Source: a virus
DNA length: 60,989 bases
IMG/VR virus record: IMGVR_UViG_3300020207_000025
Location: 1 to 60,989 of that record
Strand: one strand, 5' to 3'
In this document: piece after piece, positions 1 through 60,989 of the stretch
How positions within the stretch are numbered: the stretch's first letter is position 1
Layout of the letters: every line of letters begins with the position of its first letter
The notes under the pieces: model-generated
What the model was told of the DNA's origin: nothing
Databases searched by the model: none
The model's input: the letters and a program-made list of their open reading frames with translations, nothing else
Position numbers and translations under genes: made by a program

Positions 1-123
1 TGGTGATACGTGGGTCAATTCCAATAACTTTTGTGTTTGAATGTCAAATAGTGACCAACCAATAGTTTTGGTTGAAATGTCTAACCCCAATACCTTTGGA
101 GTATTCTTCAAATTGTTTCTCAT
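1..123 (-). CDS. RuvC-like nuclease, N-terminal fragment (runs off window)
   Basis: Forty-one codons from an ATG at 123 to the window edge. The peptide contains VLGLDISTKTIGWSLFD, the first beta-hairpin of the RNase H-like RuvC fold, whose Asp (here D15) is the first metal-binding catalytic residue. Phage RuvC-like proteins cut Holliday junctions or other branched DNA during replication and packaging. The ATG lies 5 nt after the stop codon of the preceding virion gene, so it looks co-transcribed with late genes. Only the first strand pair is visible. Another RNase H-fold protein with the same opening motif cannot be excluded. Confidence 0.7.
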   Translation of the reverse strand, partial: MRNNLKNTPKVLGLDISTKTIGWSLFDIQTQKLLELTHVSP

Positions 124-128
124 ATTTC

Positions 129-2333
129 TTAGAAATCGAACTTTATCGTGTACTGTTGTACCCCCACTCTCTTTTCAGGGGATTGTACCTTAGACATAAT
201 CATAAGGTCTTTGTCCGAATTATAAAGTCCAACTTCGGTAACATAAGGTGAGTTACCTGTCCATGTAGGATTCGAACTATCTAAAAATTGTGTCTGACCT
301 AAGTTGACTTGATAGTTCATTACATATATTGTGGCTGCGATATCGGACTTTAATGTTCCGTAGAAGAAGAACTCATCACCGAAGTTTAACTGTGAGTCAC
401 CCGTCTGTGGAATATCAATATAATTCTCTAATACATAAGAAGAACCTGCGTCATAATTTTCTTTTGTGATTTGGAATGTTTTGGACGCCATATTAGATTC
501 AGAGATGTAAGAACCTGAAGTGATACCCGAAATTTGTGATGTCATATCAATCTCCTTCCAATTTTCAGGAGTCGGTCTCGAACCTGTCGTAGTCTTTTGT
601 ACCAACATAACCAATTTGTTTGCACTAAAACCATCTGGGTTGCCTGATGGTGAATCATTTAAGAATGGAAACTCAGGACCGAAACTTACAGTAACGTTTT
701 TGCTTGTACCGTCACCACAACCCGCTTCCTCACCAGTAATAGTAATATAGTAGTTACAGTGTAACGAGTCAGTAAATGCAGTATTATTAAATCTATATGT
801 GACCCACAATGTTTCGTTAGAACCGGTTAAGATACCCTGATATCCTGTTGTAACTGAGTCAGAGTTAGTTGGTGAAATATACCCTAACTTAGGTGCTGGT
901 AATGTCCAGTTTCTATTTGATTTGTAGTTTAATGCCGCAACTAATTCTTCATCATCGATTACAACAATCTTCAAATCAGGGAAGACCTTACCCACTCTGT
1001 TTGGATATCCATTGATGTCTGTGTTCGTATCCCATAAGTGGTAATATCTAATACCTGGGTCATTCATATTTGAATTAGGTGTCGACATTATGTAGTGAGG
1101 TGTGAACAAACCTAACGTATCATAACCAGCAGGGTCAGTGTAGAATGTTTCACCCATTGTACCACCTGTTGATTTATGCCACATCAACCATGGAATATCT
1201 AAGTTGAAGTTACGTGCGGCACCTGTATCACTTGCCAATGTCTTTGATGTATCTCTATTCTTTTGGGCTAATTTCTCACCGTAGAAATTATCAATGGCGT
1301 TATTAGTATAGTGGATAATAGCAATAGACTTTTGGTCTGATGGTTTAACATTAACCTTCTCACTGAAAGAATTGTAATAATAAGTCGAATCAGAATCTGT
1401 CTGACCACTATCACTATGGTACCCTAAGTACTCTTTGGTACCTGTGTATCCTGTTGAACCGAAGTAACTAAACCCTAAGTCATTGATTGTAAAACCGGCT
1501 GGTGACTCAGTCCACGGAATGTTCATATTCCATATTTTAACATCTTCACCTGTAGTACAGTTTGTTTCAAAATTCAAATCTTGAGCTTGGATGTAAGATA
1601 GTGGAGTGTTTGAATCATAAATCTCAGTCATTTCTGATGGGAAGAAGTATAATCTACCATTACCATTTAATGACATACTTGAAAAATCAGGTAAGTCTCT
1701 ATCTACCTCAACAGTAATACTACCCGATGTTGCTTGTGTTGAACCATTAATACTTTCAACTCTATACACTAACATTGGGAAATTTCCTGACCACTCGTTA
1801 CAATCGGCTGAACCATCCATCCAAATAGCAACATAATCACCGGCTTGAGTATCAGCAGAAAATGATGTACCACAATTAGAGAATGATGCGGTAAATGTTT
1901 TACCTGAATTCAAGTTGGCTAAGTTGACAATCCAATTAGAAGACTTCACATAAGTTGAAGATGATTGGTGGTAAAAAGAACCTGTAGTTCCTGTGAAGAA
2001 CCCTCTCGGAGCCGCACTATTATAGATTTCATCAACTTCAGGTTTAGAGAATGGAATACCAAAGAATGATGTTTTACTCGAATCAATATACAAAGGATAT
2101 TTGATATTCAATTGGTTTTTTTCAGGGATTGAAGTCTTATTCTGAGCGTTAAACGCAGGTGATAAGACTTCCAACGATGAAAGGTTTGCATTTTCGATAC
2201 AATCATAACAAACTTCACTATCACCCACTTGGAAATAACTGATGTTAAAATCTCCTCGTGAGATAGCTCTACGACCGGCGTCAGTAATTACTGAGTTAAT
2301 TAATGCTGAAGTATCTTTTATAATGTATCCCAT
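129..2333 (-). CDS. Virion structural protein, probably tail-fibre or baseplate associated
   Basis: A 734-aa protein with no signal peptide or membrane segment. The first 45 residues (LINSVITDAGRRAISRG followed by FNISYFQVGDSEV) resemble the opening 'T..G...I..G..L.I....VGD' pattern of phage tail-collar and fibre N-terminal domains, which usually attach to the virion. The rest is rich in Ser, Thr, Asn, Gly, Tyr and Phe and looks like beta-structured fibre. A few Cys residues occur (CYDC near 42-45, and a Cys-Gly pair near 545). It is the last structural gene before the RuvC-like gene and follows the adhesion genes. The structural role is inferred from context and composition; I do not recognise a precise family. 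Confidence 0.55.
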   Translation of the reverse strand: MGYIIKDTSALINSVITDAGRRAISRGDFNISYFQVGDSEVCYDCIENANLSSLEVLSPAFNAQNKTSIPEKNQLNIKYPLYIDSSKTSFFGIPFSKPEVDEIYNSAAPRGFFTGTTGSFYHQSSSTYVKSSNWIVNLANLNSGKTFTASFSNCGTSFSADTQAGDYVAIWMDGSADCNEWSGNFPMLVYRVESINGSTQATSGSITVEVDRDLPDFSSMSLNGNGRLYFFPSEMTEIYDSNTPLSYIQAQDLNFETNCTTGEDVKIWNMNIPWTESPAGFTINDLGFSYFGSTGYTGTKEYLGYHSDSGQTDSDSTYYYNSFSEKVNVKPSDQKSIAIIHYTNNAIDNFYGEKLAQKNRDTSKTLASDTGAARNFNLDIPWLMWHKSTGGTMGETFYTDPAGYDTLGLFTPHYIMSTPNSNMNDPGIRYYHLWDTNTDINGYPNRVGKVFPDLKIVVIDDEELVAALNYKSNRNWTLPAPKLGYISPTNSDSVTTGYQGILTGSNETLWVTYRFNNTAFTDSLHCNYYITITGEEAGCGDGTSKNVTVSFGPEFPFLNDSPSGNPDGFSANKLVMLVQKTTTGSRPTPENWKEIDMTSQISGITSGSYISESNMASKTFQITKENYDAGSSYVLENYIDIPQTGDSQLNFGDEFFFYGTLKSDIAATIYVMNYQVNLGQTQFLDSSNPTWTGNSPYVTEVGLYNSDKDLMIMSKVQSPEKRVGVQQYTIKFDF

Positions 2334-2338
2334 ATGTT

Positions 2339-2346
2339 TATAAATA
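2339..2346 (-). promoter_or_regulatory. TATTTATA upstream element
   Basis: The sense-strand octamer TATTTATA lies 5 nt before the ATG of the 734-aa gene. The same element recurs before many genes here. Whether it acts in transcription or translation is unknown. Confidence 0.4.
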
Positions 2347-2366
2347 CCTTATTGGTTCTTTTTATT

Positions 2367-3734
2367 TTAGTTAAATGGACTCGTTGATACGTCTTGATTA
2401 GTACCACCACTACCTGTTGCAGTACCACAACTCGTTCCGTTTATTGTTACGTTTTGTACACCGACACTATAGTAATTATACCCATAAACAGGACAAGACG
2501 AATCACGAGGTAATAAATTCGATACTGTGAATGTATCCACACCACTTACAGTACCTCCTGATATTGTAATATCAAGTGTTTTAGTAAACCCTGAATTATT
2601 CCATCCATTCACATAAGAACCACCACAAGACCTTTGACCACTACTTGTACTCAGTGATTCATTGGTAGCGTCTATAGATGCTGCACCACTTACTGATGTA
2701 GTACTACCTGAGGTGAATGTGGCATTTTGAGTAGAAGTATAATATTCAGTAAAGAAGTTTGTGATAATAATCTTACCACTTACAGATACCCCATTCGGTA
2801 ATGCAGGTGTCACTGACGCTGTCCAATTCACTGTTTTAGATTTGTATAATTGTGCATTACTATTTGTACTTGTCGATGTAGTAAGTTGTAACGTATATAC
2901 AGTAGCATTACTTCCCGAACCAATGGTAAAGTTTCTTGTGATTACAGTATTGTTAGAATCTTTGATATATACCGTACCATTTCCTGAAGGTAAGTTTGTA
3001 AACGTCGCAGAACTTTGATAAGTCACACCATCTAATGAGTATACAATAGGACCTACACCACCCCACGCATTTACAGTGACAGTACCATTATTAGAACCAA
3101 CACATGTTTCATCCGTCTTCGTCACGGTGGCATTTAATCCAACAGTCACACAAGTGCCAGTATTCAATAACCATGTAAAACTCGAACCTAATTGGTTCCA
3201 CGTTCCTGTTGGAATATTTTTATTACTATTCTGAACTAAGTATCCTGGTGTGAATCCACTAACATCCCATCTTGATTGTGACGTATTATATACAATATCA
3301 AAAGATGAACCACTCCATGATGGTTTTCCATTGATAATACCTTGGTAGTCAAATTCGTACTGGTCGTAAGATTCTTGATTTTTAGTTAAACATACTGTAG
3401 ATGGGTATGTTGGGCTTGGTGTCGCACTTGGAGTTGGTGTTGGTGATGGACTTAATGCAGGTGGTGGACCTGCAACCACACAACTCGCAATATCCGTAAA
3501 ATCACCATAATAATCAGTAACCGTTGCTGTGTATGTTCCAGGTACAACATTTAAGATTTTTGTGACATCTCTTGCACCTGTAGACCATTCAATAGTATAT
3601 GGAGGAGTACCACCAGTGATGAATATTTCCATTGAACCATTCACACCAGTACTCGAATCTGTAGTCACACAATTTACCCCTAACGGGTAAACCGTATAAA
3701 CTCCACAACTATTATTTGTTACTGTATCACTCAT
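2367..3734 (-). CDS. SprB-repeat adhesin-like virion protein
   Basis: A 455-aa protein with two regions resembling SprB repeats, the beta-sandwich repeat named after the Flavobacterium gliding adhesin. Residues 20-85 carry GSMEIFITGGTPPYTIEWS and PGTYTATVTD. Residues 203-272 carry TDETCVGSNNGTVTVNAWGG, VYSLDG and a closing VYIKDSNN. A short Pro/Ser/Thr linker (92-111) separates the first repeat from a middle domain at about 113-200. The C-terminal 180 residues are Ser/Thr/Gly-rich with a few Cys and match nothing I know. Small extracellular domains joined by a PT linker recur in the larger neighbours, so a role as a surface-exposed virion decoration or receptor-binding protein is likely. Host and receptor are inferred. 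Confidence 0.6.
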   Translation of the reverse strand: MSDTVTNNSCGVYTVYPLGVNCVTTDSSTGVNGSMEIFITGGTPPYTIEWSTGARDVTKILNVVPGTYTATVTDYYGDFTDIASCVVAGPPPALSPSPTPTPSATPSPTYPSTVCLTKNQESYDQYEFDYQGIINGKPSWSGSSFDIVYNTSQSRWDVSGFTPGYLVQNSNKNIPTGTWNQLGSSFTWLLNTGTCVTVGLNATVTKTDETCVGSNNGTVTVNAWGGVGPIVYSLDGVTYQSSATFTNLPSGNGTVYIKDSNNTVITRNFTIGSGSNATVYTLQLTTSTSTNSNAQLYKSKTVNWTASVTPALPNGVSVSGKIIITNFFTEYYTSTQNATFTSGSTTSVSGAASIDATNESLSTSSGQRSCGGSYVNGWNNSGFTKTLDITISGGTVSGVDTFTVSNLLPRDSSCPVYGYNYYSVGVQNVTINGTSCGTATGSGGTNQDVSTSPFN

Positions 3735-3740
3735 TATTGT

Positions 3741-3748
3741 TATAAATA
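3741..3748 (-). promoter_or_regulatory. TATTTATA upstream element
   Basis: The sense-strand TATTTATA lies 6 nt before the ATG of the SprB-repeat gene, inside a 26-nt gap that also holds the AT-rich stretch TTTTATAAAAG. Confidence 0.4.
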
Positions 3749-3760
3749 TCTTTTATAAAA

Positions 3761-5158
3761 TTACTTTTGGAAAAATTTGATGATTAGGTCGTTTCCATCA
3801 TTAAAATAATTACCATATGGGGAATGCTTCATTTCATTCCAATTACCATTATAATATCTGTTTTGTGTACGAACACTGTAACCGATAGTGTAAGAACTGT
3901 TAGAAGTATCAGTCCATCCAAAACTATCCATAGCAGCTGTCATACTGAAACCATAAGAGACTCTATTACCGGTAATAGAGTCGAAACCATCAAAATCAGG
4001 TACCCTAAATATATTATAGATATATAACGCACACTTACTATATGGATTATTCGGATTACCACTCCACAAATCGCCATCGATAATTGCAATGTACCAATTA
4101 GAGGTTCCACCTGACGGTATCAGTTCTAAAGCACTCGAAAAATCTTGATATGAATTATAACTGGTTGTGATAATAGGATTCGCGTATTTTGGTAACTGTA
4201 TGGACCTGAACGTCCAAAATTCTTTATTCCCTGAAGAATTATATATTTGATTACCATTTGAATCAACAAACGGGGCTCCCCCTAAGTTATAATTAACAAA
4301 GGTACGACTGGCAGTAGAACTATTACTCGGATAGTTAGATATTTTACCATAAACAGGTTCAAAATAAAGAGCACCACCTAAATACGGAACCATATAATTA
4401 TAATCACCATCATTTTGATTAATACCAAAAACTACCCTATCATAGTAACCTCCACTAATTAAAGCATCACTTGAAGTAGCCTTTCTCGTCGTATAAGTAC
4501 CAAGATTCCATTCATACCCCCAATAATTTACGGGACCAGTATACTTACTTGCCTGAGGTAATGAACTACCACCAAACGCAGCCGGCGGTGTAGGTAACAT
4601 TGAAGCCATTGTCGATACTTTCATATAAGACGTTTCAGCTTTTGGAGAATTAGGTGTTAAGTCAACAATATCTTTACCACATTTGTGGCAAAATAAAGTT
4701 CTTCCTTCCCCTAACCCACTACCGTCATTAGATACTAATAAAGAATTTTGTGTTACAGTTTTACTTGCATTGTAATTAGTATTAAGATAGTCATTTAAGA
4801 CATCATAATATTGTACTTGAGATACACCAGGTATAGGTCCTTCCGCACTCATAACATAATCGAATACAGTATCTCTTAATGCAAAAATAGACGCTTGATT
4901 TTCAGTCGGACAGTTCTGACAGATATCATCACCAGTAATAATACTTGTACTACCATTACTACAGGTAGTTTCTACTTGATAGTAATAAGTTCTGAATGGA
5001 GATGGGTCAACATCCATATCATACCACGTCCCAACATAAGGAGCAACAGTGGCTTTCAAAACCCACGGTCCATTACTACTATCTGACCTATAAATTTTAT
5101 AAGACACAGCATTAGTACTGGTCGTCCATGTTATCTTAATTCTTGCGGATTCTGCCAT
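3761..5158 (-). CDS. Virion protein with N-terminal fibronectin type III-like domain
   Basis: A 465-aa protein. Residues 5-76 read as a fibronectin type III-like beta-sandwich: IKITWTTSTNAVSYKIYRS, a central W, then TYYYQVETTC near the last strand. Two Cys pairs follow, C-Q-N-C near 80-83 and C-H-K-C near 155-158, spaced like a possible zinc or disulfide knot. The remainder is aromatic- and Asn-rich with no repeats and resembles a folded receptor-binding domain. The gene sits between PT-rich adhesins, 16 nt downstream of one, with no TATTTATA element of its own, so it is probably expressed from upstream. The exact function is unrecognised. Confidence 0.5.
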   Translation of the reverse strand: MAESARIKITWTTSTNAVSYKIYRSDSSNGPWVLKATVAPYVGTWYDMDVDPSPFRTYYYQVETTCSNGSTSIITGDDICQNCPTENQASIFALRDTVFDYVMSAEGPIPGVSQVQYYDVLNDYLNTNYNASKTVTQNSLLVSNDGSGLGEGRTLFCHKCGKDIVDLTPNSPKAETSYMKVSTMASMLPTPPAAFGGSSLPQASKYTGPVNYWGYEWNLGTYTTRKATSSDALISGGYYDRVVFGINQNDGDYNYMVPYLGGALYFEPVYGKISNYPSNSSTASRTFVNYNLGGAPFVDSNGNQIYNSSGNKEFWTFRSIQLPKYANPIITTSYNSYQDFSSALELIPSGGTSNWYIAIIDGDLWSGNPNNPYSKCALYIYNIFRVPDFDGFDSITGNRVSYGFSMTAAMDSFGWTDTSNSSYTIGYSVRTQNRYYNGNWNEMKHSPYGNYFNDGNDLIIKFFQK

Positions 5159-5174
5159 AATACTTATTTATTTA

Positions 5175-6965
5175 CTAACCCCAAATGAAGTCAGTCATAT
5201 ATTCATTCTCTACGTTTATGTTACTCGCACCTCTACAAACAGGTGTAGGTGTGGTCAAACTACTATTACATCCCGTACAATTTACATAGAAGATTGAAGG
5301 ACTGCCAAATACATTAGTCGAAGACGTTGAATAAGTCTGTCCTTGTGGCGGAGTATAAGGTTTACTAAACATACCAACATAATACCAACATGAACCTTGA
5401 TATGAGAATGATGTATTATAAGGTATCGGACCAACACTCACATCTTGACCAATCATAGTATTTGAACTACAAGATGCATATACAAAGACATTCTGTGGCA
5501 CACCCTGAGAGGTTGATGGTGTAATAGATGAAGTTATCGTTGGTGTTTGAGTTGGTGTTGGTGTATGTGTCTGAGTATTCGTTGGTGTTTGAGTCGGTGT
5601 ATATGTTGGTGTGGCAGTTTGAGACTGTGTAGGTGTCGGTGTTGGTGAAAGACATACACAACCTGGGTCTGCGTAAACATTCGCACCATCACCTGATACT
5701 ATATCAGCACTAACCGCACACACATTAACCCTTTCACGTCCATTTACAAACAAAGAATATGTTAATTTATCACAATCTTCAATTTCAAATTGAGCTCCTC
5801 GAGTACCGCCATATAATTCCCAATTCGTACAACACGGAGTAGTGGCACTCGGTGTTGGAGTATACGTTGGTGTAAAGTCAGGTGTACGTGAAATTGTCGG
5901 TGTTGGTGTTTGACTAATTTCTGGTGTATCTGAGACCGAAACAGTCGGTGTATGTGTTGGTGTTACCGCTGGTGTTTCTGATGCCGTTGGAGTTGGCGTT
6001 TGACTTACAGGTGGGGTATCAGAAAGAGATACAGTTGGTGTGTTAGTAGGTGTAGAGTCAGGTGTACGTGAAATTGTTGGGGTTGGTGTTTGACTAACAC
6101 CTGGTGTATCCGATACAGAAACAGATGGAGTATTTGTTGGGGTTACGGCAGGTGTTTCTGAAGCAGTTGGAGTTGGTGTTTGACTCACTGGTGGAGTATC
6201 AGAAAGAGATACAGTTGGTGTGTTTGTTGGTGTTACCGCAGGAGTTTCTGACGCTGTTGGTGTTGGTGTTGAACTTGAACCAGGAGTATCTGAAGGTGAA
6301 ACAGTTGGTGTATAAGTTGGTGTAATACTCGGAGTCATTGACTGAGTCATAGTCGGCGTATTAGATGGAGTAACCGTATTTGTTGGTGTGTTACTTGCAG
6401 TAATAGATGGTGTAATAGACGCAGTTGGAGTTACCGTTTGAGTAAGGGTTGGTGTTTGTGATGGAGGGTTAGATGGTGTAGGAGCTGGTGTACCCGTCGG
6501 AGTATTCGTAGCAGTTGCAGTTGGTGATGAGCCAGGTGTCGCAGAAACAGATATAGTTGGTGTATGTGTTGGTGTAACTGAAGGAGTTGCTGTTTGTGTT
6601 GGAGTTACTGTGGGAGTTGCCGTATTCGTTGGAGTCGGTGTACTACTCGGAGTATTTGAAGATACACACACACCACAGGTATTATAGACTCCATTGATTG
6701 ACATAACGTAGGAGTCAGGTGAACCATCAACATCACTATGATAAGTGAAACATTGAGTTACCTGTCCATTTGGTGTTTGTAATGTGGCTCTGAAGATATC
6801 CCCAATAGATATTGGATTTGTATTATATGAAAGGTCTCCATCAACATAAAAATAATTATTGGTATTACACTGTAATAATTTTTTAATATCATTACAACAT
6901 TCAGGTTGTTCACCAAATACATTAAAACCTACTCTTCCTGTTACCATTTTAGGTTCTTGTTCCAC
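5175..6965 (-). CDS. Pro/Thr-rich (mucin-like) multidomain virion protein
   Basis: A 596-aa protein. A folded N-terminal domain (about 1-100, with a CC pair and a CGVC motif) leads into a Pro/Thr/Ser tract of about 270 residues built on '[19 protein letters not shown]' cassettes. A small Cys-rich module begins [10 protein letters not shown] and ends in a CVC motif. A second PT linker and a C-terminal domain with further Cys residues follow. The [15 protein letters not shown] cassette also occurs in the 651-, 950- and 2204-aa proteins. Its start overlaps the protease gene by 17 nt, so the two are probably translationally coupled. PT tracts are expected to be extended and are plausible O-glycan acceptors; that is inference. 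Confidence 0.6.
5838..6650 (-). repeat. Pro/Thr-coding minisatellite tract (596-aa gene)
   Basis: A degenerate 6-nt (Thr-Pro) unit with higher-order cassettes of about 45 nt encoding the SVSDTP and SQTPTPT segments. Third codon positions vary freely while the peptide is kept. Confidence 0.75.
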
Positions 6966-8181
6966 CTTGCCAGTATGTGTTACCTGACAATTCCAAATTT
7001 ATGTCCCCACTAAGACCATTTACTATATGTAATTCAGTAGTCCCTGTATCTGAAAAGTAAACAGAATTACCCGTCCATGCGGAAATAGATAATTGCTCGG
7101 CAACTTTGTCAATGCGGTTCGCTAATCCATAAATAGTTTGACCGTTATAATTTGCACCGGCAAATACTAAACCAACAATCTTTCTTGTACCTGAAAAATC
7201 AGCTACCAAAGCAGAACCAGAATCACCACCATACACAGGATAAGGACATATAGAACCTGCAGGTGTTGTTGAAGCACTGGCGTAATATCTTATACAATCA
7301 CTGAAGTATATGGTTTCATTGACACCTTGATTATTATACTGAATACTTATGGTCGCGGCAACTGATGATGCAAATAACTTCATATCCCCCTCACCTTTAG
7401 GTCCTGTTGTACGACCAGCACTAAATAAGTTAATTCCATTGGTAACAAGACTATCAATTTCAGCGGTAGATGCAAATTCCAAAGGTTGAGTCCATCCATT
7501 CATACCATATTGTCTGTATGATGTCGTTGAACTAATATCACTTTGGTTTACAGTTGCTAATGCACCATCAACAGAGTTATATTCAGGAGTACCACTGATT
7601 GGTACATATCTTTTAACCAGACCAATCGAGTTTTGTAGACCACTGTTACCACTTTCATTAGGTTGAGTCACAAAATTATTCACAATATCTGTGTGTACTC
7701 CACTTTGTTGTCTTTCAGAGGCTAAGAACGCATTTTTTACCAATACATGATTATTAGAAACACCAACTAACGAATTAGTCTCAGTATCTACCGCCAAAAA
7801 CCCTAAAGTACCCACATAACTACCTAAATTAGTGTAATTTGTTACTGAAATACCACCTTGGAGTGGTCTAATCTGGTTTCTATTAGCAGGTGGAGTATTA
7901 ATCCACGTATAAAAATCTGAAGGGCAATTCTCCATGAAAACGAATTCACCTTCTTCAACATCCGTCTTTAATATTGACCCGTCGACCTCGATTTCTGATG
8001 GTAATAACTCATCTTCAGGTATTTCTTCCAATGGTCTTTTTTGTTTTACTGTAAAAACAACTGCATCTTCATCTGTCATCTTACCACCAACCGTTTTCTT
8101 TGTAATGGTCACACCCACCACATCCTCAGGGGTTATGTTATGGTAGTGTTTTGTTAGGTCTCTTAATAATTGGTTATCCAT
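6949..8181 (-). CDS. Trypsin-like serine protease
   Basis: A 410-aa chymotrypsin-fold protease. A plausible catalytic triad is visible: His145 in VSNNHVL, Asp205 in SVDGALA and Ser321 in YGGDSGSALV, the hallmark GDSG motif. The first 75 residues (VVGVTITKKTVGGK, then AVVFTVKQKRP and an EIEVDG turn) match the N-terminal domain often found before the protease domain in bacterial and phage members of this group. There is no signal peptide, so it should act in the host cytoplasm or as part of the virion. It lies directly after the 2757-aa Hint/PT protein (3-nt gap) and overlaps the next PT-rich gene, suggesting maturation of these fibres, or digestion of host surface proteins. The substrate is unknown. 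Confidence 0.8.
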   Translation of the reverse strand: MDNQLLRDLTKHYHNITPEDVVGVTITKKTVGGKMTDEDAVVFTVKQKRPLEEIPEDELLPSEIEVDGSILKTDVEEGEFVFMENCPSDFYTWINTPPANRNQIRPLQGGISVTNYTNLGSYVGTLGFLAVDTETNSLVGVSNNHVLVKNAFLASERQQSGVHTDIVNNFVTQPNESGNSGLQNSIGLVKRYVPISGTPEYNSVDGALATVNQSDISSTTSYRQYGMNGWTQPLEFASTAEIDSLVTNGINLFSAGRTTGPKGEGDMKLFASSVAATISIQYNNQGVNETIYFSDCIRYYASASTTPAGSICPYPVYGGDSGSALVADFSGTRKIVGLVFAGANYNGQTIYGLANRIDKVAEQLSISAWTGNSVYFSDTGTTELHIVNGLSGDINLELSGNTYWQGGTRT

Positions 8182-8184
8182 ATC

Positions 8185-11100
8185 TTAAAGGTTTGGTATA
8201 AACATAAATACTGTGAATGGTCCACCTTCAGTTGGAGTGACACTCGGAGTCGGGGTGTATGTTGGACTCACAGAGATTGATGGTGTATTTGTCGGACTAT
8301 TAGAAATCGTTGGAGTATTAGTCGGACTTACCGAAATTGTTGGCGTATTTGTTGGACTCACCGAAATGGTAGGTGTATTACTTGGACTTGGTGTTGATGT
8401 AATTGCAGGTCCACTACAACAGTTGTTACATATATTTGTTAATGTATATGCTGAAGTTGGATATTGAGGTGGGAATATTACTGTATTTTGTTGTGCACAT
8501 ATAGTAATAGTTGTCGGTACTTTATAGATAATACCATGTGACTGTCTTACAGTACCACATAATGTATCACTACACTCATCATACCAATATTCGAATAATC
8601 CTTCCGTACCCAATTTAGTAACTTCTAATTCATATACACTACAATCCTGTAAAATACTTGATGTTGATGGAGTTACTGTATGTGTCGGAGTAACAGTAGG
8701 TGTTGAAGTTACCGTAGGGGTTTGGGTTGATAATGGTGTATTAGTTGGTGTAGGACTTGGTGTTCCTCCCGGTGTTTGAGTAACTGTAGATGTTGGTGTA
8801 ATTGTTGCTGTATTTGACGGTGTCGGTGTATTAGATGACGTTACAGTTGCCGTTTGTGTTGGAGTGAGTGTCGATGTAGGTGTCGATGTTGGAGTTCCAC
8901 CAGGAGTCTCTGAAGGTGTAACGGTTTGTGTTACCGTTTGGGTTGGTGTATACGTAGGAGTAACACTTGAAGTAATAGACGGAGTAACTGTAACAGTTGG
9001 TGTTTGAGTTGCCGTCAATGATGGAGTTACCGATGGTGTCACAGAAGAAGTGATTGAAGGTGTCGGAGTTACTGTTGCCGTTTGAGTAGGGGTATTTGTT
9101 GGAGTACCACCTGGTGTCTCAGAAGGAGTTACCGTCTGAGTTGGAGTTGATGTTGGTGTTTCACTTGCAGTTACAGTTGGAGTTACAGAACCCGTAGGTG
9201 TATTAGTATTTGTTACCGTCGGAGTCACTGATGAAGTAACCGATGGTGTTGGCGTAATAGACGATGATGGAGTCACCGTTTGAGTCGGAGTAACTGAAGC
9301 TGTTGGAGTTACAGACGATGTCTGAGTAACCGTTTGTGTTGGAGTATTTGTTGGAGTAGAACCTGGTGTTTCTGACGGAGTAACAGTCTGAGTAGGTGTC
9401 AATGTTTGTGTATTTGACGGAGTAATAGTTGCGGTCAATGTAGGTGTAACACTTGCCGTTGGTGTAACTGATGCAGTTGGTGTCACACTCGCGGTTGGGG
9501 TAACAGAAGCCGTTGGAGTAACCGATGATGTAGGAGTATTTGTCGGTGTAACCTGAGGAGTCTCAGACGGAGTAACTGTTTGTGTTGGAGTTGACGTAGG
9601 TGTTTCACTCGCGGTCACAGTTGGTGTCACCGAAGCAGTTGGTGTATTCGTTGGTGTTTCAGTAGGAGTCGAAGTGACCGTAGATGTCACTGTTTGAGTT
9701 GGTGTACTTGTGTTAGTAGGTGTTACCGATGCTGTCGGAGTTACAGATGCCGTTGGTGTAACTGAAGATGTTGGAGTATTTGTAGGTGTCACCCCTGGTG
9801 TCTCACTCGCAGTTACAGTTTGAGTAGGTGTCAATGTTTGAGTATTTGACGGAGTGATTGTCGCAGTAATAGATGGAGTAACAGTCGATGTAGGCGTTAC
9901 CGAAGATGTTGGTGTTACTGAGGAAGTTGGAGTAACTGACGATGTAGGTGTTACAGATGCAGTTGGAGTATTCGTTGGGGTAGATATTGGTGTCTCAGAA
10001 GGTGTCACAGTCTGAGTAGGTGTAGATGTTGGAGTTTCACTTGCAGTGACAGTTGGGGTAACCGAAGCCGTAGGAGTCACACTCGCAGTAACCGTAGCCG
10101 TAACTGACGGTGTTGGGGTTACTGAAGATGATGGAGTCACTGTTTGTGTTGGTGTGACTGAAGCTGTTGGGGTTACAGATGAAGTCTGTGTAACTGTTTG
10201 TGTAGGAGTATTTGTTGGCGTAACCGCTGGTGTCGATGTCGGTGTCAACGTCGCAGTAACCGTAGGAGTAATAGTAGATGTAGGAGTAACTGATGCAGTT
10301 GGTGTTACACTTGCCGTTGGAGTGTTAGTTGGCGTCTCAGTTTGAGTTGGAGTCACTGAAGAGGTCGGAGTTACCGATGACGTAGGTGTGTTTGTTGGTG
10401 TCACACCAGGTGTTTCTGAAGGAGTAACAGTCTGAGTTGGAGTAGATGTGGGAGTTTCACTCGCAGTCACAGTAGGAGTAACTGAAGCCGTTGGTGTTAC
10501 ACTCGCAGTAATTGTTGCAGTCACAGATGGTGTAGGTGTAACTGATGAAGTAGGTGTTACTGAAGCCGTAGGTGTGACCGAGGCAGTTGGCGTAACTGAA
10601 GAAGTAGGTGTATTTGTAGGTGTACTTACAGGTGTTTCAGTAGGAGTAACCGTTTGTGTTTGAGTCACTGTTGGTGTATTACTTGCCGTCAATGTTGGTG
10701 TAACTGAAGCCGTAGGGGTAACTGTTGAAGTAACTGTCGCAGTTACCGATGGAGTTGGTGTATTTGATGTGGTTGGAGTAACAGAAGCAGTTGGCGTTAC
10801 CGATGCCGTTGGTGTGACAGATGAAGTCTGTGTTACCGTAGCCGTTGGTGTTGATGTAGGAGTCACTCCTGGCGTTTCAGAAGGTGTTACTGTTTGTGTT
10901 GGAGTAAATGTAGGAGTAACCGTCGCAGTAACAGTTGGGGTAATACTCGCTGTTGGTGTTACCGATGCCGTCACAGTAGCAGTCACTGAAGGTGTTGGCG
11001 TATTCGTTGGCGTCTCAGTCTGAGTCGGAGTGACCGATGAAGTAGGTGTTACGGAAGCAGTAACAGTTTGAGTCGGTGTAACAGTATTTGTTGGAGTAAC

Positions 11101-14100
11101 ACTTGCAGTTGGAGTGACTGATGAAGTCGGAGTATTCGTAGGTGTACTACCTGGTGTTTCTGATGGGGTTACTGTTTGTGTCGGAGTGAATGTAGGTGTA
11201 ACCGTAGCAGTAACAGTTGGAGTTATAGATGCTGTTGGCGTAACACTCGCAGTAATAGTGGCAGTCACAGAAGGTGTCAATGTCTGAGTTGGGGTTACTG
11301 AGCTTGTAGGTGTAACACTTGCCGTTGGAGTAACCGATGCAGTAACAGTTTGTGTTGGTGTTACAGTTTGAGTCGGCGTCACTGAAGCAGTTGGGGTAAC
11401 TGATGAAGTTGGTGTGTTAGTCTGAGTAACAGCAGGAGTTTCAGAAGCAGTCACAGTTTGTGTCGGTGTAAATGTTGGGGTTACAGTTGCTGTAACCGTT
11501 GGTGTGATACTTGCCGTTGGAGTGACTGATGCCGTCACTGTCGGAGTAACAGAAGCAGTAGGAGTATTAGTTGGCGTTTCAGTCTGTGTTGGAGTAACCG
11601 ATGAAGTTGGCGTATTTGTAGGTGTTAATGTAGGAGTAGGCGTAACACTTTGAGTTGGTGTAGGTGTCGGAGTTGGAGCAACAAAGATTACATCAACAGG
11701 ACAGGTACATGCGGAAGTGTTAACATTAGTAATACCCCAACTACTAATCACCTCACCAGGAGGAAGAATAGAATTAAAGTTATATTCAACTTGGTGGTCT
11801 CCAGCTGGCCATGTTCTCGTACCAGAATACGTAAATCCTGAACTACCAACCATATAACCACTAACCTCATAATCACATAAGGATTCTGCATTTACTGATA
11901 ATCCAGAATCTTGATATAAAGACAATCTAATCTTATCACCTTGTACCACATAACCCGTTAAATATTGAGTTGTCTGTGGACACGTTGCTGACGGAGTAAC
12001 AGTCTGAGTCGGTGTTGCCGTCGATGTAGGTGTTTGTGTTGGAGTGACAGAACTTGTTGGTGTAACACTTGCAGTTGGAGTAACTGATGCAGTAACAGTT
12101 TGTGTTGGTGTTACTGTTGATGTCTGAGTTACCGATGGAGTCACCGTTTGAGTTGGGGTAACTGAGGCAGTTGGAGTTACCGATGCTGTTGCTGTAACAG
12201 ATGAAGTCGGTGTATTTGTTTGTGTTACCGCAGGAGTCTCAGACGCAGTAACAGTTTGTGTTGGGGTAAATGTAGGAGTTACAGTAGCAGTAACTGTTGG
12301 AGTGATGCTCGCAGTTGGAGTAACCGATGCTGTTACGGTTGCCGTCACTGATGGTGTTGGGGTATTTGTTGGCGTCTCAGTCTGAGTTGGTGTGACAGAT
12401 GAAGTTGGAGTCACACTTGCTGTTGGAGTATTTGTAGGTGTCTCCGTTTGTGTAGGAGTGACTGATGAAGTCGGTGTAACTGATGATGTTGGAGTATTTG
12501 TAGGAGTGATTGCTGGCGTCTGTGAAGCAGTAACAGTTTGTGTTGGAGTAAATGTTGGGGTAACAGTTGAAGTTACAGTTGGTGTAATACTTGCCGTTGG
12601 TGTTACAGATGCCGTAACTGTTGCAGTTACAGAAGGTGTTGGAGTATTAGAAGCTGTTACTGTTTGAGTTGGAGTCACACTCGCAGTTGGAGTAACAGAG
12701 GCCGTTGGTGTCACACTCGCCGTAACTGTTTGAGTAGGTGTAACCGTGGCAGTTGGAGTAACAGAACTTGTTGGTGTATTAGTTGGAGTTATCGCTGGTG
12801 TTTCAGACGCAGTTACAGTCTGAGTAGGTGTGAATGTAGGTGTTACCGTAGCGGTCACTGTTGGGGTGATAGATGCCGTTGGTGTTACCGAAGCAGTCAC
12901 AGTGGCAGTAACAGAAGGTGTTGGAGTATTAGACGCGGTTACTGTTTGAGTTGGTGTTACGGAAGCCGTAGGAGTATTAGTCGGTGTGGTAGTATTAGAA
13001 GGTGTTACAGTATTAGTAGGTGTGACTGTTGACGTTGGAGTAACAGAAGCCGTTGGAGTATTAGTTGGTGTGATTGCCGGTGTAGATGAAGCCGTTACCG
13101 TTTGAGTCGGAGTAAATGTCGGAGTTACAGTTGCGGTGACTGTAGGTGTAATCGACGCAGTTGGAGTTACTGATGAGGTGACCGTAGGCGTCACACTGGC
13201 GGTTGATGTAAATGTAGGTGTCACTGTAGGAGTTACAGAACTTGTTACACTTGGAGTCAAAGTAGGTGTTGAAGAGGGAGTAAGGGTAGGTGTTGGTGTG
13301 AACTCAGCAGAACATACAACTCTTACATCATCAAGGAAGTTACCCAAACTCGTCGCAGTCGTCGAACTAAACATCAAGTTTAAGTTAGCATCAGGGGCAG
13401 TAAAAGTAACATACCTTAAATCCCATTGAGAAGTACTACCTGTAAATTCAGGTCCGACGAATTGTATACCATTAGTTGAACCAGATATAGCAACTCTCAA
13501 CCTATTTGCAGCACCACTCCTACCGCGATGTGCAAACTGAATCTGATAAGATTGTGATTGGATAGCATCAAAGTTTTGATATAGTGCTTGTGTAGAATCA
13601 TTAGCCGCTACCTCAGCAAAATAAGTACCCTGATAAGATGGGACACTTTGGAAACCTGTTCCCCATATCTCAATCTTATTATCACTGGCCGTAGTTTCCC
13701 ACGCTTGGATACATGATGCGTCAAATTGACCGTAACCACCAGCACCAGGTGCGGTACATCCATTTACAAAGGTTTCAAATCCTCCGTTGGTTAACTTACC
13801 ACAAGGTTCAGTGACCGATGGAGTAAGAGTTGGAGTTACAGTTGATGTTCTTGTCGGCGTATTCGAAGGAGTCACTGTATTTGTTGGAGTAACACTCGCA
13901 GTTGGGGTGTTTGTTGGGGTAACCGTATTAGAAGGTGTAACCGTATTTGTTGGAGTGTATGTTGGTGTGACTGTATTAGACGGAGTGACTGTATTAGTAG
14001 GTGTTACTGATGCGGTTGGAGTGTTAGTAGGAGTGACGGTATTCGATGGCGTTACCGAATTTGTGGGTGTTACGGAAGAGGTCGGTGTATTCGTAGGAGT

Positions 14101-16458
14101 GACGGCTGGTGTCGAAGATGCGGTTACCGTTTGAGTCGGAGTATAAGTTGGAGTTACCGTAGCAGTAACAGTTGGTGTGACTGATGCTGTTGGTGTTACA
14201 GACGCAGTTACTGTTGCCGTAACTGAAGGTGTCGGAGTATTAGAAGCGGTAACTGTTTGTGTTGGAGTAACTGAAGCGGTTGGAGTGACGGACGATGTAG
14301 GCGTATAAGTTGGTGTCACTGTATTAGATGGTGTAACCGAAGCTGTTACCGTTGCCGTTGGAGTTATTGTCCTCGTTGGGGTATTTGTTGGGGTAGCAGT
14401 GTTAGAAGGGGTAACTGACGGAGTAGCCGTAGTTGAAGGGGTTAGTGTTGCAGTCTTAGTCTGAGTAATAGTTGCAGTAATAGTAGGTGTTACCGAAGCG
14501 GTAGGTGTATATGTTGGAGTTACTGTATTCGTAGGTGTATTACTTGGCGTGACTGTATTTGTAGGTGTAACCGTATTTGTTGGTGTAACAGATGCAGTTG
14601 GAGTATTTGTCGGCGTCTCAGACGCAGTAGGAGTATTAGTCGGAGTTACTGTATTGGTAGGAGTATATGTTGGTGTAACAGTATTAGATGGTGTGACTGT
14701 ATTAGTCGGCGTAACAGACGGAGTTACCGTATTTGATGGCGTAACAGATGGGGTGACAGTATTAGATGGTGTGACTGTATTAGTTGGTGTTACAGATGGG
14801 GTAACCGTATTAGATGGAGTGACTGTATTGGTAGGGGTATAGGTAGGTGTAACAGTATTTGACGGTGTTACCGTATTAGAAGGGGTAACAGAAGAGGTTG
14901 GTGTATATGTAGGAGTCCTTGTAGGAGTTCTCGTAGGTGATACCGATGGAGTAACAGAAGGAGTTGCCGTTCTTGTTGGTGTACGTGTCGGTGTTCTCGT
15001 AGGCGATACTGATGGTGTGGCAGTTCTTGTTGGAGTTCTTGTCGGCGATACTGATGGTGTAACAGAAGACGTAGGTGTCACGGGTGGTGTAGTAGACGGT
15101 GTAACCGATGGTGTTGGTGTAGGTGAAGGACATGTTGGGCACTCACCATAATTACAAATATCTTCAATCCAACTACCTGCATCAATAAATACGTCAGGAG
15201 TACCAGTTGAATTTGTTACAATAGCATAACATTTATTATTACCCAATGGATTGATAACACCATCACCTTGGTACAATACGGTACCCGCTTGAACTGACAC
15301 TATTATAGTATCATTTGAATCACAACAATTCGCCAATAAGTATTTATTAATTGCAGGTGTAGAAGTGGGTGTAGGTGTAGGTGTTTTTGTCGGTGTTCTT
15401 GTTGGTGTTCTCGTAGGTGTCGGTGTTGGGGTTGCAGATACAGGTGTATCACCACAACAACTGGTACATGTTTCAAATACAGACGCAGTACATGAAGCCG
15501 CAGATTCACAATCAGGAACCACACCCTCAACAAAATAACAACACCCGTCACATCCGTCTAACTTTACAACCTGACCAGCATTAGGACATGGAGAAAGGTT
15601 AGTTATCGTTACAAATTGATTAGCCAAAGCATAACTACAATTAGAACAGTTACCAGGGTCTATTTGGTCACAGGGTATTAAGTAGACACAACAAGGGTTA
15701 TTAATGTTTGTAACATCATAACCGTCACCTGGTGGCATACCCGGCTCATAGGCAATTGGACCCTCTTGACCTTGACAGGCATCACATCCCCCACCTGGAT
15801 AAGTGGTTACAACACTACCAACAAATGAAACATTAGCCTGAGGACAATTCTCAGCACAAGAACCAGTGGCAATTACTTCCCAACAAGCGTTAATATTATC
15901 AATAAAGGAATCACCAATTGAAAAATTGTAGACATTCTGAATACAAGCGAAGTTACTACCAGTACGACAGTCTACGATACATGCAAACCCAACATTATGA
16001 ACAATATAACCATCAAGAAAATAATAATTTGGACCACTTAACGTAAAGTTATACAATGGGTCCATCGAATAAACAATTTCTTTGGATGTGACAGGTTCAT
16101 GAGTAATTTCACCATTAACCATCCTAACCAAATCATAATCACCCCCAACAATAAAATTTAAGGTCTGAACAAAACGATACTCACCTGAAGGTTTGTGATA
16201 ACCTAAAAGATGTTCGTCAATAACCCCCAAGTCATTTATCTGAAGGTAATTTCCCTGATATTGATAGACATCAACAACTTCAGGAGTCTGAACATCTTCA
16301 ATATTAAGTGTTAATGATTGTATTTCGGTAAAATCAATACCTGTTACAATTTCAGGTATATCGAAAGACAGAACTTGGTCCCCGAGTTGGATGTTTTCTA
16401 TCGCAACCTGAGAACCATCAGATAATAAAACTTTTTGTCCTAATTTATATCCTGCCAT
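8185..16458 (-). CDS. Giant mucin-like Pro/Thr-rich protein with N-terminal Hint domain
   Basis: A 2757-aa protein, the largest in the window. Residues 1-157 form a Hint (hedgehog/intein-like) domain: KVLLSDG, then [14 protein letters not shown], ending [14 protein letters not shown] Cys-rich region (158-340) follows, then very long Thr/Pro/Ser tracts split by three or four folded islands. One, beginning [12 protein letters not shown], is galactose-binding-like with the signature FAHRGRSG and a closing [11 protein letters not shown] second begins [13 protein letters not shown] Cys-rich domain lies near the C-terminus, which ends [10 protein letters not shown]. There is no signal peptide or sortase motif. 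The gene is preceded by a 46-nt gap holding TATTTATA and nested inverted repeats. It follows directly on the glycan-modification operon, so the tracts are candidate substrates. It is probably a long fibre, whisker or capsid-decoration protein. Confidence 0.7.
8203..8210 (-). promoter_or_regulatory. TATTTATG variant of upstream element
   Basis: The sense-strand TATTTATG lies 21 nt before the protease ATG, within the last codons of the 2757-aa gene. It is a one-base variant of the recurrent octamer and weaker evidence than the exact copies. Confidence 0.25.
8660..11677 (-). repeat. Main Pro/Thr-coding repeat tract of the 2757-aa gene
   Basis: About 3 kb of 6-nt Thr-Pro/Ser-Val type units. Higher-order units of about 45-57 residues recur, containing [33 protein letters not shown] and [13 protein letters not shown]. 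Codon third positions differ between copies, so DNA identity is much lower than peptide identity. Confidence 0.8.
11988..13300 (-). repeat. Second Pro/Thr-coding tract of the 2757-aa gene
   Basis: About 1.3 kb between the CPQTTQ domain and the galactose-binding-like domain. It contains several copies of the [19 protein letters not shown] higher-order unit. Confidence 0.75.
13300..13810 (-). other. Galactose-binding-like (beta-sandwich) domain within the 2757-aa protein
   Basis: A folded island of about 170 residues: LTNGGFETF at the start, [52 protein letters not shown], and the closing [11 protein letters not shown] close paralogue lies in the 2204-aa protein. This type of domain is typical of secreted, carbohydrate-associated proteins; ligand binding is inferred. 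Confidence 0.6.
13811..15130 (-). repeat. Third Pro/Thr-coding tract of the 2757-aa gene
   Basis: About 1.3 kb on the N-terminal side of the galactose-binding-like domain. It is dominated by short [16 protein letters not shown] units, so its repeat phase differs from the two other tracts. Arg-containing TRTPT units occur near 14900-15060. Confidence 0.75.
15988..16458 (-). other. Hint domain lacking the N-terminal nucleophile
   Basis: Residues 1-157 show the Hint pattern ([38 protein letters not shown]). The Cys or Ser that normally starts the domain aligns with Gly3, and no N-extein exists. The terminal His154-Asn155 is kept and is followed by Val rather than Cys, Ser or Thr. Splicing looks impossible, but Asn-driven release of the Hint domain remains conceivable. 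Confidence 0.65.
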
Positions 16459-16476
16459 TTCCTGATACCCTTAACC

Positions 16477-16484
16477 TATAAATA
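16477..16484 (-). promoter_or_regulatory. TATTTATA element inside inverted repeats
   Basis: The sense-strand TATTTATA lies 18 nt before the 2757-aa ATG. It sits in the loop of nested inverted repeats: CCTGATAC at 16461-16468 with GTATCAGG at 16502-16509, and TTAACC at 16471-16476 with GGTTAA at 16488-16493. It is a candidate promoter or operator, or an RNA hairpin in the leader. Confidence 0.45.
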
Positions 16485-16504
16485 ATCGGTTAACCCCTTT
16501 TGTA

Positions 16505-18403
16505 TCAGGATTCTTTCCTTAAACTTCCGTCGTAATGGTCAAATCTATCATGTTCTGTTGGACTTAATAATAAGATACCTGGATTAATGTTTCCTTTGAT
16601 TGTTTCTTGGAACATATAAGACATCCATGTTTGTTCATATGGACGAGCCCATTTCTCAGTTAGGAACATCTTTTCGTTACCGTATTTTGACACCACTTGA
16701 GGCCAGTTACAGTAATATATCTCACCATGAGCAAAGGGGATACCTTGGAAGGAATCCACCTTAGTCAGTTTTGTTTTTGGTGCATTTGGGTCCAACCCTT
16801 GAACAGGTAAGTTTGGTTTTTCAGGCCAATGTTCTTCTCTAATATGTTGAGGTACATTGTACCACGCCCACTGTACTCTGTTATCACCATAGAATTCGGT
16901 GAATGATAGTTTTACGAAATCAAAGTTGTTTTTCTTTGCAATTTTAAGAGAATTTCTATAAAGATTTTTAACATATCTATTGAATCCATTCTTACATACC
17001 TCACCCTGTTTTGGATAGAAGAACATATCATCTTCAAAGAAGAAATAATAGTCAAAACCTCTTTCTTCAGCATCCTCAGCAATCCATTGACGACCACCAC
17101 AAATACCTAAGTTGTCTTTCTTAACATAAATCATGTTATATTCTTCAGCCATCTCTTCATACTCAGGTGATGTTGATAAATCCGTTGAATTATCCAACAT
17201 TACCCACTGTGGTTTCGTTACAAAATCTTCATCGTATTGTTTCATTGATTCAATCAATGTTCTTACCTGATTAGGACTGTTAAATGTAATCACATAAAGA
17301 CCCACATTGTCAATATCCAAATCGTTGGTGATGATTTCAAACTTCGCTTCGTGTAATGGTTTGTGATTGTCATTTTTAACGTCTTCAAAGAACTTATTAA
17401 TTAATCCGTTACCATTGATTGGGAAATACTGATAATTTTCAGGGTATCTATACAACAATAATGTGAATAAAGACTCTTCCGTACCCATATATCCCTCATT
17501 TAGGGTAGATTTCATAATACCGTAGTATTCGTTGTTGAAATCAGCAATATCTTCAATAGGTCCACCGAAGAAACCACCACGACAAACCTTATTGACCTTA
17601 GCCCTGGCAATTTCATTCATCTTTTTAATTTCAAATCCGTGAATTTCAGTGTCAGACTCGTAAGGGAATGCCACGAAAGTCATCTTATCAATCTTTGTCA
17701 ATTTGTCTAAGACTCTATCGTGAGTAAAGTACCCTGAATGTACCGTGTTAGTGATACCCGCATCCAACCAGAATAAGTGTGTTGAACCAAACTTATCCAT
17801 AATCTTAGCATCATGTAATAAATAAGGTTTTGACATCACCAATGGATTATACATATCTAACCTACCTTGAGTAGACTCCGATAACCACCCTACTTGGTTT
17901 TGCCAATCAGGGTTTGTTCGGATTCTTTGAATCGGTTCATAGAATTCTCCTTTGAACCAGTCTTGGCTACGACCAATGAATTGTGTGTTTTCATCAGTTC
18001 TTCTTTCCATGACAAAATCTCTTAATTCTTCATCACCAAACACAATCATGTTGTAAGGTATCTTAAGAATCTCGTCAAATTTCTCTAAATAATGTTCAAA
18101 ACTACGTGACCATCCTTCTCCTAATTCATCACGTTTGATGTTCCATAAACCTGTAACTATAGTAATTCCATTGTTTTCCATTTCTCCGTAAAGTTCTTTG
18201 TATATGTAATTTTTTATTCCGACGATGTCTCCACCTTCTAATCCATAAACATAATCATGTTCATCAAATTTTTGTATGATTTTTTCCTTATCTTCATCAA
18301 CTAAACTTGACCATTCTAACCTCACAACTTTTGGTGAATGTCTTTCAAAATCAATTTGTTTGAAAATGGTATAATCATGTCCTTCAGCGTCAATTTTTAT
18401 CAC
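16505..18403 (-). CDS. FkbM C-terminal half fused to HtrL/YibB-like and GT-A glycosyltransferase domains
   Basis: 632 aa from a GTG at 18403. Residues 1-70 (IKIDAEGHDYTIF onward) are the C-terminal half of an FkbM SAM methyltransferase whose N-terminal half is the upstream gene. Residues 75-340 resemble HtrL/YibB-type glycosyltransferases (ITIVTGLWNIKRDE, NMIVFGDEEL, HLFWLDAGI). Residues 365-630 look like a family-2 GT-A glycosyltransferase: VGLYVITFNSPNQVRTLIES, VMLDNSTD, NLGICGGRQW and the acidic EDDMFF metal and sugar-nucleotide motif. The GTG start overlaps the upstream stop, but codons before it, read in this frame, still encode KHEILAYDV, so the true protein is probably a roughly 785-aa trifunctional enzyme interrupted at 18426-18429. 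Likely role: adding and methylating sugars on a virion or cell-surface glycan. Confidence 0.7.
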   Translation of the reverse strand: MIKIDAEGHDYTIFKQIDFERHSPKVVRLEWSSLVDEDKEKIIQKFDEHDYVYGLEGGDIVGIKNYIYKELYGEMENNGITIVTGLWNIKRDELGEGWSRSFEHYLEKFDEILKIPYNMIVFGDEELRDFVMERRTDENTQFIGRSQDWFKGEFYEPIQRIRTNPDWQNQVGWLSESTQGRLDMYNPLVMSKPYLLHDAKIMDKFGSTHLFWLDAGITNTVHSGYFTHDRVLDKLTKIDKMTFVAFPYESDTEIHGFEIKKMNEIARAKVNKVCRGGFFGGPIEDIADFNNEYYGIMKSTLNEGYMGTEESLFTLLLYRYPENYQYFPINGNGLINKFFEDVKNDNHKPLHEAKFEIITNDLDIDNVGLYVITFNSPNQVRTLIESMKQYDEDFVTKPQWVMLDNSTDLSTSPEYEEMAEEYNMIYVKKDNLGICGGRQWIAEDAEERGFDYYFFFEDDMFFYPKQGEVCKNGFNRYVKNLYRNSLKIAKKNNFDFVKLSFTEFYGDNRVQWAWYNVPQHIREEHWPEKPNLPVQGLDPNAPKTKLTKVDSFQGIPFAHGEIYYCNWPQVVSKYGNEKMFLTEKWARPYEQTWMSYMFQETIKGNINPGILLLSPTEHDRFDHYDGSLRKES

Positions 18404-18864
18404 GTCATACGCAAGTATTTCATGCTTTTCAGAAGACTATCTAATGTTATTGTCGGTACTGTAATTCTTGTACCATATTTCTCAACAGTTTCTCTATCAC
18501 CTTCACTACCCAACCCATTCTTTGGTGGATATATTGCACTCATCCCCATAAAACAAGCATGAATCTTACCTTCTTCAATCGCAAAAGGATTGATGGTAAC
18601 CATTTCCACCTCACCATTTTGGTCAGATACTGCCGCATTTTCAAACTTATGTCTGTCACCCAAATTCTTAACTAATTTTTGAAAGTAATATGGAATTGGT
18701 TCAACATATAAACCAGTGAATTGATATGCATTGGTGTACCCAATCAACTCGTCAAAAGTTTGACCGTCCATTGCACCAATATTAAGTGTAAAAAGTTTGT
18801 GACCTTGTTTACCTAAGTGGTGTAAGGCTTCATTGAAATAATCTGTTCTCTCTAATACCACCAT
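18400..18864 (-). CDS. FkbM-family methyltransferase, N-terminal half (frameshifted)
   Basis: About 154 aa from the ATG at 18864, which overlaps the preceding stop as TAATG; an ATG at 18894 would add 10 residues. SAM-binding and FkbM signatures are present: TLNIGAMDGQTFDEL, LYVEPIPYYF, NAAVSDQNGEV and TITLDSLLK. The family then normally continues to a 'KIDVEG' motif, which here sits in the -1 frame as VIKIDAEG at the start of the next gene. After DSLLK this frame gives only SMKYLRMT before the stop. The break maps to the AAAA run at 18426-18429. FkbM enzymes O-methylate hydroxyls on sugars and secondary metabolites. Without the second half this piece would lack part of the fold. Confidence 0.75.
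   Translation of the reverse strand: MVVLERTDYFNEALHHLGKQGHKLFTLNIGAMDGQTFDELIGYTNAYQFTGLYVEPIPYYFQKLVKNLGDRHKFENAAVSDQNGEVEMVTINPFAIEEGKIHACFMGMSAIYPPKNGLGSEGDRETVEKYGTRITVPTITLDSLLKSMKYLRMT
18426..18429 (-). other. Probable frameshift point in FkbM-glycosyltransferase gene
   Basis: The sense sequence CTGAAAAGCATG reads LKSM in frame 0, while AAGCATGAA in the -1 frame reads KHE and continues through ILAYDVIKIDAEG. One extra A in the run, or a -1 slip here, restores one continuous FkbM domain. The site is not a canonical X-XXY-YYZ slippery heptamer. Confidence 0.6.
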
Positions 18865-19391
18865 TATGTTAAGACTATAAAGTTTTTCTGCCACCCCTCA
18901 TATTGTGTCCATGTTTTCCCTAAAAGTTCTGCAGTTTCAATCGCAAAGTTGTACTCATCTTCTCTGTGAGTATCATCCATAATAATTGGCACATCCGTAT
19001 TGAATCTATCCCAATACTTCGCAATATTATTTCTCGTTTTTTGTTGGTCAATGTTTGGTGGACCATCTACAATAATCAAAGAATATTCTTCTGGTAATGA
19101 ATTAAATACCACTTCAGGGTCATACCATCCGTCAACAATTTCAGCTAAAATGTAATTTGCTTTTGGTGCCAACCTTGTAAATCTCTCCTGATGTTCAATA
19201 GGATAAACAATATGGTATCTACTTAACTCAATAGTTCCACTACCACTACCAAATTCAATAATAGTTTCACCTTGGGGGATATTATCAAGAATCCACTCAT
19301 AACATTCAACAGATATCGCCCATCCATCGAGGTTATTAAAGTTAATGTCTCTTGCTTTTAGTTTTGGATAAATTTCATTTAATCTATTCAT
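18864..19391 (-). CDS. SAM-dependent methyltransferase-like protein
   Basis: A 175-aa protein with a Rossmann methyltransferase core. TIIEFGSGSGTIELS (about 42-56) is the glycine-rich SAM-binding loop, YPIEHQERF follows the second strand, and YSLIIVDGPPNIDQQKTRNN (about 103-122) carries the D-G-P-P segment usual in class I methyltransferases of this type. The length is short for the class but the core is complete. The start (19391) overlaps the upstream stop as ATGA and its stop overlaps the downstream ATG as TAATG, so it is a coupled member of the glycan operon. The substrate is unknown; a sugar hydroxyl or carboxyl fits the context. Confidence 0.7.
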   Translation of the reverse strand: MNRLNEIYPKLKARDINFNNLDGWAISVECYEWILDNIPQGETIIEFGSGSGTIELSRYHIVYPIEHQERFTRLAPKANYILAEIVDGWYDPEVVFNSLPEEYSLIIVDGPPNIDQQKTRNNIAKYWDRFNTDVPIIMDDTHREDEYNFAIETAELLGKTWTQYEGWQKNFIVLT

Positions 19392-20266
19392 AATTGGTCA
19401 AAAAATGTGTAAAAACTGATTTTATCTTTTAAGAACTCAGGAGTTACAGATTTATCAGTCATTGAAGAATCATCGTGATACCAAGTATTGAACTTATATG
19501 AACGATAATTTTCAGGTTTATCGTAAACCATAGTAGACATCATGGCTTCATGGTTTAATAAAAATTCTTTTGTTAATGCAGTCTGAGCATAGTCCTCAAA
19601 CCTTTGGAAAAAGTCAGGTAATTTACTTACATGACCTCCAATAATACCACCAATAGATAATGAATCATACATATGGTCTTTATCTAATATCTCATTAAGT
19701 TTTCTGTGGTCGTGGAAGAATAAAGTATTTCTAATATCAATCAATTTATCACCCACCCAATTGTTAATCTTTGGGAACGTTTCAGTATTAAAAATACCAT
19801 CATAAGTGTACCTATATTTATTTACTGAAAGACCTGTAATCTTATCCGCGTTTGAGTTGTATCTTCTCGGATACAAACCAATATGTGATAATCCACAATC
19901 AATCCAATATAGATAATCTAAACCCTCTTCCATTTCATCTTCCATCAAAGCAATTTTAGCCCAACCAACTTCCAAATAAAATTTGAACTTATCAGGGTTC
20001 TTTTCTTTGATTTCAATCATCTTTTTACTGTGACGGATATCTTCCAATTCTTTTACTTTGATGGTTACATTGGTCACCCCATTTTCATCAAGGAAATCTT
20101 GTAACGCCTCTGCAGTATTTGAACCAGTATAACATACAATAGGTAAACCCATCTGAGATAGTTGTACCAACGAATTGATATACCTGTCCCAACGGGCTTG
20201 AACCTTATGACCGAAGAATGGGAAATCCCCCAATCCGAAATATAAAAATGTTACTAATTTTGTCAT
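19388..20266 (-). CDS. HtrL/YibB-like glycosyltransferase
   Basis: About 292 aa starting at the ATG at 20266 (MTKLVTFLYFGLGD). I chose this over the ATG at 20299 because it forms an ATGA overlap with the upstream stop, and the 11 extra residues lie inside the neighbouring gene. The pattern matches the HtrL/YibB group of bacterial glycosyltransferase-like proteins: FLYFGLGDFPFFG, ARWDRYINSLVQLSQMGLPI, a VCYTGSN strand, then LDYLYWIDCGLSH, the acidic active-site-like segment. A related domain lies in the fused gene two positions downstream. It probably adds a sugar, perhaps on the same glycan. Donor and acceptor are unknown. Confidence 0.65.
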   Translation of the reverse strand: MTKLVTFLYFGLGDFPFFGHKVQARWDRYINSLVQLSQMGLPIVCYTGSNTAEALQDFLDENGVTNVTIKVKELEDIRHSKKMIEIKEKNPDKFKFYLEVGWAKIALMEDEMEEGLDYLYWIDCGLSHIGLYPRRYNSNADKITGLSVNKYRYTYDGIFNTETFPKINNWVGDKLIDIRNTLFFHDHRKLNEILDKDHMYDSLSIGGIIGGHVSKLPDFFQRFEDYAQTALTKEFLLNHEAMMSTMVYDKPENYRSYKFNTWYHDDSSMTDKSVTPEFLKDKISFYTFFDQL

Positions 20267-21834
20267 TTTTTGAAGTAGTAATCCTCTAATAAGAGACAAT
20301 CCATCTCTGTTTTATCATACACCTTAAATGCATCTGAGTATCTTGATAAGATTGGTTTACCGTTTACGTTGAATGAAGTATTCAACAATACACCAATACC
20401 CGATTTCTTTTCAAACTCAGTCAATAAGTTATACAACCAAGGATTTTGTTCTTCAGTTACAGTTTGAACACGAGCAGTACCATCAACGTGAGTGATAGAA
20501 ACTAATTTTTCTCTCCACTCTTCTTTAACCGTTGGACAGAAACTCATCCATCTACTCTCACCCTCAAAGTCAAAGTACTTTTCAACATCCTCCAACTTAC
20601 AAACAGGTGCAAATGGTCTGTACCACTCTCTGTTTTTAACCTTAGCATTCAAAATATCTTTCATATCAGGATATGCTGGGTTACAAATGATACTACGGTT
20701 GCCCAACGCTCTCGGTCCGTGTTCTGAGGTACCTCTAACAACACCAACGATACTACCGTTAGCCAAGTCATCAGTCAATGTATCAATACTCAACTCACGA
20801 CCACGTCTTTCCTCAACGTGAGACATCAATGTATGTTTATCCAACACAGGTACACCCGCATATGTTACGTCAACAGCCTTCTCAGGTTTCATATGATTCA
20901 AAATCATACCTGTAGCAATACCACAGTCATTAGGGTTAGGTGGAACAAACACAGGACGGTCCAATATCTGTTGTAGTTTGGTGTTAAGAAGTATATTAAG
21001 AGCACACCCACCAACTGTAATCAACGGAATATTTGGATACTCATCCAAAAACGGTTGAGCCATCTCCATGAAAACATTCTCAAAAGCAATTTGTGATGTT
21101 TTGGCAACATCCCAAGATGTCTGTCCTGTCAATCGGTTATTAATATCAAAAACCAACCCCGTTTGTTCACCTAATTCACCTAAAAACTTGATATAGTTCA
21201 AACCATCAGGTTTTCTTCTATAGTAATTCTCAAAGTGTGGTAACCAATCTTCATTTACCTCACCATAAGAACATAATCCCATGATTTTTCCTGAATAGAC
21301 TAAGTTACCAATATTCAATGCAGGTTCCTTACGGATATCACCCAAGTAATCACCGAATGACATATAAGGGAAACCTAAATCTAAATTATATTTGTCCAAT
21401 AACGTAATTGTTTCCCTATCAGAAGCGTGATATACATTGAAGAAACCATCATTACCTCCTCCATCAAAAGAGATAATCAAAGCTTCATCGTAATCAGTTT
21501 GATATAGACCACAAGCCGCGTGACTCAAATGGTGAAGACAGTTAATGTGTTCTTTAGCAGGAATAAGTTTCTCATAGTGAACTTTAGTTCCACCTTCCAA
21601 AGTATCTGAGTTTAAGTAGTAACACTTATCATACTCAGAAATTCCATATTCATCTTCAATAAATTTTAAGATATGTTTAAGTAGATAAGGTCTTGTATAT
21701 GAAACCAAATACTGTGCATAACCCGCATTCTTTTCACTTAAAAATCTTTCTACTTCAATTACTGTAATTAATTCTCCATTCTCCTCAACCGCTACCGCTG
21801 CGTTGTGGGAACCATAAAACGCTATATTCGCCAT
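20263..21834 (-). CDS. Carbamoyltransferase, NodU/CmcH/TobZ family
   Basis: A 523-aa protein with both family domains. The N-terminal Kae1/YgjD-like part has HHLSHAACG (101-109, metal-binding His pair), SFDGGGNDG (122-130) and GKIMGLCSYGE. The C-terminal YrdC-like part has SEHGPRALGNRSI, VDGTARVQTV and GVLLNTSFNVNGKPI. These enzymes make carbamoyl-AMP from carbamoyl phosphate and ATP and transfer the carbamoyl group to a hydroxyl, usually of a sugar or antibiotic. Key motifs all look intact. Length is slightly below the usual 550-600. The ATG at 21834 overlaps the upstream stop as TAATG. In this operon it probably carbamoylates a glycan on the virion or host surface. NodU-like enzymes are known from other marine phages. 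Confidence 0.9.
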   Translation of the reverse strand: MANIAFYGSHNAAVAVEENGELITVIEVERFLSEKNAGYAQYLVSYTRPYLLKHILKFIEDEYGISEYDKCYYLNSDTLEGGTKVHYEKLIPAKEHINCLHHLSHAACGLYQTDYDEALIISFDGGGNDGFFNVYHASDRETITLLDKYNLDLGFPYMSFGDYLGDIRKEPALNIGNLVYSGKIMGLCSYGEVNEDWLPHFENYYRRKPDGLNYIKFLGELGEQTGLVFDINNRLTGQTSWDVAKTSQIAFENVFMEMAQPFLDEYPNIPLITVGGCALNILLNTKLQQILDRPVFVPPNPNDCGIATGMILNHMKPEKAVDVTYAGVPVLDKHTLMSHVEERRGRELSIDTLTDDLANGSIVGVVRGTSEHGPRALGNRSIICNPAYPDMKDILNAKVKNREWYRPFAPVCKLEDVEKYFDFEGESRWMSFCPTVKEEWREKLVSITHVDGTARVQTVTEEQNPWLYNLLTEFEKKSGIGVLLNTSFNVNGKPILSRYSDAFKVYDKTEMDCLLLEDYYFKK

Positions 21835-23102
21835 TATAATGTACCTGTTAGTCTATCACACCATCCTTTTGAAGTTGAATACGGCCAAACAACCCAATAA
21901 GCTGGTTTTTCAGTTATGTTAAATTGTCTCCAAACTTTACAATACCCATCAGGGTCATTCATCATTCGGTCAATCTCTGCTTTGTCAGCATCCTTTCTGT
22001 AAATAGTGTTATCTTCCTTATCGTGGAACGCAACAACCCAATATTCATAATCTTTTTCAGGTACTTGGTCGTAACCGACATCAATACAGTGTTTATAGAT
22101 GGTAGCAAAACTTTCCAACCACTCTTCTTTAGTCTCAAATGAATCAATACCAGGGTTAGGTGGATAGTTCTTATCCAAAGTGTATTGTTGTACACCTCTT
22201 TTACTAAATTTCAATCCTGAGAATTCTTCATATTCTTCCAAAGACCTTACAGGACCAAAACCATATTTACCTTCGTGACCTTCTTGAGATTCACCGTCCA
22301 TACCAAACAACTTTCTGTTTGTTAGGTGTGATGTGTTGTTTTTACTTACCCAATCTTTGTCATCATCCCATTGTTTTGTTCTACCTTTACGAGTGTATTC
22401 GTGCCAAATCAAGACTTTGTGTGGGTGGAACATATCATAACCCCATGTGAACGCTCTTGCCGCGATTGAAATCTCCTCACCGTGGAAATAGTATTCAGGG
22501 TTGTGTTGTACCTCTTCACTGAATTCACCCAAAGTGAAACAGAAGTGTGCCGAGTAGAATCTCGCAGGAACAGGTGTGTCTAATTCTCTCCAACCTGGAA
22601 TAGTTTCAGGTAAAAAGAATACCGCTCCTTCAGGAATGAATCGGTCAAAGACCATTCTCCATGGTTCCTGAACTCTTGCGCCAGGGTCATTTTCAGGGTC
22701 AAATGATGATACATAACCCGTCAATAAAGGCTTTGGAATACCCATACCTTGAAGTTGTTTTACCATCGCAATCATCTCAACATCCCAATCCTTAGCGAAT
22801 CTCATGTGTGAGTCAATCTGTAAGGTATACATCTCACCACCATACATTTGTTGAATCTGATGTCTTGCCCAACATGCCCCTTTAGATTCTTCATAAGGAA
22901 CATCTAAAATGCGGAATCTTTCATCATCACGGTACTTATCCAAATTATCAAATCCATCCTCAGGATGGTATTGTCTACAAATCCCTAATATAACATTTTG
23001 GGGACGTTTTGCGTTTTTTAACATATCTTCAATAGTATTGACCAACTCAGGGTCACGATATGACGCAATCTGTACGAAAATTTTCTGTGCTCTTCTTGCC
23101 AT
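21834..23102 (-). CDS. GlcNAc-transferase-like glycosyltransferase (Skp1-GnT type)
   Basis: A 422-aa GT-A enzyme. IFVQIASYRDPELVNTIEDM at 8-27 is the opening motif of the UDP-GlcNAc-dependent group that includes the Skp1 hydroxyproline GlcNAc-transferase. VILGICRQYH and ACWARHQIQQMYGGE follow. LQIDSHMRF (95-102) is the D-S-H form of the metal-binding DXD motif, and YFHGEEISIAARAFTWGYD with WHEYTR completes the acceptor side. It is the first gene of the modification operon, with a 63-nt divergent gap to the plus-strand 57-aa gene. In eukaryotes this group acts on protein; here a protein acceptor such as the Thr/Pro-rich tracts is possible but unproven. Confidence 0.75.
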   Translation of the reverse strand: MARRAQKIFVQIASYRDPELVNTIEDMLKNAKRPQNVILGICRQYHPEDGFDNLDKYRDDERFRILDVPYEESKGACWARHQIQQMYGGEMYTLQIDSHMRFAKDWDVEMIAMVKQLQGMGIPKPLLTGYVSSFDPENDPGARVQEPWRMVFDRFIPEGAVFFLPETIPGWRELDTPVPARFYSAHFCFTLGEFSEEVQHNPEYYFHGEEISIAARAFTWGYDMFHPHKVLIWHEYTRKGRTKQWDDDKDWVSKNNTSHLTNRKLFGMDGESQEGHEGKYGFGPVRSLEEYEEFSGLKFSKRGVQQYTLDKNYPPNPGIDSFETKEEWLESFATIYKHCIDVGYDQVPEKDYEYWVVAFHDKEDNTIYRKDADKAEIDRMMNDPDGYCKVWRQFNITEKPAYWVVWPYSTSKGWCDRLTGTL

Positions 23103-23154
23103 AATTTTTAATGTTTGTATTAAGAATAATCAAGAATTATTTAAGATAAAGGGA

Positions 23155-23162
23155 TATTTATA
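23155..23162 (+). promoter_or_regulatory. TATTTATA element of the plus-strand gene
   Basis: TATTTATA on the plus strand lies 3 nt before the ATG of the 57-aa gene, in the same orientation relative to its gene as the minus-strand copies. Read on the minus strand it is TATAAATA, the T4 late-promoter consensus, 53 nt before the glycosyltransferase operon, so it could serve either direction. Confidence 0.45.
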
Positions 23163-23165
23163 GAT

Positions 23166-23339
23166 ATGAAACTACTTAAAACAATAAAAAGATTAGTTAA
23201 AGAGTCAGAAGAAAACTTGGACCAAGCTATACAAAATAGTGCAACTCCAAAAGAAGTTAAGGCTCTTGAAGAAAGCTATACAGAATCGTTAAATCTACTT
23301 TCACTATACGAAAGTATTGAAAACGAAAAAGAGGACTAA
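23166..23339 (+). CDS. Small charged protein, only plus-strand gene
   Basis: 57 aa from ATG 23166 to TAA 23339, beginning MKLLKTIKRLVKESEENLD and ending IENEKED. The first 12 residues are basic and amphipathic; the rest is mostly acidic and probably helical. It is judged real because it has the same TATTTATA element just before its start, lies in an otherwise empty inter-operon region, and ends directly at a strong hairpin terminator. It diverges from the glycan operon and converges on the 980-aa fibre gene. No family is recognised. Confidence 0.6.
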   Translation: MKLLKTIKRLVKESEENLDQAIQNSATPKEVKALEESYTESLNLLSLYESIENEKED

Positions 23340-23357
23340 TTTCTTAATCCTCTTTTT
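23326..23357. terminator. Bidirectional terminator between convergent genes
   Basis: AAAAAGAGGA (23326-23335) pairs with TCCTCTTTTT (23348-23357) around a 12-nt loop, giving a U-run after the stem on both strands. It serves the plus-strand 57-aa gene and the minus-strand 980-aa fibre gene, whose stop is at 23391. Confidence 0.8.
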
Positions 23358-23390
23358 GTCATTCTTTATATTTTATTGGGTTTCTTTTCT

Positions 23391-26333
23391 CTAATATTCA
23401 ACCGTAATCTTTTCAATATCTTTTCTTTCCGCTTGGATGAAGTAGTAACAGTCAATCTTGTTACTGAATAGGTTTCCATTTCCAATGTAAACTACGTTGT
23501 CTTCAATCTTCTTAACATATAAGTTTTGGTGTGAACCTACAGAAGTTAATTGAACAGTAATACTATCAGGGTCAACTAAATCTCTCCAGTACTCAGGGAG
23601 TTCAATTTCTTTGTCATTCAATTGTCTACCTCTAACATAAACACCGTGTTCAGGTCCCTCAAGGTTACCATGCTTCAACCTCATTCCCTGTTCTTGCTTT
23701 TCAGGGTTAGGGTGTGGAATATCGAAGGCTTTTGATATGGCGGTTAAGTTACCTTGAGCATCAACTCTAAATACCGAAGCTTGACCTTGGTCATAACCTT
23801 CAACTAAATTAGGTGCTCCACCGTTAGCAAATAACTCCAACACATTTTGATATGCGTCTGTCGCTTCCATGAATACTCTCGTAGTCGTATTACTTGTCGT
23901 CGTAGACCTATAGAATTTAGCATCTTCAGTACCAGTCGCTCTAAATTGTAAATCACTACCACTTTGGTTCAATGTTCTTGTACCACTCAATGTACCATCA
24001 GCAGAATAGATAGTTAGGTCGTCATTGAACCCTGAAAGGTTAATATTCGCCTTAGTAAGTTTTCTTTGAACGTTAGAAGTGTCAACCACTGCGAAGTAAT
24101 CACCATCTCCATTAGATGTTGAAGTTGTCAATTCTGAAAGGTCAACAGCCACGGTTATATTACCACTCGTAGTAATCGGTGAATTTGTAACGTCAATCAA
24201 AGCACCTGCGGTAATACCTACAGATGTTACAGTACCTTGATTATTAGTGAACGGTAAGGCTGCTACCGTATATTTCTTAACATTGTTAGAGGCGTCACTA
24301 ACAGGAATATACATTGATGTAGTTATATCACCCGTACCAGTCCCTGCTGCGTATATGTAGTTGTCTGTTCCCGCGTAGTCAAGTGCGATGTCGTTCGCAT
24401 TTACTTGAATACCTGTACCTGCACCTACATTAAGAGTTACCGAACTACCTAATGATACCGAACCACCATTTGCCAAACCATTACCCGCTGTTACGGTAAC
24501 CGATGAGTTAGCTAATGAACTATTTGGAACATTTGAAAGACCTAAGGCTATTGTACCTGATGAAGTAATAGGTGAACCTGAATCAACATCAATACCGTCC
24601 GAACCTGAAATCGCCACCGAAGTAACGGTTCCTGAAGTATTTGTAAATGGTAAGTCAGAAACAAGACCTTTCTTAACGTTATTGTCAGTTGCATCGTGAT
24701 AAATAATAGTATCACTCGTAGAAATTGAAGTTCCTTCTAAGTTTGTGGCTGAATCAATGAAGTTGTCAGTACCTGCGTAATCCAAAGATAAAGTTCTGTT
24801 TGATGCTATTGTACCACCACCAGATAAACCTGTTCCCGCAGAAATACTAACACTGTCATGGTCCACATTTCTTGAACTTGATGTATCTAAAGAGATATCA
24901 TTAGCACCAACACTGATACCACCACCAACAGCAGCACCTACATTCAGAGTAACCGAACCTGAGGTACCACCACCAGTTAAACCATTACCTGCCGTGACCG
25001 CAGTGATATCACCCACATTAATTGAACCACCTAACGAAATAGCACTACCATTAATAGTTATAGATGAATTTGATAAGGCTGAGTTAGGAATTGAAGACCA
25101 AAAACCTGTAATATCTTGTGCAGATGAACCATCGTTCAACTCTAATGAAAGTGTACCACTTGTAAATGTACCACCAGTCACATAAGTATTAACTGAACCT
25201 GCAACTATCAAGTCTATAGTATCTGTAGTTGAATTACCTGCGATGGTAACTGAACTATCAGATGATGTGAAATTCAACGTACCACCTAACGGTACCACAG
25301 GGTCTGAACCTGAAGGTGCATTAACAGTAAATGATGAATTCGCCAATTTAGCGTTGGTTACATTTCCATCAGTAATTTTTGTCGTAGTAACTGCGTTTGT
25401 AGCTAATTCAGTTGAACCAACCGCACCTGAGACGATTGACGCATTCAGTGTGAAGTTGGCTGAACCATCAAACGATACGTTACCTGATAAGTCCGTACCT
25501 AATGTTAGTGTCCTTGAATTTGCCCAAGTATCGGCTGATGAGGCAGTACCATTAACATCACCTGTTAAATCACCAACAAACGCTGTTGACGTAACCGAAC
25601 TTAACCCACCTAAAGTTGTTGAAGAACTACCCAAACTAATTGAAGTGGTACCCACAGTTACTGATGAGTTTGCCAATGAACTATTTGGAATATTAGAAAG
25701 ACCTAAAGTTATACTACCACTTGTTGTGATTGGTGAGCCTGCATCTACATCAATACCGTCAGTACCTGTAATACCTACAGAAGTAACTGTACCACTATTG
25801 TTCGAGAATGGTAAGTCAGAAACAAATCCTTTCTTAACATTATTGTCAGTGGCGTCATGATAAACAATCGTATCACCTGCCGCGATTGAAGTACCTTCTA
25901 AGTTAGTAGCAGAATCAATGAAGTTATTAGTACCTGCGTAATCAATAGACACACTATCAGCAGCAACACTAATACCCGTCCCAGCACCTACATTGAGTGT
26001 TACAGAGCCCGAAGTACCTCCACCTGTTAAACCGTTACCGGCAGAAACACCAGTGATGTCACCAACATTAATTGAACCACCTAATGAAACCGCGGTACCA
26101 TTAATAGTGATTGATGAATTGTCCAATGATGCGTTTGGAATAGTAGAGAAAGATAGTGCACCTGAACCATTTGTTAATAATACAGTATTCGCAGACCCAT
26201 CAGACGTTGGGAAGGTATATGATTGATTGAATTGAATCACACCTCCCGTTGAAATACTCATCTGAGTGGTTGCGTTTGTTTTCAGGAGTAAACCTGAAGT
26301 ACTACTATAATTAACACCGTTTAATGTTGCCAT
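23391..26333 (-). CDS. Tail fibre-like protein with conserved C-terminal module
   Basis: A 980-aa Ser/Thr/Gly/Asn-rich beta-fibre. Repeated segments include SITINGTAVSLGGSINVGDI, AGNGLTGGGTSGSVTLNVGA and VTSVGITG. Two blocks of about 300 residues are internal duplications, visible in DNA as the similar stretches 24650-24990 and 25795-26050. The C-terminal 130 residues (KAFDIPHPNPEK, LKHGNLEGPEHGVYVRGRQL, ELPEYWRDLV, then LYVKKIEDNVVYIGN) match a module I know from T4-like marine phage fibre proteins, which may cap or chaperone the trimer. It shares repeat motifs with the 956-aa neighbour. It is the last gene of the fibre block and ends at the bidirectional terminator. Role: receptor contact or fibre shaft. 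Confidence 0.7.
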   Translation of the reverse strand: MATLNGVNYSSTSGLLLKTNATTQMSISTGGVIQFNQSYTFPTSDGSANTVLLTNGSGALSFSTIPNASLDNSSITINGTAVSLGGSINVGDITGVSAGNGLTGGGTSGSVTLNVGAGTGISVAADSVSIDYAGTNNFIDSATNLEGTSIAAGDTIVYHDATDNNVKKGFVSDLPFSNNSGTVTSVGITGTDGIDVDAGSPITTSGSITLGLSNIPNSSLANSSVTVGTTSISLGSSSTTLGGLSSVTSTAFVGDLTGDVNGTASSADTWANSRTLTLGTDLSGNVSFDGSANFTLNASIVSGAVGSTELATNAVTTTKITDGNVTNAKLANSSFTVNAPSGSDPVVPLGGTLNFTSSDSSVTIAGNSTTDTIDLIVAGSVNTYVTGGTFTSGTLSLELNDGSSAQDITGFWSSIPNSALSNSSITINGSAISLGGSINVGDITAVTAGNGLTGGGTSGSVTLNVGAAVGGGISVGANDISLDTSSSRNVDHDSVSISAGTGLSGGGTIASNRTLSLDYAGTDNFIDSATNLEGTSISTSDTIIYHDATDNNVKKGLVSDLPFTNTSGTVTSVAISGSDGIDVDSGSPITSSGTIALGLSNVPNSSLANSSVTVTAGNGLANGGSVSLGSSVTLNVGAGTGIQVNANDIALDYAGTDNYIYAAGTGTGDITTSMYIPVSDASNNVKKYTVAALPFTNNQGTVTSVGITAGALIDVTNSPITTSGNITVAVDLSELTTSTSNGDGDYFAVVDTSNVQRKLTKANINLSGFNDDLTIYSADGTLSGTRTLNQSGSDLQFRATGTEDAKFYRSTTTSNTTTRVFMEATDAYQNVLELFANGGAPNLVEGYDQGQASVFRVDAQGNLTAISKAFDIPHPNPEKQEQGMRLKHGNLEGPEHGVYVRGRQLNDKEIELPEYWRDLVDPDSITVQLTSVGSHQNLYVKKIEDNVVYIGNGNLFSNKIDCYYFIQAERKDIEKITVEY

Positions 26334-26369
26334 TTTATATTGTTCTTTCTCTTTTTATTTTTTGGCTAT

Positions 26370-26389
26370 GGGGGAGGGTTAACTCCCCC
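26370..26389 (-). other. GC-rich hairpin in the leader of the 980-aa fibre gene
   Basis: GGGGGAG (26370-26376) pairs with CTCCCCC (26383-26389) around a 6-nt loop in very AT-rich DNA, about 37-56 nt before the fibre ATG. No U-run follows on either strand, so it is not a standard terminator. It may be an RNA stability element or processing site. Confidence 0.5.
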
Positions 26390-26402
26390 AATCATATCTA
26401 AT

Positions 26403-26410
26403 GATAAATA
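26403..26410 (-). promoter_or_regulatory. TATTTATC variant of upstream element
   Basis: The sense-strand GTATTTATC lies 69 nt before the 980-aa fibre ATG and just upstream of the GC-rich hairpin, so the hairpin would be in the transcript leader if this is a promoter. Confidence 0.35.
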
Positions 26411-26437
26411 CTTTTCAAATAATTTATAGTGTATAAA

Positions 26438-29308
26438 TTAGATTACTTGTACCCATCCGAATGATTTATTAATGTACACACCTTCGTCACCGTCAGTTTG
26501 ATATACCATCAAACCTGTTGCTGGTGAACCGATTGCACTTCTCTGAGCTTCTGTCATCCTTGGGAATAAGAAACCTTTCGTTGTTGAAGCAACCTCTAAG
26601 ACTGCTGTAGCATCAGGTGCAGCTACCCCAACACCGACAGCACTTTGTGAATTATCAACTGAAAGTACTGTACCATCTACTGTAAAGTCACCACCTGAGA
26701 ACGCTAATGAATTACCACTCTGAGTAACTGTTCTGTTACCTGATAAAGTACCATTAGTGTTGAAGATGTTCGTGTTTACAGAAGCACCTACTGTAATATC
26801 AATAGTATTTGAACCAGTACCATTGATTGTTACAGAAGAATCCGAAGACGAGAATGTTAATGTGTCTGAGTTAGAACCAGCCACTGGGTCTGTACCTGTA
26901 GGTACGTCAATTGTCTTGAAGATATTCTGTGAAGAACCTAAATCAGTGTTAGCGATTGTAAAGTTAGGGTAAGTTCCCGTTGCCGAGATACCTGAACCAC
27001 TTGTCAATACAACTGTTTTATCATACAAGTTAGTTGAACCTTCTGATACGTCATCAGTATCAAGAACAACAACACCTGTTTGACCGTTTACCGATTCAAC
27101 AGCATCTTCACTATCGATTTTCTGCCATACAGAACCATCGTATAATACTAAGTCACCAACCGAGAAAGTGATTGAACCACTACCCAAATCTTGAGTACCA
27201 GCAACACTTGTACGGTAAGTATCACCCGCATTACCTGAACCATCAGCTAATGTTGGAGTGTTAGTATTTGCATTCCATGCTCCTTTGTATTCAAATACTG
27301 AAGATGGTAATTGAGATGTTGGTACTTTACCGTTAGCATCAAGAGAAGCGTAACCGTTATTTGCACCTTTTTCTGATTTGAACTGTACTGTAGCAGTATC
27401 AAGATTAACTGTCATTGTATCAGTGTTAGTACCAACAAAGTCAATACCTGAACCACCGACAAAGTTCATAGTATCACCCAAACTAATTGTTTGGTTAACA
27501 CCTGAATCACCTGCCAAGATAATAGCTGAATTCGTCAATGAACCATTACCAATGTTAGTAATCGTATTGTCCGAACCTGAGATAGTTTTATTTGTTAATG
27601 TTTGAGAACCACTCAAAGTTGCAACTGTATTATCAATTGCGATTGTCACTGTACCTGCCGATTCAGTAGCATCAATACCTGTACTACCATCAAAAGTAAG
27701 TGTTTCACCTAAAGCAACTGGTGAAGTATTTGTACCATCACTTACAGTGAATGATGAATTCGCTAATTTAGCATTTGTTACGTTAGAATCAGCAATCTTA
27801 GCTGTTGTTACCGCCGAGTTAGCTAATTCTGTAGTACCTACTGAACCAGCTACGATACTCGCGTTCAATGTAACATCACCTGAACCATCAATTGACACAG
27901 AACCTGAAAGGTCAGTACCTAAAGAAAGTGTTCTTGCAGTTGCCCATGCAGATGCCGTATCAGCATTACCTGTAACATCACCCGTTAAGTCACCAGCAAA
28001 TGCAGTAGATGTAACCGAAGTTAAACCTGCTAATGTTGTAGATGAAGCACCTAAAGCAATTGCAGTTGTACCAACAGTAACTGAAGAATTAGCTAACGCT
28101 GAGTTAGGAATAGAAGTCCATAAACCTGTAACATCAAAGTCAGAACCATCATTCAATCCGATAGTTAAAGTACCACTTGAGAAAGTACCACCTGTTGAGT
28201 AAGTATCAACACCTGCACCTACAGTCAAATCAATTGTACCAGTACCTGAGTTACCTGTAATATCTACAGAGTTATCAGAAGAAGTGAAATTCAATGTACC
28301 ACCTAATGAAGTTACAGGGTCTGTACCTGCAGGAGCATTAAATGTAATAGTAGAACTTGCAAGTTTAGCGTTTGTTACGTTAGAGTCAGCAATCTTAGCT
28401 GTCGTTACAGCTGAATCTGCCAATTCTGCAGTATCAACAACACCAGCGTCAATCGAAGCAACCAAAGCAACGTTACCTGTACCATCAAAGTTAATACCTG
28501 ATGCAGTAATATCACCTGAGATTGAGAATGACCTTGCGTTTGCTAAAGCAGTTGCACTATCAGCATTACCTGTAACATTACCTGTCAAGTTACCTGAGAA
28601 TGCCGTAGATGAAACTGATGTTAAACCTGCCAATGTAGTTGATGAAGCACCTAAAGCAATTGCAGTAGTACCAATTGTTACATCGTCATTTACTAATGCC
28701 GTATTTGGAATAGAAGTCCAAATACCATTAATAGCAACTGTGTTACCATCGTTTCTTGTTAAGGTAGCCGTACCATTAGAGAATGTCGCACCTGTAACAA
28801 ATGTGTCGTCACCGTCAATACCGTTGATTACGATATCCGATTCCAAACCACCGTTTATACTTAATGTGATTGTACCGTTAGAGTACGAACCACTCGTAAT
28901 GAAAGGTAAATCAATTGGTGAAGAACCAATCGTACCTGTACCTGCCAATGCAATGTCCCATGCACTGTTGTATGTCACCGCCGTTACCGCTTGAACCGTT
29001 AAGTTAGAGGTATCTCCATCAACATCTGTTAAAGTAACAACGTTATTTGAAATTGAACCACCAACTAACACATCGCTGCGATAAGACACGACACCGTTTG
29101 CGTTAGTCGCCAAGATACGTCCATCCGAACCTGACGCCAACCCTCTTACTCTCAATGGAGTAGAAGTAGAACCAGAAATATCAACCAAGTTTGTTGGTGA
29201 TAAAACACCGAAACCGTGATTACCGTTTGCATCAATAACTTCTCTTTTTGAGCCATTCGTAGTAAACGTTAACGTATTTCCAGAACTGTAATTTAATCCG
29301 TTTGCCAT
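26438..29308 (-). CDS. Tail fibre-like protein, Bacteroidota-type C-terminus
   Basis: A 956-aa repetitive beta-fibre with units such as LVNDDVTIGTTAIALGASST, LAGLTSVSSTAFSGNLTGNV and VTTAKIADSNVTNAKLA, the last in three copies. Near 650-740 a less repetitive region reads YASLDANGKVPTSQLPSSVF and VVLDTDDVSEGSTNLYDKTV, segments I associate with phage tail fibres. The C-terminus TKGFLFPRMTEAQRSAIGSP with GLMVYQTDGDEGVYINKSFG is a tip motif very common in Bacteroidota surface and phage fibre proteins. No TATTTATA element occurs in its 45-nt upstream gap, so it probably shares a transcript with the 557-aa gene. Role: receptor-binding fibre. Confidence 0.7.
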   Translation of the reverse strand: MANGLNYSSGNTLTFTTNGSKREVIDANGNHGFGVLSPTNLVDISGSTSTPLRVRGLASGSDGRILATNANGVVSYRSDVLVGGSISNNVVTLTDVDGDTSNLTVQAVTAVTYNSAWDIALAGTGTIGSSPIDLPFITSGSYSNGTITLSINGGLESDIVINGIDGDDTFVTGATFSNGTATLTRNDGNTVAINGIWTSIPNTALVNDDVTIGTTAIALGASSTTLAGLTSVSSTAFSGNLTGNVTGNADSATALANARSFSISGDITASGINFDGTGNVALVASIDAGVVDTAELADSAVTTAKIADSNVTNAKLASSTITFNAPAGTDPVTSLGGTLNFTSSDNSVDITGNSGTGTIDLTVGAGVDTYSTGGTFSSGTLTIGLNDGSDFDVTGLWTSIPNSALANSSVTVGTTAIALGASSTTLAGLTSVTSTAFAGDLTGDVTGNADTASAWATARTLSLGTDLSGSVSIDGSGDVTLNASIVAGSVGTTELANSAVTTAKIADSNVTNAKLANSSFTVSDGTNTSPVALGETLTFDGSTGIDATESAGTVTIAIDNTVATLSGSQTLTNKTISGSDNTITNIGNGSLTNSAIILAGDSGVNQTISLGDTMNFVGGSGIDFVGTNTDTMTVNLDTATVQFKSEKGANNGYASLDANGKVPTSQLPSSVFEYKGAWNANTNTPTLADGSGNAGDTYRTSVAGTQDLGSGSITFSVGDLVLYDGSVWQKIDSEDAVESVNGQTGVVVLDTDDVSEGSTNLYDKTVVLTSGSGISATGTYPNFTIANTDLGSSQNIFKTIDVPTGTDPVAGSNSDTLTFSSSDSSVTINGTGSNTIDITVGASVNTNIFNTNGTLSGNRTVTQSGNSLAFSGGDFTVDGTVLSVDNSQSAVGVGVAAPDATAVLEVASTTKGFLFPRMTEAQRSAIGSPATGLMVYQTDGDEGVYINKSFGWVQVI

Positions 29309-29353
29309 TGTCTTAAATTTTTTGTTAGTTTATGTTTAATCCTTCAAAAAGGC

Positions 29354-31027
29354 TTATAATACATTCACCCACCCATTAGACTTATACATGTACATACCTT
29401 CTTGACCGTTTGCATCGGTATCTGTACAGTAAACTAAAAGTCCTGGTAGTGGTGAGTTTATAGCTAATCTTTGTACCTGAGTCATCCTTGGTATCAGAAG
29501 ACCTTGATTGGTACTCGCTAATTCTAATAAAGCACATACAGGTGTTGTCGTACCAGTACCCATAGATACTGAACCCCCACTAAATGTGACACTGTTTGAG
29601 TTTTGGTCAATAACTCTATTACCATCCAACTGACCGTCTGTGTTATAGATATTGTCAGAAGAGAAGGTAATCCCTGTAATACTAATAGAACCATTAGTAT
29701 TGTCATTTAATGTAATCGTACCATTTGAATAAGTACCACCCGTGATTTCAGGAGCGAAACCTGTAACATTGAAATCAGTACCGTCACTCATACCTAAAGT
29801 AAGAGTTGTTGGTGTGTACGTAGCACCAGTTAAATAGGTATCATCACCATCAATACCTGTGATTGATATACTGCTTTCTAAACCACCATTAACACCTAAA
29901 GTAATTGTTCCATTTGAGTAAGTACCACCCGTAATAAATGGTAATTCAGTCCCTAAGTAAATCAAAGTACCAGAAGTGGTACCTGTTAATCCCCAATTGT
30001 TATATCCCAATCCTGTGATTGCATCAATACCAATTAGAGTGGCGTTTCCAGCGTTATCGGTAACCGTTAAATTATTATTATTCTCAGTAATTGTCTTAAT
30101 ATATGACCAACCTCCAGCACCTACGTTCTGACCATCGTTTCTACTAAGTGTTAGAATACCCGTTGATTCTGTGTATGTTGCACCTGTAATGTAGGTATCA
30201 GAGTTTACTGTGGTGAAACCTGAAACCGATACACTTGAACCTAAATTGTCTGATAATGTAAGTGTTGAACCCACTAAAGTTGCACCTGTAATAGATGTTA
30301 GACCAGTAATATCAACATTACTATCATTATTTAGACTTAACCTTAAACGACCTTCTGAGTTATAGGTAATAGTACCCCCTGTGATGTATGTGTTTGTACC
30401 ACCACCTGATGTGAAACCAGTTATGTTGATAGTACCTCCCGTATTATTATTTAAGGCTAAAGTTCCAGTCTCTGAAGTATAAGTACCACCTGTAATTTGC
30501 CAGTCAGTACCCCAGAATACTCTCCATCTGGCGTTATTTCTTGTTACACCACTAACACCTTCAACAGAGTCGTCTAACCACGCGTTGATAAAGTCTACAC
30601 CACCTGGTGTTGAGGTGGTAACGTTTGTACCGTAAGTAGTTTCAGTAGTAGAACCTGAGGCAGCATTCCAAAGAGATTCGTAATTAGGAATTGTGTATTG
30701 GTATGTACGCTCTGTTTCGTGTACATAGACCAACATACCCAACCTTCTACGTCCTGATGAAATATTATCAGAATTAAGGGTTAACGTATCAGGTAAGAAA
30801 GGTAAAGTTCTCTTAGAATAGTTTACAGGAATAGTATTACCGGTAAATTCAATAAGACCTGTATCACCCGAAGGAATGGTAAATGCAAGGTCATCCAAAG
30901 TATAGACTTCCATATAACCCCCCGTTTGAAGGACACTAAAATTAGTACCGAAAACTTTTTCTCTTCCTACTGAATTAGTACCTGTTAACAGTGTTGCACT
31001 AATCGGGTTTTTATATATGAAACTCAT
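29354..31027 (-). CDS. Short tail fibre-like protein, paralogue of neighbours
   Basis: 557 aa. A folded N-terminal domain (1-185: MSFIYKNPISATLLTGTN, EVYTLDDLAFTIPSGD, HETERTYQYTIPNYESLW) may be the attachment end. The middle carries TGGTYSNGTITLGVNGGLES and TYLTGATYTPTTLTLGMSDG repeats, shared with the 956-aa protein. The C-terminus (TNQGLLIPRMTQVQRLAINS, LPGLLVYCTDTDANGQEGMY) is the same tip module as in the 956-aa fibre, so the two are paralogues. A TATTTATA element precedes it. It may form a second fibre type or a hetero-fibre. Confidence 0.7.
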   Translation of the reverse strand: MSFIYKNPISATLLTGTNSVGREKVFGTNFSVLQTGGYMEVYTLDDLAFTIPSGDTGLIEFTGNTIPVNYSKRTLPFLPDTLTLNSDNISSGRRRLGMLVYVHETERTYQYTIPNYESLWNAASGSTTETTYGTNVTTSTPGGVDFINAWLDDSVEGVSGVTRNNARWRVFWGTDWQITGGTYTSETGTLALNNNTGGTINITGFTSGGGTNTYITGGTITYNSEGRLRLSLNNDSNVDITGLTSITGATLVGSTLTLSDNLGSSVSVSGFTTVNSDTYITGATYTESTGILTLSRNDGQNVGAGGWSYIKTITENNNNLTVTDNAGNATLIGIDAITGLGYNNWGLTGTTSGTLIYLGTELPFITGGTYSNGTITLGVNGGLESSISITGIDGDDTYLTGATYTPTTLTLGMSDGTDFNVTGFAPEITGGTYSNGTITLNDNTNGSISITGITFSSDNIYNTDGQLDGNRVIDQNSNSVTFSGGSVSMGTGTTTPVCALLELASTNQGLLIPRMTQVQRLAINSPLPGLLVYCTDTDANGQEGMYMYKSNGWVNVL

Positions 31028-31043
31028 CTATCTTTTATTTAGT

Positions 31044-31051
31044 TATAAATA
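31044..31051 (-). promoter_or_regulatory. TATTTATA upstream element
   Basis: The sense-strand TATTTATA lies 16 nt before the ATG of the 557-aa fibre gene, inside the 28-nt gap. Confidence 0.4.
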
Positions 31052-31055
31052 TACA

Positions 31056-33908
31056 TTAACCTACCAATCCACCCTTGAAGTAGATAGCAGTTGACGTGTT
31101 ATCCAACCTAAATTCCTGACTTGGATTAGTAGTGTAAATTCTGTAAGTACCACTTAAGAACCCTGTAGGGTTAACAACAGTAAATCCAGTGTAAGAAACC
31201 TCCATAACTTTAGGACTTAAATTATTTGCCCCTTGACCGAAAGAAACTTCAATTTCAAGTTGTCTGTTACCACTTGATGTACCACCAATTGAGTCATCAG
31301 GGATTAACCATGTGTACCATGCATTACCATTAACAGTACCTGAACGGATTTCTGTTGTCTCAAATTTGTAGATTTCAATCGCATTACCGAATGAGTCATT
31401 ACCACCTGAAGCTTGAGGGATGTTAGATGACTTAATAGCAGGTACATTACCTGTTCCTGCATTTAGGTTGAAGTAATCTACGTAATCTGCTAAGTCAGCA
31501 TCACTTGTCGGTGTACTTGAGTTACTAAATCCATACCATGCAGCACCTTGATTGAACATGTAAGTTCCTATGTTTGTAGCGTCAGCATCCATCTCAATCA
31601 ATAAGTAAGCTGGAGGTGTAGCTGCACTTGACGGAGTCACCGTCGGAGTTTTAGTTGGCGTTGGAGTAAATGACACTGATGGTGTCACTGAAGCAGTTAC
31701 CGATGGTGTCGGTGTGAACGAAGTAGATGGTGTTACACTGATAGTCGGAGTAACTGATGGTGTCGGAGTGTTTGTAGGTGTTGTTGTAGGTGTCAAGGTA
31801 GGTGTAGCAGAAGGAGGTACAGGACAAGAAGCAACATTTGCAATGTTACCACCAGCATCAATTAAGAATTTAACAGTACCTGTCTGTCCAAATATATCAC
31901 CTAAGTCATACCACAAGTCAGCACCATTGAATGGTTGTGTAAGTCCGGCATCCGTAAATACTCGGTCGTTGATTCTACCACCTGAAACAGATGAGAAGTC
32001 ATTCGTGTATAAATCAATATTAACAAGTTGACATAGTTGAGAAGAGTCAGGATGACCTGTACCCTGACCTGTATTAACATATATCGTATATACAACAGGA
32101 CTCGGAGACGGTGTAACTGATGTAGTCACCGATGGAGTTACTGTTGATGTTGGAGTGTTAGTTGGCGTTACAGAAGGTGTTGATGACGCAGTTGGTGTTG
32201 GTGTCTGAGTAGACTCAGGAGTAGACGATGGAGTTACCGATGCCGTCACTGAAGGAGTAACCGAAGCCGTTGGTGTAACCGTAGGTTGTGGTGTTGAAGT
32301 AGCTTCTGGTGTTGACGATGGAGTTACCGACGCCGTCACCGATGGTGTTGGAGTATTTGTTGATGTTACTGTTGGTGTAACACTTGCACTTACCGATTGA
32401 GTCGGTGTATTTGTAGGTGTTACTGAAGATGTTGGTGTATTTGTTGGCGTTCTTGTCGGCGTAACCGTCGCAGTAACAGAAGGAGTAACCGTTTGTGTTG
32501 GTGTGTATGACGCCGTCACTGTCGGTGTAACACTTGCTGTCGGTGTATTCGTTGGTGTTGAACCAGGAGTATTTGACGGAGTTACCGAAGCAGTTACAGA
32601 TGGTGTTACTGATGGTGTTACCGTACTTGTTGGTGTTGTTGATGGTGTTGTAGTAACAGTAACCTGCGGAGTACTTGAAGGAGTAACTGTTGGAGTTACT
32701 GAAGCAGTCACCGATGGTGTTACTGAAGTAGTTGGCGTATTTGTAGGTGTTACTGCCGGTGTAGAAGATATTGTCGGTGTAGGAGTAGCACTTGATTGAG
32801 GTGTTGAAGATACAGACGCCGTAACTGTTTGTGTTGGCGTTGTTGTAGGAGTTGCCGTTGGTGTTGATGTAGACGTTACAGTTGGAGTTACTGTTGATTG
32901 AGGTGTTTGTGTTGGAGTTGCAGTATTTGAAGGAGTAACCGTCGCAGTATTTGTCGGTGTATTCGTAGGTGTTACAGTATTTGTCGCAGTTGGTGTTTGA
33001 CTCACACCTGGTGTATCAGACACTGAAACCGTAGGAGTGTTTGTCGGAGTAATAGACGGACTTACTGAAGCCGTTGGTGTAACTGTAGACTGAGGTGTAG
33101 ATGTTGGAGTAGAAGTAACCGTAGGTGTTGCCGTTTGACTTACACCTGGAGTATTTGAAACAGACACAGATGGTGTTGGAGTTACCGTTACACCTGTAAA
33201 TGTTGAAGATGGAGTAACCGACGGAGTTACCGTAGCAGTAGCTGTTGGTGTAACACCCGTCAACGTTTGTGTTGGGGTAGGTGTTGCCGTCAACCCAATA
33301 GATGGTGTTGGAGTTAATGTTGCTGTTGGTGTTGGAGACGGAGTACCTGAGAATTGGTAATCCTCACTCACTGTAAAGTTATTACCGGCAGGTACACCAT
33401 TAAATGTAAAACCACTAAAGATAACATTACCTCTATCAATCAACTCATAGTTTTCAGATGTAGCAGACAATGCAGTACTCGCAGATAATGCACCAACAGG
33501 TATATTAATAGTAGGAGTAAACGTAATGTAACCACCTGTAGTCTTACCAACTAAGTTAGTAAAGGCAACTGCCAAATTAGAAGTTTGTCTTACATTAGAT
33601 ACTACATTGTATCTCGCAATAACCGAACCTGGCTCATACTCAGCAGAAATCTCAATAACCTCTGTCGTACCATATATGATAATCTGTTTAGTTACGGTTT
33701 GGTCACTACAACCTGGCTGATTGTTTTCAAATGTTAAAGTGTACTGTGTACCACCTGTTGTGGCAGGGAAATCATAGACAACACCCGCAACCAATTGGTC
33801 ACGAGTTTGGTTTGTCAAAATTGGTGTTCCTGTGGTGGAACCTGTATATATACTGAAGGGTCCAACTGCGTTGGTTCCCAATGTTAATCTTAAAACAACC
33901 TGAGCCAT
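31056..33908 (-). CDS. Pro/Thr-rich multidomain virion protein
   Basis: 950 aa. The N-terminal domain (1-190) contains [20 protein letters not shown] and is related to the N-terminus of the 651-aa neighbour (IYHTSVSG, VTRNELLSGY), so both may dock on the same virion site. A Pro/Thr/Ser tract of about 420 residues follows, then a folded island near 610-700 ([40 protein letters not shown]), a shorter PT linker, and a C-terminal domain of about 175 residues ([58 protein letters not shown]). The C-terminal domain looks like a beta-sandwich receptor-binding head. No signal peptide is present. Confidence 0.6.
32105..33350 (-). repeat. Pro/Thr-coding tract of the 950-aa gene
   Basis: About 1.2 kb of Thr-Pro units with frequent SSTP.STPT and SVTASVTPS variants and one [13 protein letters not shown] cassette shared with other proteins in the window. 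Confidence 0.75.
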
Positions 33909-33922
33909 CTAATAGTTTTAAT

Positions 33923-33930
33923 AATAAATA
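33923..33930 (-). promoter_or_regulatory. TATTTATT variant of upstream element
   Basis: The sense-strand CTATTTATT lies 14 nt before the ATG of the 950-aa gene. The same 132-nt gap also holds the terminator at 33998-34021 and a short palindrome, ATTACA-CT-TGTAAT, at 33946-33959. Confidence 0.3.
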
Positions 33931-33997
33931 GTTTATATTCTATAAATTACACTTGTAATCCCTTTACTTTTTATATTCTTTTTTTTTCGTCCAATAA

Positions 33998-34021
33998 AAA
34001 ACCCCTCCGTAGAGGGGTTTT
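33998..34021 (-). terminator. Rho-independent terminator with UACG loop
   Basis: On the minus strand AAAACCCCTC pairs perfectly with GAGGGGTTTT around UACG, forming the very stable C(UNCG)G loop, followed by TTTTTT-ATT. It lies 20 nt after the stop of the 651-aa gene and should end that transcript before the 950-aa gene. Confidence 0.85.
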
Positions 34022-34040
34022 ATTATTTATGTAATTTTTA

Positions 34041-35996
34041 TTATACTCCTTGACATGCATTACAACTTGCAAATGTTGACCATGGACCGTCATGGTCATA
34101 TGATGGACCCGATGTAGAATTATTCACCGTGTAACAAGTACCCACATTTGGACCCACAACCGCACCAGGACTCAATGTCTGGGTAGTTCTTAATACAACA
34201 GGGGTCCCAATAGTACCACCACAATCAGGTCTTAATGTCGTCACACTATAGTAGTTATAGTTTGGTGATGGAGTTGGAGTTTTTGTTGGTGTCGGTGTTG
34301 GTGTTACACAAGAGCTTGCTCCGAGGAGTGTTGCAACGTGTGGAGCAACCGCCGAACCAACGATAGTCGCGATAACACCTGCATATCCACTACCTGAAAC
34401 TTCATAAGTCCCTGATAATCCACTTTGTGTACTTCTTGCAACGAAGTTAGGACTAACACCATCACATGGACTCATATTGTAGTAGTAATAACTCACTGAA
34501 GGGGTTACCGATGGAGTCGCAGTATTAGTCGGTGTAACCGTAGGTGTTACACTTTCAGTTATCGAAGGTGTTGGTGTCGGCGTAACACAAGATGTCTGAC
34601 CAAGTAGTTGAGCCACTGAAGGGTCACTTGTAGTACCAATAACTGTTGCCTTATGACCAACATACCCAACACCTGAAATGTCATATGTTAAACCAATAGT
34701 ACCTGTACCATCAGCAACGAAGTTAGGTGTCTCTCCATCACAGTCACTCATAATATAGTTCACAACTGATACTGAATTAGATGGTGTAACCGTTTGTGTC
34801 GGCGTTACATCAGGACTAACTGGTGGTGTATTTGAAGGAGTAGCCGTTTGTGTTGGTGTAGGTAGTGGCGACGCACAAGGGTGAGAACTCTGACATGTAG
34901 TACAGTCATCAGGTTCTGTATACCATTCAGTAATTGTGTATTCTGTTGGCTCTTCAGGACCTAATTGAGTTATATTAGTAATTAAATGACATGCATCACC
35001 CTCACCTAAATTAATTACAATAATATCATTAGTTTGTAGGGTTCCTCCGATTTCAACAGTGAATTCGCCAACAGGCTCACTACTACAACAGTCATCTATA
35101 TTGACTCTATATTTGTTAATAACCGTCGATGGTGTTACTGTTGGCGTTGGTGTTTGACTTACACCTGGAGTATCAGAAACAGAAACGGTAGGTGTTACCG
35201 TAGCAGTATTAGTTGGAGTATTGGTTGGTGTCACTGTTGGAGTATTAGTTGGTGACGCAGTTACTGTTGGTGATGGTGTAGTGGTACTCGACGAAGTTAC
35301 TGTTGGTGTCGAAGTAGACTCAGGAGTACTTGTTACCGTTGGAGTAACTGTCGACTCAGGAGTATTTGTAGGTGTCGGTGTTTGACTCACACCTGGAGTA
35401 TCAGAAACAGAAACGGTAGGTGTTACCGTAGCAGTATTAGTCGGTGTAACCGTTGACTGTGGTGTACCTGTTGGCGTAGAGGTTGATGTCGCAACTGGTG
35501 TACCTGTCGGTGTAGATGTCGATGTTGCCACTGGTGTACCTGTCGGTGTAGATGTTGGAGTTGGAGTTGCAGTTCCACTTACACCAGGAGTATTAGAAAC
35601 TGACACTGTTGGTGTCACACTGGCAGTATTACTTGGTGTAACTGTTGATTGTGGTGTACCCGTTGGAGTTGCGGTAACTGTTGCAGTTGGTGTAGTTGTA
35701 ACTCCTGTAATCGTTTGAGTAGGAGTGAGAGTTGGCGTTACGGTTACCGTGGCAGTTGGCGTTGGCGTGGCACCTGTAAAGTTGACAGTATCTTCTGAAG
35801 AACACGGAGAGTCACTAACAACAACATATACATTGTGACTATCGTCATCAACAAAGGTATAACCTGAAAGTAATTCGTTACGAGTTACTCCAGAGGCAAT
35901 TAGATTAGCACCACTAACCGAAGTGTGATAAATACTTAATACAGAGATACTTGTACCGACCGTTGTCCCTGTTAATGTTACCTGTCTATTTGCCAT
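34041..35996 (-). CDS. Pro/Thr-rich protein with repeated Cys modules
   Basis: 651 aa. The N-terminal domain (1-75) is related to that of the 950-aa protein. A PT tract (about 78-290) is followed by a Cys module starting VINKYRVNIDDCCSSEPVG and ending in closely spaced Cys. Two copies of a 65-residue module come next (IMSDCDGETPNFVADGTG / YDISGVGYVGHKATVIGTT / LGQTSCVTPTPTP and YYNMSPCDGVSPNFVARS / YEVSGSGYAGVIATIVGS / LGASSCVTPTPTP). A final Cys module ends CNACQGV at the C-terminus. Module duplication and PT linkers suggest a string of small disulfide- or metal-stabilised binding domains. It ends at a strong terminator. The specific function is unrecognised. Confidence 0.6.
   Translation of the reverse strand: MANRQVTLTGTTVGTSISVLSIYHTSVSGANLIASGVTRNELLSGYTFVDDDSHNVYVVVSDSPCSSEDTVNFTGATPTPTATVTVTPTLTPTQTITGVTTTPTATVTATPTGTPQSTVTPSNTASVTPTVSVSNTPGVSGTATPTPTSTPTGTPVATSTSTPTGTPVATSTSTPTGTPQSTVTPTNTATVTPTVSVSDTPGVSQTPTPTNTPESTVTPTVTSTPESTSTPTVTSSSTTTPSPTVTASPTNTPTVTPTNTPTNTATVTPTVSVSDTPGVSQTPTPTVTPSTVINKYRVNIDDCCSSEPVGEFTVEIGGTLQTNDIIVINLGEGDACHLITNITQLGPEEPTEYTITEWYTEPDDCTTCQSSHPCASPLPTPTQTATPSNTPPVSPDVTPTQTVTPSNSVSVVNYIMSDCDGETPNFVADGTGTIGLTYDISGVGYVGHKATVIGTTSDPSVAQLLGQTSCVTPTPTPSITESVTPTVTPTNTATPSVTPSVSYYYYNMSPCDGVSPNFVARSTQSGLSGTYEVSGSGYAGVIATIVGSAVAPHVATLLGASSCVTPTPTPTKTPTPSPNYNYYSVTTLRPDCGGTIGTPVVLRTTQTLSPGAVVGPNVGTCYTVNNSTSGPSYDHDGPWSTFASCNACQGV
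35120..35765 (-). repeat. Pro/Thr-coding tract of the 651-aa gene with recent duplications
   Basis: It contains a 53-nt segment at 35161-35213 repeated identically at 35389-35441, and a 36-nt tandem unit (STSTPTGTPVAT, about 2.5 copies) near 35466-35560. DNA-level identity here is higher than in the 2757-aa gene, which points to recent duplication. Confidence 0.75.
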
Positions 35997-36012
35997 TTTT
36001 TATTCTTATTAA

Positions 36013-36020
36013 TATAAATA
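36013..36020 (-). promoter_or_regulatory. TATTTATA upstream element
   Basis: The sense-strand ATATATTTATA lies 16 nt before the ATG of the 651-aa gene, in a 67-nt AT-rich gap. Confidence 0.4.
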
Positions 36021-36063
36021 TATGTTAACCAACTTTAACTTGTATAGTAATTTCAATTAAGGA

Positions 36064-39000
36064 TTAGGAGGTCACCCTGAACTGAATTGAACCCGCCCCT
36101 TGCAGTGGTGTTATGTCTCCAGCAGTAACCGTAGTTGTTGCACCAGACGGCCAATTTTCGTACCAAGACAAATTAGCAAATCCCAACGCAAATTCTTCAC
36201 CAACAGCCGCAATTGATGGTACATCTATTTTTATGTAATTTTCAGAAGTAGAACCTGTTGTATTCATCCACAAATACCCCTGCATTGAACAATTAGTGAT
36301 ACCACCATTAATATCCGATTTATTATAAATTTTAGCTAACCCATTTGTATCATAGGTACACGGTAATGCAAATACATTTTCAGAATTATCAAATGAAACA
36401 TCAGGCCAAGTAGTAAGTAGTGTCGATGCAGTATACACATATGACAACCCAATACTTTGTAATGATGCACCTTGACCTTTAGTTATGTACACATATTGGT
36501 TTGGATTTTGAGCCGTAAAATTGGCAATTCTAAATACCGTATCAGATACTGAGTTTTCTAATTTTATATAGTATGATTGACCAGCAGATACTGGGAAGTA
36601 GTTAAATACGTATCCTTCATTACTACGGTCGGTTAAGTACGTACTACTTGCCCAAACTCCGTATGGGTCATTAGCTAAATTTTCTGTAATATAATCAACC
36701 GTATCATTAAATGAAGTACCAGTAGACACTATCCATGTAAATTCTGTTTGTGCCTGAGCCGGTGTATTAGAAGGGGTTGGTGTATTAGTTGGTGTATTAG
36801 CTGGCGTTGAAGTGAACGTTGGTGTATTAGTTGGTGTTGGTGTATTAGTTGATGTATTAGTTGGTGTCTGTGTCACACTCGCAGTATTTGTTATTGTGAC
36901 AGTTGGGGTGTTTGTTGGTGTTACCGAAATCGTAGGTGTCGGAGTTGGTAATGATGGCCCAAATGAACCATCAACCACTAAGTCACAATCTAAAGTTGAG
37001 AAAGAACCCACAACCACCAAATCACAATCTAAACTTGATGAAGTAGGTGTATTAGTTGGTGTTGGAGTCTGACTTACACCAGGAGTATTCGATACTGAAA
37101 CCGTAGGTGTATTAGTCGGCGTAGTGATGAATGGTGTGGCCGTGATATCAGGTGTCGGACCTGGTGTATCAGAAGGAGTAATCGTAATTGTAGGTGTTAA
37201 TGTAGGTGTGGCACTCGGAGTTGGTGTAGGAGTTACAGGTAATCCAGCACAATCAACATCAAAATCGAGATTCAACTCAATATTAACAACCTCATCAGTC
37301 GCACCATCGGTTGTAATACTTATAAGGTTTTCCAATGGATTAACAGTAACATCAGTCACACCCACAAAATTACTTACAACCTCTTCTATAATTGAAGCCC
37401 ATAAAAAGTCTGAAGGCACATCGGTCATGGTATAACCTGTATAGAACGAACCAGAAGCGTGTTGACCATTATAGTTAATATCGTAATTGAACACACATTC
37501 GTTCAATGTACAACCAGTACCACTAATATTTGCAACAAAAGTTTGATATCCACTATTAAGGATTTCTTCAAATCCTTCTTTACCCATAGTAGTTACAAAC
37601 GTATCACTACATACCTCAACTAAGTTGAAACCTTCAACAACACCTTTACTTTCTTCAACACCATATTCGGCAGTATCTTGACATCCATTACTATCAGTGA
37701 CTCTAACAGAATAGTCACCGACAGTAGACGCAGTTACAGTTGAACCTGTTGAACCGTCATTCCATAAGTAAGTGAACGGAGCAACACCACTAAGAGTGGT
37801 TGCACTTAGAACTGCAGGTGTCTCATAAGTGGCTGGTGTTACAGTGATAACCACACTTACACCAGTAGAACCTGTGATATTGATTGTTTCAGTAACACTA
37901 CATCCTGCACCGTCAACAACCTGAACAGTGTATCCACCTTCAGATACATTATAGAATGTATACGCAGTTAACGGAGTGTCGATAATTGATTGACCATCCG
38001 AAAGGATGTAGTCTAATGGTAGTGTGTAACCACTACTTGGCACTATACTAACAACTCCACTACCACCATTACAAGTATCACCTGTTGTTGATATTGTAAG
38101 TTCGAACTTAGGAGTTGCACTTACAGTAAATTGACCTGTGTAACAACATCCGTTACTACCTTCAACGGTAAAGTCATAAACATCAGATACTAAATTAGTA
38201 AATTGTTGTTGAGTATTTCTTGTAGTTACCGACGAAGTACCACCTGAAGTCTGACCTGTGTAACTGTAAGTATATGGACCACCATCACCCACAACAGTAA
38301 TGGTAACATTACCTAAAGTACCACAGTTCACGTAGTCCAATCTTGTAGTAACACTTGTAATACCACCTAAGTCACCAATGTTTACATCGTCTGTGATTGT
38401 ACATAAACCACTATCAGTAATTGTGAACTCGTAATTACCTGAAGCACATCCAGTAAATGTAAATGAAGTATCTGAAGTTACACCTGAAGAACCATTTTGA
38501 CCTAAATAAGTATATGGTGCGGTTCCACCACTAATATAAACAGTCACCTGACCATCTTCACTCAAACAACTCGTTGGTGTTGTGGTGTGTGATAAAATTG
38601 CGAGATTTTGACTTGTTGTGATTGTCGCACTCTTAGTAAGTTCACAATTATTACTGTCAGTAACAGTTACTGAATATGTCCCACCACTTAAATTACTAAT
38701 TGTATCACCAGTTGCACCATTTGACCATAGGTAAGTATACGGTGAACTACCCGTCAATCCTGTAACCTGTATACTACCAACACTAACACCACAAGCAGAT
38801 GTTCCTGTTACCGCCAATCCGAAGTCTAATGAGCTTACACCCGATATTGTTACCGTCTGAGTCTGACCTGTTGCCCCACCAAAGTCCTCAACATACGCAT
38901 AGTATTCACCATTTGGTAAGTTTGTAAATATCGTTGGATTATTTGGACTACTAAGGTTACTATATACCAACCCATCTTTATATAAGTCAATTAAGTATGG

Positions 39001-42000
39001 CAGAGATGTTGAGTCCCCACTAACACTTATGTACCCAGTCTCAGCACCACAAGTAGTACCTGAGTAATCATCAATAGTAACATTCAAACATCCGTCAACA
39101 TTTACATTGATGTATAGTTCATTGTTTGCATCACCCAAACTGTCATTCAATCGGAAAGTATAAGTTCCCGCTGAAAGACCTGTCCACGTGAAAGGCTCGT
39201 TTGATGTACCACCCGCTAAAGTTCCAGGTAATATATTGTCAATTGTATATGGTGGAACACCCGCAAACGGAGCGATGGTAATCACACCACTATTTGCACC
39301 ATCACAAGTACCAGTGACCGAGAAGTTGTAATCTAAATCACCCTCATTACAATCTTGTGTGGCCGGTGTACCATTTACACTAATACCAAGATATGGTTGA
39401 GTAGTATCTAAGGTTATAATATCACCCACACTCTGACCTGAACGGTAGAAACCACAACAATCCGTGTAGTAATATGTACCATCTGTAACACCTTGAACAC
39501 AATTACCCCCACTACCACTCGTTGATGGTGTAATCGTAGGAGTAACCGCAGGTGTATCACTAATAGTAGGTGTTGGTGTTGAACTATTTCCTGGCGTGTC
39601 TGAAGGAGAAACCGTAACCGTATAAGTTGGCGTGAATGTTGGTGTGATTGAAGGTGTTGGTGTTGGAGTATCACTCGTACCTGGTGTATCAGAAGGTGAT
39701 ACCGTTACCGTATATGTCGGAGTTATTGTTGATGTATATGTTGGTGTATATGTTGGTGTATATGTTGGTGTATAAGTCGGAGTAACCGTTGGTGTCGGTG
39801 TTGGTGATTCACAAATACATGGTGCAGTATCACATATATTTTCAGTAAGTGCACTAAAATCTACAGTGGCTACAGCGGTACCAGTAGTTTCTTGAGTAAA
39901 TGTATAACAACTTCCATCATAGGTATATCCATAACCTTGCGATAGGTCAGTAGAAGTTAAGAAGGCATCTAATCTTTCTGCTACAAATGCCTCAGTAAAT
40001 CCTGTCACTGAAGGGTCAACAACTACCCCAAAATTTTTGAGTCCAGGTCCATTTTGGTATGACGGATTCAAATTACTATAAGCAGTAGTTGCTGTAAATG
40101 CACTGAATACATTTATAGACGTCAAACCTGTTAAATTGAGAGACTCCGGACCCACATCATCAATAGGTTCCCCATACTTATTTAGATATTCACTCGCAGT
40201 AATAGTTTCACCCTCAACAATACCAACGACATGTGGAACAAAAGATTCTCTTGAAAAATTATCATCAACAACAGGATATACAAGACCATTTACCCTACCA
40301 TTTTGTTGTTTTATATCTTCCCAAACTTTTAAGTACTGTTCATAATCATACTCCACCCTATCGGTAGTCAAGTTATTTGGGGAGAACGGTGGACTCCAAC
40401 CTGAACCAGCTAAGTAGAAAGGATAAAGAGGACTAACACCAACATTACCATGATAAAAACCAACAAGCCCGTCAGACTCATCTATAATATTGATAACAAT
40501 ATAATTTGTATCACCACCGGCAAATGTACCAGAACCCGTAGATGCCGACATGTTTAAGTCATCATGATTAAACGGGACACCATTAGACCTTGAGTCGGGA
40601 TTACCTGTATCTAAATCAAGACCCCTATTGATTCTTTGATAGGTAGTACCACTATCATTGAACTGTACCCTTCTCGGTACACATTCACCTCCAATATTTG
40701 CCTTACACCAACGTGAGTCATAATCAGAATATTGAATCGCAGTATTTAGAGAACTGTATTCAACAATTGATGTTGAGTCACTCAAAGTTCCACCAGTCAG
40801 AGAACCTAAATATGGATATGTATTCCACCAAATCCAGTTTTCACCATTATGTGAGTTCTGACCAACAACTGATTCGTATAGCTGATTAACTTCACCATTA
40901 ATACTTTGAGTATTAAACCAACTACGAATTGATTTTGAAGCTTCTTCAGCCGTTGCACCATCTAATGAAGTTGCATCATAGAAAACATACACATTCGGAG
41001 GTGCAGGTACATTTACATCTAAAATAATAGTTTCAGAAGAGTCACAACAGTCCTCTAATAACCAAGTTTCGACACTACCCGCAGGTGTTGTGGATGGTGT
41101 TATTGTTGGAGTTACACTTGGTGTAAATGTTGGCGTATATGACGGAGTAGGTGTCGGAGTATCACTAATTGTAGGAGTGACAGTCGGAGTTGGTGTTTGC
41201 GTAATAGGAACAACACTACAGCAATTACCGGTACTATATGAACTATTAATACGATTACTAACAATTACATCATTTTGTTTATAGTACAGTAATGAATTAG
41301 GTATTGTCGATAGTAATGCACAAACATCATCATCATAATTACCTTCGGCAGTATAATGTTTTACCAACTGACTGCCCCCACAACCAGTATAAACCAAAGT
41401 GACCCTTCCATTATCATCAGGATTACTGTTTCCTGAAGCAGCATCTAAATCAGTCTGAGAAATTTGTACAGATATATACTTACAATCACATTCAGTAGGA
41501 CATAATGGGTCAGTACAATCACCCTCTAAAGTAGTTGCAGTACCATTGAAACTATAAGGACCAACATGTGATGTCTCAGCTATAAATGTATAACAACCAT
41601 CAGGTATATTAGTATCACCTGATATTAATACAGTCCCAGTAGTTGAAGCCATCCATGATGACCTTATCACTTGGTATACCGTACCACCTGTACATCCCGA
41701 TAGATATAAAGGTAACGGACTCACAGTAGGTGTAGTAGTAAGTGATATGGTTGGAGTGACAGGTGGTGTATTAGACGGTGTTGGTGTAGGTGTTTGTGAA
41801 GCAGGTACACCCGACGGTGTTGGACTTTGAGTTATAAATTCACTTGGACATACAATATCAATAGCATCGAGGAAGTTACCACCATTTTGACTCGAAGTGG
41901 CTGAGAATATTAAATTATATTCAGATTCTGATGCTGTAAATCCGTAGGCGTGTAAATTCCATTGAGTAGTCGAACCAGTATATTCAATAGGAAAAAAGTT

Positions 42001-42678
42001 AATACCAGTTGAACCACTAAGACCAACTTGCATCGTATTTAAGAACCCATTTCTACCACGGTGGGCAAACTGAAGTTGGTAAGAGGTACCAATACTTGCA
42101 CTAAATGTTTGGTATAACGCCTGTGAAGCACTGGAAGAGGCATTGATTTCAATAAAATTAGTTCCCTCATAAGCCGGCACACCTTGGTAATTATTTCCCC
42201 ATACCTCAATAGTATTATCAGTCGCCGTTGTATTCCAATAAGGTATACACTCTTGAGGGTAGAAGGTATATTGACCGTTACTCGTTCTTGAACAAAAAGT
42301 CCCATCAACCGTTGAACCTGTCGTAGCATTACAAGGTGAGGCACAAGTCCCTAAGTCATTTTGGAATATATCAAACGATGGGTTTTTTAATAAACCACAA
42401 ACATCATTAATTGCAATGATTTTACCGTTGTTCGCAGAAAAACTACCATCCACAGTATAAATCTTATTTCTTAATGTAGATACACTATCAATCGCAACAT
42501 AATAATTAACACCACCACTACTAATACTCGAATTACAAGTTGTATTACCATGAACAGTATCATTAACAGCAGGAACCGAACCCGCAATATTAAAGGAACC
42601 ATCGACGACCAACCCACCACCATTTTCCACAGTAGACTGAGTTGTACTCCACCTAAAACTATACGTCTGACAAGCCAT
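36064..42678 (-). CDS. Giant multidomain adhesin with SprB repeats
   Basis: 2204 aa. Order: a Cys-containing N-terminal domain (1-93); a galactose-binding-like domain (94-277, with IEVWGNNYQGVPAYEG, FAHRGRNGF, NFLDAIDIVC); PT linker; Cys modules (322-490); PT linker; a domain at 540-950 opening with LLEDCCDSSET and VYVFYDATSLDG, perhaps vWA-like; PT linker (957-1052); about six SprB-like repeats (1115-1665, for example SPYTYLWSNGATGD, GGTYSVTVTDSNNCELT, FTYLWNDGSTGSTVT); a domain at 1686-1811 shared with the gpI-like protein; PT linkers; and a C-terminal domain from 1980. There is no signal peptide. It is coupled to the gpI-like gene, so it is probably baseplate-attached and used for host adhesion. 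Confidence 0.65.
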   Translation of the reverse strand: MACQTYSFRWSTTQSTVENGGGLVVDGSFNIAGSVPAVNDTVHGNTTCNSSISSGGVNYYVAIDSVSTLRNKIYTVDGSFSANNGKIIAINDVCGLLKNPSFDIFQNDLGTCASPCNATTGSTVDGTFCSRTSNGQYTFYPQECIPYWNTTATDNTIEVWGNNYQGVPAYEGTNFIEINASSSASQALYQTFSASIGTSYQLQFAHRGRNGFLNTMQVGLSGSTGINFFPIEYTGSTTQWNLHAYGFTASESEYNLIFSATSSQNGGNFLDAIDIVCPSEFITQSPTPSGVPASQTPTPTPSNTPPVTPTISLTTTPTVSPLPLYLSGCTGGTVYQVIRSSWMASTTGTVLISGDTNIPDGCYTFIAETSHVGPYSFNGTATTLEGDCTDPLCPTECDCKYISVQISQTDLDAASGNSNPDDNGRVTLVYTGCGGSQLVKHYTAEGNYDDDVCALLSTIPNSLLYYKQNDVIVSNRINSSYSTGNCCSVVPITQTPTPTVTPTISDTPTPTPSYTPTFTPSVTPTITPSTTPAGSVETWLLEDCCDSSETIILDVNVPAPPNVYVFYDATSLDGATAEEASKSIRSWFNTQSINGEVNQLYESVVGQNSHNGENWIWWNTYPYLGSLTGGTLSDSTSIVEYSSLNTAIQYSDYDSRWCKANIGGECVPRRVQFNDSGTTYQRINRGLDLDTGNPDSRSNGVPFNHDDLNMSASTGSGTFAGGDTNYIVINIIDESDGLVGFYHGNVGVSPLYPFYLAGSGWSPPFSPNNLTTDRVEYDYEQYLKVWEDIKQQNGRVNGLVYPVVDDNFSRESFVPHVVGIVEGETITASEYLNKYGEPIDDVGPESLNLTGLTSINVFSAFTATTAYSNLNPSYQNGPGLKNFGVVVDPSVTGFTEAFVAERLDAFLTSTDLSQGYGYTYDGSCYTFTQETTGTAVATVDFSALTENICDTAPCICESPTPTPTVTPTYTPTYTPTYTPTYTSTITPTYTVTVSPSDTPGTSDTPTPTPSITPTFTPTYTVTVSPSDTPGNSSTPTPTISDTPAVTPTITPSTSGSGGNCVQGVTDGTYYYTDCCGFYRSGQSVGDIITLDTTQPYLGISVNGTPATQDCNEGDLDYNFSVTGTCDGANSGVITIAPFAGVPPYTIDNILPGTLAGGTSNEPFTWTGLSAGTYTFRLNDSLGDANNELYINVNVDGCLNVTIDDYSGTTCGAETGYISVSGDSTSLPYLIDLYKDGLVYSNLSSPNNPTIFTNLPNGEYYAYVEDFGGATGQTQTVTISGVSSLDFGLAVTGTSACGVSVGSIQVTGLTGSSPYTYLWSNGATGDTISNLSGGTYSVTVTDSNNCELTKSATITTSQNLAILSHTTTPTSCLSEDGQVTVYISGGTAPYTYLGQNGSSGVTSDTSFTFTGCASGNYEFTITDSGLCTITDDVNIGDLGGITSVTTRLDYVNCGTLGNVTITVVGDGGPYTYSYTGQTSGGTSSVTTRNTQQQFTNLVSDVYDFTVEGSNGCCYTGQFTVSATPKFELTISTTGDTCNGGSGVVSIVPSSGYTLPLDYILSDGQSIIDTPLTAYTFYNVSEGGYTVQVVDGAGCSVTETINITGSTGVSVVITVTPATYETPAVLSATTLSGVAPFTYLWNDGSTGSTVTASTVGDYSVRVTDSNGCQDTAEYGVEESKGVVEGFNLVEVCSDTFVTTMGKEGFEEILNSGYQTFVANISGTGCTLNECVFNYDINYNGQHASGSFYTGYTMTDVPSDFLWASIIEEVVSNFVGVTDVTVNPLENLISITTDGATDEVVNIELNLDFDVDCAGLPVTPTPTPSATPTLTPTITITPSDTPGPTPDITATPFITTPTNTPTVSVSNTPGVSQTPTPTNTPTSSSLDCDLVVVGSFSTLDCDLVVDGSFGPSLPTPTPTISVTPTNTPTVTITNTASVTQTPTNTSTNTPTPTNTPTFTSTPANTPTNTPTPSNTPAQAQTEFTWIVSTGTSFNDTVDYITENLANDPYGVWASSTYLTDRSNEGYVFNYFPVSAGQSYYIKLENSVSDTVFRIANFTAQNPNQYVYITKGQGASLQSIGLSYVYTASTLLTTWPDVSFDNSENVFALPCTYDTNGLAKIYNKSDINGGITNCSMQGYLWMNTTGSTSENYIKIDVPSIAAVGEEFALGFANLSWYENWPSGATTTVTAGDITPLQGAGSIQFRVTS
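37684..39336 (-). repeat. SprB-like repeat array in the 2204-aa protein
   Basis: About six repeats of 75-95 residues, each with a G-x-I/V-x-V opening, a central PYTY/PFTY.W..G segment and a closing Y.V.V.D..GC. The pattern matches the SprB repeat of Bacteroidota surface adhesins. Repeats are strongly diverged from each other, so this is an old array. Confidence 0.65.
41848..42399 (-). other. Galactose-binding-like domain in the 2204-aa protein
   Basis: Residues 94-277, paralogous to the domain at 13300-13810 (shared TATDN/TASDN..IE.WG...[35 protein letters not shown]). It differs by a Cys-rich insertion near the start. Confidence 0.6.
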
Positions 42679-45617
42679 TAGCCACAGTTAATTGTTATGT
42701 TTATACCCACATTCAAGGTGATTGTCTTATCGGTAAAATCAGGATTACATCCCGTATTACTAAAAGTGATTGTGTTACCATTAATAGAGTAACTTAAACC
42801 ATCTTGATATAAATACTGGAAGTGTGCAATTGCCGCGTTCAACCAATCTGTGTTTGTAGGTGCATCACTACCCCCATATCCTGTGTAGAATTTCTCCTGC
42901 ACCAAGATATCTGAGTCTAATCTTAAATCTATATACCATTCACTAACTACACTATTGATATCACATTCGAAAGTGGTGTACCCACTCGAAGAAACCACAG
43001 AGTTAATCTGCTGAGATAATATCTGATTAAATCTATTGGTTGGGTAGAAATTACAATCAACCGTTTGGTCTGTACAATCGTAATTCCATAAAGGACCGTC
43101 GGTCGTACATGGAACACAATCCACCTCGATAATCTCACAACCTCTTTGAACTCTATATACGTGACTCTGTCTGTGGAATACCGCATTCTCCATTCTCTGA
43201 CCACCATTCCATAGTGTAGATGCAGGAATTACCTGTTCCACCAATCTCATCCAGTAGTCACCAATACCATTGGTATAGTCAATCATCTTTTGGTAAGTGT
43301 ACTGATTAGAAGGTATGTTTACATCCTGTTGAGAATTTAAGTATTTCCAATACAAAGAGGCTAAAGTCAAGTAACCACCATTACTCGTTTGTCTGTTACG
43401 AACATTAATCATGTTCTTGTAGAACGATTGAGCAAACTCAAAGAATGATTTGTCCTTCGGTCTCGGGTCAATCACAGTCCAATCAATACCACCAGGTGAT
43501 GGGTATGGTGAAGTCAATCCCGTCGCAGGAATTGGGTACCCTCGGTCTCTACTCATTTGCCATACATCGTATGTAAGACCCTGACCCATATTCATAAACA
43601 ACTCAATGTTCTTTCTATTCAATACTAATCTTTCGTCTACTACGTTATAGTATGAAGTGAACTCACCAGTACCTTTTCTTATACCAACATTCTCTTCTGT
43701 CCATGATTTCTTGTTATCTATGACTGATTTGAGTTCGTAACCCAAATTCATATTAGGGAAATTACGGAACTTGTTGAAATATTTCTCACCGTAAGTGTAA
43801 GGCTCTAATGTAGTCTGAATATTAGGATTTGAACCCGTAAAATTAGAGTTGGCAACATCAATACTTTCATTGGCTCTATGTTGTGGTGTTTGTTCAAACC
43901 AACCAGACCCCATTTCGAAGTAGTAACTATCAGTTTCTGAGACCGCTTTAGGGTATCCTTCATCATCCATTGGGAAATCACCTCTAACCTCTTGAGTAAA
44001 GGTAGTCACCGACTGAGGTGTAAAGGCAGTATATGTTTCACCCTTAATTTTGTAGGTACTATTAGGTACCAAAACAGGTAAAATATCCAATTTTGTACCA
44101 CCACTAAGTTCTGCCAACTCTTCTTCGAATTGTTGAAGGTTGATAGGACCATCGGCCATATAAACAGTCTCATTGAATTCAACTAATGCTTTCGGAGCAC
44201 CAATCATTCTCATTAAAAACTCCAACCCTGCTCTTGTACCCTTAGATTTGTACAAATATCCTGAGTTTATGATAAGTTTTCTATAATATTCGTAGTCTAA
44301 CTCCTGAGGTGTCTTATCCCTTGTCTGACCAGGGTATATAGACTGATTTTTGGTTCCAAATACCGAAGTTAAGAAGTCATCTTCAGTAATCGGTGAAATA
44401 TTAATGTCAAAGCCGAGTGTTTGTGCCAAGTTTTTCAATAAAACAGAAGGGATATCATCCTTTGGATTGTAATTTACTGAGTTGATGTATGCCAATCCGT
44501 CGATAAACTTCTTAGTCTCATCAAAACTTCTACCATAAATCTGTAGAACCTTCTCCATCTTTTGGTCACCAGTATCGAAGTCCTTAAACGCACCTGTTAC
44601 CAAGAATCTACTGATAAGATTGGTCTTGTAACGGTCCATTACCTCAGAAATTTCGTTGATTCTGTTTAGATAGTTGTCAAAACTAATTGTACTAATGTCT
44701 AAATTCCATAAACCTCTGATTGGCCAAGTGATATTCTCAACTGAAGTATAGTATCTACCTTGTTCATCCTCTCTTGGTACTTTGAATAATGCAGTATACT
44801 TCGGAGTTACCAATCTATTCAATAAAAACTTCTCTACTTCATCGAATGCATCATCAAAAATCTCTTCTGTATAGAATTTATTAGGTCTTAAGATGATATT
44901 CTCCATTGAAGAGGTTGCAGAACCGAAAGGTTTACCCTGAACTACCACCTGTATTGTACCTGCGGATAGTGAAGTGGATGGTGTAAAGTCCTGAACCTTG
45001 TATTCAGTCTCACCAGTACCCACAAATAAAGAATATCTAAGGTACATTCTCGTTAGATTTCTATATGGCGAAGTCTCCATCGGACGTAGAGACATATTTC
45101 TATCGGCATTTCTACTGTAGTCAATATCAAATGGATTTTTGATACGACTAACACTAATATCGAAAGTTGTTTCATCTTCAACAGCATCGTATGACACATT
45201 AGTCACCGTACTGGCAGTCGTATAGTCAGTGAAAATCAAATCAACCTCCAATGCAGCAGGAAAGAAGTTGATAATTCTCGTAATCGAAGATGATAATCTT
45301 TTTTGTAATGAGCCGTAGTAAGAGAAATTGGTAACAACAGAAACATCATAGTTAGGATATACCCCAAAATTACGAGCCCAAATCTTTCTCGACTCTTCGA
45401 GGTTCTCCATATCCATATTCTCCAAAGTAAATGGATTGGAAAAGACACCCGTTTCAAAAGTACGATTGACCTTCTCAACAATAGCAGTAGTAAATTCAAA
45501 GTTACCCTGCGTCAGACCACCACCATCAACAAGCTGAAACCCCACCAAGTCTGGTGAGAATGTTTCTGCTCCTGAAGGGGGTGCTGGTGGGTAACGATAT
45601 TTTTTCTTACTTGCCAT
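42678..45617 (-). CDS. Baseplate/tail protein with gpI-like region
   Basis: 979 aa. Residues 355-480 resemble tail protein gpI (Tail_P2_I-type): VLQIYGRSFDETKKFIDGLA, LLKNLAQTLGFDI and YYRKLIINSGYLYKSKGTRA followed by GLEFLMRMIGAP, the typical 'R.LI..a..LY+.KGT..GL' signature. In simpler phages gpI follows the gp25-like W and gp6-like J wedge proteins, and both are encoded upstream here. Regions 1-340 and 490-860 are extra, Tyr- and Asn-rich. The last 110 residues (FYTGYGGSDAP, WLNAAIAHF, INITINCG) resemble a domain in the 2204-aa protein. The start overlaps the upstream stop, so it is part of the coupled tail operon. It probably forms a wedge or a fibre-attachment part of the baseplate. Confidence 0.6.
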   Translation of the reverse strand: MASKKKYRYPPAPPSGAETFSPDLVGFQLVDGGGLTQGNFEFTTAIVEKVNRTFETGVFSNPFTLENMDMENLEESRKIWARNFGVYPNYDVSVVTNFSYYGSLQKRLSSSITRIINFFPAALEVDLIFTDYTTASTVTNVSYDAVEDETTFDISVSRIKNPFDIDYSRNADRNMSLRPMETSPYRNLTRMYLRYSLFVGTGETEYKVQDFTPSTSLSAGTIQVVVQGKPFGSATSSMENIILRPNKFYTEEIFDDAFDEVEKFLLNRLVTPKYTALFKVPREDEQGRYYTSVENITWPIRGLWNLDISTISFDNYLNRINEISEVMDRYKTNLISRFLVTGAFKDFDTGDQKMEKVLQIYGRSFDETKKFIDGLAYINSVNYNPKDDIPSVLLKNLAQTLGFDINISPITEDDFLTSVFGTKNQSIYPGQTRDKTPQELDYEYYRKLIINSGYLYKSKGTRAGLEFLMRMIGAPKALVEFNETVYMADGPINLQQFEEELAELSGGTKLDILPVLVPNSTYKIKGETYTAFTPQSVTTFTQEVRGDFPMDDEGYPKAVSETDSYYFEMGSGWFEQTPQHRANESIDVANSNFTGSNPNIQTTLEPYTYGEKYFNKFRNFPNMNLGYELKSVIDNKKSWTEENVGIRKGTGEFTSYYNVVDERLVLNRKNIELFMNMGQGLTYDVWQMSRDRGYPIPATGLTSPYPSPGGIDWTVIDPRPKDKSFFEFAQSFYKNMINVRNRQTSNGGYLTLASLYWKYLNSQQDVNIPSNQYTYQKMIDYTNGIGDYWMRLVEQVIPASTLWNGGQRMENAVFHRQSHVYRVQRGCEIIEVDCVPCTTDGPLWNYDCTDQTVDCNFYPTNRFNQILSQQINSVVSSSGYTTFECDINSVVSEWYIDLRLDSDILVQEKFYTGYGGSDAPTNTDWLNAAIAHFQYLYQDGLSYSINGNTITFSNTGCNPDFTDKTITLNVGINITINCG

Positions 45618-46522
45618 TACTCAATTACATTATTGAAGTTCTTACTGAAATCGATATTATCACCTCTATCCTGACGAACCTCAAACAATAGGTTATTGAA
45701 CTCATCTCTAATCTCAAACAAGTTGTATTGTTTGTAGATGTTATTCGATGGGTCATAAAGTGTGTAAATACCATCCTCCATACTCTTAGTCTGATTACCG
45801 TAAAGAGCAATCGCGAGAGTATCGATGTCGTGTTCAGCCATTTCAATATCTAATGTAACTGGGTTGAAGTATGTATTCGTGATTATGATATCCTGATTTG
45901 GTTGACCGATAAATGGTGTTGCATTTGGTTTGTTAGACGGAGCACTTGACGGTGACAACGTACAGAATAATAAATCACTACCGTTTTCAACATAACGATA
46001 ACGGATTGTCTTTTGTGAACTATTTGTAAGATTAGTAGTTACAGGCTCACAATAGAAAGACGAAGTAATAATTCTGTAGAAGTTTGGTACCTTCGTTCCA
46101 CTGTCATTTAAGTATTCCACTCTAAATCCAACCAATCCCTGAGCAACAAATTTGTTACGGAATTGTGGGTCAACATTATTCAAATCAATGATGATACCTT
46201 TAACATTCGGTAATGCGGATAAAACACCACAATCAGTGATTGTCGTTCTCATCTCAACAGGACGAATATATAAAGTGTAAATTCCCGTTTGGTTAAATTC
46301 ATTGGATGGTAATCTTAAATTATACATTCCACCCAAAATTTCATTTGTATTTCCACCCGTATCGTTGTTGTGGAAATAAGGCGTCAAAATAGAAGCCGCG
46401 TCTAATTTCTTAAGTACAAAATCTTCGGTTACGTCTCTACTCGGCGTGTAATGCATGATGATTTCTACATCCTCAGGGGACATATCCGCAGGTCTTGTAA
46501 TACCATAAGTTCCTAATGCCAT
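45617..46522 (-). CDS. Virion structural protein, baseplate block
   Basis: 301 aa. The opening MALGTYGITRPADMSPEDVE with IIMHYTPSRD resembles a conserved structural protein of T4-like marine phages as far as I recall, but I cannot give a T4 gene name. The protein is mixed beta with no repeats, signal or membrane segments. Its end overlaps the ATG of the gpI-like gene, and only 3 nt separate it from the upstream PKD gene, so it belongs to the coupled tail operon. An AGTATTTATA element lies about 115 nt upstream inside the preceding gene, at 46637-46644. Confidence 0.5.
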   Translation of the reverse strand: MALGTYGITRPADMSPEDVEIIMHYTPSRDVTEDFVLKKLDAASILTPYFHNNDTGGNTNEILGGMYNLRLPSNEFNQTGIYTLYIRPVEMRTTITDCGVLSALPNVKGIIIDLNNVDPQFRNKFVAQGLVGFRVEYLNDSGTKVPNFYRIITSSFYCEPVTTNLTNSSQKTIRYRYVENGSDLLFCTLSPSSAPSNKPNATPFIGQPNQDIIITNTYFNPVTLDIEMAEHDIDTLAIALYGNQTKSMEDGIYTLYDPSNNIYKQYNLFEIRDEFNNLLFEVRQDRGDNIDFSKNFNNVIE

Positions 46523-46525
46523 TTT

Positions 46526-47608
46526 TTAATTTTCATTAATTTTATAGAAACCATAACCATATCTTGTCAAGTCTCCTAAGTTATCAACTTCCCCCAATCT
46601 CTCTAATCCTTCGAAAGCTGAGTTCTTGCCTCTGTCTATAAATACTTCACTCTGAATTTCTGGTGAAGAAACCATGTCTAATAATACTTCTTGTTTTGTA
46701 ATCGCACTAACACTGATGTCATTCGCAGTAATACCTGAAGAATTTTCAACAAATAATGTTGTCCCATCAGGATAATCATAGTAATCAACATTATTAATTG
46801 TATAGGCAGTATAATCTGTATCCATTTCATTAATCACACCATACAACTGACCGTTTTGGAATATCGGTACATTTGTTGCATATCTAACAGAACCGTAACT
46901 ACTCAAACTCGTCAACTTACTTTTGGTATACCCCGAAACAATAAAAGGAACTGTAGTACTATTCGAAGATATTTGTGCTTGAATGTTATTTTCAGCGTCA
47001 CCACTAAAGATAAAGTCATAACTCAACGGTGTACCCGCCCAACTACCACCTTGAGGGGTGAATGTGATTGTACCATCAGGGTTAGGTATAGTAGCACCAA
47101 CCATAGGTACCTCAATAGTTTTTTTAATCTCAGTGGTCCCCCACGGGTTTGTTTGAGTCATCGTAATAGTGAACTCAGAAGCGTAAGGATAAGTGTGAGA
47201 CAGACTATTTGGTGATGTCTGATTTATCTTTTGTGTTGAACTACCGTCACCCCAGTCAATTATATAATCAGCCAACTGTAAAAACTTTTTGAAATCTCTA
47301 TCCGACGTATTATATACAAACACCTCATACCCATTGTTAGGATTACCAGAATAAACAAAGTTATTTACCACATCTTTTTGTAAGATATACCCATCAAAAG
47401 GTGTGTAATATCCTAAGTCGTTGAATGACTGAGTAAACATCACAGGTATAGTCAATCCCGTTAGTAAAGAACTACCATCAGTACCTCCACTCAAAATCTC
47501 TGTTAGACCCGAGTAAACCCCAAAGGTATTTCCACTGTAAGTTTCTTGAATTACATCGTCCTTCAAGACCTCAGGAGAAATCTTAATATATGTTCTTTGT
47601 GTTTTCAT
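46526..47608 (-). CDS. Virion protein with PKD-like domain
   Basis: 360 aa. Residues 112-168 form a PKD-type Ig-like fold: ADYIIDWGDGSSTQKINQ, a SLSHTYPYASEFTITM strand pair and a final KKTIEV. The WGDG...HTY pair is the family signature. PKD domains are common on surface and virion proteins and mediate protein or glycan contact. The flanking regions (1-110 and 170-360) are unrecognised; the C-terminus (EVFIDRGKNSAFEGLERLGE, VDNLGDLTRYGYGFYKIN) resembles ends of other phage structural proteins by composition only. Its start overlaps the upstream stop. A baseplate or tail surface role is inferred. Confidence 0.6.
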   Translation of the reverse strand: MKTQRTYIKISPEVLKDDVIQETYSGNTFGVYSGLTEILSGGTDGSSLLTGLTIPVMFTQSFNDLGYYTPFDGYILQKDVVNNFVYSGNPNNGYEVFVYNTSDRDFKKFLQLADYIIDWGDGSSTQKINQTSPNSLSHTYPYASEFTITMTQTNPWGTTEIKKTIEVPMVGATIPNPDGTITFTPQGGSWAGTPLSYDFIFSGDAENNIQAQISSNSTTVPFIVSGYTKSKLTSLSSYGSVRYATNVPIFQNGQLYGVINEMDTDYTAYTINNVDYYDYPDGTTLFVENSSGITANDISVSAITKQEVLLDMVSSPEIQSEVFIDRGKNSAFEGLERLGEVDNLGDLTRYGYGFYKINEN

Positions 47609-48414
47609 TATGGGTTAACATATTCATAGAATTTTATTGGGTTTGTTTCTGTACCTATTCGTACACCATTTAAGTTGTACATCTCATATTCATAATTATT
47701 ATAATCCAATTGTAATTTGGTATAAAAATTATCAGCCTTATTGAAATTAAATCTATTACTAAAATTCGATTGTGGTTGAATCATCAGTCTTGTAAACTCA
47801 CCTGTCTTTCCATTGAAGAATTTTACTGACATATAAAATTGGTCCAAATTGATATAATCCCTATTTCTCAGCCAGTAAATAAAGAACCCTTCTTTATCTC
47901 CCACGTAATCCAATTTGTATTTTGGTATTCTAATATCCACAACGTTGGGAACAACAGGTGTACCAATATCTGCAGAAGTTATCTCACCTTGTTGTGTTGG
48001 AATTACCACCGTAAAATATAATTTCTGTTGCTGACTATTATTGGAATCATAGAAGTCTAACTTAAAGAAACTATTCTTAAATGAATTGGCGTAATAATGA
48101 ACTTCTTTGTCATTGAATCCAGCACCACTGTAACTATTAGTCCAATCTGTAGATGTCGCCCCTGTAACATCAATCAAAGAATTGATGAAGTAGAACTCGT
48201 AGTTTATACTCGACGCAGTTGTACCATACATCTTATGGTCGAATCGTGTAACCTCAAAGTCTTCCGTTGGATTAATGACCTGTTCAATAACCTCCTCCTC
48301 GAAAACATCAATTGCGTCGTCGCGTCCAGCAACGTCCCACCCCTGTTCGATAGGAATCTGAATTTCCCTTTCTATACCTCTATCTGAAAATCTATACTTA
48401 TTCACAGTCATCAA
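47608..48414 (-). CDS. Unknown protein of the tail block
   Basis: 268 aa, no recognised family. Rich in Phe, Tyr and Asn with alternating beta patterns (FYFINSLIDV, KLYFTVVIPTQQGEI, GFFIYWLRNRDYINLDQFYM). The N-terminus carries a VEREIQIPIEQGWD-like charged stretch (read GIEREIQIPIEQGW). No Cys clusters, repeats or membrane segments. It overlaps the upstream gene by 17 nt and the downstream start by one base, so it is co-translated with the baseplate genes and probably structural. Confidence 0.45.
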   Translation of the reverse strand: MMTVNKYRFSDRGIEREIQIPIEQGWDVAGRDDAIDVFEEEVIEQVINPTEDFEVTRFDHKMYGTTASSINYEFYFINSLIDVTGATSTDWTNSYSGAGFNDKEVHYYANSFKNSFFKLDFYDSNNSQQQKLYFTVVIPTQQGEITSADIGTPVVPNVVDIRIPKYKLDYVGDKEGFFIYWLRNRDYINLDQFYMSVKFFNGKTGEFTRLMIQPQSNFSNRFNFNKADNFYTKLQLDYNNYEYEMYNLNGVRIGTETNPIKFYEYVNP

Positions 48415-50098
48415 TTAATGGTTGAGTTATCACACCAAGACCGTAGTTCAGTGTTCTTTGTGGCAATACTTGTAAGAAACTTATATTTTTGAATGGATAA
48501 TGGGCGCCATTTAAGAAAGGATAGTCAACACCCACACCCTCAGCATCTATAAACCCATAAGGATATAAGTCTCTCCATCTCCATCTCTGCTCGAAACTCG
48601 AATAAAACGCATAATCAGGGATACCTTCAACATCCTCAATGTTACCCGTTTCAACATATGGTGAAAAGTCTCTAACCTGAATGGCGTGGTGAGGATAATA
48701 CAAATACCCACTCGGTAAAACGACCGTATCATCATTTAGATAATGGTTCGGATTAAAACTATATTTGTGTAACATCGGAGATACAACATTCTCCTGCATT
48801 TCATAGTCATTCCATTCACAGAAATCACCTAAGATAATGTCCCCCTCTGAAAGGTTTCTATTGTAATAGAAGGTCTGATTATTCACCTGATAATTAGCAG
48901 TTGGGATATCATCTTTATTATTACTATTATCCTGTCTCCACCATGGGTCAACTTCTAACGATAAACAATTAAATTCCCAACCAATATTCATAGCAGATGC
49001 CGACCTACCATAAGGCTTATTGAACCAACCCATATAACCTTTATTAATAATGGTCACAAAAAGTTCAGTAAGAGGTCTTTCTTGATTGTCTTTATATTTT
49101 GAAATATCAATCTGTTTTTCAAATGTAAAAGAAACAACCTGACTACCATTTCTGGTTGATGTTCGTTGTATATTATTTGGTGTTAGTGCAGAATATTCTA
49201 ATTTGGTGTCATTATTAAATGGGTTATTTTCAAATCCCATTTTTGCCATATTATAATCTTTAACATCTGTTAAAATCTTATGTCTTCTGACGTAATATTT
49301 TGATGTGGTTTCTTCTTTATTATTTTTACTTAAAACTCTCTTAAGTGTACCAGTAACTCCATCACCAAATGTGGTACCGGTATATCCCAAATTATAAATG
49401 GAAAAGACCTTTCCTTCACTTTTATAATCTTCGTCACCTAACTCATATACTTGAAAGTAGTTCTCACCATTATAATCAAAAGATAACTTAACATATTCAC
49501 CAACAGTTAGATTGTGAGTACCACCACAATAGAAAGTAATAAGGGTCTTACCATTTACAACTCTATTTTTGATAGCAAATGGAATACCATCACTTACATT
49601 GAATACCGTTGTTGCACTTAACTCTTCATTCTTATAAGTCATTGTTTGACCCGTATAATTGTCATGAACATATGAAAGGTAAGCGGTCCAATTATATGTT
49701 GTTGAACTCTTTGGTATAAAATTTACATGTCCATCGATTCCACTTGTTCTGATAAAACTAAACTCATCATATTGCGGATAACCTTGCCAAACGTTTGTTG
49801 TCACAGATTTCAGGGCATCAGTATAATATAGAACATTTTGATATGGGGTATAATTCGTTCTACCTGAAATGACATTATCCATAAGGTTGGTTAGTTTACC
49901 GGTAACCCTGATTAAATTTGAACCCTGACGTTCTTTATCGAATCTTTCTGCCAGATTCAATATAACAGTACGGTCACCGTCAACCATCAACCTTTTCTGA
50001 CCCTCTAACGTAACATCTAAAGAACCATCTAATGTTGGTGCACCCTTGTATTGTTTTTCACTCGGGACTATCCTTATTTGACTTGGTTCCTTACTCAT
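48398..50098 (-). CDS. Unknown structural protein of the tail block
   Basis: 566 aa, no recognised family. It is Asn/Tyr-rich and probably all-beta, with an N-terminal segment (QIRIVPSEKQYKGAPTLDGS, VTLEGQKRLMVDGDRTVILN) and a C-terminal region rich in Trp and Tyr (WRWRDLYPYGFIDAEGVGVD). No membrane segments. The start forms an ATGA overlap with the 1750-aa gene and its end overlaps the next start. Position and composition suggest a baseplate or tail-fibre connector; that is inference. Confidence 0.45.
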   Translation of the reverse strand: MSKEPSQIRIVPSEKQYKGAPTLDGSLDVTLEGQKRLMVDGDRTVILNLAERFDKERQGSNLIRVTGKLTNLMDNVISGRTNYTPYQNVLYYTDALKSVTTNVWQGYPQYDEFSFIRTSGIDGHVNFIPKSSTTYNWTAYLSYVHDNYTGQTMTYKNEELSATTVFNVSDGIPFAIKNRVVNGKTLITFYCGGTHNLTVGEYVKLSFDYNGENYFQVYELGDEDYKSEGKVFSIYNLGYTGTTFGDGVTGTLKRVLSKNNKEETTSKYYVRRHKILTDVKDYNMAKMGFENNPFNNDTKLEYSALTPNNIQRTSTRNGSQVVSFTFEKQIDISKYKDNQERPLTELFVTIINKGYMGWFNKPYGRSASAMNIGWEFNCLSLEVDPWWRQDNSNNKDDIPTANYQVNNQTFYYNRNLSEGDIILGDFCEWNDYEMQENVVSPMLHKYSFNPNHYLNDDTVVLPSGYLYYPHHAIQVRDFSPYVETGNIEDVEGIPDYAFYSSFEQRWRWRDLYPYGFIDAEGVGVDYPFLNGAHYPFKNISFLQVLPQRTLNYGLGVITQPLIDDCE

Positions 50099-53000
50099 AA
50101 TTTTTCTTGATTCAGAATAAATTTATCAATGAACTTATTCATAGAAGTACCACCCCTTCTCAATCCAAAGTAGAAGAAATACGGTGAACCCGCGTGTATC
50201 TTGTTTTGGAACGATGCTGGTTTAGAATCTGTCACCTCAACTTGATTACCTACAATATTAGAATTGTAAATGTAACCAGGTCTCTGTGTTGACGGCATTG
50301 ATGTATTAGTACTGAAGGTATTTTGTGAGGTCAGTCTATCTTCACTTTGGAACTGTACAGAACCAATACCATCCTGAGACCTCTTACTATACCAATCATT
50401 CCATTGTGTTCCGAAGATTGTAGAACCTGTACTAACTATTTCCCATTTGTGGTACGGTACCAATTGGTCATTATGTCCATAGTTATCCGTCAAGAAGTTT
50501 GTAAGGGTATCTTCAAACGTAAATCTACCTGGACTAATCAAATCTCTGTTGATAGTATTAGCACTGAAGAAAATACCCAATACAGGGTCATATACTCTAT
50601 CGTTAACAGGAGCACCTGGATTAGATAGTTGTTGGATATATTTGATTTGACTATCCGAATAGTTTGAACCCAAATAAGGTACAACACCAAATTCAGAGTT
50701 GATACTCAATAATTGTGAAATATCACCATCCAATCTTTGGTTATCTCTTGAGAATAGTTTTGCAATTGAACCGTCACCCAAACCTATTATTTGTTCCCAG
50801 AATCCTGCGTCCGTCAATCTACTAATTGCAAACAACTGAAGAATATCTGATGTGTCGTTGTATGACGAACTTCTAATCTTATCCACAATGTACCCTTGGA
50901 ATTCAGGGTTATAACAAATTTCTTTTGTGAATAAATCTCTTGGTCCTAAATCCATCATAGTCGTCGGATTACCCAAGAACTTCTTATTAGCACCGTTGGA
51001 ACGTCCAAGGATATTCACCAATGGTGTGTTATCTCTACCGATAAATCTCTGACCTTGTGGTCGATTAGGATTGTATGGGGAAGCCCTATAGTAGAACGAA
51101 TTAGTAACTATTTGATAGACAGCGGTATCTTTACAGTAAACATAAGTTGGGGAAGTGGTAAATGTAGTTTCATTAACATCATTTCCATATACGTCATCTT
51201 TTTGGAATGCATACATATACAATGAACCATTTATCCAGTTGTTTACGAATGTCAAACTAACCACATTATTACATAAGGCAAACATCATTCTGAATCTTGC
51301 TCTCCATTCTGCAATAGATTGGAAGTCTTCGGCAAAGGCAAAGTTCTTAGTTAAAAGGTAATAACAACCTTTGTACATCTTCTTAATTTCCTTTTTATCA
51401 GACATGTAGTAACATCTATCATCTTCAGGTAATACACCAATAGTTTCACCATTACCTGAATAACACTCCAATGGTACCATACCTTCACAAGAGAATGTCT
51501 GATTGATTTGTGTTGCAATTGCACCAGCATCTTCATTGAAGTCATCTGCTCCATCTCCAAAACTATCACTCGACTCTAAATTGAACGATACAGATGTACC
51601 ATCATCACCGACGGTATAAATCGCAAACCTCTTATTTTGATGTAGTTGGAATCTTTTATATGGGTCATCTGATGTTGGTAACCTATCCGTTCTCATCACA
51701 ATTTTTTGCGAATTCAACATAGGTAAATCCAAATTAGGATTTAATTGATAATATACAGGCGAAACATAAGACCAATCACCATTACCTAATCCCAACTTCT
51801 GAGCCGCAGTAATATCATTATTTTTAGACTGAATAAGACTTCCACCTTCTACCACCTCATCATTTCTATAATTAAATTTCCAATCACTATTACCACCTTC
51901 CATTTGACTCCAAGAACCAGGAGAATTTACAGTCCTTACTGCTTGGTTTTCTGTTTTGACTGAATTTTTATAAAACGCATTATTAGGATAAATTTGATTA
52001 TTATCAATCTGATAATCCATCGATGAATAAAACTTAATGTTTTTATTCTTATAGGTTTGGTACATGTTATTGTTTGGACTAAATGAAAATGAATTAAAAT
52101 AGATTGGTAATCCTGTTTCAGTACAGTTTTGTCCATTTGCACCAATTCGATTGTGTCTTGGTATTCTCCAATCAGAGTTTGCATTTGCATATGGTTGAAT
52201 AGGAATATTCATTTTGAAATTACCCCTTACCTGTGGACCTTGACCCATATTGTACCCATATAATTTTGATAAATCATATTTGATGTCTTGTCTTGGGGTA
52301 TGTGGGTCAACACCCCTAACTAAAAATATTACACAGTGGTCTTCCCAATCAGAATTAAGCTTAATATTTGGCACTTCATGTTCGAAATAATTATTACTGG
52401 TGTTCCCATTTGGGTACACATCAGGATTTTTAGTACCAAAACTATAAAACTTTTCCACTTTTTGCCAACCAAAAATGTAAAACTGACCGAGAGTATTGTT
52501 GGGAGTACCATATGTTGACAATCCTTTAGCAGTACTGTGTAATGTGTTTTCAAATTCAGAAAGTGTCTGACCTGTAATTACTTGGAAATACTCAATATCA
52601 GTACCAAATTCATAGTTTACTGAACTTGCGGTTTCACCTGTAATTGTATATGTCTTTTGTGCCGAACCTAACGTATCAGGGTCCATATATGTAACTGTAA
52701 CATTAGAAGTACTTTGATTTTGGAACACTGTAGTACCTGTTGTTGTCCCACTAACATTAGGGTCATTTGTATTCTCAGGATTATTAAATGTGACTATTGT
52801 TCCTGATTTGAACGAATTTAATTGACCTGGGTCGAGTAACAACATCAAAACATTATCACTGTGTTTTTTGAAATTATTTTGAGTTGGATTTACATAAGTA
52901 TCAATCCTATTTTGTCCACCAAATTGGTGGTATTTTGCCTTAACATTGAATAAATTAAACCTCTCACTTAGGGTTAAGTCTCTTGACCATGTCTTTGCCT

Positions 53001-55347
53001 TAGCTTGTGGATTATCCCCACCCTTCAACCAAGGAGTTAGTGATTTAATCTCATTGTCACCCTCATATATATCATTACCGGCCATAACCGTTTGGAAACC
53101 AAACGTAAATTTAGTCCAATCGGCCTTTTCATCATCATTATAACCCACTAACCTGTCGTAGAAAGTGTTTACATTAGAATCAATTAGTAAAGTCGTATTA
53201 TCTTCTATTTCAGGTAAGTTTTGACCTTCAGCCTCACCAGCTTCTCTACCCTCACAAGCACAAGCCTGACACTCAGGATATGATAAGTTTGGTAAAGGAA
53301 TTGCAGATAACGGACATTTTTTTGGTAAATTTATACGTGAATATTTCGGACATTTAACTCTTGCACCAAACAACCATGCAACCCCATTGATAATATTACA
53401 CAACAATACAAATATTGCAAATATCACTGATAAAATGACCGATAAGAGAAGTCTTAAAATAGGCCACAGGAAACAAATTACATGACCAACCACTGTAATA
53501 GCTAATAGTATGGGTGTAAATAGTGTAACTAATAGATTAACAATTAAAAATAATAGACTGAAGTTTCTAACCCCATCATTCGTTGGGAACTTATTGGTGT
53601 CGTTCTCACATCCTCTATCCAAAATTTCTTTAATACCCAAGAACCTCGCTCGACCATAACCCGACCTATACTCGTCAATCATCTGTGACGGAGTATAAAC
53701 CTTGTTGTAGTTCATCAAATAGAACGAATCCTCACATTGTACCGCAGCATCTTTATCTGCATATTCATCCCAATCCAATGAGAACGCATAAGACTTTTGG
53801 AATTGAATGTAATCGTAGTCATACTGTTTCACCTCAACAGTAACATCCTGACCAAGAGTCTGTGGTGGGTTCCCAACTTCAATCGTAGTCTTAGTAACCT
53901 CAATAGTTAATGTACCACCATTAGGGAACTCAATCCACTTTTCATTTCTAACAACACCATTGACTGTCAGATTGATTGCTTCAAGATTCTTATTATAAGG
54001 AACAGTAACCGTAGTATTTGACGGTATCGAAATACTTTTTGTCTCAGTAATCTGACTTTGGTTAGTGAAATCTACCTCAACTATAGTCTCAGTATCTTTA
54101 GTTGCTGGGTCTACTCCTGAATTTTGTACACTACCATTCCACCCATACTCACGGATTTGTGGAACAATAAAGTTGGCTCTTTGTACCTCCCCAACAATCG
54201 GGAAAATTTGGTCACCCTCGAAAGGTGGTCCATTCTCTTCAGATTGGTACTTAATCTTAAATCTATACTTACCCTTTGTTGGAATACCAATGGTCGGGTC
54301 GTTAGATAATACGGTCTCACCAAATTCATTGGTAACCACATAATCTAAGTTCATTGGGATATCAGTGACGAACGCACCATTCTCGTCAATTACTTTACCT
54401 GAGTTTGGTAAACTGTATTGTTCCAACACAGGGTCACCATTCTCATCCACATCAATAGTCTGTCTGACCGCTAAAATTTCACCAGGTCCCGTAGCTAAGT
54501 TACATAAGTCACCCTGTTCTGTTCTCGGTTTACAGTTTGGTTTTACAGGTCTACTTTCAACATCACTGAAGACTGAACCCATAAACACCGCTGTTGGCTG
54601 AATCTCAATACCCAAATCCCTTAAATCGAAGTCGTTTCTCGTAATACCAATGTTACATAAGTCTTCTTGACCCCAAAAGGATGCCACATCAATATCTTTT
54701 ACTGAACTAATAATTTGTGGTAATTCATCAATATTTGTGGAAGCTTTGAAGTTAGAACCGTCGAACTGTTCTGCAACCCCCATGTTCATTCTAATCAAAT
54801 CCTGAGGTCTCAAAGAGAAACAACCCATATCTGATAAGTCCATATCCAATACGATTTTCTGACTACCCAATGGTACACCAGTAATCATAAAGTCACCCGA
54901 TGTGTTTGTTTTTACCGTAAATTTGTAGTATTTGTCATAAATCTCCAACACCTCACTACGAGTCATCACATCAGACCTCGAAGGGAAAGTCCCTGTCGGA
55001 GTATGTCCATTGTATTGTTTCTCGTATGGTAATAGATTATAACGGTATCCGTCCTCGTTTTTATCAGTTGGACTCTTGTATGGATACAAAGTAGATATTA
55101 CCGGGTCTTCGAGGTCCATATCATCCACAGGAATGAAGATAGACACCCTCGCGTTTGGAATACCAAAACCACTGTTGGCAACAACCCTACCAACAACCAC
55201 ACCATAATCAGCACAGAATCTGGAATAGACATCTTCCTGTCTCAACTTCAACGATAAGATTTCGAGGAAGTCAAAGTCTTGCTCAACATTCACACGAATG
55301 TTTTGGTCTGTCCCTAATTTTGTACGTATTCTATATGACTTAGACAT
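50095..55347 (-). CDS. Large baseplate-region protein with central hydrophobic segment
   Basis: 1750 aa. Residues 48-170 look like a carboxypeptidase-regulatory-like Ig fold (YGVVVGRVVANSGFGIPNAR, YKFTVKTNTSGDFMITGVPL). Near 592-655 lies a long hydrophobic stretch, SLLFLIVNLLVTLFTPILLA through VICFLWPILRLLL to VIFAIFVLLCNIIN, enough for two or three membrane helices. A Cys cluster follows (KCPKYSR, KKCPLS, YPECQACACEG). The remaining 1000 residues are Asn-rich and aromatic, like a structural protein. Its start is 75 nt after the gp6-like gene, with a TATTTATC inverted repeat between, and its end overlaps the next ATG. Membrane segments are unusual for a baseplate protein; membrane contact during DNA entry or a buried hydrophobic core are both possible. 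Confidence 0.6.
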   Translation of the reverse strand: MSKSYRIRTKLGTDQNIRVNVEQDFDFLEILSLKLRQEDVYSRFCADYGVVVGRVVANSGFGIPNARVSIFIPVDDMDLEDPVISTLYPYKSPTDKNEDGYRYNLLPYEKQYNGHTPTGTFPSRSDVMTRSEVLEIYDKYYKFTVKTNTSGDFMITGVPLGSQKIVLDMDLSDMGCFSLRPQDLIRMNMGVAEQFDGSNFKASTNIDELPQIISSVKDIDVASFWGQEDLCNIGITRNDFDLRDLGIEIQPTAVFMGSVFSDVESRPVKPNCKPRTEQGDLCNLATGPGEILAVRQTIDVDENGDPVLEQYSLPNSGKVIDENGAFVTDIPMNLDYVVTNEFGETVLSNDPTIGIPTKGKYRFKIKYQSEENGPPFEGDQIFPIVGEVQRANFIVPQIREYGWNGSVQNSGVDPATKDTETIVEVDFTNQSQITETKSISIPSNTTVTVPYNKNLEAINLTVNGVVRNEKWIEFPNGGTLTIEVTKTTIEVGNPPQTLGQDVTVEVKQYDYDYIQFQKSYAFSLDWDEYADKDAAVQCEDSFYLMNYNKVYTPSQMIDEYRSGYGRARFLGIKEILDRGCENDTNKFPTNDGVRNFSLLFLIVNLLVTLFTPILLAITVVGHVICFLWPILRLLLSVILSVIFAIFVLLCNIINGVAWLFGARVKCPKYSRINLPKKCPLSAIPLPNLSYPECQACACEGREAGEAEGQNLPEIEDNTTLLIDSNVNTFYDRLVGYNDDEKADWTKFTFGFQTVMAGNDIYEGDNEIKSLTPWLKGGDNPQAKAKTWSRDLTLSERFNLFNVKAKYHQFGGQNRIDTYVNPTQNNFKKHSDNVLMLLLDPGQLNSFKSGTIVTFNNPENTNDPNVSGTTTGTTVFQNQSTSNVTVTYMDPDTLGSAQKTYTITGETASSVNYEFGTDIEYFQVITGQTLSEFENTLHSTAKGLSTYGTPNNTLGQFYIFGWQKVEKFYSFGTKNPDVYPNGNTSNNYFEHEVPNIKLNSDWEDHCVIFLVRGVDPHTPRQDIKYDLSKLYGYNMGQGPQVRGNFKMNIPIQPYANANSDWRIPRHNRIGANGQNCTETGLPIYFNSFSFSPNNNMYQTYKNKNIKFYSSMDYQIDNNQIYPNNAFYKNSVKTENQAVRTVNSPGSWSQMEGGNSDWKFNYRNDEVVEGGSLIQSKNNDITAAQKLGLGNGDWSYVSPVYYQLNPNLDLPMLNSQKIVMRTDRLPTSDDPYKRFQLHQNKRFAIYTVGDDGTSVSFNLESSDSFGDGADDFNEDAGAIATQINQTFSCEGMVPLECYSGNGETIGVLPEDDRCYYMSDKKEIKKMYKGCYYLLTKNFAFAEDFQSIAEWRARFRMMFALCNNVVSLTFVNNWINGSLYMYAFQKDDVYGNDVNETTFTTSPTYVYCKDTAVYQIVTNSFYYRASPYNPNRPQGQRFIGRDNTPLVNILGRSNGANKKFLGNPTTMMDLGPRDLFTKEICYNPEFQGYIVDKIRSSSYNDTSDILQLFAISRLTDAGFWEQIIGLGDGSIAKLFSRDNQRLDGDISQLLSINSEFGVVPYLGSNYSDSQIKYIQQLSNPGAPVNDRVYDPVLGIFFSANTINRDLISPGRFTFEDTLTNFLTDNYGHNDQLVPYHKWEIVSTGSTIFGTQWNDWYSKRSQDGIGSVQFQSEDRLTSQNTFSTNTSMPSTQRPGYIYNSNIVGNQVEVTDSKPASFQNKIHAGSPYFFYFGLRRGGTSMNKFIDKFILNQEKL

Positions 55348-55360
55348 AATGCAGTTTTAA

Positions 55361-55378
55361 GATAAATACTTATTTATC
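55361..55378. promoter_or_regulatory. Inverted repeat of the upstream element
   Basis: GATAAATA (55361-55368), 2 nt, then TATTTATC (55371-55378) form a perfect 8-bp inverted repeat, 13 nt before the 1750-aa ATG. The minus-strand copy is the TATTTATC variant of the recurrent element. Confidence 0.45.
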
Positions 55379-55422
55379 CATTTTACAAATGTAAACCCAC
55401 AAGTATCTGATGTAAATTATTA

Positions 55423-57261
55423 TTATTTGTAGTCGACGTTTTTAAGGTTCTTTACTCTGACCTTAATATCCTTCTCAGGGAACCTCACTTGATAGATTTG
55501 TGATGGTTCGGCAAAGATTGTCTCATCTATTAATTGAATCTCTTTCGTCTCATTATCAGAATATCTTTGAGATGTTTCTGAAGAGGAATATTGTCCACCG
55601 ACTTTATTATAGATTTTCAAATCAGTGATTGATATTACACCTCCAACATTTTGAATGATTTGTTTCAACTGAGAAACGAATATATTCTGACCCATTGTTC
55701 TATCAGTCGGAGCCATAAATCTTGATACCTCATCAATAATTTTTGTGATAACAGTTCCTTGATTCTGACCTGAATCTAAAACAACAGATAAATCATATTC
55801 CAAATCAATGACCTGACCTACATTAATAGAAATGTAATCATTAATCATTCTGTATTTAGACAAATAATTGGCAATATTTTGTTTCAATGTATTCGATACT
55901 GTCTGTGTTAGACTACCATTAGAATCGTATGATAAAACATTGATATTGATTTTATTGTCTTTTTCAGTGATTGCCGTCTTAGCGGGTGCACCATATTTTC
56001 CTGGCATTTTTCTTATTAAAGCATTGTAGTCATTGATGGTAACCGCTCTGTTCTGAGATGCAAAGTTGAATGTTACCATATTTCTTACCTCTTCAATAGA
56101 TGGTTGATTAGCACCACCGATAGCAGCTGTTACGTTATTTACAGTCAATGAATTGACGACTGTTTGATTGTTATTATTTGATGGACCATTTACAAAGAAA
56201 TTCACAGTCCCAACTTGATTGATTGCATTCACACCAATGTTAGATGCCGCACCACCACCTACTCTATATTTGACAAATAATGTTGTATTCGCCTTAACCG
56301 TCCTACCCAATCCAATATTATTTTGGTAATCTTGAATTCTCAACGATACACCGTTTCTTGCAAATTCAGCCAATTGGTCATCGGCCGTTGTTGAACCACC
56401 ACCAAATTGTACTTTCATAAAATTATTAGGTGTATACTCAGTGATAAATCTGTTTTCTGTTTCTATATACTTCCCTACTTTGATACCAGGTACATCAGAT
56501 GGTTTAGTACTATCTTCAACAAACACAGTCGTTTCTGCCAACGATTCCACCTCATACCATCTATCCTGTGCGTTAACAAATTCAGTATATGTTGGTGTTG
56601 ATTGGAATGACGTACCATCTTTTTGTATGATATCAACAACTTCTAATACATTTCTTTCAGGTAAGAAGAATTCGAAGAATGGTTTAACATCGTTAGGATT
56701 GATTACTTTTTTGAATACTTTGGTTAGACCGTTAACAACCACCTCTCTTTTTGTGATGGTATAGTTTACCAATACATTATTAGAATCAAAATTAGGGATT
56801 TTAGTTCTGTTAGGGAAACCTTCATTATTGTATTGAGATGCAAAGTCTATATCATATACGTTCTCAAATACTTGACCTGCACCAATAACTTGTGAACCGG
56901 CTCTAAGAATACCTAAGTATCTTGAATCTTCTTGGTCACCAAGTGCCGGTACCGTAATCGAAAAATCGACAATAGCCACCGATGGTCTATTACCTGGTAT
57001 CTTCAATCCATAAGTTCTGGCTATATTGAATATAGATGAACGTTGTTGGGCGTATTGTAGAACAGTCTCTTGAATACTTCTATCAATATGGTAATTTAAG
57101 TTATCACCTATCGCGGCGTTGAGGTCCATTAACACTGAATAAACCGCAGCATCATTGAAGTTGTCTATAAGTTCAGGATAGTACTGTTTAGTATAATTTA
57201 CTAAGTCCTGTCTTAGACCTTCGAAGTCTCTTTCTGTATATGAAATCTTTTTACCTGCCAT
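55423..57261 (-). CDS. Baseplate wedge protein, T4 gp6-like / gpJ family
   Basis: 612 aa. The N-terminus ISYTERDFEGLRQDLVNYTK followed by YPELIDNFNDAAVYSVLMDL and NAAIGDNLNYHIDRSIQE is the conserved opening of gp6-like wedge proteins. FNIARTYGLKIPGNRPSVAI continues the family pattern, and the C-terminal half has MPGKYGAPAKTAITEKDNKI and a final conserved beta-domain. gp6 dimers form the inner ring of wedges in contractile baseplates. Length is close to T4 gp6 (about 660 aa). It follows the gp25-like gene by 6 nt, the usual order in contractile-tail phages. Confidence 0.9.
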   Translation of the reverse strand: MAGKKISYTERDFEGLRQDLVNYTKQYYPELIDNFNDAAVYSVLMDLNAAIGDNLNYHIDRSIQETVLQYAQQRSSIFNIARTYGLKIPGNRPSVAIVDFSITVPALGDQEDSRYLGILRAGSQVIGAGQVFENVYDIDFASQYNNEGFPNRTKIPNFDSNNVLVNYTITKREVVVNGLTKVFKKVINPNDVKPFFEFFLPERNVLEVVDIIQKDGTSFQSTPTYTEFVNAQDRWYEVESLAETTVFVEDSTKPSDVPGIKVGKYIETENRFITEYTPNNFMKVQFGGGSTTADDQLAEFARNGVSLRIQDYQNNIGLGRTVKANTTLFVKYRVGGGAASNIGVNAINQVGTVNFFVNGPSNNNNQTVVNSLTVNNVTAAIGGANQPSIEEVRNMVTFNFASQNRAVTINDYNALIRKMPGKYGAPAKTAITEKDNKININVLSYDSNGSLTQTVSNTLKQNIANYLSKYRMINDYISINVGQVIDLEYDLSVVLDSGQNQGTVITKIIDEVSRFMAPTDRTMGQNIFVSQLKQIIQNVGGVISITDLKIYNKVGGQYSSSETSQRYSDNETKEIQLIDETIFAEPSQIYQVRFPEKDIKVRVKNLKNVDYK

Positions 57262-57267
57262 CTACTA

Positions 57268-57732
57268 TTAAATATTGATGATTATGAAATCTTTTGATTG
57301 GAATGTATTGTCGGTGATGGTATAATCTATTCTCAATTTTGCCGTATATTCTTCAACACCACGACCTGGTATTCTATATATACCACCGATACCTAACTTT
57401 TCAGTATTCAAATCACCTTGCGCATCTAAATCATCCAAATAAGGTGTAATCGTTATTTCATTAATTGTTAAGTTAGGTATGTACTTTTCAACCGAATTTG
57501 TAATATCCTCTTTGATTGCTTCGAAGCTTGTACCATCCATCGGTTCGAAAATAAATTCATAAATTCGTGTTCCAAAATCAGGTAAATAATATCTACTACC
57601 CTTTCTGGTAAGTATCAAATGAAGTAAGTCAGTTCTAATCTCCTCATCAGCAGTCTGTGAAAGAGAAAGATACTTACCATCTTTACTATCCTGAAAAGGA
57701 AAATTAATACCGTATGTTTTACCGTCAGCCAT
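57268..57732 (-). CDS. Baseplate wedge protein, T4 gp25-like (GPW_gp25 family)
   Basis: 154 aa, the usual length. The family signature is clear: the segment ADEEIRTDLLHLILTRKGSR followed by YYLPDFGTRIYEFIFEP, then a central helix (FEAIKEDITNSVEKYIPN) and TINEITITPYLDD. gp25 sits at the inner baseplate next to gp6, joins wedge to hub and nucleates the sheath. The ATG lies 4 nt after a TATTTATA element, itself just past the terminator that closes the RNR genes, so this gene probably begins the tail transcript. Confidence 0.92.
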   Translation of the reverse strand: MADGKTYGINFPFQDSKDGKYLSLSQTADEEIRTDLLHLILTRKGSRYYLPDFGTRIYEFIFEPMDGTSFEAIKEDITNSVEKYIPNLTINEITITPYLDDLDAQGDLNTEKLGIGGIYRIPGRGVEEYTAKLRIDYTITDNTFQSKDFIIINI

Positions 57733-57736
57733 TACC

Positions 57737-57744
57737 TATAAATA
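57737..57744 (-). promoter_or_regulatory. TATTTATA element before the tail operon
   Basis: The sense-strand AGTATTTATA lies 4 nt before the gp25-like ATG and about 24 nt after the RNR terminator stem, the position expected for the start of a new transcription or translation unit. Confidence 0.5.
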
Positions 57745-57767
57745 CTTTAACAATATAAATTATAAAA

Positions 57768-57791
57768 AAAAGAGGACCGAAGTCCTCTTTT
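57768..57791 (-). terminator. Rho-independent terminator with UUCG loop
   Basis: On the minus strand AAAAGAGGAC pairs perfectly with GTCCTCTTTT around UUCG (C(UUCG)G loop), followed by TTTTTTTT. It sits 27 nt after the NrdA stop and should end the RNR transcript. Confidence 0.9.
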
Positions 57792-57818
57792 ATATTTGTT
57801 GTTTGTTAAAAATAACAA

Positions 57819-59525
57819 TTAACCTTCACAAGCAACACACTGTAAGTCATTCAAATTCAATTTCTTTCTTGCAAAAGCTTGAGCTGAATTCATTGAGTGT
57901 TGGTAGTATAATGTCTTAACACCCAACTGCCAAGCCTCAATAAGAAGTTTGTTAACATCCCTTGTCGGCATGTCAGGTGAAATCATTAAGTTTAGTGATT
58001 GTGATTGGTCAATGTAATCTTGACGAACCGCAGCTTGGTTGATAATTGATGATTGGTTAATCTCAGCAAATGTTCTGAAGATATCCTTTTGTTCATCACT
58101 TAAGAAGTCCAAGTGTTGTACTGAACCATCATTTTGTTTGATACTGTTCCATACGTCTTTGGTGTCCTTACCCAACTCAGCCAATACTTTCTTTAATACT
58201 GGGTTTTTGATGGTTACCTTCATCTTAGCAACGTCCTTCACATAACAGTTAGACCAAATTGGTTCAATTGATTGTGATACCTGACCTAAGATAAACGCTG
58301 AAGATGTTGTTGGTGCAATAGCATTCAACGTAACATTTCTTCTACCATAACCTTTTAGGTATTCTGGTTCACCGAACATCTCAGCTAACTTCTCTGAAGC
58401 CGCGTATGATTTCTCTTTGATAAGTTTGAATACCTCAACATTCAATCTTGCAGTGTCTCTTGTATCAAAAGCTAATCCACGTGATTGAAGTAGTGAGTGC
58501 CATCCTAACACACCCAAACCTAACGCTCTTTGTCTCTTAGCGAAGTTGTAAGCTTTCTCCAAATAGAAGAACCCTCTCTTACCTTCAATAGTTCCGTTGT
58601 CTCTAATGTCCTCAATCTTAGTTAAGAACTCTGTAACAACTGCGTCTAAGAACATAGTCATCGTTTCAACTGCGTCGGTATCTTTCCACTCGTCGTAGTG
58701 TAGAACATTCATTGATGACAATACACAAACAAATGACTCTTCTTCAGAGTTGTGAAGAGCAATCTCTGAACATAAGTTAGAGTTGTAAATCTTTGCACCT
58801 TTGTCTTTGTATACATCAACTGTTTTGTTATTCATCGTATCGTGGAACATGATGTATGGATAACCAATCTCACCTCTTCTTTGGATTACCTTTGCCCAAA
58901 TCGCTCTCTTTTCCTCATCACCAGCAATCATCTCATTCATAAACTCATCAGTCACTGTAACCGCGTGAGTTAAGTCTTGAATTGGGAAACCTTCCGTACC
59001 AATCTCCAAGAACTCCATGATATCAGGGTGTTCAACTGGTAGATATGGTGAGAAACGACCACGACGTGTTGAACCCTGAGAAATGTTATCTACAACACTC
59101 TCAAACAAGTTCATGAAGTGTACCGAACCTGGTGCAAGACCGTTGTCAGTAATTTCAGCACCTCTTTCTCTGATGTTACCAAAGTAACCTGAGGTACCTC
59201 CACCCATCTTACTCATCTCTCCAACCTCTGCTTGTGTATAAAGAATTGACTCAATATTGTCACCGATGTTAGAACCGAAACAACTTACTGGTAGACCTCT
59301 CTTCTTACCGAAGTTTGCCCATACAGGTGATGATAGTGAGTACCATCCTTTACCCATATAGTCATAAAATTTATCTGCGAAACCTTCAATACCTAAAAGG
59401 TTCTCAGCGTGGTCTGCGATTGTTCTAATTCTTTCCAACGGTTCCTCTCCCTCACTAAGATATCCTCTTTGTAGGAAGGTAATTGATTCTTCGTTAATCC
59501 ATTCAAATGGTTTTCTATCGTTCAT
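57819..59525 (-). CDS. nrdA: Ribonucleotide reductase class I, large subunit
   Basis: 568 aa; reduces ribonucleotides to deoxyribonucleotides for phage DNA synthesis. Active-site residues are all visible: Cys82 in LPVSCFG and Cys267 in FVCVLSSMN (redox pair), the Asn250-Cys252-Glu254 triad in NSNLCSEI, the radical-transfer tyrosines in TLYYQHSMN, and the C-terminal CVACEG dithiol that is re-reduced by thioredoxin or glutaredoxin. PTTSSAFILGQVSQSIEP is also typical. It lacks the N-terminal ATP-cone of many NrdA proteins; the cone is instead on the partner NrdB. It lies 19 nt after nrdB and ends at a UUCG terminator. Confidence 0.95.
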   Translation of the reverse strand: MNDRKPFEWINEESITFLQRGYLSEGEEPLERIRTIADHAENLLGIEGFADKFYDYMGKGWYSLSSPVWANFGKKRGLPVSCFGSNIGDNIESILYTQAEVGEMSKMGGGTSGYFGNIRERGAEITDNGLAPGSVHFMNLFESVVDNISQGSTRRGRFSPYLPVEHPDIMEFLEIGTEGFPIQDLTHAVTVTDEFMNEMIAGDEEKRAIWAKVIQRRGEIGYPYIMFHDTMNNKTVDVYKDKGAKIYNSNLCSEIALHNSEEESFVCVLSSMNVLHYDEWKDTDAVETMTMFLDAVVTEFLTKIEDIRDNGTIEGKRGFFYLEKAYNFAKRQRALGLGVLGWHSLLQSRGLAFDTRDTARLNVEVFKLIKEKSYAASEKLAEMFGEPEYLKGYGRRNVTLNAIAPTTSSAFILGQVSQSIEPIWSNCYVKDVAKMKVTIKNPVLKKVLAELGKDTKDVWNSIKQNDGSVQHLDFLSDEQKDIFRTFAEINQSSIINQAAVRQDYIDQSQSLNLMISPDMPTRDVNKLLIEAWQLGVKTLYYQHSMNSAQAFARKKLNLNDLQCVACEG

Positions 59526-59544
59526 TTTTTGTTAATGTTTTTTG

Positions 59545-60825
59545 TTAAAATAAATCGTTTGATGTAATTGATTTAGATTTCTTACTGTAGTTAATACTTC
59601 TTTTGTTGAAGAAATCTGTGTGTTTTGTAGTCAGAATTTCATCATCAAACCACTCAGTCGTTTCCAACAACGCCTCATTGATTTCAAAAATACTTTCAAG
59701 ACCAATAGAGTTTAATGATACATTAAATCTATGTTTAATAAATTCCATAGTCTGACTTTTCGTCAAGAAATCCAAATCACCTTCCTCAAAAATCCAATCT
59801 ATAATTTCTGTTTCTGCCTCAAATGCTTCCATAGTCGCATTGATAAGGTCTTCCTGTAATCCTTCTGTCCACCATGATGGGTTCTCTTGTTTGATAAGGT
59901 TTACCAAATCAAACCCAAACTCTGCGTGGATATTTTCTTCTTTTGATGTTGCCTCAACAGCGTTACTAATACCTTTCAACATGTTCTTATGTTTGTTGAA
60001 TGATAACATAACCAAGAATTGTGAGAACAACGACACATTTTCTACGAACATAGAGAATAACACTACAGACTCAAAGTAGTCTTTGTTTTCTACTGACTTT
60101 GAGTTTGAAATTGACTTCTCTAAGTATTTGATTCTTCTACGAATTGCCGGTACTTCCATAAGAGTTTCAAACTCTGCGTTAAGACCCAACAATTGAATCA
60201 AATGAGAATACGCATCTGCGTGTCTTACTTCTGATTCTGCGAATGTTGCACCTACATTACCAATTTCAGGTTTCGGCATCCTTTTGTAGATGTCACCCCA
60301 AAACGTTTTAACTGCAACTTCAATCTGTGAGATTGCCAACATCGCTCTTTTTACTGCGGTTTTTTCTTTCTTATCCAAGTGAACTTTGAAATCTTGGATG
60401 TCTGATGTAAAGTTAAACTCAGTGTGTACCCAGTATGAGTGTCTGATAGCATCTACATACTCATTAAGATTTGGGTATTCATAAGGTTTAAGATTGGTTC
60501 TCTTTGAGAAGATATCAGGTCTGTGTTTTGCACGGTACACGATATATTCTCTTGCTACGTCGTTAAGACCATTATCCATCAATTTGTTTTCAACCATTTC
60601 GTGGATTTCGTCTACGTGTGGAACTTTATCTTTATCATCTCTGAAGATTCCCTTACGAGTGATTCTCGCAATCTTTTCTGCCATTTCATCATCAACCTCA
60701 CCCACTGACTGCATCGCCTTCAGTACTGCGTATTTGATTTTCTCCGCTTCAAAGATTACCTCTTCACCACTCCTCTTAATTACATAACGAGTTTCTTTAC
60801 TGTTCATAGTATTAAAATTTACCAT
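59545..60825 (-). CDS. nrdB: Ribonucleotide reductase small subunit with N-terminal ATP-cone
   Basis: 426 aa. Residues 13-105 are an ATP-cone (YVIKRSGEEVIFEAEKIKYA, then VDEIHEMVENKLMDNG and AREYIVYRAKHRPD), a nucleotide-sensing domain normally found on NrdA. The ferritin-like body keeps the full metal-ligand set: Glu169, Glu199 and His202 in ESEVRH, Glu262, and Glu297 and His300 in KEENIH. Tyr206 sits four residues after His202, as the radical Tyr does in E. coli NrdB. The C-terminus SITSNDLF is the expected docking tail for NrdA. Cone-bearing NrdB proteins are described from Bacteroidota (Leeuwenhoekiella), where the cone controls NrdB tetramer formation. A second possible start, Met7, would not affect the domain. 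Confidence 0.93.
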   Translation of the reverse strand: MVNFNTMNSKETRYVIKRSGEEVIFEAEKIKYAVLKAMQSVGEVDDEMAEKIARITRKGIFRDDKDKVPHVDEIHEMVENKLMDNGLNDVAREYIVYRAKHRPDIFSKRTNLKPYEYPNLNEYVDAIRHSYWVHTEFNFTSDIQDFKVHLDKKEKTAVKRAMLAISQIEVAVKTFWGDIYKRMPKPEIGNVGATFAESEVRHADAYSHLIQLLGLNAEFETLMEVPAIRRRIKYLEKSISNSKSVENKDYFESVVLFSMFVENVSLFSQFLVMLSFNKHKNMLKGISNAVEATSKEENIHAEFGFDLVNLIKQENPSWWTEGLQEDLINATMEAFEAETEIIDWIFEEGDLDFLTKSQTMEFIKHRFNVSLNSIGLESIFEINEALLETTEWFDDEILTTKHTDFFNKRSINYSKKSKSITSNDLF

Positions 60826-60838
60826 AATTTATTATTGT

Positions 60839-60988
60839 TTAGTTTTGTTGTCCCTCACGTTGCTTACGCTTCTCCATGAGTTCCTTGATTCTATCCCTCT
60901 GTTTCTCTTCCCTTTGTTCTTCCAAACCTAAGAAAGTCATACTCTGTTCAGTATCAATAACCAACATCTCATTGTCATATTTAGAGTT
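60839..60988 (-). CDS. C-terminal end of an unknown charged protein (runs off window)
   Basis: The last 49 codons of a gene entering from the right, ending 13 nt before nrdB. The tail is strongly charged and helical (LGLEEQREEKQRDRIKELME, KRKQREGQQN), like a coiled-coil C-terminus. The short spacing suggests co-transcription with the RNR genes. No family can be named from this fragment. Confidence 0.6.
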   Translation of the reverse strand, partial: NSKYDNEMLVIDTEQSMTFLGLEEQREEKQRDRIKELMEKRKQREGQQN

Positions 60989-60989
60989 C

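Follow-up and report, generated by a model that had tools for sequence, protein, structure and literature searches.

Gene content of the locus

The window analyzed here is the whole 60,989-nt stretch of a virus record (IMG/VR record IMGVR_UViG_3300020207_000025). Our analysis shows that an operon of glycan-modifying enzymes (the cassette) sits inside its tail gene cluster, in a tail and baseplate context, just upstream of the gene for a giant Thr/Pro-rich (PT-rich) protein (Table 1). All genes lie on the minus strand, adjacent operon ORFs overlap by 1 to 37 nt, and the giant ORF starts 46 nt past the last stop of the operon. Pfam matches and the ORF map agree with the initial annotation, which had described overlapping genes for glycosyltransferases, a carbamoyltransferase, and a SAM methyltransferase (assigned here from motif reading); the distance to the Thr/Pro/Ser protein and its composition were likewise borne out.

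Table 1. Features of the window discussed in the text
Feature	Coordinates	Strand	Basis or remark
GT1, GT60-like (PF11397 "GlcNAc") glycosyltransferase	21834..23102	-	PF11397, E = 3.8e-68; phrog_24687
NodU/TobZ-type O-carbamoyltransferase	20263..21834	-	PF16861, E = 8.9e-64; PF02543, E = 5.8e-19; phrog_1601
HtrL-like glycosyltransferase (HTR1)	19388..20299	-	Homologues within most cassettes
SAM-dependent methyltransferase-like protein (MT)	18864..19391	-	Motif reading
FkbM methyltransferase, N-terminal piece	18400..18894	-	PF05050 positions 2-108; frame broken
FkbM C-terminal piece + HtrL_YibB + GT2-like	16505..18403	-	PF05050 positions 117-173; PF09612, E = 3.4e-13
TATTTATA motif, 26 nt upstream of giant PT gene	16477..16484	-	Common to structural genes
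Giant PT-rich protein, 2757 aa	8185..16458	-	Composition and segments; homologue in G022
Protease ORF	6949-8181		phrog_20754
Second PT-rich protein, 359 tract residues	5175..6965	-	phrog_15511
PT-rich tail-region protein, 532 tract residues	31056..33908	-	Homologue with PT610 in G022
PT-rich tail-region protein, 348 tract residues	34041..35996	-	Tract scan
2204-aa protein, SprB + DUF642-like modules, PT linkers, 430 tract residues	36064..42678	-	phrog_2973 Hoc-like

The carbamoyltransferase is 92% identical to its copy in G022, a 297-kb relative, and 72% identical to the copy in a Jiulongibacter cassette. HTR1 searched alone gave no Pfam or PHROG match; its real start is probably near 20266, because the G022 homologue begins 11 codons later. 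MT had no Pfam match either, and it has an 84% identical copy in G022 and a counterpart in L006. The FkbM-HtrL-GT2 fusion called from the window is a single ORF in six relatives (L006, L051, L055, L063, L325, and L332), whereas in this record a frameshift near 18,400-18,430, either a genuine mutation or an error in assembly, breaks the FkbM domain into two ORFs. The downstream ORF carries two GT-A domains (HtrL_YibB at ~80-326 and GT2-like at ~366-632), and its model (pLDDT 87.9) matches the folds of LH3, ColGalT1, chondroitin polymerase, and LARGE1; this HtrL-GT2 protein has at least 574 viral relatives. None of the cassette enzymes contains a strongly hydrophobic, membrane-like segment. The protease noted after the giant ORF is indeed present, but it is absent from the equivalent place in G022 and falls outside the conserved unit, and we rejected it as part of the system.

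TATTTAT occurred in 9 of 13 intergenic gaps (0.7 expected), and the TATTTATA motif was not found before the enzyme operon. A candidate T4-type TATAAATA late promoter before GT1 was discarded; the match lies on the opposite strand, and the minus-strand genes carry the motif TATTTAT.

PT-rich proteins of the window

The tracts of the giant protein (aa 321-382, 428-892, 1042-1506, 1579-2611, and 2674-2755) comprise 2107 residues (37.6% Thr, 16.8% Pro, and 12.8% Ser), with 792 Thr and 269 Ser (1061 together), 354 Pro, and 55 D/E/K/R/H. They are Thr/Ser/Pro-rich and weakly charged and, judging from composition, disordered. The hexapeptide TASVTP is present in 52 copies, which are encoded in 51 different ways and show ordinary codon usage; it is therefore the protein sequence that is preserved, and a DNA tandem-repeat artefact is ruled out. 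The N-terminus gave a weak Hint-like match (E = 6.6e-4; 20.2 bits against a cut-off of 32.1), and an intein test found that the Hint-like region begins with MAGYK and ends with HN-VG, with no nucleophilic Cys/Ser at the splice positions. The giant protein was confirmed as a PT-rich neighbor of the operon; the window encodes four more PT-tract proteins, which are likely co-substrates.

Family, motif, and fold of GT1

The initial reading that GT1 resembles the Skp1-type GlcNAc-transferase group was upheld by a PF11397 score of 231 bits against a curated cut-off of 21. Its DxH motif (D97-S98-H99), which replaces DxD, is invariant in 31 of 31 aligned sequences, and DxH is a mark of GT27 and GT60, both of them families of polypeptide Ser/Thr O-glycosylation (PMC7185993). 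A sequence search of the PDB yielded no match; the AlphaFold model (pLDDT 91) has ppGalNAc-T2 as its best PDB fold match over the catalytic domain (E = 3.1e-10), i.e., a GT-A fold close to GT27. GT1 is related to the enzymes with which protists and animals initiate mucin glycosylation, and we propose it as the initiator on Thr/Ser of the PT tracts.

PF11397/GT60 and DxH are shared with the enzymes of GT60 mucin-type initiation (TcOGNT-2 of Trypanosoma cruzi and Gnt2 of Dictyostelium) and with the Skp1 GlcNAc-transferase; the T. cruzi pp-alpha-GlcNAcT transfers alpha-GlcNAc onto Thr of mucins (PMC3769586). Thr-rich disordered mucin domains as acceptors (putative here) and later diversification of the glycan are further likenesses, whereas GT1, whose activity is predicted, is soluble, phage-encoded, and in one operon with its presumed substrate and with methyl- and carbamoyl-transferases. 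With the animal ppGalNAc-transferases (GT27), GT1 shares the closest solved fold, DxH, and putatively mucin-type Ser/Thr acceptors, but no lectin domain was identified in it and identity is about 10-15%, and membership in GT27 is not claimed.

Co-occurrence of the cassette and PT tracts

At least 391 GT1 relatives are present in IMG/VR, and our locus counts come from the best 80 of them. In these loci, the cassette opens with GT1 and closes with the HtrL-GT2 double glycosyltransferase, while the genes between them, which encode glycan-building enzymes (Pfam families of 119 middle genes), vary and include the HtrL, GT25, GT10, and DegT families. A PT-rich ORF (tract of 40+ aa) lies within 10 kb of GT1 in 77 of the best 80 loci, and the median distance between the two is about 70 nt; after clustering at 95% identity, the same holds for 38 of 39 GT1 clusters. 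Among loci selected independently by HtrL-GT2, 63 extended far enough upstream, and GT1 was present in 62 of these; the PT gap had a median of 78 nt. Furthermore, all 11 large records selected by GT1 were PT-positive compared with 2 of 16 random records (Fisher, 6e-6). The random set is small, and large aquatic phages may have both traits through common lineage. The survey of relatives that had been suggested at the outset revealed no adequately long cassette-bearing record lacking a PT tract. Collectively, the arrangement of cassette and PT tracts is not due to chance.

The association is nevertheless one-directional. PF11397 is missing from 29 of 50 PT-positive records, several of them longer than 150 kb; no glycosyltransferase was found among 45 neighbors of PT proteins in GT1-negative records (many of these loci being short pieces), and tract composition did not differ significantly between GT1-positive and GT1-negative records. 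Therefore, PT tracts do not need GT1.

Among cultured phages, XacN1 and RAS14 both carry GT1 and gave 53 and 19 PT matches, respectively, compared with none in 13 GT1-negative phages. The GT1 homologue of XacN1 is ORF334 (46% identical). An early impression from its neighborhood that XacN1 has no PT proteins was ruled out; the tracts lie elsewhere in its genome, e.g., in ORF350, 369, 370, 372, 384, and 233-237. XacN1 has the same cassette, and its particle proteome is reported to include at least two glycoproteins (PMC5852040). The passages covered name two glycosyltransferases without tying them to PT tracts or PT-bearing ORFs.

The pairing was also seen on bacterial chromosomes. In Jiulongibacter and a second Spirosomataceae genome, GT60 genes flank orthologous PT proteins that appear to be exported; a Saprospiraceae GT60 copy is beside a T9SS-sorted PT protein; and Burkholderiaceae GT60 genes adjoin T6SS VgrG with Ser/Thr/Pro-rich tails. 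No PT neighbor was found in 4 of 6 Spirosomataceae genomes with PF11397, and the VgrG tail was not seen at some Burkholderiaceae GT60 loci. We consider the chances about even that GT60 enzymes together with PT tracts make up a general module of mucin-type O-glycosylation in prokaryotes and viruses, acting on phage tail-region virion proteins, Burkholderiaceae VgrG Ser/Thr/Pro tails, and Bacteroidota PT proteins exported by Tat-like or T9SS routes, with swappable middle enzymes providing glycan variety.

Alternative explanations

The cassette might glycosylate other virion proteins (capsid, tail tube, or fibre knobs), with the PT tracts as plain flexible linkers that share the tail region. Tracts of like composition in records without PF11397 fit this explanation, as does the capsid and tail-tube glycosylation known in mycobacteriophages (as cited in PMC12619734). 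Those phages resemble the predicted system in modifying virion proteins with phage-encoded glycosyltransferases, but there the glycans are described at the C-terminal ends of capsid and tail-tube subunits rather than on long PT tracts (same source). Against it, the PT neighbor is kept across cassettes with differing middle genes, every GT1 record of adequate length that was tested contains PT tracts, and the pairing extends to bacteria, which have no capsid, beside small PT proteins. We regard it as unlikely.

Modification of host surface glycans (O-antigen, LOS, or capsule), e.g., for superinfection exclusion, seems to us distinctly unlikely. HtrL, GT25, GT10, and DegT, all represented among the middle genes, are frequent in polysaccharide loci, and the substrates of FkbM enzymes and carbamoyltransferases are small glycans or metabolites; yet the operon lies within a cluster of tail genes, its initiator is a GT60/GT27-type polypeptide glycosyltransferase, and flippase, polymerase, and lipid-carrier transferase are absent from the top 25 Pfam families of the middle genes. 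A role of the glycosyltransferases and the carbamoyltransferase in decorating hydroxymethylated bases of DNA is highly improbable, and we dropped it as the main reading. The C-terminal GT domain matches phrog_842 (HMC glucosyltransferase) weakly (E = 3.6e-5), and a PF20691 TAGT match (E = 0.0086) is below cut-off, whereas TET/JBP was matched in 0 of 14 cassette records (in a search without a positive control), the fold matches are to protein and polysaccharide glycosyltransferases, and the bacterial cassette copies adjoin exported-looking PT proteins.

Proposed mechanism and biological meaning

From the gene content, fold, DxH motif, conserved adjacency, and co-occurrence observed here, we propose, with a probability of roughly 0.7, that the phage encodes in this operon its own system for mucin-type O-glycosylation of the PT tracts in virion proteins. 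The initial idea that it acts on these tracts withstood every genomic test run, is in line with the XacN1 glycoproteins (PMC5852040), and is qualified by the PT tracts that occur without PF11397. The cassette would work in the cytosol, where GT1 would put the first sugar (alpha-GlcNAc by homology) on Thr/Ser of the disordered tracts of tail-region virion proteins, chiefly the 2757-aa protein. Lengthening of the glycan would fall to the two-domain HtrL-GT2 protein together with the HtrL-like glycosyltransferase, and capping to the FkbM/SAM methyltransferases and the NodU-type carbamoyltransferase, so that the particle would bear glycan brushes that are extended, hydrophilic, and variable. By comparison, Chlorella virus PBCV-1 builds its virion glycan with virus-encoded glycosyltransferases and methyltransferases, but it is a eukaryotic virus and the acceptor is its major capsid protein (cited in PMC5852040). 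We infer the donor, linkage, step order, and virion location, as well as the benefit, which may be adhesion, shielding, protease resistance, or antigenic variety.

In the literature covered, largely freely accessible journals, we found no description of PT-tract glycosylation in phages. XacN1, CM1, and RAS14 are isolated phages, which makes the hypothesis directly testable. The pairing of the cassette with a PT-rich protein recurs in dozens of other phages and in some bacteria, so the particles of these viruses probably carry a mucin-like layer coated with sugars. If this is true, the long Thr/Pro-rich proteins of many large aquatic phages would gain their first function, a mucin-initiating enzyme family would be at work in bacterial viruses, and an outer sugar coat that changes would explain the strong variation of the genes between two fixed glycosyltransferases.

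Operon layout and gene neighborhood

All main genes of this linear virus record (60,989 bases) lie on the minus strand, with the enzyme operon between two tail-region gene groups; baseplate wedge and tail-protein matches place it in the tail region. Directly after the operon, across the 46-nt gap described in the initial annotation, comes the PT giant, a Thr/Pro-rich protein and the proposed acceptor. G022, a near relative of 297 kb, has the same gene order, with enzymes 82-92% identical to those of the window (71% for the FkbM piece), and its PT giant gene also begins 46 nt past the stop of HtrL-GT2, the double glycosyltransferase that closes the cassette.

Features of the window, with coordinates and matches
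Feature	Position	Strand	Match or remark
GT1	21834-23102	minus	PF11397
Carbamoyltransferase	20263-21834	minus	family matches
HtrL-like glycosyltransferase	19388-20299	minus	
SAM methyltransferase-like ORF	18864-19391	minus	
FkbM piece	18400-18894	minus	profile positions 2-108
Rest of FkbM, HtrL_YibB and GT2-like domain (one ORF)	16505-18403	minus	FkbM profile positions 117-173
PT giant (2757 aa)	8185-16458	minus	
Trypsin-like protease ORF	6949-8181		phrog_20754
Baseplate wedge matches	55423-57261, 57268-57732		
Tail-protein matches	26438-29308		
57-aa ORF	23166-23339	plus	
Terminator-like hairpin	23326-23357		at 57-aa ORF
TATTTAT(A) examples	2339-2346, 3741-3748, 16477-16484, 31044-31051, 36013-36020, 57737-57744	minus	gene starts

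The protease, listed after the PT giant in the initial annotation, is missing from the corresponding place in G022, where none was found between the PT giant and the following gene; it is an accessory insertion outside the cassette. The proposed FkbM-HtrL-GT2 fusion holds for relatives, in which the three domains share a single ORF and intact FkbM copies thus exist, but in the window a frameshift (junction at ~18,400-18,430) breaks FkbM over two ORFs, and this is either an assembly error or a true mutation.

The 57-aa plus-strand ORF in the gap preceding the operon has TATTTATA upstream on its own strand, and G022 contains gap sequence related to that around it. In addition, four contigs of other metagenomes (L204-L207) encode a baseplate wedge protein that matches the window's at 100% identity; this phage or a very close relative recurs there.

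Of the window's 13 intergenic gaps, 9 contain the heptamer TATTTAT, where 0.7 would be expected; it mostly lies 12-26 nt upstream of starts and may be a phage promoter element. It precedes the PT giant gene and was not found ahead of GT1; its sharing by the PT giant and structural genes, not the enzymes, would suggest separate timing.

Family and fold of the glycosyltransferases

GT1, the proposed initiator on Thr/Ser, scores 231 bits against PF11397 (cut-off, 21), and D97-S98-H99 is invariant across 31 GT1 sequences, the others being 38 to 92% identical to that of the window. We take PF11397 to correspond to CAZy GT60, with which the motif agrees. The best PDB matches of its AlphaFold2 model (pLDDT 91) are ppGalNAc-T2, T4, and other animal homologues, with full-length TM-scores of 0.4-0.5 and catalytic domains aligned over ~280 columns at 4-5 A. 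A GT-A survey reports DxH in place of DxD in GT27 and GT60, which have polypeptide Ser/Thr O-glycosylation in common (PMC7185993), and T. cruzi mucin glycosylation begins with alpha-GlcNAc on Thr, added by pp-alpha-GlcNAcT (PMC3769586).

The HtrL-GT2 model (pLDDT 87.9) contains two GT-A domains and best matches the collagen lysyl hydroxylase/glycosyltransferase LH3, ColGalT1, chondroitin polymerase, and LARGE1. Full-length TM-scores are low (~0.25) because the domain arrangement differs, and these model-based matches would indicate only the two GT-A domains.

PT proteins of the window

Five tracts make up 2107 of the 2757 residues of the PT giant (37.6% Thr, 16.8% Pro, and 12.8% Ser, with only 55 charged residues, His included). 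Codon usage is ordinary, and the 52 copies of the hexamer TASVTP have 51 DNA spellings, so conservation acts on the protein rather than on the DNA. The N-terminus gave a Hint-like match under the curated cut-off, with the usual nucleophiles absent. Four further window proteins carry PT tracts of 348-532 residues.

Association of the cassette with PT tracts

At least 391 relatives of GT1 are present in IMG/VR, and the best 80 of these were compared. GT1 leads the cassette, HtrL-GT2 closes nearly all, and the genes between them vary. Of the proteins encoded by these middle genes, 119 matched GT25, GT10, GT11, GT2, GT7C, and PLOD-type glycosyltransferases as well as FkbM and rhamnosyl-type methyltransferases, DegT, carbamoyltransferases, and sulfotransferases. 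A PT tract of at least 40 residues lies inside the fetched locus in 77 of these 80 (after clustering at 95% GT1 identity, in 38 of 39). Of the three exceptions, L014 and L030 have little upstream sequence, and the record of L018 contains six PT matches in other places. Among 83 loci analyzed, the median gap between PT tract and cassette was 70 nt (≤300 nt in 66), and directly adjoining PT ORFs were found upstream only (42), downstream only (18), or on both sides (9). In a partly overlapping scan based on HtrL-GT2, upstream sequence sufficed at 63 loci, of which 62 contained GT1; the PT gap had a median of 78 nt.

Whole records were screened with a TPTxxxTPT codon pattern, its reversal serving as the control. 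The pattern was present in every large GT1 record tested (22/22; 3-275 matches each, versus 0-1 reversed), 11 of which had been reached without PT selection. Only 2 of 16 random-pattern records contained it, one as a simple DNA repeat (Fisher p = 6e-6 against those 11). Conversely, full-length GT1 was present in 21 of 50 records chosen for PT tracts, and close GT1 in 0 of the 16 random records, two of which gave remote PF11397-like matches (one of them, G016, also has PT matches). PF11397 was absent from the remaining 29 of the 50, so PT tracts are broader than GT1, whereas GT1 is nearly always accompanied by PT tracts. Tracts exceeding those of the window (4628, 4194, and 3620 residues in L179, L126, and L153) occur on records in which no PF11397 was found (G067, G057, and G066, respectively).

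Cultured phages and bacteria

Among 50,697 phage records, GT1 was detected in XacN1, CM1, and RAS14 only. XacN1 and RAS14 share the module GT1 - carbamoyltransferase - HtrL - HtrL-GT2 and have 53 and 19 PT-pattern matches, respectively, compared with 0 in thirteen GT1-negative phages, either jumbo relatives according to polymerase or relatives of the window according to baseplate wedge (Fisher 0.0095). PT proteins of XacN1 adjoin head-completion and tail-sheath genes, and a further tract lies in a 2823-aa protein annotated as a phosphodiesterase. For XacN1 particles, the published proteome describes at least two glycoproteins (PMC5852040).

Jiulongibacter sediminis encodes a protein of 262 aa whose PT tract spans 156 residues (L332:8941-9729); its gene has a PF11397 gene on one side and, on the other, a cassette of the form GT1 - carbamoyltransferase - FkbM/HtrL/GT2. 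A second Spirosomataceae genome encodes an orthologue (L382:7388-8416; tract of 225 residues, both ends conserved) with PF11397 genes on either side. By visual inspection, both proteins start with what resembles a twin-arginine signal, so cytosolic modification could precede export. On a Saprospiraceae contig, GT1 and HtrL-GT2 adjoin a PT protein that carries a T9SS sorting domain.

Burkholderiaceae PF11397 genes lie near RHS and VgrG proteins, the latter ending in (TP)n, (TEPPP)n, (PEPST)n, or (EEPAASD)n. Four T6SS clusters (L340, L341, L342, and L345) combine a PF11397 glycosyltransferase, RHS, and VgrG with a low-complexity Ser/Thr/Pro tail; glycosylation of VgrG tails is possible. PF11397 is rare (6/300 Burkholderiaceae and 6/222 Spirosomataceae genomes, sets labeled after the named loci serving as their centers), and some positive genomes in these sets are missing a PT partner.

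Interpretation

We infer the donor sugar, the capping groups, and the function of the proposed PT-tract glycosylation. O-glycosylation of the PT tracts is the best reading, with a probability of roughly 0.7, since a mucin-initiating family is paired with the classic type of acceptor and this pairing recurs in different phages and bacteria.
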